Shown here one piece after another: positions 1 through 30,835 of a stretch of 30,835 nucleotides of DNA. The notes below the pieces were generated by a model. It saw nothing but the letters and a program-made list of their open reading frames with translations, ran no database searches and had not been told where the DNA came from. Source of the stretch: a virus; the IMG/VR virus record IMGVR_UViG_3300025889_000601, positions 1 through 30,835 of that record. One strand, given 5' to 3'. The first letter of the stretch is position 1, and every line of letters starts with the position of its first letter. The translations under genes were made by a program, and so were the position numbers.

Positions 1-127
1 TGATGTCATCAAGTCTTGATTTAAACTCTTCTGCACCTAACTCATTTAGAAAGTTCCCTTGCTCACCTCTTGACCTACCTGTTAAATACCTTAAGCCCCA
101 GCGTACTTTATCCATATAATCTTCCAT
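1..127 (-). CDS. Unknown protein, 3' part cut by window edge
   Basis: The reading frame starts at ATG 127 and is still open at base 1, so only the N-terminal 42 residues are visible (MEDYMDKVRWGLRY...). Its ATG overlaps the TGA of the upstream gene (TGATG), which suggests translational coupling in the minus-strand operon. The visible part is charged and looks helical; no domain is recognisable. Confidence 0.6.
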   Translation of the reverse strand, partial: MEDYMDKVRWGLRYLTGRSRGEQGNFLNELGAEEFKSRLDDI

Positions 128-288
128 CACTCTTCTGCTTTATCTGTTGGTACTTCAATAATCTCTACTCCGCATCTATCTGCATTATCCCATATCATAG
201 AATCATCGCAGTTAAGGATGTCAAGAAGGTGTGCTGCTTCTTCTTGTGTTGTCTCTTTTGTGTTGTAAATAATTAGTGTTCTTTTCAT
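127..288 (-). CDS. Small hypothetical protein (53 aa)
   Basis: The product starts MKRTLIIYNTKETTQEEAA and ends in EVPTDKAEE. It is acidic and soluble, with alternating beta and helix propensity. The start is preceded by the leader GAAACCTTTAATAATAAATAAA, a variant of the leader found before the next two upstream genes. The stop overlaps the start of the following gene. No family is recognised; the intact frame, the leader and the overlap support it as a real gene. Confidence 0.6.
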   Translation of the reverse strand: MKRTLIIYNTKETTQEEAAHLLDILNCDDSMIWDNADRCGVEIIEVPTDKAEE

Positions 289-289
289 T

Positions 290-433
290 TTATTTATTAT
301 TAAAGGTTTCTTTCTTATAGTTCTTGATACATTCTTCTTCCATCAACTCTACCATTTTAGAGTGGGAGATTTCTTCTCTTGCAAGTTGCCATTCTAACTT
401 TCTTACAAATCCTTGCTTTAAGTATTTACCCAT
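290..433 (-). CDS. Small basic hypothetical protein (47 aa)
   Basis: The start ATG 433 lies inside the last codons of the upstream gene (GAGAATGGGTAA), giving an 8-base overlap typical of this operon. The frame could be extended to 511, but that would bury 86 bases in the upstream gene, so the short form is preferred. The product is K/E-rich (MGKYLKQGFVRKLEWQL...) and ends in KETFNNK, close to the EETFNTK near the end of the upstream protein, because both 3' ends carry a copy of the same repeated leader DNA. Function unknown. Confidence 0.55.
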   Translation of the reverse strand: MGKYLKQGFVRKLEWQLAREEISHSKMVELMEEECIKNYKKETFNNK

Positions 434-671
434 TCTCTTTGGTGTTAAAGGTTTCTTCAAAGTATTCTTCGGCAGTCCATCTTGATTCAACTGCTCCGTG
501 TTGTGCATCACTAAAGGCGTTGCAGATGATTTCTTTCTCTTTCTTAAGTAGTTCCTCTGCTAATCGTTTAGCGTTTCTTACGCCTCCACGATACATTGCA
601 TCCTCTAATGAGGTTAACTTTGCTTCTAATTCATTGAGTTGCTCAATCAACTCTTGTATTGGTGTTTTCAT
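426..671 (-). CDS. Small helical/coiled-coil hypothetical protein (81 aa)
   Basis: Residues 1-50 (MKTPIQELIEQLNELEAK...) form an amphipathic, probably coiled-coil helix with regular leucines; the rest is acidic. The ATG follows the leader AGAAACCTTTAACACCAAAG directly. The gene heads a run of four small overlapping genes at the left edge and lies downstream of a 220-base non-coding stretch with direct repeats. No family is recognised. Confidence 0.6.
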   Translation of the reverse strand: MKTPIQELIEQLNELEAKLTSLEDAMYRGGVRNAKRLAEELLKKEKEIICNAFSDAQHGAVESRWTAEEYFEETFNTKENG

Positions 672-696
672 TTCTCTTTGGTGTTAAAGGTTTCTA

Positions 697-833
697 TTTT
701 ACACTTTGTGGTGTTTTTATCTTACACTTTGTCACAATTTTAGTTCATTTTTGTGCCGATTATTGCACTATTGGTATAAATTCTTGCGTAATTCTAAACT
801 TTTCCGTGTTAAGGTGCAGTATTTTACACTTTG
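697..833. repeat. Direct repeats TTACACTTTG in a 221-base gene-free stretch
   Basis: Exact copies of TTACACTTTG lie at 699-708, 722-731 and 824-833; the first and third extend to TTTTACACTTTG. The first two are 23 bases apart, about two helical turns. They sit upstream of the minus-strand gene starting at 671, where a promoter or operator would be expected. I see no complete TTTG/TAnnTTTG promoter here. At 843-851/874-882 an imperfect 9-bp hairpin without a U-tract lies just past the stop of the gene ending at 893 and could be its 3' end. Confidence 0.55.
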
Positions 834-892
834 ACTAAGTGGGGGAGACGGCTTCCATCATCCATTAAATCCACCGCCTCCCAACATCCAAC

Positions 893-1111
893 TCATAGCC
901 ATGATATGTGTTTCCAGTATTGGTTAGACTCCTTCTTGCGTACCCCATCTGGTGTTCCTTTGTCTGCTCGCTGCTTACGATATATCACATAGCAATCTTT
1001 GCAACGACCCTTGTAGTAGGCAAATACACCATTCTTTTTTTGTGGGCTAAACCGACTTACAGGTAACTCACGGTGGCAGGAGTTACAAGTCTTAACGTGT
1101 TCCGTATCCAT
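893..1111 (-). CDS. Small zinc-finger protein (72 aa)
   Basis: Two CxxC pairs, C9/C12 (CNSC) and C37/C40 (CKDC), with a conserved-looking F between them predict one structural zinc finger. The arrangement (CNSCHRELPVSRFSP ... GRCKDCYVIYRKQR) resembles the N-terminal zinc knuckle found ahead of recombination endonuclease VII domains, but the DHCH catalytic segment is absent. It may be a stand-alone DNA- or RNA-binding remnant or partner. It overlaps the upstream gene by 20 bases and is the last gene before the 221-base gap. Confidence 0.65.
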   Translation of the reverse strand: MDTEHVKTCNSCHRELPVSRFSPQKKNGVFAYYKGRCKDCYVIYRKQRADKGTPDGVRKKESNQYWKHISWL

Positions 1112-1298
1112 CGTTTGGGTTCTTCTTAGCTGTTATACTTTTGTAGTCAGACTTCTCAACGACAAGCTCCCAGTCTGCGGTGATGTCTTCTCCTGTTACC
1201 GCATCAACCTCTCTTTTCGTGCCGTCGCTGTTGATGTAAGTGCGTGTTCGGCTAAATACGCGAATAGCACCGTCTTTTTTGTTCTTGTATGTTGGCAT
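1092..1298 (-). CDS. Small hypothetical protein (68 aa)
   Basis: The product (MPTYKNKKDGAIRVFSRTRTY...) looks like a small beta-rich basic protein. The ATG is preceded by TAAATTTAATTTAA, the A/T-rich leader typical of this phage, and the leader begins almost at the 3' end of the tRNA-Arg gene. The gene may therefore be cotranscribed with the tRNAs and translated after 3' processing. No family is recognised. Confidence 0.6.
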   Translation of the reverse strand: MPTYKNKKDGAIRVFSRTRTYINSDGTKREVDAVTGEDITADWELVVEKSDYKSITAKKNPNDGYGTR

Positions 1299-1313
1299 TT
1301 AAATTAAATTTAG

Positions 1314-1386
1314 TACCCCCGACAGGACTTGAACCTGTAGTCGTCAGATTAGAAGTCTGATGCATTATCCATTATGCTACGGGGGC
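1314..1386 (-). tRNA. tRNA-Arg (anticodon TCT)
   Basis: The minus strand folds as a full cloverleaf. The acceptor stem is GCCCCCG/CGGGGGT (one G-U), the anticodon stem TCAGA/TCTGA with loop CTTCTAA (anticodon TCT, reading AGA), the T stem ACAGG/CCTGT with loop TTCAAGT, and the discriminator base is A. The 3' CCA is not encoded. AGA is common in this genome, which fits codon supplementation. Confidence 0.93.
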
Positions 1387-1389
1387 AAG

Positions 1390-1462
1390 TGCGCCTAGTA
1401 GGACTTGAACCTACACTCAACGGATTATGAGTCCGCTGCTTTAACCATTAAGCTATAGGCGC
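1390..1462 (-). tRNA. tRNA with CAT anticodon (Met, or Ile2)
   Basis: Full cloverleaf on the minus strand: acceptor GCGCCTA/TAGGCGC, anticodon stem GCGGA/TCCGT with loop CTCATAA (anticodon CAT), T arm GTAGG-TTCAAGT-CCTAC, discriminator A. The 3' CCA is not encoded. It is separated from the tRNA-Arg gene by three bases, so the two are processed from one transcript. Elongator Met and lysidine-modified Ile2 cannot be told apart safely by eye. The 5' ten bases are also the end of the upstream HNH gene. Confidence 0.9.
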
Positions 1463-1716
1463 CTTCTTTGATACATTCTCAACTCATGAACATCTCGTAG
1501 GAAGTCTTTATGATGCTTTATGTCGCCCCATCTTTCATGACATTTTCTACAGAGAGCCATTAAGTTTTCAATGTAATCAGCTTTTTTAGAGCCTCCCATG
1601 CCTCTAGCTTCTATGTGGTGTATGTCTACGGCTTTAGATTTACACACTTCACATGGTATGAAGTCTGTTTCATCGTAGTGCATCTCATCTAGATATAGCC
1701 TCGTGTGTTTTTTCAT
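1453..1716 (-). CDS. HNH endonuclease (87 aa)
   Basis: Compact HNH nuclease. Zinc ligands are C22/C25 (CEVC) and C56/C59 (CRKC), the catalytic segment is DIHHIEARG (31-39), N51 sits in ENLMALC, and H60 closes the motif. Such proteins make double-strand cuts or nicks; free-standing phage copies can be homing nucleases or packaging-associated nickases. The start at ATG 1716 gives a normal domain; an alternative start at 1764 adds 16 residues without matching anything. Its last 10 bases form the 5' acceptor strand of the downstream tRNA, so tRNA 5' processing would cut this mRNA. Confidence 0.85.
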   Translation of the reverse strand: MKKHTRLYLDEMHYDETDFIPCEVCKSKAVDIHHIEARGMGGSKKADYIENLMALCRKCHERWGDIKHHKDFLRDVHELRMYQRRRL

Positions 1717-1861
1717 GCGCCCAATCTTGACATTCTTTTTTTGAATCAGAGCGAAAAGCAACATTATTGTCTAAGTCTACGACTATCCAGTCGCAAAACA
1801 TACTAGAATGAAGGACAATGTATGGATGTCTTTCAATCCAAAATTCAGGGGGTGTTATCAT
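1685..1861 (-). CDS. Small hypothetical protein (58 aa)
   Basis: The product (MITPPEFWIERHPYIVLHSS...) is intact, with many aromatic residues, a central beta-like segment DWIVVDLDNNVAF and a charged helical tail. It overlaps the upstream gene by 17 bases and the HNH gene by 32 bases, the style of this operon. No family is recognised; the protein-like composition makes a chance frame unlikely. Confidence 0.6.
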   Translation of the reverse strand: MITPPEFWIERHPYIVLHSSMFCDWIVVDLDNNVAFRSDSKKECQDWAHEKTHEAISR

Positions 1862-2000
1862 TACTTTGATTGTCTACGTGTTCTTGACTATCACCTGGGT
1901 CATCCCAATAAAGAAATGTAAAGTCGCTACCGATAGGGCCAATGGTTCCTTCTCCGCCTCTCGGCAGACCGCGAGACTTATGTTCCTGATTATCAGTCAC
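1845..2000 (-). CDS. Small acidic hypothetical protein (51 aa), GTG start
   Basis: The frame begins at GTG 2000, overlapping the stop of the upstream gene by 8 bases; a TTG at 2021 is an alternative start adding RCFWWL-type residues. The product (VTDNQEHKSRGLPRGGEGTI...) is glycine-rich and then strongly acidic, ending in DNQSNDNTP. It fills a stretch that would otherwise be an unexplained gap in a gapless operon. No family is recognised, and the start is uncertain. Confidence 0.5.
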   Translation of the reverse strand: MTDNQEHKSRGLPRGGEGTIGPIGSDFTFLYWDDPGDSQEHVDNQSNDNTP

Positions 2001-2193
2001 AAGCCACCAAAAGCATCTCAATGAATTGAGGGTCTAGGTGTTTCACCTCTCTCAAATTCTTGCGTTCTTGAACTTTTGCTTTCTCTATTTCGCCCTTGGA
2101 ACAGTCGGTTCCTAAGTTTGCGAACATTACAGCATTCAACCGCAAGGCTTCATCAATCTGCTTCCGAACTTCTATGTTTGAATAATATGACAT
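1993..2193 (-). CDS. Small helical hypothetical protein (66 aa)
   Basis: The start ATG 2193 lies two bases after the stop of the VRR-NUC gene (TAATATG); a longer upstream frame would overlap that gene by 120 bases and is rejected. The product (MSYYSNIEVRKQIDEALRL...) is predominantly charged helix with one internal cysteine. Its position behind a nuclease may mean a role in DNA metabolism, but that is only context. Confidence 0.6.
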   Translation of the reverse strand: MSYYSNIEVRKQIDEALRLNAVMFANLGTDCSKGEIEKAKVQERKNLREVKHLDPQFIEMLLVACD

Positions 2194-2194
2194 A

Positions 2195-2554
2195 TTATTT
2201 CGGGTTTCTACAAAGGTAGTCATTAATTGCGAACTGGAATTCTTCCATGTTCCTTGCGATTTTGTACTCATAGTTTTGATGTTTTGCGGTTTGTTCAAAA
2301 GACTTTTGACTGTCACTTTGCCTACCCTTTGGAGTCTTCATTTCAATCCACATTCCGTGAAACTCTGAGTTTGCCCGCATCAGAAAGAGGTCGGCTACTC
2401 CTGCGAGTACGCCTTCCCCTTTCATGATTGACGCGGTGATTTTGTCTCGCCTACCGCCGTTTGGTATGGCGAAGAGGCATGATGCGAATTCTGCATATTG
2501 TAGTCTAAACCACTTTACGCAGGCCTGCTGCAAGCGAGACTCCTCGTGCTTCAT
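2195..2554 (-). CDS. VRR-NUC domain nuclease
   Basis: Small stand-alone VRR-NUC (PD-(D/E)xK superfamily) nuclease of normal phage length (119 aa). Visible family signatures are E4/E5 in the first helix (HEESRLQQACVKWFR), AIPNGGRR (29-36), GVADLFLM with catalytic D55, the WIEMK core with E71 and K73, and SDSQKSFEQ with Q83. Related viral proteins resolve branched DNA such as Holliday junctions. It starts in a TAATG overlap with the SSB-like gene upstream, placing it in the replication/recombination run. Confidence 0.88.
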   Translation of the reverse strand: MKHEESRLQQACVKWFRLQYAEFASCLFAIPNGGRRDKITASIMKGEGVLAGVADLFLMRANSEFHGMWIEMKTPKGRQSDSQKSFEQTAKHQNYEYKIARNMEEFQFAINDYLCRNPK

Positions 2555-2793
2555 TAGAACGGCATATCATCAACAGGAGCTGCCTTCGCCTTTGCTACAG
2601 GGCGTGCCTTCTCCTCTTGGTCTGGGTCTACTAATTCAGCCCATCCATTCCATTCTAACGGGATTGTATCAATCTTGAGTTTTACTCCTTTAGGAGATTT
2701 TAGAAGACGTCCGATTGAAATCCAACGGGTCTTCTCTTGTCCATTTACTGTGTAATTGCCTGCGGCAACAACCAACTTTTTGTATACTTCCAT
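2554..2793 (-). CDS. Small protein with SSB-like acidic tail (79 aa)
   Basis: Residues 1-55 look like a small all-beta fold (KKLVVAAGNYTVNGQEK ... RWISIGRLL). A flexible linker rich in K, A and P follows, and the protein ends in VDDMPF. DD(I/M)PF is the C-terminal tip that bacterial SSB uses to recruit partner proteins. The simplest reading is a truncated or divergent ssDNA-binding protein or an SSB mimic. It lies directly upstream of the VRR-NUC nuclease and in the same operon as helicase and initiator. The fold assignment is inference; the tail is seen directly. Confidence 0.6.
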   Translation of the reverse strand: MEVYKKLVVAAGNYTVNGQEKTRWISIGRLLKSPKGVKLKIDTIPLEWNGWAELVDPDQEEKARPVAKAKAAPVDDMPF

Positions 2794-2821
2794 GATAAAG
2801 TTTTAATTAGATAGTACAAAC

Positions 2822-3115
2822 TTAAGGTTTAAAATTCACAAATACCATCTTGTGTGAGTCCCAATTTTTCTTAAGGTCATCAAGCCAAATTTTGACCTTA
2901 CCACCAGTGGCATAGTTTTCAAGAGTGTAGATAGAGTCAATCTCTTGAATATTGTCGTTAAAGGCAAAATCCCAATGCTCTATGCGGAATCTTCCTCTTT
3001 CGGTGTGCATCACTTCACCAACAAATACAAACGGACGTTCTTCGGCCTTGCCGAACTTGTCGCGTGTATACTCAGAGAAGAGATTCAATGCTCTTATGAA
3101 GTCTTTCATTCTCAT
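2822..3115 (-). CDS. Hypothetical protein in replication operon (97 aa)
   Basis: An alpha/beta protein: an N-terminal helix, then strands such as RPFVFVGEVMHTERGRF and a C-terminal HKMVFVNFKP. The open frame extends to ATG 3163, but that start would overlap the preceding gene by 92 bases; ATG 3115 (MRMKDF) leaves 44 and is preferred. No family is recognised. It lies between the gene behind the helicase and the SSB-like protein, so a role in replication is possible from context only. Confidence 0.6.
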   Translation of the reverse strand: MRMKDFIRALNLFSEYTRDKFGKAEERPFVFVGEVMHTERGRFRIEHWDFAFNDNIQEIDSIYTLENYATGGKVKIWLDDLKKNWDSHKMVFVNFKP

Positions 3116-3368
3116 CTCTTGTGCTTCTTTCTGATTCAAGCGCCTGAAATATTCGCTGTTCATCTTCGTTTATTTTGTTTTTTAACACTACATTTTCCTC
3201 CATCAGGTGTCTGATACTCCTCTCACAGTCTATCAAAATACCTAAAACCATTAGGAGCTTGTCTTGAGATTCCCCTTTTGCTTTCTTAGCCCATTCGGAA
3301 ACCCAGTTCTCCGCTTCTGATATTCTCATCATCTCAGCGTAGTAAATCAATTTTTGTGCTCTATCCAT
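3072..3368 (-). CDS. Coiled-coil hypothetical protein (98 aa)
   Basis: Almost wholly helical. The C-terminal half (residues 50-98) is a heptad-like coiled coil rich in E, K, R and L. The ATG overlaps the helicase stop by one base (TGATG), so translation is probably coupled. Its place directly behind a DnaB-type helicase gene is where phages often keep loaders or small accessory proteins, but no loader ATPase motif is present. Function unknown. Confidence 0.65.
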   Translation of the reverse strand: MDRAQKLIYYAEMMRISEAENWVSEWAKKAKGESQDKLLMVLGILIDCERSIRHLMEENVVLKNKINEDEQRIFQALESERSTRDENERLHKSIESLL

Positions 3369-4327
3369 CAAAAAATACTATCAATGTTAGACATAACTTG
3401 TTGTGTTTCAAATGTTTTATCATCTAAAGGGTTATACATACCAGACACTTTAAAAACATTGCCAGCGTTCATGTCTAGTCTAATAGGCTCATTGTAGAAG
3501 GTCGGCGCACCTCCGCTTTCCGTTTCCTTTACTTTATTTACATGTATGAGCGAAAGGTTATACAACTGCTCATGTCTTGTGTATCGGTGTACGCACCACA
3601 TGTTGTCGCATCGGGCCGCCCACTTCGCACCCCCTTCAAGGTCCGCCATCGCTAATGGCCTTGGGTGACCCTCAAGGGAATATCCCATGTATTCATCACC
3701 TTTTGAATGAAACTTACGCATAGCCTCACTTACTCCATGTGCGTTTAAAAATATGCACACGTTTTTGTTTTTGCAGAACAATCTAAAGGCGGTAGCGACT
3801 TCATAGTCATAGTCGTGAACACTTATTCCTCCAAGCTTTTTTTTGTCCTTGGAAAGACTATTGTATGGGTCTATAAGAAATCCATCAAACACTTCCTCAA
3901 TCAAGATTGATTCTGCAACTTCCAATAGTTCGTAAGCACTATATGCCTTTTTATCATTGATAAACTTAAAGTGAGCCATGACAAAGTCTCTAGCGTGGTA
4001 ATAATCCAAATCCTGAACATTGTCAATCTTATCCATCAACTTCATTGAAATCAATTTATCTATCAGAGACCACGCATTGTTCTCAGAGCTGTAAATCAGC
4101 CATTTTGTTCCATGCTTCACGGAGTAAACAAGCATAATCCAAAGGACCACTGTGGTCTTTCCTACGTTCGCGTGTCCACTTACAACTGTGAATTCATTTT
4201 TCTTTAGTCGGATGTGGTTATCAAAGTCAAGGATGTCTATTCCAAGACCCTGCTTCAGTTTACCCTTGCGCTTTTTTTCAAGCATTTCCAGGTGGTAGTC
4301 TGAGTCTATTAATCTTTCGTCTTTCAT
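3368..4327 (-). CDS. DnaB-type replicative helicase (RecA-fold domain only)
   Basis: Hexameric helicase ATPase that would unwind DNA at the phage fork. Walker A is GHANVGKTT (51-59), Walker B FLIDP (150-154, D153), and the motif-3-like strand CIFLNAHG follows (about 192-199), as in the DnaB C-terminal domain. At 319 aa it lacks the N-terminal primase-binding domain of full DnaB, as is usual for phage forms. No primase or polymerase is in the window. It overlaps the initiator gene upstream and the coiled-coil gene downstream by ATGA/TGATG, so initiator and helicase are made together. Confidence 0.85.
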   Translation of the reverse strand: MKDERLIDSDYHLEMLEKKRKGKLKQGLGIDILDFDNHIRLKKNEFTVVSGHANVGKTTVVLWIMLVYSVKHGTKWLIYSSENNAWSLIDKLISMKLMDKIDNVQDLDYYHARDFVMAHFKFINDKKAYSAYELLEVAESILIEEVFDGFLIDPYNSLSKDKKKLGGISVHDYDYEVATAFRLFCKNKNVCIFLNAHGVSEAMRKFHSKGDEYMGYSLEGHPRPLAMADLEGGAKWAARCDNMWCVHRYTRHEQLYNLSLIHVNKVKETESGGAPTFYNEPIRLDMNAGNVFKVSGMYNPLDDKTFETQQVMSNIDSIF

Positions 4328-5097
4328 ACTGCTGGTAGCATTTTATTGGTTATGGACTTCGCCTCACACGCATTTTGCAACTTCTGCTTCATGGTGAGGT
4401 TGTTAAAGAAACGCTTTACCAAAGACTTTGGAGGCGCAACGCTTTTCTCAATGCAGAAGACTGCCGCCTTGATGACGACCTCCTCTGACTGCATGGTGAA
4501 GTCTACACTGTACAACTTTTGAACTGCTGGGGGTAGTGGTCTAGACACGTCCGATTCATTTCTCTCCCATGTTCGCACCGCAGCCCTCCAGTCCCTCATC
4601 CTGTTCTTTCCCACCATCCATCCCTTGGAATCGTAAAAGTCCACGAAAGCGAAAGACATCTCTTGGCTTCTCTTCCAACCACGTTGCTCCATGTACTCGG
4701 ACACGTCCTGTTGCGATGGAGGAGAGAACCTTTTATTTCTTTCTTTTGGACTACTACTTGTAGTAGTCTTTTCTTTCTTTGTTTTGGGGAGAGGGAGTGC
4801 AGAGGGAGAGGGAACTACTTCCGGATTTTCAGTAACTTCCTGATTATCCGTAAGCGGTTTTTCAGTAAGTATGAATTCATAGACAACTGAGAATTTACCA
4901 TCAAAACGCTGCTTTTTGCGCTTGACATACCCTGCGTCTATAAGCTCCTTAAGTGCTGTTGATTGTGCATCTCTTCCTTCGGTAGATAGGCTTTTTATCT
5001 TCTCAAAGGACATTGCGGTCTCCAATAATAGAAACGCCAAGCCCTTTGCTCGCAGGCTTAAAGTTCTATCATTAGAAATTTTCCGAATTTGTTCCAT
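4324..5097 (-). CDS. Replication initiator / helicase-loading protein (winged helix)
   Basis: Three parts. Residues 1-75 form a winged helix-turn-helix (LSLRAKGLAFLLLE ... ALKELIDAGYVKRKKQR) like phage and plasmid initiators. Residues 78-125 are a P/T/S/K-rich linker. Residues 126-257 contain a segment common in phage primosomal proteins (FVDFYDSKGW, then DWRAAVRTWERN). The role, binding the origin and bringing in the helicase encoded just downstream, is inference from domain order and position. The linker DNA carries one copy of the 37-base dyad found twice at 16.6 kb, an arrangement like lambda O, whose gene contains the origin. Confidence 0.75.
   Translation of the reverse strand: MEQIRKISNDRTLSLRAKGLAFLLLETAMSFEKIKSLSTEGRDAQSTALKELIDAGYVKRKKQRFDGKFSVVYEFILTEKPLTDNQEVTENPEVVPSPSALPLPKTKKEKTTTSSSPKERNKRFSPPSQQDVSEYMEQRGWKRSQEMSFAFVDFYDSKGWMVGKNRMRDWRAAVRTWERNESDVSRPLPPAVQKLYSVDFTMQSEEVVIKAAVFCIEKSVAPPKSLVKRFFNNLTMKQKLQNACEAKSITNKMLPAV
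4835..4871. repeat. 37-base dyad repeat, copy 1 (inside initiator gene)
   Basis: Imperfect inverted repeat with half-sites ACTTCCTGA and TCAGTAAGT around a CCG-TAAG-CGG centre. It matches two copies at 16,642-16,678 and 16,684-16,720 at about 29 of 37 positions. A further half-copy (CCGGATTTTCAGTAACTT) abuts it at 4821-4838. It encodes the PLTDNQEV part of the initiator linker, so here the DNA serves both protein and, probably, binding site. Likely an initiator-binding iteron. Confidence 0.6.
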
Positions 5098-5181
5098 AAA
5101 AATTTGCCAATCTTTAAAAATGTTATAACTTTGAATTGTGCTTCAGTTCAGTGCAATGTATTGAAGGATTAGGGTAGAGAG

Positions 5182-5208
5182 TAGGGGGCATAGCCCCCTA
5201 TTTTTTTT
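5182..5208 (+). terminator. Intrinsic-terminator-like hairpin, plus-strand sense
   Basis: A perfect 8-bp stem TAGGGGGC-ATA-GCCCCCTA is followed by T8 on the plus strand, the textbook form for rightward transcription. Both flanking genes are on the minus strand; in that sense the hairpin has eight A before it and CTCTCTACC after it, so it should not terminate well. It lies in the only gap (about 110 bases) inside the replication block, between the 3' end of the OB-fold gene and the initiator start. Confidence 0.7.
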
Positions 5209-5515
5209 ACACTAGCCGAATGGTTCTCATTACAAGGTTAGTCCAATACTCGTCTTTACTGACGTTGTATTTGCCTCGTATATATCCACTAACGACTATT
5301 TTGTCTCCAACTCTAACCGCGTCAAGAAGGACTGCGTTTTTGTTGTATGCAGTAATCTTCAATGGTTGCTCTTTAATAGTCCCCTTTGAATCTGCTATTT
5401 GGTTATTGATAATAAAGTCAACAAGGTTGACCATGTTTCCATCGCCCTTGTTCACATCGGTCTCATTAACCTTTCCAACATATATTCCTTCCGCAGTGAA
5501 CTTTACATCTTTCAT
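5207..5515 (-). CDS. OB-fold, ssDNA-binding-like protein (102 aa)
   Basis: The size and strand pattern of a single OB fold: KFTAEGIYVGKVNETD, then NLVDFIINNQ, QPLKITAYNKNAVLLDAV, the loop VGDKIVVSGYIRG typical of SSB and related domains, and a final NLVMRTIRLV. Phage proteins of this type bind ssDNA during replication and recombination. It lacks the acidic DDxPF tip, which instead occurs on the 79-aa protein ending at 2554. It overlaps the YqaJ exonuclease gene by ATGA, matching the usual exonuclease plus ssDNA-binding pairing. Confidence 0.7.
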   Translation of the reverse strand: MKDVKFTAEGIYVGKVNETDVNKGDGNMVNLVDFIINNQIADSKGTIKEQPLKITAYNKNAVLLDAVRVGDKIVVSGYIRGKYNVSKDEYWTNLVMRTIRLV

Positions 5516-6525
5516 GTCTTTAAATTTAGTCTCAACTGAGTCCGATAAGTAACTGAACCTTTGTCTCCAAAGTTAATGACACTTGCACCCATATTCAAAA
5601 TAGCCTTTTTAAGCCTGTTTTTAGCGTCTCTCGCCTCACTTTCGGCCTCTTTGGCAATGTCGTTAAGTCTTTCAACCTCTAACGCCATTTGATACATTAT
5701 TTCATCACCCTCTATGACCATCTCTTTTTCTCTGCGTTTTGCATAGTCGGATAGAAATGATTCGTATGGTTTGCTTTGTTCTTTGAAAAGTGTTTCAGGC
5801 TCGTATATGTACGCCTCGTTTATCTTCTCATCATCGGTGTCTAAATACGAAAGACCTCCTTTAGCCTCTACAATACGCTCATGAAACTCTTGTATTTGGG
5901 GATAAATCTTATTCCAAAAATTATCATTGCGCTCAATGACATGAACATTCCATTGATTAGAGTCTACTATTATACATAGAACACCGTAATTAAGCTCAAG
6001 CAACTGCATGTAGGCAGTCAACTGAACCAGGTAACTGGGGTTTATACCGTTTTCCCAAAGTCTAACTGCCTGGCCCGACTGGTATTTAATCTCCAGTACG
6101 CCGTAATCTTCTCTTCCCTGCAGTCTAACAATGCCATCAATGTTTGCATGAACCTCCGGAATGTTTTCGTTGAAGAAAGTGGCGTGTCGTTGCCGAACAA
6201 TATTTATCTCCTTCTTGTTTCTATAATTATCAAGGAACTCTTTAGGATTTTCTACGTTATAGTATTTGAACAAACTACGGATGTTTGATTCTAACTCTCT
6301 TCCCATCATCATGGGAACACTGTCAAAGTCACCCTTGTTATAGAGTCCAAGCTTTTCGTAGAACAATTCTATGTTTGACTTCCATCGGTTAAGACCAATG
6401 CAAGTTCCCACATCAGAGCCTCCTAAAGTGTTTAGCGATTTACGAAACTCCTCCCATTGTTTTCTTGTCATTTGGGAGGTATTTACGGCAGTAATGTGGC
6501 TCGGTAAAGATTTATTAGTCCACAT
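5512..6525 (-). CDS. YqaJ-type recombination exonuclease
   Basis: Lambda-exonuclease-fold nuclease that resects dsDNA ends for recombination. Signatures in order: LGGSDVGTCIGLNRW (34-48), MMGRELE (73-79), NIDG with D130, VLEIKYQSG with E145 and K147, and QLTAYM with Q168. The last 100 residues are a charged coiled coil and a small C-terminal domain. At 337 aa it has the normal length of phage YqaJ proteins. The pairing with an OB-fold gene (ATGA overlap) and a possible annealing/OB protein upstream fits a two-component recombination system. No RecT/Erf protein is evident in the window. Confidence 0.88.
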   Translation of the reverse strand: MWTNKSLPSHITAVNTSQMTRKQWEEFRKSLNTLGGSDVGTCIGLNRWKSNIELFYEKLGLYNKGDFDSVPMMMGRELESNIRSLFKYYNVENPKEFLDNYRNKKEINIVRQRHATFFNENIPEVHANIDGIVRLQGREDYGVLEIKYQSGQAVRLWENGINPSYLVQLTAYMQLLELNYGVLCIIVDSNQWNVHVIERNDNFWNKIYPQIQEFHERIVEAKGGLSYLDTDDEKINEAYIYEPETLFKEQSKPYESFLSDYAKRREKEMVIEGDEIMYQMALEVERLNDIAKEAESEARDAKNRLKKAILNMGASVINFGDKGSVTYRTQLRLNLKT

Positions 6526-6526
6526 A

Positions 6527-6940
6527 TCACTCCCCGCTTAAGACATAATGTTCCAATCGCTTTGCGTAATCAATGACATCTTCAACAACGCTTTGCCTAT
6601 TAGCAAAATATTCACTCGCACACTTAATACATGTTTGACGAATAATAGAAACGTCTTTGTTTGTCGTTGCAGTCACACTTGGTTGGGGGGCCGCCGCTGG
6701 GGGTTGAAAAAATGCGGAGGTTACTTGAGCTGTAGACATAGGCTGTTGCGTGGCAGACACGACTTTTGCTGTGCGTGCTTTTGGGTTTGTGATTTCTAAT
6801 GTAATAGACTCCCCTATTTGGTGAGGAAAGTTCTGCGTCTTTTTGTAAACAGAATACTTCTGGTTGTCAATGACGACTTCGTGTCTAAACATATCACGAA
6901 ATGGCTCGGAGTTTACCGACTGAATGATTCCACTAATCAT
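6527..6940 (-). CDS. Putative ssDNA-binding / recombination accessory protein (137 aa)
   Basis: Residues 1-60 form a small beta barrel-like domain (MISGIIQSVNSEPFRDMFRH ... GESITLEITNPKART). A P/A/Q-rich linker (65-93) follows, then a C-terminal helical segment starting KDVSIIRQTCIKCASEYF. The last pattern, (I)xRQxxxKxAxE, recurs at the C-terminus of many phage proteins next to exonucleases and SSBs. I infer a ssDNA-binding or annealing accessory role from layout and position one base upstream of the exonuclease; I cannot name the family with certainty. Confidence 0.55.
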   Translation of the reverse strand: MISGIIQSVNSEPFRDMFRHEVVIDNQKYSVYKKTQNFPHQIGESITLEITNPKARTAKVVSATQQPMSTAQVTSAFFQPPAAAPQPSVTATTNKDVSIIRQTCIKCASEYFANRQSVVEDVIDYAKRLEHYVLSGE

Positions 6941-7254
6941 TTCTTCTTGAATTTTAATTTGTAAAAAAGTGAATAATAAGTAGGCCTATCAACCCACTTA
7001 AGGTTGGAAATATGGTTGTTGGTTCGGTCTAAATCTTCATGCCAAATGCTTCCAAGAATTTTCCCCTTGGAATTAAACGCACTTAAGACAAGAACACAAA
7101 CCCTTCTCCAATAAAGTTTTCCGTTTCTTTTTAGTTGAACATGGGGATGCCCATGTCTATCTAATTGCTTAAGGATATACCCATATTTTTTGACATCGCC
7201 TTTCTCACTTATTAAGTAAGGAAAGTCGTATCCTTCAATAGGCTTCCATTCCAT
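6937..7254 (-). CDS. NUMOD4/HNH endonuclease (105 aa)
   Basis: The start MEWKPIEGYDFPYLISEKGDV is a NUMOD4 DNA-binding motif, followed by the usual GHPHVQLKRNGKLYWRRV strand pair and an HNH segment (WHEDLDRTNNHISNLKWV) with H72, N79/N80 and N84. The usual N or C before the first H is replaced by W. It is of normal size for free-standing phage HNH genes that behave like homing endonucleases. It is inserted within the recombination operon with 4-base overlaps on both sides, suggesting it is well settled there. Confidence 0.82.
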   Translation of the reverse strand: MEWKPIEGYDFPYLISEKGDVKKYGYILKQLDRHGHPHVQLKRNGKLYWRRVCVLVLSAFNSKGKILGSIWHEDLDRTNNHISNLKWVDRPTYYSLFYKLKFKKK

Positions 7255-7502
7255 TACAACAAATTTGTTAGGTCTTTCTTTGTGAATGGATAGCGTACTA
7301 TGATTTTGTGGTAGACTTCGTAGGGCAATCCCTTGCCTCCTGACTTGCCGTTAGCAAGTTTGTAAAGTCTATCACTACCAAGACCGCACTCTTTAGCGAT
7401 TGAAGGGATACCCATTCCTCGGTATCCCTCCTTCTCGCTAATCTTCTCGCAAACTTCTCTAATCGTTTGCTTAATTAAATCTTTTGTATCCATTAAATCC
7501 AT
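7254..7502 (-). CDS. Small helix-turn-helix protein (82 aa)
   Basis: Residues 30-52 (MGIPSIAKECGLGSDRLYKL) fit a helix-turn-helix, with a basic G/K-rich loop (NGKSGGKGLP) after it, and the rest is helical. This is the layout of a small phage DNA-binding regulator. Two starts are possible: ATG 7502 (10-base overlap) or ATG 7493 (exact TAATG overlap with the upstream stop). It is a candidate for the factor that reads the palindrome shared by the early promoters; that link is inference. Confidence 0.65.
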   Translation of the reverse strand: MDLMDTKDLIKQTIREVCEKISEKEGYRGMGIPSIAKECGLGSDRLYKLANGKSGGKGLPYEVYHKIIVRYPFTKKDLTNLL

Positions 7503-7864
7503 TTTACTTCCAAGAAATCATCTTCAATAAGACTCTTGACTTCTTCTTTGTTTAAATAAGCAACATGGGTTTCCACCATTCTCAACGGAATTTTGCAGTC
7601 CACCCAATCGGCTTCATCAACGCCAAGAATTATGGCGTTTCCAACGATAAGTGTTCCATCAAGTTTAAACCCTAAATTTCCGTCCTTAAGGCGGCCTTCT
7701 TCATCAATGATAAGGTCATGGTCGTTAGTCAATGGAATGCGTTCTACATAACTGCACCCTATGGCCTCGTAAAGTTCCTTAAGGAGGTATTGAGAATTGA
7801 GCAGAATCATGCTCACCTTTTGGTTGTTTGCATCTATAAAGATGCCGCGTGTGTAATTTGTCAT
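7493..7864 (-). CDS. DUF3846-like protein (123 aa)
   Basis: The order of features matches DUF3846 proteins of phages and plasmids: TRGIFIDANNQKVSMILL, LLKELYEAIGCSYVERIPL, DHDLIIDEEGRL, then IVGNAIILGVDEA with the family-typical GNAxxLG. The biochemical function of the family is unknown to me. It is the first gene downstream of one of the five palindrome promoters, whose -7 element lies 28 bases upstream of the ATG. Confidence 0.75.
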   Translation of the reverse strand: MTNYTRGIFIDANNQKVSMILLNSQYLLKELYEAIGCSYVERIPLTNDHDLIIDEEGRLKDGNLGFKLDGTLIVGNAIILGVDEADWVDCKIPLRMVETHVAYLNKEEVKSLIEDDFLEVKWI

Positions 7865-7891
7865 GCGATTGATAATTTAAATTTGATTGTG

Positions 7892-7922
7892 TAAAGATAA
7901 GGAATTATTCCGACTGCCCAAG
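7892..7922 (-). promoter_or_regulatory. Early promoter with spacer palindrome (P-D)
   Basis: On the minus strand: -33 CTTG (7922-7919), a 19-base spacer, -7 TATCTTTA (7899-7892). The spacer holds CGGAATAATTCCT, the palindrome seen at the same place in four other promoters. It overlaps the 3' end of the upstream 65-aa gene and drives the DUF3846-like gene. It matches the Bacteroidota consensus TTTG/TAnnTTTG at 10 of 12 informative or near-informative bases by eye. Confidence 0.7.
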
Positions 7923-8102
7923 TATAGTTTCCTTAAGAATCTTAAGTTCTTCTATATCGGTACTGCCTATGGCTAAAGCCAAGTGAATCATAAGGAAGGC
8001 ATCTCCTTCTACCTTAAGTTTGTCTTGATAGACTGCTCTATAAGTCTTATCATCAAGATATTGCTTACCATTTTTGCGGATTATTTTAACTGAAATCCCC
8101 AT
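7905..8102 (-). CDS. Small hypothetical protein (65 aa)
   Basis: The product (MGISVKIIRKNGKQYLDDK...) is a small alpha/beta protein with a helical, acidic end. The ATG lies within the last codons of the preceding gene (17-base overlap). No family is recognised. Confidence 0.6.
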   Translation of the reverse strand: MGISVKIIRKNGKQYLDDKTYRAVYQDKLKVEGDAFLMIHLALAIGSTDIEELKILKETILGQSE

Positions 8103-8247
8103 GGTCGTCGTATTGATTCATTTTAGACACCGCACTATAAAACCCTCGGTCTTTGCAAATGAACTTATGTTCAAGTGCGGCTTTTCCATAGCCTTGTGAT
8201 TTCATTCGGATATACATTTCAACAAGGTGTTTGTCGCGATTATTCAT
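8086..8247 (-). CDS. Small basic hypothetical protein (53 aa)
   Basis: The product (MNNRDKHLVEMYIRMKSQGY...) is basic and helical, with SQGYGKAALEHKF resembling a helix-turn-helix but too short to assert. Its ATG overlaps the stop of the upstream gene (ATGA) and its 3' end overlaps the next gene by 17 bases. It fills what would otherwise be a 141-base hole in the operon. Confidence 0.6.
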   Translation of the reverse strand: MNNRDKHLVEMYIRMKSQGYGKAALEHKFICKDRGFYSAVSKMNQYDDHGDFS

Positions 8248-8465
8248 GACCATTCTTCTTCTTGATTATACAATTCATAACGGATTTCCTTCGGGAGGTC
8301 GGAAACTTTAACAAAGTTGTAGATTTCATTGTCTATTTCCTTTGTGTCTTGCTCGGTAAACAAGAGTATATCATTTGTTGCACCCCATCTTTGTAAAGAT
8401 GTAGAACTGATTTCACCAATCTTATATGACATTACATACAAGTGGTCTAATTCATTCATTTCCAT
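8244..8465 (-). CDS. Small acidic hypothetical protein (73 aa)
   Basis: The product (MEMNELDHLYVMSYKIGEIS...) is acidic and probably alpha/beta. It starts four bases after the upstream stop; its TGA overlaps the next ATG. No family is recognised. Confidence 0.6.
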   Translation of the reverse strand: MEMNELDHLYVMSYKIGEISSTSLQRWGATNDILLFTEQDTKEIDNEIYNFVKVSDLPKEIRYELYNQEEEWS

Positions 8466-8469
8466 AACT

Positions 8470-8721
8470 TCAAGGATATAAAGTTGGTATTACATCGTAA
8501 TCATCATCGGTGAACTGAAAGAGGCTTCCGCCATCATTCCCTTCATCATCAGCAGACACAACGCAAAGCGTTCCATCGTTAAGTATGAAACAAATGGGGC
8601 GTTTATACCAACCCATGAGTTCCATCTCGGAGTCGTTAAGGTATCGCACTTCCACAATACGCTTTCCCACAAGGCTAACCCTTGCTTTTGCTGACCATTC
8701 ATTTAAGATTTGTTCTTTCAT
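8470..8721 (-). CDS. Small hypothetical protein (83 aa)
   Basis: A beta-rich acidic protein: residues 17-60 read GKRIVEVRYLN, WYKRPICFILNDGTLCVVSADDE, like a small half-barrel, followed by an acidic tail. The leader CAAATTTGAATT before the ATG is of the A/T-rich type. It is the first gene after an 84-base gap with a strong hairpin, so it may have its own transcript. No family is recognised. Confidence 0.65.
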   Translation of the reverse strand: MKEQILNEWSAKARVSLVGKRIVEVRYLNDSEMELMGWYKRPICFILNDGTLCVVSADDEGNDGGSLFQFTDDDYDVIPTLYP

Positions 8722-8744
8722 AATTCAAATTTGTTTTTAAAGAA

Positions 8745-8765
8745 GGGGGGTGCGCTACTCCCCCC
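8745..8765. other. G6/C6 hairpin between early genes
   Basis: GGGGGG-TGCGCTACT-CCCCCC can form a 6-bp all-GC stem in a gap between two minus-strand genes. In neither direction is it followed by a clean T-tract, so it is not a standard terminator. It could mark an RNA processing or stability site downstream of the 52-aa gene, or part of the leader of the 83-aa gene. Confidence 0.45.
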
Positions 8766-8805
8766 ATGTTGTCTAACAAAATAACCTAATCATCAGCGCA
8801 TTATC

Positions 8806-8964
8806 TTACTTCAAAAGATTATTCAAACTTTCGTTTGCTAATCTGCAAAATCGTTCCGCATCGTCTTTGTTGTTAAAACATCGGTATACACTCGCATCTT
8901 CACCACTATCATCAACTATGTAATAGAGGTCTACGGATTCATCGTAGTCTATTTTAAACTTCAT
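8806..8964 (-). CDS. Small acidic hypothetical protein (52 aa)
   Basis: The product (MKFKIDYDESVDLYYIVDDS...) reads as two strands and a helix (NNKDDAERFCRLANESL), a compact beta-beta-alpha layout with two cysteines. Its ATG overlaps the upstream TGA (GAATGAAG). No family is recognised, but the composition and the overlap support a real gene. Confidence 0.6.
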   Translation of the reverse strand: MKFKIDYDESVDLYYIVDDSGEDASVYRCFNNKDDAERFCRLANESLNNLLK

Positions 8965-9203
8965 TCAAATAAATCTTCGGGGTTAGGAAAGTTTCCTCTT
9001 CGTTGCGCAAGAATGACATCATCACTATATGCCCTTAACCACTCTCGGCCTTTAGACGCAAGTGCTTCATTCTCCATGTAGACTTCTTCGTTAAGAAGCA
9101 TGAGAGCGTGCTTGTATCTTAAGTACGCCCATAGATATTTGTCATAAGCCCTTGGGCTTATGATTCGGTATAATCCTCTGCGGATAGATTTTAATAGATT
9201 CAT
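8961..9203 (-). CDS. Hypothetical protein (80 aa)
   Basis: A basic, helical N-terminal part (MNLLKSIRRGLYRIISPRAYDKYLW) and an acidic C-terminal end. The gene contains a 9-bp perfect inverted repeat with a 2-base loop (CATAAGCCC-TT-GGGCTTATG, 9143-9162) in the codons for ISPRAYD. No family is recognised. Confidence 0.65.
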   Translation of the reverse strand: MNLLKSIRRGLYRIISPRAYDKYLWAYLRYKHALMLLNEEVYMENEALASKGREWLRAYSDDVILAQRRGNFPNPEDLFE

Positions 9204-9215
9204 TGTTCAATAGAT

Positions 9216-9737
9216 TTAATCTTCACACACAATAAGCGATTCAGTTTCGGAGTCTAAAGTGTCTATGAAATCTTCATCAACAAACTCATAGTCTGCTTTA
9301 TCCCAAGCATACTCTCTTCTATCATCATCAGTCATTTGTTCCCATAAATATTTTGGAATCTTTATTTCATCCTCAAACCACCTTCTTACTGATACAAGTT
9401 CGCTATGCTTAAATTCTATTGTGAGTATTTGTAGGTCTTTATCGCAACAAGGACAATAGTCATTGGCGTGCGATAGTCCTCCATCTCCAAAGGTTGCTCT
9501 AAACGGAATGACTTGTAGTTCACAATTCTCACATAGTGTTGTGTATACGCTTTCTAATCTATAATTCAAGTAAACTCCTTCGTTACCGCAAACACCTAAT
9601 ATTTCATTCTTTAGGGTTATCAATTCATCGCCTTGCTCTTTACTGAAAATCCCTTTTTTAAATTGTCGCGACTTGTCTGCAAGTGTTTTCTTTACTGAAT
9701 TGAAAACTACTTTCATTAGTTTATGCTCGTATGCCAT
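9216..9737 (-). CDS. Zinc-ribbon hypothetical protein (173 aa)
   Basis: A central zinc ribbon is visible: C69/C72 (CENC) and C94/C97 (CPCC) separated by a beta-rich loop. The N-terminal 60 residues are helical and basic; the C-terminal 50 are very acidic, with a probable helix (WEQMTDDDRREYAWDKADYEF). The ATG forms a TAATG overlap with the upstream gene. The ribbon suggests nucleic acid or protein binding. No family is recognised. Confidence 0.65.
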   Translation of the reverse strand: MAYEHKLMKVVFNSVKKTLADKSRQFKKGIFSKEQGDELITLKNEILGVCGNEGVYLNYRLESVYTTLCENCELQVIPFRATFGDGGLSHANDYCPCCDKDLQILTIEFKHSELVSVRRWFEDEIKIPKYLWEQMTDDDRREYAWDKADYEFVDEDFIDTLDSETESLIVCED

Positions 9738-10213
9738 TACAATCCAAGTTTAGACTTAAGTAAATCACTGCTGACCAAATCAATATTCTCTTCAAGCTCT
9801 TGAATGTCTTTCTTGTGTTGAGCATCAATCACCATGTCTACGCCAATGACAAAAGTTATGTTCACAAGAAAGGTTCTGCGCAATGCTTCCTCGTAACTGA
9901 CATCTTCGTTGTTTATTGCCGCCCCATAAGAATTAACTATCAGTTGAGCGTAGCCATCGGATAGCATTACCTTTGACATGATGTTTGGATTCTCAATAAA
10001 GTCAAGGTGCTTCATCTTAAAGATGTGTTCAAATAGTTGAGCATGGGTGAGCATGGAATGCGGCAATAAACTTCTGTAGTCGTCTTTATTCTCATCGCTT
10101 TCATCTTGTGCTAACTCGTTTACTAACTTGGTAAGCATCATGCCGAATGCGGCATAGAAAGCCTTCTGCTCGTTGTTCTCAAGGGATTCAAGAAAATTTG
10201 CTAACTCATTCAT
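9737..10213 (-). CDS. Helical hypothetical protein (158 aa)
   Basis: Predominantly alpha-helical and acidic, soluble, without a signal peptide. A palindrome promoter ends 31 bases upstream of the ATG, so this gene heads its own transcript covering the genes down to at least 8.8 kb. It sits next to the AAA+/DUF7192 pair but is on a separate promoter. No family is recognised. Confidence 0.65.
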   Translation of the reverse strand: MNELANFLESLENNEQKAFYAAFGMMLTKLVNELAQDESDENKDDYRSLLPHSMLTHAQLFEHIFKMKHLDFIENPNIMSKVMLSDGYAQLIVNSYGAAINNEDVSYEEALRRTFLVNITFVIGVDMVIDAQHKKDIQELEENIDLVSSDLLKSKLGL

Positions 10214-10243
10214 GTTGTTTTAATTAAAGGATTAAGGATAGGA

Positions 10244-10274
10244 TTAAGTTACGGAAAAATTCCAATGTTCCAAA
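10244..10274 (-). promoter_or_regulatory. Early promoter with spacer palindrome (P-E)
   Basis: On the minus strand: -33 TTTG (10274-10271), a 19-base spacer, -7 TAACTTAA (10251-10244). The spacer contains TGGAATTTTTCCG, one base from a perfect CGGAA-N3-TTCCG. It drives the 158-aa gene, whose ATG is at 10213. It also lies directly behind the 3' end of the 73-aa membrane protein gene. Confidence 0.7.
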
Positions 10275-10496
10275 TTATTTTTTAAGAAACATTTTTCTAC
10301 AATAGATATATATAGCAAGAAGGGAAACACCATTAAGAACATTCTTGGTAGTGTCCACGCTTCGTTGGTCTACTTTGACCACCTTATGGTGCTTGGCATT
10401 TGCTACGGCATTGTCTACGAATCTCTTACAAGATTCAACACCGAACAAAGCCAAGACCACAATAGTCCAAAGGGGCAGTTTGTTAAAGGATTTCAT
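10275..10496 (-). CDS. Small membrane protein (73 aa)
   Basis: One clear hydrophobic segment near the N-terminus (LPLWTIVVLALFGVESC, residues 7-23), a basic middle, and a second moderately hydrophobic stretch (VLNGVSLLAIYIYC, 53-66), so one or two membrane spans. It overlaps the DUF7192-like gene by 14 bases and so is probably translated with the AAA+ set. Function unknown. Confidence 0.65.
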   Translation of the reverse strand: MKSFNKLPLWTIVVLALFGVESCKRFVDNAVANAKHHKVVKVDQRSVDTTKNVLNGVSLLAIYIYCRKMFLKK

Positions 10497-11349
10497 TTAC
10501 TTGGTCAAGTATTTTCTGCGCACTCTTAACGCAGTCATCAATGGTGTATAGTTCAAGGTCGGATGCGGAAGGGATGTGTATCACATTTGTGCGCCCATAG
10601 ATTTCTTTAATGGCGTGTATCCCTGCAAGGTCGGCCTGCCTTGTAGACTTACCATAGCCGTCATCTACCCAACCCCATCGGTAATAGTCATAGGACTGGT
10701 CTCGGTTCTCCGCAAGGCCGAACCAAAGTCTACGGAAGGAAGATGGGTGCATCATGCCGCCCAACTTGTGTACTTGAAGTCGTTCATTGAAACGCTTAAG
10801 TGGCACAAGGCAAGTGTAGAACGACAAGCCTTTGTCAAGGTTTGGAAAGTAACCCTTAACATTTGCGCTTTGAACCCAAATGATTTCCGTTTGGATGTTA
10901 GACTTTGCACACAATTCAGCTATTGCTGAAAGCATGGCGGCCTTGTTAAAGAAGATGTTCGTTTCAACACCCGCATTCTCACCGATATTGATGGCAAGGG
11001 TAACTCGTTTAGACTTTTCACTCTTGCGCTTCCAGGACTTAAGTGTCTTGGGTAAGCCCATCGTGTATCGGTCTATGGAAAGTTTACCGCTTGTGTCTGC
11101 GAATACTCTTCGCATCTTAACACCATTGGCTCTGCCAATTATATTCTTGGCAAGACCTTGCATCTTTTCGGGACTCCAACCATTGGTTGCTACATCGGTT
11201 GCTTCTTCAAAGGTTTTTGTTCCCGTAAAGTCCTCTTTATTCCTATGGCTTGACCTTGTGCGACTGCTACTGCGAATACATTGTTCAATGTATTCTCTTG
11301 GGTGACTAAACTCCATGACTGCATTGTCTTGAATGATATGTGATTTCAT
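10483..11349 (-). CDS. DUF7192-like protein, partner of AAA+ ATPase
   Basis: The order of motifs matches DUF7192 proteins of phages as I know them. An N-terminal EFSHPREYIEQ is followed by FTGTKTFEEATDVATNGW, then VFADTSGKLSIDRYTMGLPKT. A Rossmann-like half (KRVTLAINIGENAGVETNIFFNKAAM, then LCAKSNIQTEIIWVQSA) looks von Willebrand A-like, with no clear MIDAS DxSxS. The next gene upstream is a MoxR-like AAA+ ATPase; in cellular MoxR/CobST systems the ATPase works with a vWA protein. The pairing therefore suggests an ATP-driven remodelling or metal-insertion complex with an unknown target. Confidence 0.7.
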   Translation of the reverse strand: MKSHIIQDNAVMEFSHPREYIEQCIRSSSRTRSSHRNKEDFTGTKTFEEATDVATNGWSPEKMQGLAKNIIGRANGVKMRRVFADTSGKLSIDRYTMGLPKTLKSWKRKSEKSKRVTLAINIGENAGVETNIFFNKAAMLSAIAELCAKSNIQTEIIWVQSANVKGYFPNLDKGLSFYTCLVPLKRFNERLQVHKLGGMMHPSSFRRLWFGLAENRDQSYDYYRWGWVDDGYGKSTRQADLAGIHAIKEIYGRTNVIHIPSASDLELYTIDDCVKSAQKILDQVNEIL

Positions 11350-11373
11350 GATTAGGATATTTAAGTGTTAGAC

Positions 11374-12813
11374 TTATTGCTCAACAATTACATTGGCTTT
11401 CTCACAAAGGGTGCGGATGTCATTGTCATCAAGACCTTTGAACACAAGACTATCAAGAACTTGCTTGACGGATAGACCTTGAGCGAATAGGAACGGCCCG
11501 AACAATGCGGCTCGTGGGGAGATAATAATCTCCATGGCCAACTTGGTGGCGGCTTTAGACAAGGACTCAACAATGTCTACAAAGGCCGTGTGGTTAGGTC
11601 GTGAAGCACGAACCCCATCCCAATCGTAATCCCAATACATAGTTTGGAAGCGGTCTTTAGTCGCGCCATCTAAAGGGTTACGACCAACATACAAGCCATC
11701 TGCGCCATTGCCAAAGGTATTGGCTGCTGCTATAAGCACGAAGTCGGGGTGTCGGTCAACGACCTTGTCGGGGAAGGCCGCCATCGGACTGCTGATTGCG
11801 GCATTCAAGGCCGTAAGAGCATTGGGGTTGGAAGCATCTAATTCATCAAGAAGGAACACACCACCGAACTCATACATCTTACGGAAGTCAGTAGACTTGT
11901 AAAGTTTATCAATGGGGCTGATAAACCCAAAGCCTTCGCTACGCTCGGACTCTTCGTTCATAGACATCATCGCATACTTATCTCGCCAATCATCACCGAA
12001 TAGGTGTTGTGCTATAAGTCGGGATGCGGTGGTCTTACCACTACCTGCTGGGCCAACCAGCATGGGGTATAGACCATCTTGGTCTACGGATTGTGCTTCC
12101 TTAACGGCTCGGCATCTTGCTAACAATTCTTGGAATAGTGGATGCTCTCGTTTCTCGCCTAACTTAACGACCTTCGGTTGTCCTTCGGGTATCTTAAGTT
12201 CCTCTTCAACCTCTTCCATCTGCTCTTCAACACAAGATAACTTATCAGTTATATCTTGAACCATGTCCTTAATTCCATCTCGTTCTTGCGTTGCCTCATC
12301 TAAATCAGCAAGTAGTTCATCAACCAAGTCGGATAAAGTTTCTTCAAGACCTTTCTCCTTGATAGCATCAATCTTGCTTTGTTGCTCTTGAATCTGCTTC
12401 TCAAGGGCATCCATCTTCGCTTCAAGGGAAGATTTCTCTTCAGTAAAGGACTCTTTCGCATCCTTAAGTTCTTGCAATTTCTCGGTTAGTTCTTGCTTTG
12501 ATGGGTTGCCTGATAGTTTAGTCATTTCGGGTGAGGGATTTGGGTTAGTTGAATCGGATTTGCTATGGTCTTTAGTAGACTCTTGTTGTGTGTCAAGCCA
12601 TTGGCTTAAAGAATACTTATCACCGCCATGGGTATAGACCATGATTGTGGCTTTGTTCTTCTCGGCTCTTGCTATGGCTTGTTCCTTGGTCAGTCGGCCC
12701 TTGGCCTCGTGGAGTTTAGACGAGCGCATGGCCTCGTCAAGGTTGGAGGAATAGAATGTTTGGCCATCTGCCCTAACAACGCAGAAGTCCTTGATTTTGA
12801 GTGATTTGCTCAT
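11374..12813 (-). CDS. MoxR/CobS-like AAA+ ATPase with coiled coil
   Basis: Residues 1-75 are a small domain unlike known families, 78-105 a low-complexity linker and 106-210 a long acidic coiled coil. The AAA+ core is at 215-479: Walker A GPAGSGKTT (254-262), Walker B FLLDELDA (320-327), sensor 1 AAANT with N365, and arginine finger R388 in TKDRF. The core belongs with the MoxR/CobS type that remodels partner proteins in a ring. It has its own palindrome promoter 34 bases upstream and is followed by the DUF7192-like gene after 24 bases. The long coiled coil may dock the partner or form filaments. Confidence 0.85.
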   Translation of the reverse strand: MSKSLKIKDFCVVRADGQTFYSSNLDEAMRSSKLHEAKGRLTKEQAIARAEKNKATIMVYTHGGDKYSLSQWLDTQQESTKDHSKSDSTNPNPSPEMTKLSGNPSKQELTEKLQELKDAKESFTEEKSSLEAKMDALEKQIQEQQSKIDAIKEKGLEETLSDLVDELLADLDEATQERDGIKDMVQDITDKLSCVEEQMEEVEEELKIPEGQPKVVKLGEKREHPLFQELLARCRAVKEAQSVDQDGLYPMLVGPAGSGKTTASRLIAQHLFGDDWRDKYAMMSMNEESERSEGFGFISPIDKLYKSTDFRKMYEFGGVFLLDELDASNPNALTALNAAISSPMAAFPDKVVDRHPDFVLIAAANTFGNGADGLYVGRNPLDGATKDRFQTMYWDYDWDGVRASRPNHTAFVDIVESLSKAATKLAMEIIISPRAALFGPFLFAQGLSVKQVLDSLVFKGLDDNDIRTLCEKANVIVEQ

Positions 12814-12846
12814 GTTTTTGTATTTAAGAATTAGGATTAAGGATTA

Positions 12847-12877
12847 CAATAGTACGGAATATTTCCGATATTCCAAG
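12847..12877 (-). promoter_or_regulatory. Early promoter with spacer palindrome (P-B)
   Basis: On the minus strand: -33 CTTG (12877-12874), a 19-base spacer, -7 TACTATTG (12854-12847). The spacer holds CGGAAATATTCCG. It drives the AAA+ ATPase gene (ATG 12813). The -7 differs from TAnnTTTG at one base. Confidence 0.72.
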
Positions 12878-12910
12878 GGGGGAGAATTGATTGTGTTCAT
12901 ATAAGGGATA

Positions 12911-13513
12911 TTATTTAGATTTTCCAAGTTGTTCTTCAATCTTACCAAGTTCTATCTTGCCAAGTTCTTCAATCTCATGCCATGCATTATGACTTGTATC
13001 AAAATTCATTTCACTCTCTTCTTTTAGTTCTGCTTTTGGGTTGAGAAGGTGTTGTTCAATCTTACGCAGTCTTTCCTCAAGACGCTCAACCTCTTCTCGT
13101 AGGTTGTAAATGTGTGTGTAAAGACGCTTGTATGTAAGTTTCGCTATACGCTCGGCATCTTCCGTGTAGACTTTCAATCGCAATTCACACTCTATCTCTT
13201 CAATAGAATCTTTAATAGATTCTATGGTGTCATATTCTATGTCGCGGTTTGTTAAAGCATCACCGACCATGTCATCAATGTCTATGTTGTTATTGAAATA
13301 GCTATCTACTGAATCTTCAAAGTCGTAATCTTCAATTTGCCGATTAACTTCTCGTTCAATGTAGCATTCCAAGGCTTCTTGCATCTCATCCTTAAGGTTG
13401 TCAAGTTTAAATAGACTTGTGAATATGTTTTGCCATTTGCTCTTGATTCGGTTGGCCTTGCGGCTTACATCGTGCATCGTTGGGAGGTTCAAGGTTAATG
13501 TGATTGTTTTCAT
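12911..13513 (-). CDS. Acidic coiled-coil protein (200 aa)
   Basis: An N-terminal basic helix (about 1-45), then a long, very acidic stretch with D/N/I-rich segments (DSYFNNNIDIDDMVGDAL), then a coiled coil at 90-160 (REEVERLEERLRKIEQ). The C-terminus carries a short tandem duplication, LGKIE-LGKIE-EQLGK, visible in the DNA as well. The leader ends AAATCCTAATC-ATG, as in two other early genes. No family is recognised; structural or scaffold-like behaviour is possible. Confidence 0.65.
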   Translation of the reverse strand: MKTITLTLNLPTMHDVSRKANRIKSKWQNIFTSLFKLDNLKDEMQEALECYIEREVNRQIEDYDFEDSVDSYFNNNIDIDDMVGDALTNRDIEYDTIESIKDSIEEIECELRLKVYTEDAERIAKLTYKRLYTHIYNLREEVERLEERLRKIEQHLLNPKAELKEESEMNFDTSHNAWHEIEELGKIELGKIEEQLGKSK

Positions 13514-13537
13514 GATTAGGATTTGAGATTTAAGGGA

Positions 13538-13669
13538 TTAAAGGTTAGAGAAATAATAGTCAAGTTCCATGACGAGGGTAACGAATCCGTAAAGGATTGT
13601 AATAACTGCGAACACGATAGCGATTCCCACCACTATGGTGCTTAAGAGGTTCAATGCTTTTGTCATCAT
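13538..13669 (-). CDS. Small single-span membrane protein (43 aa)
   Basis: One strong hydrophobic segment (about residues 11-34, STIVVGIAIVFAVITILYG) between a short basic start and an acidic-aromatic end (ELDYYFSNL), so N-in/C-out insertion in the inner membrane is likely. Two adjacent ATG codons (13669 and 13666) overlap the upstream TGA (GGATGATGAC). Small early phage membrane peptides often alter host processes or block superinfection, but nothing here identifies which. Confidence 0.65.
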   Translation of the reverse strand: MMTKALNLLSTIVVGIAIVFAVITILYGFVTLVMELDYYFSNL

Positions 13670-13878
13670 CCTTCGGTCATGTAATCAAGTTCCATGTTTG
13701 CCATGTCAATCTCTTCGGGTGTTAGACTACCTTCAAGGTAGTAGAACTCATGTCCATCGGAATAGATTGGGCCACGCTTAATAGCGATTGCCTCTCTTCC
13801 AATGGCTTCGTTGTCTTCTTGAATCTTACCTTGAACATCTTCAAGGGTTCCGTTCATGTATGTCCAAACTATTTGCAT
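13666..13878 (-). CDS. Small hypothetical protein (70 aa)
   Basis: The start ATG 13878 (MQIVWTYMNGTLEDVQGK...) is chosen because it follows the leader AACCCCTTAATCCCCAAAGCA, matching other early genes; the frame continues upstream only to a TTG at 13923. The protein is acidic and ends in the helix TPEEIDMANMELDYMTEG. The gene contains a perfect 8-bp inverted repeat with a 1-base loop at 13,726-13,742. No family is recognised. Confidence 0.6.
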   Translation of the reverse strand: MQIVWTYMNGTLEDVQGKIQEDNEAIGREAIAIKRGPIYSDGHEFYYLEGSLTPEEIDMANMELDYMTEG

Positions 13879-13903
13879 TGCTTTGGGGATTAAGGGGTTG
13901 TTG

Positions 13904-14140
13904 TTAATGTTCGGTGTAATCAATCGTCACAATAATGGTCTTACCATTATTTTCATCTATCCATTGTCTTAAGGATTCGTAGTCGTAGAAGTAACCAGAA
14001 TCTAATTGGAGGCATGGTTCATCCCAACTTGTCTCCAATTTAGGGGCATCTTCATACCCTGCATGGATGACTTTAAAGATTTCGTATCCATCATCGGAGA
14101 ACACGAAGTCTATCTGAACAAGTTCTTTGTTGCTTTTCAT
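13904..14140 (-). CDS. Small acidic hypothetical protein (78 aa)
   Basis: A beta-rich, acidic protein (IDFVFSDDGYEIFKVIHAGYE ... YFYDYESLRQWIDENNGKTI). Its gene carries a 9-bp inverted repeat with a 3-base loop (AATAATGGT-CTT-ACCATTATT, 13,931-13,951). Four-base overlap with the upstream gene. No family is recognised. Confidence 0.65.
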   Translation of the reverse strand: MKSNKELVQIDFVFSDDGYEIFKVIHAGYEDAPKLETSWDEPCLQLDSGYFYDYESLRQWIDENNGKTIIVTIDYTEH

Positions 14141-14436
14141 GGTTCTGATTTTAATAAAGACTTTAAGGGATTAGGGTAGCCAAGCACTTGTTCTTCAACA
14201 TCATCAAACAAGTCGCAAATTCTTTGAGCATTGCTTTTAAGTCTTTGCATTTTGTCGCTTACACTACTTGAGTGTGTGTTGGGGCTTTGGTGATACCTTT
14301 CCCCTAACTCTTCTTTAAGAAGTTTGTCTATTGAAAGCCAAATCGTGTTACTCTCAAGTAACATCGTTGACATTTCGTGACTTAAGTATGCGTAGACTTG
14401 GTAGGAGTCTTTAGCATCTTCAATTTTACTTGCCAC
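14137..14436 (-). CDS. Helical hypothetical protein (99 aa), GTG start
   Basis: The start codon is GTG at 14436, inside the end of the upstream gene (AGTGGCAAGTAA, 11-base overlap); ATG 14373 is an alternative. The product is mainly helical (SYQVYAYLSHEMSTMLLES ... KMQRLKSNAQRICDLFDDV). No family is recognised. Confidence 0.6.
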   Translation of the reverse strand: MASKIEDAKDSYQVYAYLSHEMSTMLLESNTIWLSIDKLLKEELGERYHQSPNTHSSSVSDKMQRLKSNAQRICDLFDDVEEQVLGYPNPLKSLLKSEP

Positions 14437-14581
14437 TTTGCTTAAGGTTTTGATTTAAGTAGGCCACCACTTTGGTGGCTTCATCTTCACTACGGCATGG
14501 TTTAATCGTTACCATGTCGGGTGCTTTCCGCACCTCCCATTGGAGGATGTCGGGGTTGAATGCTTTAAAGAATTTAGACAT
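14426..14581 (-). CDS. Small hypothetical protein (51 aa)
   Basis: The product MSKFFKAFNPDILQWEVRKA... is a small alpha/beta domain with a C-terminal helix (SEDEATKVVAYLNQNLK). Its ATG overlaps the upstream stop by 8 bases (AATGTCTAAA) and its end overlaps the next GTG start. The gene contains a 7-bp inverted repeat with a CTT loop at 14,463-14,479. No family is recognised. Confidence 0.6.
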   Translation of the reverse strand: MSKFFKAFNPDILQWEVRKAPDMVTIKPCRSEDEATKVVAYLNQNLKQSGK

Positions 14582-14774
14582 TGAGAATTGTTACTTGAAT
14601 TGTACCATCGGGAAGGTTACCTTGTCCTAAAGACAAGGAAAGCCATCGCTTTGCGCCATCTATGGTTCGCGCTTTTACCCGATAAATTCGGGTAAGGTCG
14701 GCACTCTTAACGCCACGATAGTCGTAGCAAGGGCTTGGTACTGCAAAGCAGTACTCTTTCAGTCTAACTTTCAT
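14574..14774 (-). CDS. Small basic hypothetical protein (66 aa)
   Basis: A beta-alpha-beta layout: KVRLKEYCFAVPSP, then LTRIYRVKARTIDGAKRWLSLSL and a final TIQVTILNV. The ATG is in a TAATG overlap with the upstream stop. Three perfect inverted repeats (7-8 bp stems, 3-5 base loops) lie in this 200-base gene. No family is recognised. Confidence 0.6.
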   Translation of the reverse strand: MKVRLKEYCFAVPSPCYDYRGVKSADLTRIYRVKARTIDGAKRWLSLSLGQGNLPDGTIQVTILNV

Positions 14775-14965
14775 TACTTAACAAGTTTAAGGTTGTAGTA
14801 ACTCGCAACATAGTTGATGTGCTTTTGCGTTGTGGCTGACCACCAACCATGTTGGTGCAGTTCATCTCCCTTAATGGTTGCCACTATAGTGGTGTAGGAA
14901 ATGATGTCGTTACCAACCCTTGAAAGGGTTGCTTTGTAACGAGGAAACTTAAATGTTTCAGTCAT
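14774..14965 (-). CDS. Small basic hypothetical protein (63 aa)
   Basis: A short beta-rich protein (FKFPRYKATLSRVGNDIISY ... GWWSATTQKHINYVASYYNL). It is the first gene behind a palindrome promoter; its leader is CCCTAATCTTAAACCTTAAATC. The gene holds three inverted repeats, among them CAACCCTT-GA-AAGGGTTG at 14,914-14,931. No family is recognised. Confidence 0.6.
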   Translation of the reverse strand: MTETFKFPRYKATLSRVGNDIISYTTIVATIKGDELHQHGWWSATTQKHINYVASYYNLKLVK

Positions 14966-14994
14966 GATTTAAGGTTTAAGATTAGGGTTAAGTT

Positions 14995-15026
14995 CAAGGG
15001 CTACGGAATTATTCCGTATACCCAAG
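14995..15026 (-). promoter_or_regulatory. Early promoter with spacer palindrome (P-C)
   Basis: On the minus strand: -33 CTTG (15026-15023), a 19-base spacer with the perfect palindrome CGGAATAATTCCG, and TAGCCCTTG at the -7 position, which is one base longer than TAnnTTTG and so the weakest -7 of the set. It overlaps the end of the 55-aa gene and drives the 63-aa gene. Confidence 0.6.
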
Positions 15027-15176
15027 GATGTACTTGTCATCCTTAAGGATACACTTGGAAACACGATAGCACTTCTTAAAGGTGTTGTTCCCCTTATTGG
15101 GAGTCAGACGATTGAGGTATGCCTCAAACTGAAGGTCAGCAGTTGTTGTGTCTTTAGACAGGATGAATTGTGCCAT
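15009..15176 (-). CDS. Small hypothetical protein (55 aa)
   Basis: The start ATG 15176 (MAQFILSKDTTTADLQFEAY...) follows the leader ACCCTTTAATTCCC; a TTG start further upstream would run through a terminator hairpin and translate the leader itself, so it is rejected. The product is basic, with two cysteines, and ends in KDDKYILGYTE. It lies between a terminator and promoter P-C. No family is recognised. Confidence 0.6.
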   Translation of the reverse strand: MAQFILSKDTTTADLQFEAYLNRLTPNKGNNTFKKCYRVSKCILKDDKYILGYTE

Positions 15177-15203
15177 GGGAATTAAAGGGTTTAAGGTTAA
15201 GGT

Positions 15204-15229
15204 AAAAAGGGAGTGCATTAAGCACTCCC
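15204..15229 (-). terminator. Intrinsic terminator of the first early gene
   Basis: On the minus strand GGGAGTGC-TTAAT-GCACTCCC forms a perfect 8-bp stem followed by T5. It lies 9 bases after the stop of the 135-aa gene, so transcripts from promoter P-A can end here or read through to the 55-aa gene. Confidence 0.8.
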
Positions 15230-15237
15230 CTTTAGGG

Positions 15238-15645
15238 TTAGACCAACTTGGCAATGGCCTCAAGGATTAGCGAATCCGTAAGGATTGTGCCACGAAGGCA
15301 CAGCAGTGCCTCAATCTTGCTTCGCAAGTCAAGGTCGCTCTTCACCTTCGGTGAGGGCTTGAACACCTTCGGTGTTGGTGCCGACACCTTCGGTGTCTTA
15401 CTGCCTACGGCAGTCGCTCTCCGCTTCCTACGGAAGGGCTTCTTGACCTTGTCCTCCGTAAAGGAGGCAAGGTAGGCTTCAACAAGGGCCTTGTCGGTCT
15501 TTGACCGAACCCTTGAGAGCAAGAGTTCGTAGAACTCTTTGACCGAAGCGGTGCGTTGGACTTTGCCCGACTTGATGTCGGCTAACAGAGCAGTGTATCC
15601 CTTAAGGGACTTGACGGCCTTGGCCATCTCTTGTGCATTCTTCAT
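15238..15645 (-). CDS. Basic early protein with TPKV/SPKV repeats (135 aa)
   Basis: A helical N-terminal part (1-65), a strongly basic linker (KKPFRRKRRATAVGS) with three degenerate repeats TPKV-SAP-TPKV-FKP-SPKV (about 85-100), and a helical C-terminal part. The basic, proline-spaced repeats resemble histone-tail-like DNA-binding linkers; that is inference. It is the first gene of the early arm behind the strongest promoter, so probably expressed first after infection. Its DNA holds about a dozen perfect small inverted repeats in 270 bases and is visibly richer in G+C than its neighbours. Confidence 0.7.
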   Translation of the reverse strand: MKNAQEMAKAVKSLKGYTALLADIKSGKVQRTASVKEFYELLLSRVRSKTDKALVEAYLASFTEDKVKKPFRRKRRATAVGSKTPKVSAPTPKVFKPSPKVKSDLDLRSKIEALLCLRGTILTDSLILEAIAKLV

Positions 15646-15697
15646 GATGATTAGGATTAAAGAAGAATTAGTGTTCAGCGACTTTCACCGAACGGCA

Positions 15698-15729
15698 CAA
15701 AGATACGGAAAATTTCCGACATATCCAAA
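15698..15729 (-). promoter_or_regulatory. Main early promoter with spacer palindrome (P-A)
   Basis: On the minus strand: -33 TTTG (15729-15726), a 20-base spacer, and a perfect -7 TATCTTTG (15705-15698), an exact fit to the Bacteroidota sigma-A consensus. The spacer holds CGGAAATTTTCCG. The start codon of the 135-aa gene lies 53 bases downstream. Best match of the five related promoters. Confidence 0.82.
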
Positions 15730-15738
15730 TCAGCAAAC

Positions 15739-15758
15739 TAACTGAACAAGTTCAGTTA
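15739..15758. promoter_or_regulatory. 20-base palindrome, possible operator
   Basis: TAACTGAAC-AA-GTTCAGTTA is a perfect inverted repeat with 9-base arms, 10 bases upstream of the -33 element of promoter P-A. Position and symmetry fit an operator or activator site for a dimeric regulator. It is a different sequence from the spacer palindrome. Confidence 0.6.
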
Positions 15759-16059
15759 AGTGGGGCATTTAGGTTGGCAGTTTGGGGAGGGGTGGTTATT
15801 GCACCGACAAACCCACAACTAAAACCAGTCGTAGACTGGGTTTTAGACTTGCCGAATTAGCCTTTTCAATCGGCCAAGTTTGAGTTAGACAACCCCTTAC
15901 GGGGTTGGGCAAGAGTTAGACCACTCGGTTAGACTATTGCGTTTCGGATTGGAACTGAACCCCCCTCTTTAGTATGTACTACCCCACCCTCCAGCTGGCA
16001 TGAATTTTTTTTGTGGGGCTAATTAGTTAATTTCGTGTCAACATTGGAAAATTTCTATT
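15759..16059. other. Non-coding control region with hairpins
   Basis: No credible gene in about 300 bases. It holds a 12-bp hairpin with one bulge and a GTA loop (CTAAAACCAGTC / GACTGGGTTTTAG, 15,819-15,846), an imperfect GCCGA.TT/AATCGGC stem (15,851-15,874), a perfect CAACCCC-TTAC-GGGGTTG stem (15,890-15,907), several GTTAGAC copies and a CCAGCTGG palindrome. It separates the divergent early arm and the GroES-like gene, so promoters and regulatory RNA for the plus-strand genes may lie here. Confidence 0.55.
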
Positions 16060-16650
16060 ATGAACATTAGTAAAGCTAAACTTGGCACAGGGCGCCGTTT
16101 TATTGTTGATGTAGGCAGAGACCCATACACCAGGGAGAAAGTCCTTCAGAACGGCTCTAAATTGTTTCTAGACCCATCTTACCGACCCACATGGCATGCA
16201 AAGATTGACGGCATCGTCCATGCGCCATATAGGGGGTCTGATGTGGAGAGGGGAGAGAAGTTGTATTTCCATTATACATGTGTGGAGATGGATGACTCAC
16301 TTCAGTATGTAGATGGTGATTTGTATTTGATGGTACCCTCTGACCTATGCTTTTTTGCGGTTAGCTCAAATGGGCGCGTTAGAACGCTTAATTCTCACAT
16401 AGGTATACTGCCATATAAAGAAGAGCCTAAAGTGCTCTCTAATGGCCTGTATGCTACCTCAAACGCAATTAAGAGTGAGAAACAGGGCTTGGTTATTTAC
16501 CATTCAGATAAAAGTATGGTTGGCAAGAAAGTGTTATTCCACCCACGCAATGCCTTTGAAAACGAAATAGAGGGGCAGAAATTGTACGTCATGCAAGAAG
16601 ATGACTTACTTGCAGTCATTGACGATTGGTTGGATGAATCAACTTCCTGA
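16060..16650 (+). CDS. Tandem GroES-like co-chaperonin (196 aa)
   Basis: Two GroES-like beta barrels in one chain. Domain 1 (about 1-101) has VERGEKLYFHY ... VDGDLYLMVPSDLCFFAV. Domain 2 (about 102-190) has the better match: GHIGILPYK-like IGILPYKEEP, a mobile-loop-like KVLSNGLYATS, then VGKKVLFHPRN ... IEGQKLYVMQEDDLLAVID, which follows the GroES ending (G-V-F ... I-L-E-D-D-I-L-A-V-I). E. coli GroES is 97 aa; this is twice that, like plant Cpn20. T4 gp31 shows that phages use co-chaperonins to fold capsid protein with host GroEL; a similar role is inferred here. It stands alone on the plus strand next to the putative origin. Confidence 0.75.
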   Translation: MNISKAKLGTGRRFIVDVGRDPYTREKVLQNGSKLFLDPSYRPTWHAKIDGIVHAPYRGSDVERGEKLYFHYTCVEMDDSLQYVDGDLYLMVPSDLCFFAVSSNGRVRTLNSHIGILPYKEEPKVLSNGLYATSNAIKSEKQGLVIYHSDKSMVGKKVLFHPRNAFENEIEGQKLYVMQEDDLLAVIDDWLDESTS

Positions 16651-16785
16651 GTTTCCGTTAACGGATTTTCAGGAAGTACGGCAACTTACTGAATAACCGT
16701 ATGCGGATTTTCAGGAAGTATCAATTACCCCTTATATATACTATAGGTATATTAGATACTATATAATTACTATAGATACTAAGGG
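16642..16785. other. Putative replication origin: two dyads plus AT-rich tract
   Basis: Two 37-base imperfect dyads (16,642-16,678 and 16,684-16,720) lie 42 bases apart. Each has half-sites ACTT(C/A)CTGA and TCAGGAAGT around CCG...CGG, and the block CGGATTTTCAGGAAGTA is identical in both. Directly to the right, 16,730-16,782 is nearly pure A/T with three ACTATA(G) steps and AGATACTA repeats, as in a DNA unwinding element. A third dyad lies in the initiator gene. Iterons beside an AT-rich tract are the standard origin layout; the function is inferred. The first dyad includes the stop codon of the GroES-like gene. Confidence 0.6.
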
Positions 16786-16800
16786 GGGTTGTAGGGGGGA

Positions 16801-17121
16801 ATGAATTATCTTAGCCACATGGTCATCACAACAAAAGAAGAACTCATAGATTATGTGCACGCCTATCTAGAAGATGACGAGTGCGCAGAAACAGTTGTGA
16901 TGTATGAAGACATGGAAGAAGCCTTTCTAGGCATAGCTAAAAAAAATAATTTGCTCCCCTGTTTAGTTTATGACTATTGGAAGTTAGTTGACCTAACTAT
17001 GAAGAACTATAACTTGGATTTAGACGAAGCCATAGTAAATGTTGATAGCGAGCTAATCAATGAAGACTACGGACCGCAAAGCCCCATTGTAATAATGCTA
17101 TGCAGAAAAATTTTACGATAG
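16801..17121 (+). CDS. Acidic hypothetical protein (106 aa)
   Basis: An acidic, helical protein (VITTKEELIDYVHAYLEDDE...). The start at ATG 16801 follows AAGGGGGGTTGTAGGGGGGA, an unusually G-rich leader for this phage; an internal ATG at 16822 (MVITT) is an alternative. It overlaps the next gene by 22 bases. No family is recognised. Confidence 0.65.
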   Translation: MNYLSHMVITTKEELIDYVHAYLEDDECAETVVMYEDMEEAFLGIAKKNNLLPCLVYDYWKLVDLTMKNYNLDLDEAIVNVDSELINEDYGPQSPIVIMLCRKILR

Positions 17122-17474
17122 TAGAAAGAGCACATAAGTTTGAAAAACACCACCTGCAATACCTATACGCACTTAGATTACTAAAGTCAGAGTACGGAAA
17201 ACAAACCATAGATGCCCTCTTTTTTGCCGCCTATATTCAGCATGAATACGGGTCATTTAACTCCAAAGACTTTAAAAAATACGATGCGGAAATACCAGCA
17301 TTCTTTGATACCGTACACTGGAATATCCTAGTTAATGAAATGCTATGTGAAAAATGGGCACACGGTAAATACCGCCTGTCTAAAAAAGCACTGCGAATAA
17401 TTACAGTATTCTTCTCCAAATACAACGAAGAAGTATTGGGCGAACTAGAAGAGTTTAGAAACGAAAAAACGTAA
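17100..17474 (+). CDS. Possible winged-helix protein (124 aa)
   Basis: Helical N-terminal half, then TVHWNILVNEMLCEKWAHGKYRLSKKAL, which reads like the recognition helix and wing of a MarR-like winged helix, and a closing helix. No catalytic motif is seen. If it is a regulator, its position between origin and lysis/late genes would fit control of the late switch; that is inference. Its last 30 bases overlap the convergent spanin gene. Confidence 0.6.
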   Translation: MQKNFTIVERAHKFEKHHLQYLYALRLLKSEYGKQTIDALFFAAYIQHEYGSFNSKDFKKYDAEIPAFFDTVHWNILVNEMLCEKWAHGKYRLSKKALRIITVFFSKYNEEVLGELEEFRNEKT

Positions 17475-17870
17475 TATACTCAACGCTATGCCAATGATTA
17501 ATGTCCAAAAAGCATAGCGGTGCACACTAGACCAAAAAGGATTTTTTTCTATATACTCTACAACAGGTACATCTATACGTACAGTGCGGACAATAGTGTC
17601 TGAATCACAACCTCCATCTATTATGAGGGTGTCGTAACTCCGCATAATCTTGACTCGGAACTTGTCCTTTACTATCTCTACCGTGTCCACCTGCGATATG
17701 GTGACCGTATCCTTGACAACAATCGGGTCGGTAACAACCGTGTCCGTGACAATCATTGTCTTCGTCTTTAATATCGTTGGGTCTTTCTTGACGGCTTTGG
17801 ATAGATGCCATTCGGCTGAGCACCCAGAAAGTATAAGGATGACAAAAGGCAGGATGTATTGGCATTTCAT
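17445..17870 (-). CDS. Candidate unimolecular spanin (lipoprotein with C-terminal TM)
   Basis: An N-terminal signal of about 16 residues ends in the lipobox L14-S-G-C17, so the N-terminus would be lipid-anchored in the outer membrane. Residues 30-112 are a beta-rich periplasmic stretch with many T/V repeats (DTVVTDPIVVKDTVTISQVD). Residues 115-141 form a C-terminal transmembrane helix (YAFWTLIIGIALSILRF) with a basic end. Lipoprotein plus inner-membrane anchor in one chain of 141 aa is the u-spanin plan of phage T1 gp11. Spanins fuse inner and outer membranes at lysis. Position in the lysis block agrees. Confidence 0.75.
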   Translation of the reverse strand: MKCQYILPFVILILSGCSAEWHLSKAVKKDPTILKTKTMIVTDTVVTDPIVVKDTVTISQVDTVEIVKDKFRVKIMRSYDTLIIDGGCDSDTIVRTVRIDVPVVEYIEKNPFWSSVHRYAFWTLIIGIALSILRFFVSKLF

Positions 17871-17971
17871 AGAGACTTTAACAATTCTAAATTTTTCTTA
17901 GCAAGAGCTTGCCTCTTCTTGCTTGTCTTAAAATTTGGTTTTTTATTCAGACGCTTGTGACTTTTAGCCAT
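17867..17971 (-). CDS. Tiny basic protein (34 aa)
   Basis: The product MAKSHKRLNKKPNFKTSKKR... is about 40 percent K/R. Its ATG lies 2 bases after the upstream stop and its TGA overlaps the spanin ATG (ATGA). The composition is like other tiny basic proteins in this operon. Nucleic-acid binding is plausible; no family is recognised. Confidence 0.6.
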   Translation of the reverse strand: MAKSHKRLNKKPNFKTSKKRQALAKKNLELLKSL

Positions 17972-17972
17972 C

Positions 17973-18296
17973 TTAATAACGATTTACTATCTCTTGAATT
18001 TCACTGAAGTGTACATGCAGTTTCATGTCTAAACCAGCTGACCAGCGATAACGCTCCTCTCCATCAACAAAGTAAATGATGGTAGGTACTGATTTGATTT
18101 TATACTTTTCTTTTAAGCCAGGTTTAGACTCAATGTCAATACGATACAGCTTGGCTCCATTTACCATGTTTAACTGCTTATACCCATTGCTAACATTAAA
18201 ACCAGCATTGAACTCTATAATTGTTTTCCCTTCAGCCATTTGGTCATATGTCGTAAACGACATTAAAATAAGGGCAGATAGGAAAAAGCGTTTCAT
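17973..18296 (-). CDS. Exported thioredoxin-fold protein without cysteines (107 aa)
   Basis: A signal peptide (about 1-22, MKRFFLSALILMSFTTYDQMA) is followed by a thioredoxin-like domain: IIEFNAGF (strand), LYRIDIESKPGLKEKYKIKSVPTIIYF with cis-proline P71 after V70, and a final strand and helix. The place of the WCxxC active site reads GFNVSNG, and the protein has no cysteine at all, so it cannot be a redox enzyme; a binding or chaperone role is more likely (inference). It lies in the lysis block between a TM/coiled-coil gene and the spanin candidate. Confidence 0.68.
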   Translation of the reverse strand: MKRFFLSALILMSFTTYDQMAEGKTIIEFNAGFNVSNGYKQLNMVNGAKLYRIDIESKPGLKEKYKIKSVPTIIYFVDGEERYRWSAGLDMKLHVHFSEIQEIVNRY

Positions 18297-18580
18297 TTTT
18301 TGGTCAGCTCATAAAGACGCTCGTCAATTTTCTTAACTGTTGCGTCAATCTGTTCTACTTGCTTCTGGGTCTCCATGATAGCAGAGCGAACCAACTCGTC
18401 TTTGAGTTCATACTCCACACGAGTAACCTGAGGGGGAGGAAGTTCTTTGGCCAACTCAACCTCTCCACGAAGGTCATAATACATGCCAATTGCTATACTC
18501 AAACCAACGGCCATGGCAATTAATGTTCTTAGGCTAAAGCCTAGTACCATGTCCTCTCCTATTTCTTTAACGGGTTTCAT
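18293..18580 (-). CDS. Membrane-anchored coiled-coil protein (95 aa)
   Basis: One transmembrane helix near the N-terminus (FSLRTLIAMAVGLSIAIGMYY, about 15-35) and then a 60-residue coiled coil (KDELVRSAIMETQKQVEQID). This is the shape of an inner-membrane spanin subunit or of a small phage lysis accessory protein. ATGA-type overlap on the downstream side and 14 bases upstream with the holin-like gene place it firmly in the lysis operon. The exact role is unknown. Confidence 0.65.
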   Translation of the reverse strand: MKPVKEIGEDMVLGFSLRTLIAMAVGLSIAIGMYYDLRGEVELAKELPPPQVTRVEYELKDELVRSAIMETQKQVEQIDATVKKIDERLYELTKK

Positions 18581-18824
18581 TTTTTGAGGCGAATTTTTCT
18601 AGACCGGCAATTCCAAAGGAGCCTAGGGTTACAAAAACAAAAGAGTTATATATAAACTCATTAATAACTAGGTCTTTACCTAAAAGACCACTTACAACAT
18701 CAGCCAACATGACTAAAACCATAACGGCAAATGACATAAAACCAATAATGGTCTTTTCGTTCCAAGTATTGTCGTCTTTAAATATCTCACTAAAGTTCAT
18801 TATTGCCTTTTTAAATTGTATCAT
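18567..18824 (-). CDS. Holin-like membrane protein (85 aa)
   Basis: Two hydrophobic helices (TIIGFMSFAVMVLVMLADVVSGL and EFIYNSFVFVTLGSFGIAGLE) follow an acidic DDNTWNEKT, and the end is charged (KFASKNETR), as in two-span phage holins. The start ATG 18824 is chosen for a 14-base overlap with the upstream gene; ATG 18800 is an alternative, while an in-frame ATG at 18974 would overlap 164 bases. Directly behind the DUF5675 gene, so a membrane-permeabilising role is likely but unproven. Confidence 0.68.
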   Translation of the reverse strand: MIQFKKAIMNFSEIFKDDNTWNEKTIIGFMSFAVMVLVMLADVVSGLLGKDLVINEFIYNSFVFVTLGSFGIAGLEKFASKNETR

Positions 18825-19266
18825 AATCTTCATAGGTGATTGTAACTTCTTCACCAGCCTCCAGAGCTTTAGCAATAGACGGATAAATACGTTTATAGGC
18901 GCCAGTAGAATCTCCAATAAATCCTCTAACTTCTGACGTATTTCCAACCAAAAGGCAACCAGCCGTATGTTCATCTGTATTACCGGTATGTATTAAAATG
19001 TACTCAAAGCCCGGAACATCTCTAACCCAGAGCATTCCTTTATGCATAGAACCAAATTTGGATTGGTATTTGGTATGAAACCCTCCCACCTTGCGCAAAG
19101 TTACAACATAAGTGCCTGCCGGAATACGTGTCTCTGAGGCAATTTTAACCTCTCTGTATTCATCCTCAAGGGTATAGGCTAAAAACTTTCGTCCGTTGGT
19201 CTCATCCAACAACATACCCAATGTATAGTCGTCAGCACTATGGTATCGTACTACTCTTAATTTCAT
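18811..19266 (-). CDS. DUF5675 family protein (lysis-block)
   Basis: Family hallmarks in order: VVRYHSADDYTLGMLLDE, LAYTLEDEYREVK, ETRIPAGTYVVTLRK, GMLWVRDVPGFEYILIHTGN, DEHTAGCLLVG. DUF5675 proteins are common in phage lysis regions and have an L,D-transpeptidase-like set of a conserved H (IHTGN) and C (GCLLVG), both present here. A role in cell-wall processing is therefore plausible but not established. Length (151 aa) is typical. ATGA overlap with the upstream gene. Confidence 0.8.
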   Translation of the reverse strand: MKLRVVRYHSADDYTLGMLLDETNGRKFLAYTLEDEYREVKIASETRIPAGTYVVTLRKVGGFHTKYQSKFGSMHKGMLWVRDVPGFEYILIHTGNTDEHTAGCLLVGNTSEVRGFIGDSTGAYKRIYPSIAKALEAGEEVTITYEDYDTI

Positions 19267-19487
19267 TTCTTAGAACGGTTGCGGACCTTGCTTATAAAAC
19301 GCTTTTCTGCATGGTCATAGTCTAAACCATCACCATTGCCATACGTTCCAGCATCACGGTTTTTCTTATTTAAAAAAGCACGGTACTTCTTACGCTCAGC
19401 AGTACTGTGGTACTCCGTGTCGTATTTCTTCTTGAGCTTTTTAGCCTTAGGATTCTTATCGTAATATTCTTTACTCTTACTAGCCAT
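19263..19487 (-). CDS. Small very basic protein (74 aa)
   Basis: The product (MASKSKEYYDKNPKAKKLKK...) is K/R-rich through its first half, then has DAGTYGNGDGLDYDHAEKRF, a glycine/aspartate segment seen in related small phage proteins. Overlaps of 4-8 bases with both neighbours. Perhaps a DNA- or RNA-associated virion protein; no function is known to me. Confidence 0.62.
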   Translation of the reverse strand: MASKSKEYYDKNPKAKKLKKKYDTEYHSTAERKKYRAFLNKKNRDAGTYGNGDGLDYDHAEKRFISKVRNRSKK

Positions 19488-19716
19488 TTCTGTATCTTGC
19501 TACTTTTTTTGCTATTTTTTTAGGCTGTGCAACAAACTGCTTTCCTTTACTGTTCCCAGTAGCCTTTGCTTTATTTGTTGCTGCTTTTTCTGCTGGTGTC
19601 AATGCTTTCCATGCAGCCTTTGGTAAATATCTTTTTTTACCTTTTGACGGAGAGCCATCAGAAGTGGTCCACTGTTGCTCTGTCCATTGTTTTAGACTTT
19701 TCTGTGGAGCTTTCAT
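19480..19716 (-). CDS. Small basic protein, DUF5872-type segment (78 aa)
   Basis: The pattern KSLKQWTEQQWTTSDGSPSKG ... RYLPKAAWKALTPAEKAATN and KGKQFVAQPKKIAKKVARYR recurs in small basic proteins of many phages and of some giant viruses. I associate it with the DUF5872 group, though the exact family label should be checked. Very basic, no cysteine. Located with three other tiny basic genes between endonuclease VII and the lysis genes. Confidence 0.62.
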   Translation of the reverse strand: MKAPQKSLKQWTEQQWTTSDGSPSKGKKRYLPKAAWKALTPAEKAATNKAKATGNSKGKQFVAQPKKIAKKVARYRNG

Positions 19717-19895
19717 GACTTGTATCCGCCGCCGCTTTTTTTATACAAAACTGCTAGCATCTGTGCTTTGCGAGCACTCCACTCACCAGCATCCCCTCCT
19801 TTAGAACCAGCTTTGACCTGATTAAAAAGCCTTTTCCGCAAACCAGGCTTTGTATAATTGCCAGAGGCGTTAACCTTACTCATGTATTTTTTCAT
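19713..19895 (-). CDS. Small basic protein with WSARKAQ motif (60 aa)
   Basis: The segment KPGLRKRLFNQVKAGSKGGD and then WSARKAQMLAVLYKKSGGGY is a recurrent viral motif that is often adjacent to, or fused with, the module encoded by the next gene downstream. Here the two are separate genes with an ATGA overlap. Function unknown; DNA binding or packaging is a guess from charge. Confidence 0.65.
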   Translation of the reverse strand: MKKYMSKVNASGNYTKPGLRKRLFNQVKAGSKGGDAGEWSARKAQMLAVLYKKSGGGYKS

Positions 19896-20032
19896 CGCCC
19901 CTGACCTCTATACTTTTTAATATAGTTCTTGCTGGTCTTCATGCCAGAAGTTTTTGTCTTGGCGTGGACACCTGGACGGCTTTGCTTAACAACAATCCGC
20001 TTAGAGTCCGTTTGCATTTTCATCTTTGCCAT
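19892..20032 (-). CDS. Tiny basic protein (46 aa)
   Basis: The product MAKMKMQTDSKRIVVKQSRP... contains GVHAKTKTSGMKTSKNYIKK and ends RGQGR. It is about 30 percent K/R. The ATG follows AGTTAATT and the TGA overlaps the next ATG. It resembles small basic peptides in other phages of this type (recollection, not tested). Confidence 0.6.
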   Translation of the reverse strand: MAKMKMQTDSKRIVVKQSRPGVHAKTKTSGMKTSKNYIKKYRGQGR

Positions 20033-20034
20033 AA

Positions 20035-20133
20035 TTAACTACCGCAAGCTTCGCAGTCCTCAGGATTATCAATGTTACACGTAGGCTGAGGTGCTTCCTC
20101 TAGTTCATTTATCCAGTTGCTCAAGTCGCCCAT
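20035..20133 (-). CDS. Tiny cysteine peptide (32 aa)
   Basis: The product MGDLSNWINELEEAPQPTCN... ends DNPEDCEACGS. Cysteines at 19, 27 and 30 with a CxxC end could hold a metal. It overlaps the 3' end of the endonuclease VII gene by 29 bases and starts with ATG 20133. Very short, but the acidic helix plus Cys end and the tight fit between two genes favour a real peptide. Confidence 0.5.
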   Translation of the reverse strand: MGDLSNWINELEEAPQPTCNIDNPEDCEACGS

Positions 20134-20497
20134 TTTCTTTTTCTGTTTGATATAAATAGTCTACAAGTCTAAGAGCAATTTGAACGTCATCTTTAAGTGC
20201 GCCTATAGCAAAATTGCAGTTGTAACAAAGCAATCCCCTAACTGCGCCAGTAGTATGACAATGGTCTACAACAGTCTTGCCTTGAAGTAGTTCCGCATTG
20301 CAAATTTTGCATTTTTTTTCTTGCGAGGCAAGTAATTCTTTGTAATCAGACAGATTTAAACCATACCTCCTTAAGAGGTTGGCATTTCTTTTCCATTCCT
20401 TTCTGCAAGGACTACAAAAGTCGTTTGGGTACCCACCCTGACGCGCGTTTTTAACTTCGTCCTGAGTCAGTTTATTAGAACATGAATTGCAGTTCAC
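20105..20497 (-). CDS. Recombination endonuclease VII
   Basis: His-Me-finger nuclease of the T4 gp49 type. Zinc ligands are C63/C66 (CKIC) and C91/C94 (CYNC), the catalytic segment is VVDHCHTTGAVRGLLCYNCN with D78, H79, H81 and N95, preceded by RYGLNLSDYKELLASQ. An extra N-terminal zinc knuckle (C3/C6, C28/C31) is present. Such enzymes resolve branched DNA before packaging, which fits its place beside the terminase genes. The start is GTG 20497, overlapping the upstream TAG (TAGTG). Confidence 0.88.
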   Translation of the reverse strand: MNCNSCSNKLTQDEVKNARQGGYPNDFCSPCRKEWKRNANLLRRYGLNLSDYKELLASQEKKCKICNAELLQGKTVVDHCHTTGAVRGLLCYNCNFAIGALKDDVQIALRLVDYLYQTEKENGRLEQLDK

Positions 20498-20760
20498 TAC
20501 CAGTTGTAGTTACATGCCCACCATTTAGCCGTAAGTTTACTTTTTTCAGAAGAGCAGTTCATGCGAGATTTAAAATTCTTTCGTCTCTTCTGGTCTTTGT
20601 GTTGAAGAAAGTCCTGATATCCCCTGGCGCCAAACATGACTATTTTTGTTTGCCCGTTCTGACGAGCAAGCACACGGTATTTTTTACCGCTTCCTTGTGG
20701 AGCGCGTTTAGGCTTGTTATATCCGGGGAAAGTCTCTCCTCTGTATACGACTCTTGCCAT
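20497..20760 (-). CDS. DUF5754-like small basic protein (87 aa)
   Basis: The core KYRVLARQNGQTKIVMFGARGYQDFLQHKDQKRRKNFKSR matches the pattern of DUF5754-type proteins (strand, FGxxGY.D, H-D, RR..F.SR), ending with a W-rich WWACNYNW as in that group. These proteins occur in phages and large eukaryotic viruses; function unknown. It is the first gene of the minus-strand lysis arm and is divergent from the terminase genes. Confidence 0.68.
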   Translation of the reverse strand: MARVVYRGETFPGYNKPKRAPQGSGKKYRVLARQNGQTKIVMFGARGYQDFLQHKDQKRRKNFKSRMNCSSEKSKLTAKWWACNYNW

Positions 20761-20784
20761 ATCTGGTGTATTGGTCTAAATTTA
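20753..20784 (+). promoter_or_regulatory. Candidate late promoter for terminase/head genes
   Basis: Plus strand: CTTG (20,753-20,756), 20-base spacer, TAAATTTA (20,777-20,784), one base from TAnnTTTG. The expected transcription start is just upstream of the small-terminase ATG at 20,805. The spacer lacks the early palindrome, which would be consistent with a separate late class. Confidence 0.45.
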
Positions 20785-20804
20785 CAACAACAAATTTAAA
20801 TTAT

Positions 20805-21413
20805 ATGTTACAATTCCATCCTGAAGAATTTGAGTCTATGAGTTTTAATGTCTATCCAGTAAAGGGAAAAGACATTACCAAGCAGATGCCCCAGATTGAA
20901 AGAATAGACTCTTTTAAAAAAATATTGGCTGCATATAAAGACCTTGGTCCTTCAATAATTAAATACATGTGCTACATGTATGACCAAGGAAGTCCGATGA
21001 AGCGCCACTTCCCAGAGCTTAGTCAAAGAAAAAAAGAATGCGCCAACATATCAGGCGTTTCAGCAAACCACGCTGTAGAACAATCTCTTTTTGAAATGAC
21101 TAGCCCTTTATTTTTACTTGCTATTGATGAGTTTTTAAAATTTCAAAACCACAGAGTCTGGTCTATGATTGTGTCTAATGAAGAAGTATTTTATGAATAT
21201 CAGTCTAAACTTTTAATAAAAACAGAAGAGGACCGCGACAAAGATTTGCTTCAGGCGCTGCAGATTAAATCAAAAATTATGTCTGACATGGACACAATCA
21301 ATGAAAGACTTGAATCTTATTATGACAAATTGTATCAGGGTGATACTGAGCTAATTGCACATGTTCAGCTTAAAAACATAAGTCCCGAAGAAATTGCAGA
21401 GCTAGATGTCTAA
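20805..21413 (+). CDS. Putative terminase small subunit (202 aa)
   Basis: The start ATG 20805 follows the leader AAATTTAAATTAT; a TTG-initiated extension is rejected. The protein is acidic and helical, with a coiled coil near the end (LQALQIKSKIMSDMDTINER). No sequence motif proves the role; it is assigned because it lies immediately upstream of the large subunit with an 8-base overlap and has a suitable size. Small terminases recognise the packaging site and regulate the ATPase. Confidence 0.55.
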   Translation: MLQFHPEEFESMSFNVYPVKGKDITKQMPQIERIDSFKKILAAYKDLGPSIIKYMCYMYDQGSPMKRHFPELSQRKKECANISGVSANHAVEQSLFEMTSPLFLLAIDEFLKFQNHRVWSMIVSNEEVFYEYQSKLLIKTEEDRDKDLLQALQIKSKIMSDMDTINERLESYYDKLYQGDTELIAHVQLKNISPEEIAELDV

Positions 21414-23373
21414 GATTGTTGTTCAAGATATAGAATACGAAATTCCACCTGTTGGATATATTAAAAACAGGATGAATGGAGATTTTGAAAAAAGGGAAAT
21501 ACTTAAATCAAGTACTATCTCAAAAGACCAAGTTTGGTTTAGAACAGAGCTGCCCGAAAACTATAAAAGGGATAGAGCTGCTGAGGTACGAAAGCAGCAG
21601 TATGACCCCATGTTTTATGATGTTAAGCTAGAATCATTTCGTCAACAAGAATGGGATAGGCGTCTAAATGGCGTTTGGTTTATGAATAACGGAGAGCCAA
21701 CGTACATAACCGGACTTCATTATTTGTATTTAAACTGGTGGAGAATAGACATCGGATACCCATCTTATAGGGACCCAGATAGAAATTTTTTTTACTTTCT
21801 TCAAGCGGCCATTGAAGATAAAAACTGCCTTGGAGTAGTTGAGTTAACTAAACGCCGTCAAGGTAAAACATTTAGGTCTGGTGTTTTTTTGTACGACCTT
21901 CCGTCTAGAAGCAAAAACAAATACGCTGGTATTCAGTCTAAAACAGCAGACGACGCTAAAAGAAACGTATTTGCAAAAGCTGTAATTGGGCCATTTAAAC
22001 ACCTTCCAGACTTTTTTAAACCTGTATACGACCAAGCAAAAGGCGTTACTCCCACATCTGAACTTCGTTTTTACAAAACAACAAAACGAGGAAAATTAGA
22101 TAAAGAGTATGAAAGCATGCCAGAGCTAGAGTCATGGATAGATTGGAGGAATGCTCAACTATTTGCTTATGATGGAACAAAGCTTCACAGGTATGTTTCT
22201 GATGAAGCCGGAAAGCTTGAAGATATAGACATTTGGGAGCGCCACATGGTTGTGCGTTTCTGTATGGAGCAAGATGGAGAATTTATAGGCAAGTCGTTAT
22301 ATACTACAACTGTAGAAGAAATGTCTAGGGGTGGAGATGGTTTTAAAAAACTATGGAAATACAGCGACCAAACAAAAATCGGCGAAAACAAACGAACTAT
22401 ATCTGGGCTTTGGAGATATTTTACCCCATCACAAGAGACATTGTTTTTTGATAAATACGGCTTTCCTGATGTTGAGCGAGGACGTATGTATTACTTGTCA
22501 GAAAGAAAAGCATTAGAAAACGATAGCCGTACTCTTTCTTCTTATATACGTAAAAACCCATTCACCCCAGAAGAAGCCTTTAGAGCTGATGGCGAAGACT
22601 GCATGTTTGATGTAATGAAGCTAAACGAACAGTTAGACAGGTTAGAGTGGACAGACAATAATTTATTGATTGGCAATCTTATTTGGAAAAATCCAGAAAA
22701 GAAAGATGAAGTTGAGTTTGTTGAAGATAAAAAAGGAAAGTTTAGAATACTAGAACTGCCTAAAACCCCAAACAACGTAAAAATTGTGAACGGGAAAATT
22801 TATCCATCTCAAAAAACAGAATACACTATGGGCATTGACCCATACGACTTAGACCAGGCAGTAGATGGTCGCGGTTCAGATGGTGCTGCATACGTCTTTA
22901 AAAAGTTTGATGCTTTTTCAGAAATCAGTAATTTGCCAGTAGTGGAATATATCTATAGACCGCCAACTGCAAAGATTTTTTATGACGACATGATAAAGCT
23001 TGCACACTTTTATGGCTGTCAAGCGCTAATTGAAAGAAACAGAGTCAATTGTATTCAATACTTTTGTGAAACGGGATACGATACCTTTGTAATGAAAATT
23101 GCTACCTCTTTGGGAATTCATGCAAGTGACAAGACCAATAGACAGCTAGCGGAGTTCATTGAAGAGTATGTCTATCACGAATATAAAAGTATAATGTTTG
23201 ATAGGTTGATTAGAGACCTACTTGAATTTAGAGTGGATAAAACTACAAAGTTTGACGCAGCGATGGCTTTTGGGTACGCATTAATGGCAGATAAAAATAC
23301 AATATTGGAAAGACGAGATGTCAAAGCCAACGTCTTAGAGCTTTTCAGCAAACATAAAATCCACTCAAGATGA
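21406..23373 (+). CDS. Terminase large subunit
   Basis: Packaging ATPase/nuclease. The ATPase domain has an unusual Walker A, TKRRQGKT (148-155), and Walker B YVSDEAG (263-269, D266/E267). The coupling segment is SLYTTTVEEM (297-306). The RNase H-like nuclease has acidic residues D478 (YTMGIDPYD), E543 (ALIERNRV) and D617 (KFDAAMAFGYAL). At 655 aa it is of the longer type. The N-terminal ITGLHYLYLNWWRIDIG resembles terminases of Bacteroidota and other environmental podo-like phages (recollection). ATGA overlap with the portal gene. Confidence 0.9.
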   Translation: MSKIVVQDIEYEIPPVGYIKNRMNGDFEKREILKSSTISKDQVWFRTELPENYKRDRAAEVRKQQYDPMFYDVKLESFRQQEWDRRLNGVWFMNNGEPTYITGLHYLYLNWWRIDIGYPSYRDPDRNFFYFLQAAIEDKNCLGVVELTKRRQGKTFRSGVFLYDLPSRSKNKYAGIQSKTADDAKRNVFAKAVIGPFKHLPDFFKPVYDQAKGVTPTSELRFYKTTKRGKLDKEYESMPELESWIDWRNAQLFAYDGTKLHRYVSDEAGKLEDIDIWERHMVVRFCMEQDGEFIGKSLYTTTVEEMSRGGDGFKKLWKYSDQTKIGENKRTISGLWRYFTPSQETLFFDKYGFPDVERGRMYYLSERKALENDSRTLSSYIRKNPFTPEEAFRADGEDCMFDVMKLNEQLDRLEWTDNNLLIGNLIWKNPEKKDEVEFVEDKKGKFRILELPKTPNNVKIVNGKIYPSQKTEYTMGIDPYDLDQAVDGRGSDGAAYVFKKFDAFSEISNLPVVEYIYRPPTAKIFYDDMIKLAHFYGCQALIERNRVNCIQYFCETGYDTFVMKIATSLGIHASDKTNRQLAEFIEEYVYHEYKSIMFDRLIRDLLEFRVDKTTKFDAAMAFGYALMADKNTILERRDVKANVLELFSKHKIHSR

Positions 23374-25541
23374 GTAAATACGGTTATCCTTCCCATCTGG
23401 TTTCTAATGCAGAAAAAGGGAAAAATTGGATTCTTAAGTATTGCAAAGCAGCATACAAAGAATACAACTCCCAGACGGGAAAGATATTTTATGGCAATAG
23501 ATTCAACTATGCCACTATTCGTGACTACGCTATGGGCACGCAGTCTATTAGCAAGTACAAAAAAATGTTAGACGTTTCTGAATCTGCTAATGATTCGTGG
23601 TTGAACATTGACTGGTCTGTGCTTCCTATTGTGCCAAGATTTAGACGTCTTGCGCTTTCTAAAGTGACCAAGCGCTCTTATAATGTTGTTTGCACTCCTA
23701 TTGATACCATGAGTGAACAAGAGATTACTAGGCACAAAAAGGAACAAGAAATAAAAATTAAAACAAGGGAGCAGCTAGCTACACAAGACCCAATGCTTTC
23801 AAAAACTCCTATTCTTATGCGTGAGGATGGCGAGCCAGAAGATATGGAGGAACTTGAGTTGATGATGGCTTTTACCTACAAGCACAAAATGGCTGAGCAA
23901 ATGGAGGAAATCATTTCTTCTGTTTTGCATTTGAATGGATACGATGAAATCAGAAAACAGATAATTCAAGATTGTTTTGACTATGGTGTCTGTGGAATCC
24001 GTGAGTTTGTAGACAATGGCCGAATTAAAGTCAGAAAAGTTTATCCCGAAAACATTGTTACATCTTATGCGCGAAGACGCGACTTTGCAGATGTACAGCA
24101 TGTTGGAGAAATAACCCTAATGTCTATTGCTGACATTAAAAGTATGGCGGGGTCTGATTTATCCGAAGAGCAGTACGTAGATATTGCAGAACGCTATATT
24201 AATAAGTATAATAACCCATCCGCTGTACCCCCACAAAGAGGAATAGGTGCTGATTATGAGACTTTTAAGATTCCAGTACTAGACATGGAATTCTTTTCTG
24301 TAAATAATCTGGACGTGGAAAGCCGTATAGATAAAAGGGGCAACAAAATTACAAGGGTATATAAAAAGGCCAAAAAACGAAAGAGCAATAATTATAGCAC
24401 CACTTCTTACAAGGTTGTCTATAAGGCTATGTGGATTCTAGATACTGAGTATCTATTTAACTATGGCCTTCAAACAAATATGAAGAGAAAAAAAACGTCT
24501 TTAACAGACACTACGCTTTCTTATCATTTGTTTGCCCCTGAGTTCAACGATATGAGGGCTAGCTCTATAATGGAGCAAGTCATTCCGATTGCCGATTCCA
24601 TTCAGTTAAATTGGTTTAAACTTCAAAATGCTATTGCTACATCTAGACCAAAAGGTATTCAAATTGCTTTAGATGCTATTGAAAACATTCCGCTTGGTGG
24701 AGGTGGGACAGAAATGACACCCAAAGATGTTCTTGATTTATTTAATAAAAAGGGAACGCTTGTATATCGTTACTTAGACCCATCGGGCAATCCAAGCCCC
24801 TATAAGCCAATTGAAGAAATTGAAAACGGCCTAGGGCGTGATGTAGTAACATATTTCAACCTTATAAAGGAAAATATTCAGTTGATTCGTGATATTACTG
24901 GAGTTAATGAATATGTAGACGGCAGCACTGTAGACCCAAAAACATTGTCTAATGTTACACGTCTCGCAGAAGAAGCGTCCACTAATTCGCTTTATGGTAT
25001 TGTAGAAGCGGATAGATTTTTACTTGAGGCTATTGCTGATGACATTGTTGTTCGTGCCCAAGATTTAAAAAAACAAGGACTTTTGTCTAAGGCTTATAGC
25101 AAAACCCTTGGTGTGGAGACAATAAAATATTTAGGTCAACAGGACAGCTTTAGCGCCAGAGAGTTTGGAATTAAATTAGAAGACAGACCAGACGACATTC
25201 AAAAAGAAAGATTGCTTCAGATGGCATCACAATATGCTATGAACGGTCTTATTGATTTGGAAGACATGGTTCTTATTGAGAATACAGATAATCTTAAAAA
25301 AGCTCAATACATTCTTGCTTATCGTTATAAAAAGCGTAAAAAAGAAAAGCAACAAGAGGCAATGATGCAGCAACAATCAAATGCTCAAGTTCAGCAGCAG
25401 TCCGCTGCACAGGCTGCTCAAATGCAACAGCAAGTTGAGATGCAAAAACAACAGTTTGAAATTCAGATGGCACAGCTGAAAGGAGAACTACAAATGCAAT
25501 TAGAGACTCTAAAATCAGAGTTGAAGGCAAAGTCGGAATAA
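23370..25541 (+). CDS. Portal protein
   Basis: The dodecameric ring through which DNA enters and leaves the head. The call rests on position directly after the large terminase, size (723 aa, as in P22-type portals) and layout: a helical-beta N-terminal body (NIDWSVLPIVPRFRRLALSKV), a central long-helix region (ENIQLIRDITGVNEYVDGST, then RLAEEASTN), typical of the portal stem/wing, and a Q/M-rich coiled coil over the last 65-70 residues that may form a barrel. It overlaps the terminase gene by 4 bases. Confidence 0.82.
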   Translation: MSKYGYPSHLVSNAEKGKNWILKYCKAAYKEYNSQTGKIFYGNRFNYATIRDYAMGTQSISKYKKMLDVSESANDSWLNIDWSVLPIVPRFRRLALSKVTKRSYNVVCTPIDTMSEQEITRHKKEQEIKIKTREQLATQDPMLSKTPILMREDGEPEDMEELELMMAFTYKHKMAEQMEEIISSVLHLNGYDEIRKQIIQDCFDYGVCGIREFVDNGRIKVRKVYPENIVTSYARRRDFADVQHVGEITLMSIADIKSMAGSDLSEEQYVDIAERYINKYNNPSAVPPQRGIGADYETFKIPVLDMEFFSVNNLDVESRIDKRGNKITRVYKKAKKRKSNNYSTTSYKVVYKAMWILDTEYLFNYGLQTNMKRKKTSLTDTTLSYHLFAPEFNDMRASSIMEQVIPIADSIQLNWFKLQNAIATSRPKGIQIALDAIENIPLGGGGTEMTPKDVLDLFNKKGTLVYRYLDPSGNPSPYKPIEEIENGLGRDVVTYFNLIKENIQLIRDITGVNEYVDGSTVDPKTLSNVTRLAEEASTNSLYGIVEADRFLLEAIADDIVVRAQDLKKQGLLSKAYSKTLGVETIKYLGQQDSFSAREFGIKLEDRPDDIQKERLLQMASQYAMNGLIDLEDMVLIENTDNLKKAQYILAYRYKKRKKEKQQEAMMQQQSNAQVQQQSAAQAAQMQQQVEMQKQQFEIQMAQLKGELQMQLETLKSELKAKSE

Positions 25542-25545
25542 TTAT

Positions 25546-25553
25546 TAACTTTG
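25546..25553 (+). promoter_or_regulatory. Possible -7 element before the scaffold/capsid genes
   Basis: TAACTTTG is a perfect TAnnTTTG element, 18 bases upstream of the scaffold-like gene ATG. The upstream segment GTCGGAATAATT equals part of the early promoter P-D spacer. The -33 is poor (GTTG, 22 bases away), and GTCGGAATAA also encodes the end of the portal, so this is a weak call. Confidence 0.35.
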
Positions 25554-25571
25554 TGCAACTAAATTTTAATT

Positions 25572-26633
25572 ATGAGCGATGTTACTTTTGAAACTGTGAA
25601 TCAATCACAGGAACCGCAAGAAATTATTATTGGCAATCCAAACGCTAAAGAGCAAGAGGAGCCAAAAGAAGAGGTTACCGAAGAAGTTGTTTCAGAAGAA
25701 ACACAACCAGAAGTAACCGAAGCGCCAGTCGTTGAGCAGCAAAGTGCTGATAATGAGTCAAATACAGATGATGGCATTGATGCCGATGCATATGTAAAAG
25801 AGACTACCGGAGGGCGTTTTGAAACATTGGATTCATTGTTAGAGAGCTTAAATGAGCAGCCTACTGCTTATGAGTTCAAAGACGATTATATCAAAAAGGC
25901 TGTTGAGTACTATGAAAAGAATGGCAATCTGTTGCCGTTTTTAGAAGCTACTAAAGCAGATTATGACGGAATGGCTCCAGAAGATTTAGTGAGACACAAT
26001 CTTCGCAAAGAATATTCCGAATTATCTGATAGTGCTTTTGAGAAACTCTATAAACAAGAGGTAATCAATAAGTATAAGCTTGATGAAGACGAGTTTACAG
26101 ATGACGAGATTGAATTAGGAAAACAGCTTTTGCAGAGAGATGCAAATCGCATTAAACAAACTTTACTTAAAGAACGTGAGGAGTTCTTACAGCCACAGCA
26201 AGAGGTTGTGCAGGAAGAGCAAACAAACTTTCAAGAGGAGTGGTCTAATACGGTCCTGCAAGACAGTTATACTAACAACCTGTTGAACGAAAAATCAATA
26301 AGCATTGACGTAGACGGAGAGGCCTTTAATTATGAGGTTGATGACCCACAGTCAATGATTGATATGACGGTAGACAATAGCAAATTTTTTAACTTATTCT
26401 TAGACAAGAGTGGTCAAGTTGACTTGAATAAATGGTATAAAGTAGTTGCTTTTGCCATGGAGCCAGACACTTATGATAAAAGTTTGGTAAACCACGGTAA
26501 GACTTATGGAGTTACTCAGGTAGAGCAAGAGCTTAAAAACCCTGATACCCCTAAAGCGCCAGCAGCTATGGATTCCAATCAAGACTGGAGAGAAGCTTTT
26601 CTATCTGCAGCAATAAATCAAAAAAGAACATAA
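25572..26633 (+). CDS. Putative scaffold-like head protein (353 aa)
   Basis: The N-terminal 75 residues are extremely acidic and E/V/Q-rich (NAKEQEEPKEEVTEEVVSEE); the rest is charged, helical and acidic, with no cysteine. Position between portal and major capsid gene and the composition are those of scaffolding proteins, which fill the procapsid and leave during maturation. No protease motif is seen. The leader is AAATTTTAATT before ATG. Confidence 0.65.
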   Translation: MSDVTFETVNQSQEPQEIIIGNPNAKEQEEPKEEVTEEVVSEETQPEVTEAPVVEQQSADNESNTDDGIDADAYVKETTGGRFETLDSLLESLNEQPTAYEFKDDYIKKAVEYYEKNGNLLPFLEATKADYDGMAPEDLVRHNLRKEYSELSDSAFEKLYKQEVINKYKLDEDEFTDDEIELGKQLLQRDANRIKQTLLKEREEFLQPQQEVVQEEQTNFQEEWSNTVLQDSYTNNLLNEKSISIDVDGEAFNYEVDDPQSMIDMTVDNSKFFNLFLDKSGQVDLNKWYKVVAFAMEPDTYDKSLVNHGKTYGVTQVEQELKNPDTPKAPAAMDSNQDWREAFLSAAINQKRT

Positions 26634-26655
26634 ATCAAAAAATTAATTGTCAATT

Positions 26656-27945
26656 ATGGCGACTTACGACAAAAACTTTATCTCCTCTATCCACTTTTTG
26701 GATAAGCGTGAGATTCTTTCTCAAGTATTAGACGTTCAGAACGAAGACCCTTCTTTCTTGGACGTAATGGAAGGCATGCGCCGCAGCGTACCTACGTCTA
26801 GCGCAGTATTCCACAACTATGTAAACGAGGCTATCTACGAGAAGCTTACTTTGGCTTCTGGTACAAACGCTAAATTGCGTGCTGGCGATATCGTAGTATA
26901 CAATAATGAGCAGTATTACGTAAAAAATCCTGCAAACTTGAATACTGCAGGTAACGTAGTACAACTTTCTGGTACTGCTGCCGCTATCCCAGTTGATGGC
27001 GCTGTTACTGTTATTTCTAACGCTCATGGCGAAGGTTCTGGCGCTCCTGCTGGTCTTCGTTATGGCTTGAGAAAGTATAGCAACAAAGCTCAAATCTTCA
27101 AGAACTCTTACAAATTGACTGATGTAGAATTGACGAATAAAATCTCTGTTCAATTCAATGGTCAAGAGTACTACATGTACGCTGCTCAGCACCAAGCTTT
27201 GATGAAGTTCCGTTTGGACATTGCTTATGCCTTGTTGTTTGGTAAGGGTAACGCCTCTACTTTCTCTGGCTTCGGTGATGATGCTTCTTCCACTAGTTCT
27301 ATTGACTACAGCACTGCTGTAACTCAAGTATCTGATTCTGACGGTAATGCAGTACAGTTCACCAAAGGTTTGGTTGAGTGGTGTAAAGACGGCTTGGACT
27401 TTTCTCAAGTCTCTGGCGGTTTCTCTTTGGGCGAAATGGCCGACGTAGTAAAAGCTATGGACAAGGTTCGCGCTCCTTATCAGTACATGATTTTTGCAGG
27501 TACTGGTGCTAAAATCCAAATGGATAACATTATCAAAAATTTGGGTAGCGGCGGTGTTTCTTCTGTTCGCGTTAATGTAGATGGACGCTCTGCCGACTTT
27601 GGCATGGAGTCATTCAACTTGTACGGACGTCAGTTTGTTACTAAGGCATTCCCCATGTTCTCTCACGTTGCTGGTGAAGAAGCTTTGGCTGACGCTACTG
27701 ACAAAGCATTGTTTATCCCCAATGACAAGATTAAAACCCACGCTGGTTCCGGAATGGTTGACCGTATGCGTGTTCGTTATCTTGAAGGACCCAACACCAA
27801 CCTTGCTTACAAGGAGTGGATGCTTGGAGGCCTTGCTCCTACGCCAACGGATGGTCGTAGCGTACTTGAGTGCGTTTACGAATCAGCTCAAGGCTTGGAA
27901 GTTTTGGGTGTTGAGCACTTTGGAATTGCTCATTTTAACGCTTGA
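26656..27945 (+). CDS. Major capsid protein (429 aa)
   Basis: The start ATG 26656 follows TTAATTGTCAATT; the TTG start nine bases upstream is rejected. A protein of suitable size after portal and scaffold, followed at once by a strong terminator, as for the most highly expressed virion gene. The sequence has mixed alpha/beta segments (MRRSVPTSSAVFHNYVNEAI ... KFRLDIAYALLFGKG ... PYQYMIFAGTGAKIQMDNI), compatible with an HK97 fold; I cannot prove the fold. Its codon choice (many GTA, TTG, GCT, TCT; few A-ending codons) differs from the flanking genes, as expected for heavy expression. Confidence 0.8.
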   Translation: MATYDKNFISSIHFLDKREILSQVLDVQNEDPSFLDVMEGMRRSVPTSSAVFHNYVNEAIYEKLTLASGTNAKLRAGDIVVYNNEQYYVKNPANLNTAGNVVQLSGTAAAIPVDGAVTVISNAHGEGSGAPAGLRYGLRKYSNKAQIFKNSYKLTDVELTNKISVQFNGQEYYMYAAQHQALMKFRLDIAYALLFGKGNASTFSGFGDDASSTSSIDYSTAVTQVSDSDGNAVQFTKGLVEWCKDGLDFSQVSGGFSLGEMADVVKAMDKVRAPYQYMIFAGTGAKIQMDNIIKNLGSGGVSSVRVNVDGRSADFGMESFNLYGRQFVTKAFPMFSHVAGEEALADATDKALFIPNDKIKTHAGSGMVDRMRVRYLEGPNTNLAYKEWMLGGLAPTPTDGRSVLECVYESAQGLEVLGVEHFGIAHFNA

Positions 27946-27961
27946 TAATAGGCGCTTAATT

Positions 27962-27989
27962 GGGGGAGGGGAAACTCTCCCCCTTTTTT
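27962..27989 (+). terminator. Intrinsic terminator after major capsid gene
   Basis: GGGGGAG / CTCCCCC 7-bp stem (27,962-27,968 with 27,977-27,983) followed by T6, 17 bases after the capsid stop. It would limit transcription into the next gene and so raise the relative level of capsid mRNA. Confidence 0.85.
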
Positions 27990-28022
27990 CAAATTAGATT
28001 GAATTTTTAAATTATTATTTCC

Positions 28023-28946
28023 ATGAGAAAAACTTCATATTTCAACAATATTGATATTTCAATATTTAAAAAAATAGGCTTTGACAATCTAAATGAGCCT
28101 ATTACTCTTAAGATGCTGGATGTCCAAAGAGACCCAGACAATCCATCACAGCCACTTATTCCCGCTTACAGGCGAATTCCCAATAGAGACACTATTTTAG
28201 TAGATGGCATTACTTATGACATTGCTGCCATAGCTTCAATTTCAGGAGACACTGCTTCATTTTATGAAATTGGATTTTGGAGAAATGAGGGTGGATATAA
28301 AAGATTTGACCCCAAAAATGCTCGTCAAAGAGAGCAACTAGAGTTTTTATTGATAAGCAATTTCAATGGCTCTAATCCTTTGCGTGATACAAGCGTTAAA
28401 GCTTTGTTTGAAGTATTCCGCCCAGAGGACAAAGCCAAGAAGAGTGTAGATAGTCGCATGAAAAAGATTGAGGCAATCACTCTTGCCGCAGCTCTTTCTG
28501 AATCTGACTGTAGAGAATTTGCCGCTTCTGTTGGCTGGAATGAGTCTGATGACATTTATGTCATTAAAGACAAAATTCTAGACTGGTGTGAAAAAGACCC
28601 AGGAGGTTTTATTGAGGCTCAGTCTAGCCGTGACCGTTACGTTCTCGCCACTATTAAACGTGCTGAATCTAGAGGAATCATTACAAGAAACCCATTAGAA
28701 AATGCGTGGGAGTGGTCAGCTACTGGAGAGCTAGTATGCACTATGCCAAGAACGTCTCAAAAAGATATGTATGAAGGATTCTTAGGATGGTACATGTCTG
28801 AAGACAGAGCGTTGAGAGTATTCCAAGAAATAGAGTCTATTCTATATGGACGAAATCATGTGTCTAAAGTTCAGTCTAAAAAGACAGAACCAGAAGAAGA
28901 AGCTTTGCCGCAGTCTAAACGAAGACGAGCCAGAGCATCAGAATAA
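28023..28946 (+). CDS. Virion protein, head completion or connector candidate (307 aa)
   Basis: No family is recognised. Residues 1-110 are beta-rich (PITLKMLDVQRDPDNPSQPL ... GITYDIAAIASISGD), 120-220 helical (DSRMKKIEAITLAAALSESD), 220-285 contains NAWEWSATGELVCTMPRTS, and the end is acidic and then very basic (SKRRRARASE). Lying alone between two terminators downstream of the capsid gene, it is probably a structural protein with its own promoter or read-through expression. Confidence 0.6.
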   Translation: MRKTSYFNNIDISIFKKIGFDNLNEPITLKMLDVQRDPDNPSQPLIPAYRRIPNRDTILVDGITYDIAAIASISGDTASFYEIGFWRNEGGYKRFDPKNARQREQLEFLLISNFNGSNPLRDTSVKALFEVFRPEDKAKKSVDSRMKKIEAITLAAALSESDCREFAASVGWNESDDIYVIKDKILDWCEKDPGGFIEAQSSRDRYVLATIKRAESRGIITRNPLENAWEWSATGELVCTMPRTSQKDMYEGFLGWYMSEDRALRVFQEIESILYGRNHVSKVQSKKTEPEEEALPQSKRRRARASE

Positions 28947-28949
28947 AAG

Positions 28950-28976
28950 AGCGCCCCACGGGGCGCTTTCTTTTTA
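28950..28976 (+). terminator. Intrinsic terminator after the 307-aa gene
   Basis: A perfect 8-bp stem AGCGCCCC-AC-GGGGCGCT followed by TTCTTTTT, four bases after the stop codon. Confidence 0.88.
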
Positions 28977-29013
28977 TCTTTGAGTTTAAATATTTTGTAT
29001 TTTCGCATAGACT

Positions 29014-29379
29014 ATGGCAGCCATTAACTTAGACATTTCTACGAAGTTAGACATTACGTGTAGACGTAATGACACATTCAGTCTTGAAGTCGTTTTCAAA
29101 GACTCAGATGGTGTTGGATTACTTTTAACAGAGTATACCGCTTTTAAAATGGAGGTCCGCCGCCATGATAGAAAAACAGGAACGCCAACTATTTCATTTA
29201 CGTTAGCTGACGGAGATATTACAGGTGATGATACAGGAAAACTTACCGTTACAAAATCATCCGCTGAAATGAATATTTCTGGAGGAAATTATGTTTATGA
29301 TTTGCAGGCAACTAAAAGTGGAATAACCTCTACATGGCTGCGTGGAAAGTTTACAATCAATGAAGATGTCACTATCTAA
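29014..29379 (+). CDS. Small virion protein, Ig-like/baseplate-type (121 aa)
   Basis: A beta-sandwich-like protein. It opens with LDITCRRNDTFSLEVVFKDSDG, LLLTEYTAFKMEVRRH, similar in layout to the N-terminal domain of phage baseplate upper proteins (RxxDT...F.D..G...L.G...F.vR), and ends YVYDLQATKSGITSTWLRGKF. Upstream of a probable fibre cluster, so an adaptor or fibre-attachment protein is likely (inference). Confidence 0.6.
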   Translation: MAAINLDISTKLDITCRRNDTFSLEVVFKDSDGVGLLLTEYTAFKMEVRRHDRKTGTPTISFTLADGDITGDDTGKLTVTKSSAEMNISGGNYVYDLQATKSGITSTWLRGKFTINEDVTI

Positions 29380-29717
29380 TGGAAGTGAATGTAAACAATC
29401 CGAGCCAGGCTCCTACTGTTGTAGCAATACAAGAGTCTAAAACTGTAACAGTCAATCAAATTGAATCTGTTAGCGCTACAATTGTAGACAAATATTCTAT
29501 TCTTGGCGTAAATGCAGGTTCTGATAAAACATATGTACATGTTCAAAATACCTCTTCAGCAACATGGAACATAACTCATAATTTAAATAAAAAACCATCT
29601 GTTGTTATTGCTGATTCAGCAGATGAGATTGTTTATGGAGAGGTTCAATATGTAAATGATAATCAAGTAACATTAACTTTTGCCGGAGCCTTTAGTGGTA
29701 AGGCATACTTTAACTAA
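29379..29717 (+). CDS. Tail-associated protein with WNITHNL domain (112 aa)
   Basis: A low-complexity N-terminal part with VTVNQIE and VSATIVDKY is followed by a C-terminal domain, TWNITHNLNKKPSVVIAD ... GEVQYVNDNQVTLTFAGAFSG. The pattern W.I.HNL...P.V.......G.V.Y...N.V...F....G.A is common at the ends of phage fibre and baseplate proteins. TAATG overlap with the preceding gene suggests a shared complex. Confidence 0.68.
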   Translation: MEVNVNNPSQAPTVVAIQESKTVTVNQIESVSATIVDKYSILGVNAGSDKTYVHVQNTSSATWNITHNLNKKPSVVIADSADEIVYGEVQYVNDNQVTLTFAGAFSGKAYFN

Positions 29718-29724
29718 AAAAACG

Positions 29725-30835
29725 ATGGCTATTAAGTATCTATCCAGTATTAACCTTTCTCAGAATGAGTTACAAAATGCTGTTGTTCAAAATCTTGCCA
29801 CTGCTCCCTCAAGCCCGGTAGCTGGTCAGATTTATTATAACAGTTCTACTACTGCCAATGTCCAAAATAGAATTTACTTTTGGGATGGTACAGATTGGAT
29901 TGATATGTCTGGTGACATCCAAGATGTACTTGGAGGTGCAGGTCTTACCGCTTCAACTTCTGGCAATGGCGATGTTGTTACCCTTACGGTAGGTGCAGGA
30001 ACAGGTATTACTGTTAATGATGATGATGTCCAGATTAAGAACGCTGGGAGTCTTACTAACAACACCCTGTCCAAATGGGACTCAGTCAACGGTCAGTTCG
30101 TTAACTCTTCCATCACGGATGACGGAACTACGGTAACCATTGGTGCTAACCTTACGGTTACGGGTACGACTACCTACGTAAACTCCAACACGGTTGAGAT
30201 TGGCGATGCCATTATTCTATTGAACAGTGACGAGGCAGGAGCACCTTCTCAGAACGCAGGTTTTGAAGTTGAGCGTGGTACATCTACCAATGTAAGCTTC
30301 ATCTGGAACGAGGAGAGTCAATACTTCTCTACCGTTGACCAGAAGTTCCACATCGGAAGCATTGCAGACATTACTGCTGCAAACGCAAACCAAGTATTGG
30401 TTTCTGACTCTGGTGTAGTTAAGAAGGTTGATGCCTCAGATATCCTTGACCTTATCACGATTAGTGCTGAGACTGGAACAGCTGCTCCTTCTACTGGCGA
30501 CTTTACGATTGCTGCTGGTGAGGGTATCAACACTGTGGGTTCTGGTTCTACCATTACCATTTCTGGAGAGGATGCAAGCGACACCAACAAGGGTATTGCT
30601 AGCTTTGCCTCTGCTGACTTTGACGTAACCGCTGGAGCTGTTAGCTTGGAGGATACTGTTGTAAAGACAGTCACTACCGATAGCGGCGCATTGACTCCTG
30701 CTAGCCACGGCTTCTCTATCCTTGGCGGAGAGGGTATGGATGTTACCCACACGAACACTATCATCACGGTTGCCGGTGAGGACGCATCTGAAACCAACAA
30801 GGGTATTGTAGAGCTTGCTACGAACGCTGAGGCTG
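29725..30835 (+). CDS. Tail fibre protein, 3' part cut by window edge
   Basis: The reading frame opens at ATG 29725 (MAIKYLSSINLSQNELQNAV...) and has no stop before the window ends, giving at least 370 residues. G/T/S/N-rich beta repeats, typical of trimeric fibres, dominate. A FYYNSS-type segment (AGQIYYNSSTTANVQNRIYFWDG) occurs near residue 36, and GEDAS-D/E-TNKGI occurs twice. The opening IKYLSSINLSQNEL matches fibre starts of many environmental phages. Base composition shifts toward G+C and C-ending codons after about base 30,040. Confidence 0.82.
   Translation, partial: MAIKYLSSINLSQNELQNAVVQNLATAPSSPVAGQIYYNSSTTANVQNRIYFWDGTDWIDMSGDIQDVLGGAGLTASTSGNGDVVTLTVGAGTGITVNDDDVQIKNAGSLTNNTLSKWDSVNGQFVNSSITDDGTTVTIGANLTVTGTTTYVNSNTVEIGDAIILLNSDEAGAPSQNAGFEVERGTSTNVSFIWNEESQYFSTVDQKFHIGSIADITAANANQVLVSDSGVVKKVDASDILDLITISAETGTAAPSTGDFTIAAGEGINTVGSGSTITISGEDASDTNKGIASFASADFDVTAGAVSLEDTVVKTVTTDSGALTPASHGFSILGGEGMDVTHTNTIITVAGEDASETNKGIVELATNAEA

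Follow-up and report, generated by a model that had tools for sequence, protein, structure and literature searches.

An inverted repeat that recurs inside the promoters of a phage genome may be the operator of a phage regulator, the binding site of a host repressor or activator, or part of the promoter itself. This question is raised by the leftward early arm of the window, as we call the whole 30.8-kb stretch of phage DNA analysed, where five promoters, all on the minus strand, have a palindrome between their -33 and -7 elements (Table 1).

Five early promoters share an invariant palindromic core

The five sites were found where the first-pass annotation had located them, with the -33 element, palindrome, -7 element and spacing it had described (19 from the 4-base -33 element to the TA of the -7 in 4/5 sites, and 20 in the fifth). 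All five have TTG at -33 and TA at -7, with a perfect TAnnTTTG at site 5 only, and they fit the Bacteroidetes sigma-ABfr pattern, with its consensus of TTTG at -33 and TAnnTTTG at -7 (PMC7366714). The 5-3-5 palindrome CGGAA-N3-TTCCG is perfect in three sites and has one outer mismatch in the other two; none of the five sites deviates from its 8-base core, GGAA-N3-TTCC (40/40 bases invariant). In every case the end of the box lies 1 nt ahead of the TA of the -7. Since the core is invariant while the 3′ half of the -7 element varies, selection seems to act in favour of a factor other than sigma.

The window contains seven copies of GGAA-N3-TTCC versus 0.565 expected (200 dinucleotide shuffles, maximum 3) and three copies of CGGAA-N3-TTCCG versus 0.03 expected, with GGAA being the commonest 4-3-4 arm. 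Five of the seven boxes have TTGG upstream and TA 1 nt downstream, compared with a fraction of 0.0016 of positions, and the remaining two (2236 and 8986) are located inside coding sequence.

Table 1 Early promoters and related features of the window (minus-strand sites are read from the higher to the lower coordinate)
Feature	Position	Strand	Sequence	-33	Core	-7	Context
Site 1	7892..7922	-	CTTGGGCAGTCGGAATAATTCCTTATCTTTA (7922-7892)	CTTGG	GGAATAATTCC (7901-7911)	TATCTTTA	Promoter of DUF3846 / HTH / HNH / RecE / SSB-like / replication operon; ATG at 7864
Site 2	10244..10274	-	TTTGGAACATTGGAATTTTTCCGTAACTTAA (10274-10244)	TTTGG	GGAATTTTTCC (10253-10263)	TAACTTAA (weak)	Upstream of 158-aa gene 9737-10213
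Site 3	12847..12877	-	CTTGGAATATCGGAAATATTCCGTACTATTG (12877-12847)	CTTGG	GGAAATATTCC (12856-12866)	TACTATTG	Upstream of AAA ATPase gene 11374-12813
Site 4	14995..15026	-	CTTGGGTATACGGAATAATTCCGTAGCCCTTG (15026-14995)	CTTGG	GGAATAATTCC (15005-15015)	TAGCCCTTG (poor; one extra base)	Upstream of small-gene cluster starting at 14965
Site 5	15698..15729	-	TTTGGATATGTCGGAAATTTTCCGTATCTTTG (15729-15698)	TTTGG	GGAAATTTTCC (15707-15717)	TATCTTTG (perfect)	First early promoter; upstream of 135-aa gene 15238-15645
Half-decayed second box	7922..7932	-	GGAAACTATAC		6/8 core bases		21 bp upstream of site 1 box
Antisense promoter-like site	5103..5133	+	TTTGCCAATCTTTAAAAATGTTATAACTTTG		Box absent		Between SSB-like and DnaD-like genes
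82-aa predicted Cro/CI-type helix-turn-helix (HTH) protein	7254..7502	-					Second gene behind site 1; candidate box reader

The core is kept but displaced in related phages

Relatives were first found by a motif-only scan and then by alignment of the HTH protein. Protein-pattern scans (ATPase, DUF7192, RecE, terminase) returned only near-identical fragments or nothing useful for the sites, which are not covered by any near-identical contig found (L006 corresponds to 629-6799 and L007 to 19376-28019), while the IMG/VR match L005 was rejected as a chance match inside a gene. In the syntenic relatives, one of them a 62-kb contig, both the HTH/replication operon and the first early gene position still have the core at their promoter. 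At the promoter orthologous to site 1 (L228, L232 and L235) the core is 22 nt from the TA versus 1 nt in the window, a shift of 21 bp upstream, and at the positional orthologue of site 5 (L232 and L235) it is 11 nt versus 1 nt away, a shift of 10 bp upstream. The -33 and -7 elements stay in place, with the shifted box overlapping or abutting the -33, and a perfect TATCTTTG is the -7 element of those relatives whose box lies at -33 or farther upstream. The 21- and 10-bp shifts correspond to about two turns and one turn of the helix, as expected if a protein has to bind one face of the DNA, and displacement of the palindrome with -33 and -7 fixed argues for an operator, rather than for a MerR-type element or a preferred spacer sequence. 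The half-decayed GGAAACTATAC at site 1 of the window aligns with an intact GGAAACTTTCC in the relatives. The operators are not identical, with outer bases C..G at most window sites versus T on the left in the relatives.

The palindrome thus lies exactly in the spacer, as originally described, at all five window sites, but in the relatives it is located one or two helical turns upstream, at -33. The first-pass annotation had also regarded relatives that keep -33 and -7 but not the palindrome as evidence against its reading, and the relatives go part of the way, as the box has left their spacer, yet remains at the promoter.

No boxed counterparts of sites 2-4 were present in the relatives, in which the only boxed promoters are two sense early promoters and one antisense promoter, so that a five-member regulon is specific to the lineage of the window. 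The suggestion that much of the early arm forms one regulon stands in that the sites have the look of true operators belonging to a single regulon, with five members in this lineage only. The antisense promoter of the relatives is at the position of TTTGCCAATCTTTAAAAATGTTATAACTTTG in the window and carries GGAATTATTCC, and their first early promoter has a second GGA-N5-TCC. A boxed -33/-7 promoter set of this type was absent from five distant relatives (MW202828, Panino, elemoA, phi38:1 and phi18:3, with 50 kb each examined for the last three).

The core corresponds to the SOS box of Flavobacteriaceae

The sequence GGA-N5-TCC, present at all five window sites and at the boxed promoters of the relatives, is the published Bacteroidetes/Flavobacteriaceae SOS box, proven by EMSA for a non-canonical LexA-like repressor, which reportedly does not need the dyad-adjacent bases for binding (PMC8565304). 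The view that the palindrome is not a known phage operator hence needs correction, as its core was already published and shares its -7 register with host boxes. In the Bacteroidetes SOS promoters examined (upstream of umuC, dnaE2, umuD and SRAP), the box is 1 nt from the -7 in 9 of 10 boxes followed by a -7 element; this is the register of the window sites, from which sites 1 and 5 are shifted in the relatives. Tandem boxes are usual in hosts, and the antisense promoter of the relatives (TGGAATTATTCCATATATTTG) has 21 nt in common, without a difference, with a host promoter located between SRAP and an S24 regulator (L196). The outer bases of host boxes are A or T on both sides in 24/26 cases, mostly T..A, unlike those of the window, with C on the left and G on the right in 4/5 sites each.

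A conserved Cro/CI-like protein is a candidate reader

The 82-aa HTH protein proposed earlier as reader is a good candidate, being conserved, having a predicted Cro/CI fold and being encoded behind a boxed promoter, which is likewise placed in the relatives. It is syntenic in all relatives covering its locus, with 52% (whole alignment) to 55% identity to all of them. Between relatives it is 94% identical over 84 aa, versus 64% for the neighbouring DUF3846 protein of the same relatives, and the changed codons are 26 synonymous versus 5 non-synonymous, indicating strong purifying selection at the sequence level. The residue ahead of DRLYK is S in the window and Q in the relatives. An AF2 model from two sequences reached a pLDDT of 86.8 and a pTM of 0.76 (a single-sequence model, with pLDDT 49.6, was useless), and its top Foldseek matches were mostly Cro/CI-type regulators (C.BclI, C.AhdI, SinR, 434 repressor and lambda CI), with weak E-values (best 0.02-0.07). 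Its orthologues show weak similarity to a family of transcriptional repressors in PHROG (E 0.004); there was no significant sequence family match (best Pfam E 0.026), nor detectable profile similarity to a LexA-like protein from a host with this class of box.

Seven contigs, most of them partial and the longest named being 62 kb, were searched for S24 repressors and tyrosine integrases without any match up to an E of 1, and an S24/CI repressor inside the phage was rejected on this basis. Even without a tyrosine integrase, lysogeny may be reached by other routes.

Repression, activation or promoter sequence

The main rival to a Cro-like phage reader is the host's own non-canonical LexA, a CI-like S24 repressor. 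The early promoters would then be SOS promoters, shut in healthy cells and opened by DNA damage, and would form a switch of the pseudolysogenic or carrier-state kind, comparable to the one in phage GIL01. The EMSA-proven core, the 1 nt register to the -7, the 21 nt match to the SRAP/S24 promoter and the second box at the first early promoter of the relatives, as in the tandem arrangement of hosts, are all consistent with this, but we consider it rather unlikely, since the outer bases of the window differ from those of host boxes, the order of genome G067 has almost no exact copies of the phage form CGGAANNNTTCCGTANNTTTG (two single matches in 398 genomes), and a phage without detected lysogeny genes would gain little from replication genes repressed by its host.

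We give little credence to the view that the palindrome belongs to the sigma-ABfr promoter itself, in an extended form, as a favoured spacer of strong promoters without a separate regulator. Similar promoters do precede housekeeping genes (tRNA, ffh, rpoZ and pfk) in some Bacteroidales and other Bacteroidota, and the spacers of one Prevotella MAG favour C at -13 and G adjoining the TA; however, that MAG has five exact palindromes versus 0.017 expected from independent positions, the CGGAA-N3-TTCCG motif occurs in only 3 of 296 other Bacteroidota genomes, window sites with a perfect palindrome have poor -7 elements, and in the relatives the palindrome is outside the spacer. The low genome counts (3/296 and 2/398) and the housekeeping genes behind several inspected matches also led us to reject a phylum-wide CGGAA-N3-TTCCG regulon. 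It is unlikely that the box binds an activator, C-protein-like or MerR-like, which rescues weak -7 elements such as TAACTTAA and TAGCCCTTG and so turns the early promoters on instead of off. Structurally, the HTH protein is best matched by C proteins from restriction systems, and these activate and repress depending on position, but the box directly adjoins the -7, within the polymerase footprint, and the -7 is perfect in relatives whose box has shifted to -33 or farther upstream. A MerR-type mechanism was rejected, as the dyad is off-centre (centre at about 13 of 19 in the spacer), unlike MerR dyads, and displaced in the relatives, and the reader is predicted to be Cro/CI and not MerR. Of the earlier suggestion that a bound dimer blocks or reshapes RNA polymerase, we thus retain blocking, with reshaping in the MerR sense disfavoured.

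A model for timing of early transcription

Our best explanation, to which we give about an even chance, is that the palindromes of the early arm are operators read by the phage's own 82-aa Cro-like protein, which would shut down or time early transcription; binding, repression, timing and the identity of the reader are what we infer. Host sigma-ABfr RNA polymerase would fire all five promoters on phage entry. The five palindromes, with core GGAA-N3-TTCC, would be bound by one dimeric protein, for which the 82-aa protein, made from the operon behind site 1, is the likeliest candidate. As the boxes overlap the early promoters, a dimer sitting on the -33 and -7 contacts, or in the interval separating them, would exclude polymerase, and the accumulating protein may thus repress the early arm including its own operon, giving a timed early burst and autoregulation.

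Such a system resembles the Cro/CI operators of lambda and 434 and the C proteins of restriction-modification systems in its small predicted Cro/CI-fold protein, promoter-overlapping palindrome and presumed autoregulation, but differs in its Bacteroidetes promoter architecture, in the spread of its operators across 8 kb and five promoters, and in that no tyrosine integrase or CI partner was found. One operator sequence at many early promoters or sites is also known from the conserved inverted repeats of Streptomyces phage phiC31 and the stoperators of mycobacteriophage L5, although these phages are temperate and have other sequences and repressor families. The operator of P22 Arc likewise lies between -35 and -10 and blocks polymerase, but Arc is a ribbon-helix-helix protein acting at a single locus. 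The Bacteroidetes SOS box with its LexA (PMC8565304) is alike in core, half-site spacing, 1 nt distance to the -7 and tandem boxes at some promoters, and unlike in that here the genes are phage early genes, the window outer bases are mostly C..G and S24 was not found in the phages. The temperate Bacillus phage GIL01 (PMC4551915) also has SOS boxes in its promoters and a small protein, gp7, working on the same operators; gp7 acts on host LexA, whereas the 82-aa protein is predicted to bind DNA.

Since the operator shares its sequence class and promoter register with the SOS box, it is probably subject to cross-talk from the LexA-like repressor in hosts using that box. A more far-reaching reading, which we estimate as unlikely, is that the Cro-like protein reads the operator class of the host SOS repressor and early in infection would both time the phage promoters and hold down host SOS genes. 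A phage CI-like repressor has been proposed as the origin of Bacteroidetes LexA (PMC8565304), and phages such as these could be kin to its source.

We found no paper on early gene control in such Bacteroidetes phages. The window provides a defined regulon of five promoters for which an operator core and a candidate reader can be named, and nature supplies variants in which the operator is moved by full turns of the helix. Should one and the same box be read by both the phage protein and the host LexA-like repressor, phage timing would be linked to the host DNA-damage response, which would also bear on the proposed phage origin of Bacteroidetes LexA.

Five predicted early promoters with a palindrome in the spacer

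All five minus-strand sites proposed in the first-pass annotation were present, each a predicted promoter with TTGG at −33, TA at −7 and the palindrome between them. The 8-base core of this box, GGAA-N3-TTCC, was perfect at 5/5 sites and always ended exactly 1 nt before the TA. Seven such cores occur in the window (0.57 expected from dinucleotide shuffles), 5/7 of them in these promoters. Taken alone, the arrangement of the flanking promoter elements has a background frequency of 0.0016. As the core is perfect throughout and the last four −7 bases are variable, the palindrome is constrained more than the adjoining sigma contact.

An 8-2-8 inverted repeat, AACTGAAC-AA-GTTCAGTT, lies approximately 10 bp upstream of the site 5 −33 element, and is possibly another operator. 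A leader resembling TTAATCCTAATC shortly before the ATG is common to early genes, including one without a box; since Bacteroidetes mRNAs to our knowledge lack Shine-Dalgarno sites, this leader may aid translation.

The window is an IMG/VR contig of 30,835 bases. Its leftward arm encodes RecE, an SSB-like protein, a resolvase, an AAA ATPase and replication proteins of DnaD-like and DnaB-like type, besides numerous small genes, while packaging and structure are represented by the long rightward genes. Terminase and portal share approximately 24–32% identity with those of Cellulophaga, Flavobacterium, Tenacibaculum and Maribacter phages. A 196-aa protein has a GroES-like domain at its C-terminus, and GroES and GroEL are also encoded in relatives of this phage group.

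Coordinates of boxed promoters and associated features
Feature	Sequence	Position (strand)
Site 1	window	7892-7922 (−)
Site 2	window	10244-10274 (−)
Site 3	window	12847-12877 (−)
Site 4	window	14995-15026 (−)
Site 5	window	15698-15729 (−)
8-2-8 inverted repeat	window	15740-15757
TTAATCCTAATC-like leaders	window	15660, 13523, 12846, 10246 (−)
Gene with leader, no box	window	12911-13513
82-aa HTH protein	window	7254-7502 (−)
196-aa GroES-like protein	window	16060-16650 (+)
Antisense boxed promoter	relative L228	6111-6141
Antisense boxed promoter	relative L235	15621 (−)
GTGTCGTTAACGACAC copies, early region	phage MW202828.1 (L219)	43745-55154
GGGAANNNTTCCC promoters	phage contig L205	12-42, 1882-1912
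CGGAANNNTTCCG promoters (HIT protein, ABC-F, PfkB, MORN protein, one more)	Prevotella MAG HAN021 (G001)	L009, L022, L024, L066, L070-L073
Palindromic spacers	Bacteroidales MAG (G008)	C8:32173-32201, C174:774-802

Box positions in related phages

The first relatives were obtained by scanning for a box inside a promoter, and aligning the 82-aa HTH protein added three more, one of 61.9 kb. Gene order is extensively shared with the window, and the first relatives match it at 59% (RecE), 70% (SSB-like), 43% (DnaD-like), 56% (helicase) and 76% (resolvase). The palindrome had been described as lying exactly in the spacer, which holds for the window (5/5) but not for sites 1 and 5 of the relatives. 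In their site 1 promoter, preceding the DUF3846/HTH operon, CTTG and TATCTTTG are retained and an intact box, GGAAACTTTCC, adjoins the −33 element, 22 nt from the TA; its window counterpart is a half-decayed GGAAACTATAC, 21 bp above the intact site 1 box. Site 5, with orthology assigned by position, reads TTTGGAAA(T/G)TTTCCGA...CCGTATCTTTG in the relatives, with 11 nt between box and TA. The displacements of 21 and 10 bp equal two and one helical turns, and we read these two cases, which may coincide by chance, as probable operator turnover on one helix face.

No boxed counterpart of sites 2–4 was found in the relatives. Their third boxed promoter points antisense, in the interval separating the genes for the SSB-like and DnaD-like proteins, and is identical over 21 nt to a host SOS promoter; the window has a promoter-like site without a box at this position.

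Likeness to the host SOS box

Non-canonical LexA proteins of Bacteroidetes belong to the S24 repressors, have a CI-like domain at the N-terminus, and in Flavobacteriaceae bind GGA-N5-TCC, with binding lost on half-site or spacing changes and kept on dyad-adjacent changes (PMC8565304). The core of the site, which the first-pass annotation did not know as a phage operator, matches this published box; the outer bases, mostly C..G in the window, differ from those of host boxes. Host geometry was taken from 26 GGA-N5-TCC boxes upstream of umuC, dnaE2, umuD, an SRAP gene and an S24 regulator in one Bacteroidota family (that of genome G067), which may not be the phage's host group. The gap to the −7 element was 1 nt in 9/10 boxes with a following −7, and thus phage and host SOS promoters have core and register in common. 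At a host-type locus (L196), a regulator with HTH_3 and S24 domains and four boxes is divergent from SRAP.

Similar elements were seen elsewhere. The distantly related phage MW202828.1 carries a 16-bp palindrome, GTGTCGTTAACGACAC, in 14 exact and two imperfect copies, and many of the exact ones lie 15–50 nt ahead of start codons; this appears to be a distinct control repeat with a similar job. Two promoters of another IMG/VR phage contig (L205), 1.9 kb apart, contain GGGAANNNTTCCC in the same register; this class of box may extend to more phages of Bacteroidetes. Exact CGGAANNNTTCCG precedes TAnnTTTG in five promoters of unrelated genes in the Prevotella MAG (0.017 expected from position frequencies), marking an uncharacterised regulator or a promoter class; a search of this MAG gave no S24 match. 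Palindromic spacers common to two outward-pointing −7 elements in the Bacteroidales MAG are symmetric divergent promoters.

Candidate reader of the boxes

The gene encoding the 82-aa protein is the second behind site 1, and is kept in every relative covering the locus. The protein is 94% identical between relatives (26 synonymous and 5 non-synonymous codon changes), with its neighbour DUF3846 at 64% between the same relatives. A two-sequence AF2 model was confident (pLDDT 86.8), and its best structural matches were restriction-system C proteins, SinR, and LexA-like and CI-type repressors, with phage Cro/CI-type proteins also matched, all at modest E-values. Sequence homology with the host LexA-like protein was not detectable, and neither Peptidase_S24 nor tyrosine integrase gave a match, even at E = 1, in the window or in the contigs of its relatives, of which one spans 62 kb.

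Most likely, this Cro-like protein binds the boxes and lowers early-arm expression, that of its own operon included. Host polymerase would first transcribe the early arm; the protein would then build up and bind the boxes as a dimer, occluding polymerase and, in the direction of control that we infer, turning down both. That the palindrome is an intrinsic promoter-spacer preference is improbable, being disfavoured by the displaced boxes of the relatives, and a box serving an activator is scarcely more probable given its position within the polymerase footprint. The main rival, for which we see roughly a one-in-five chance, is that these boxes are read by a LexA-like protein of the host; the early arm would then respond to DNA damage as well.
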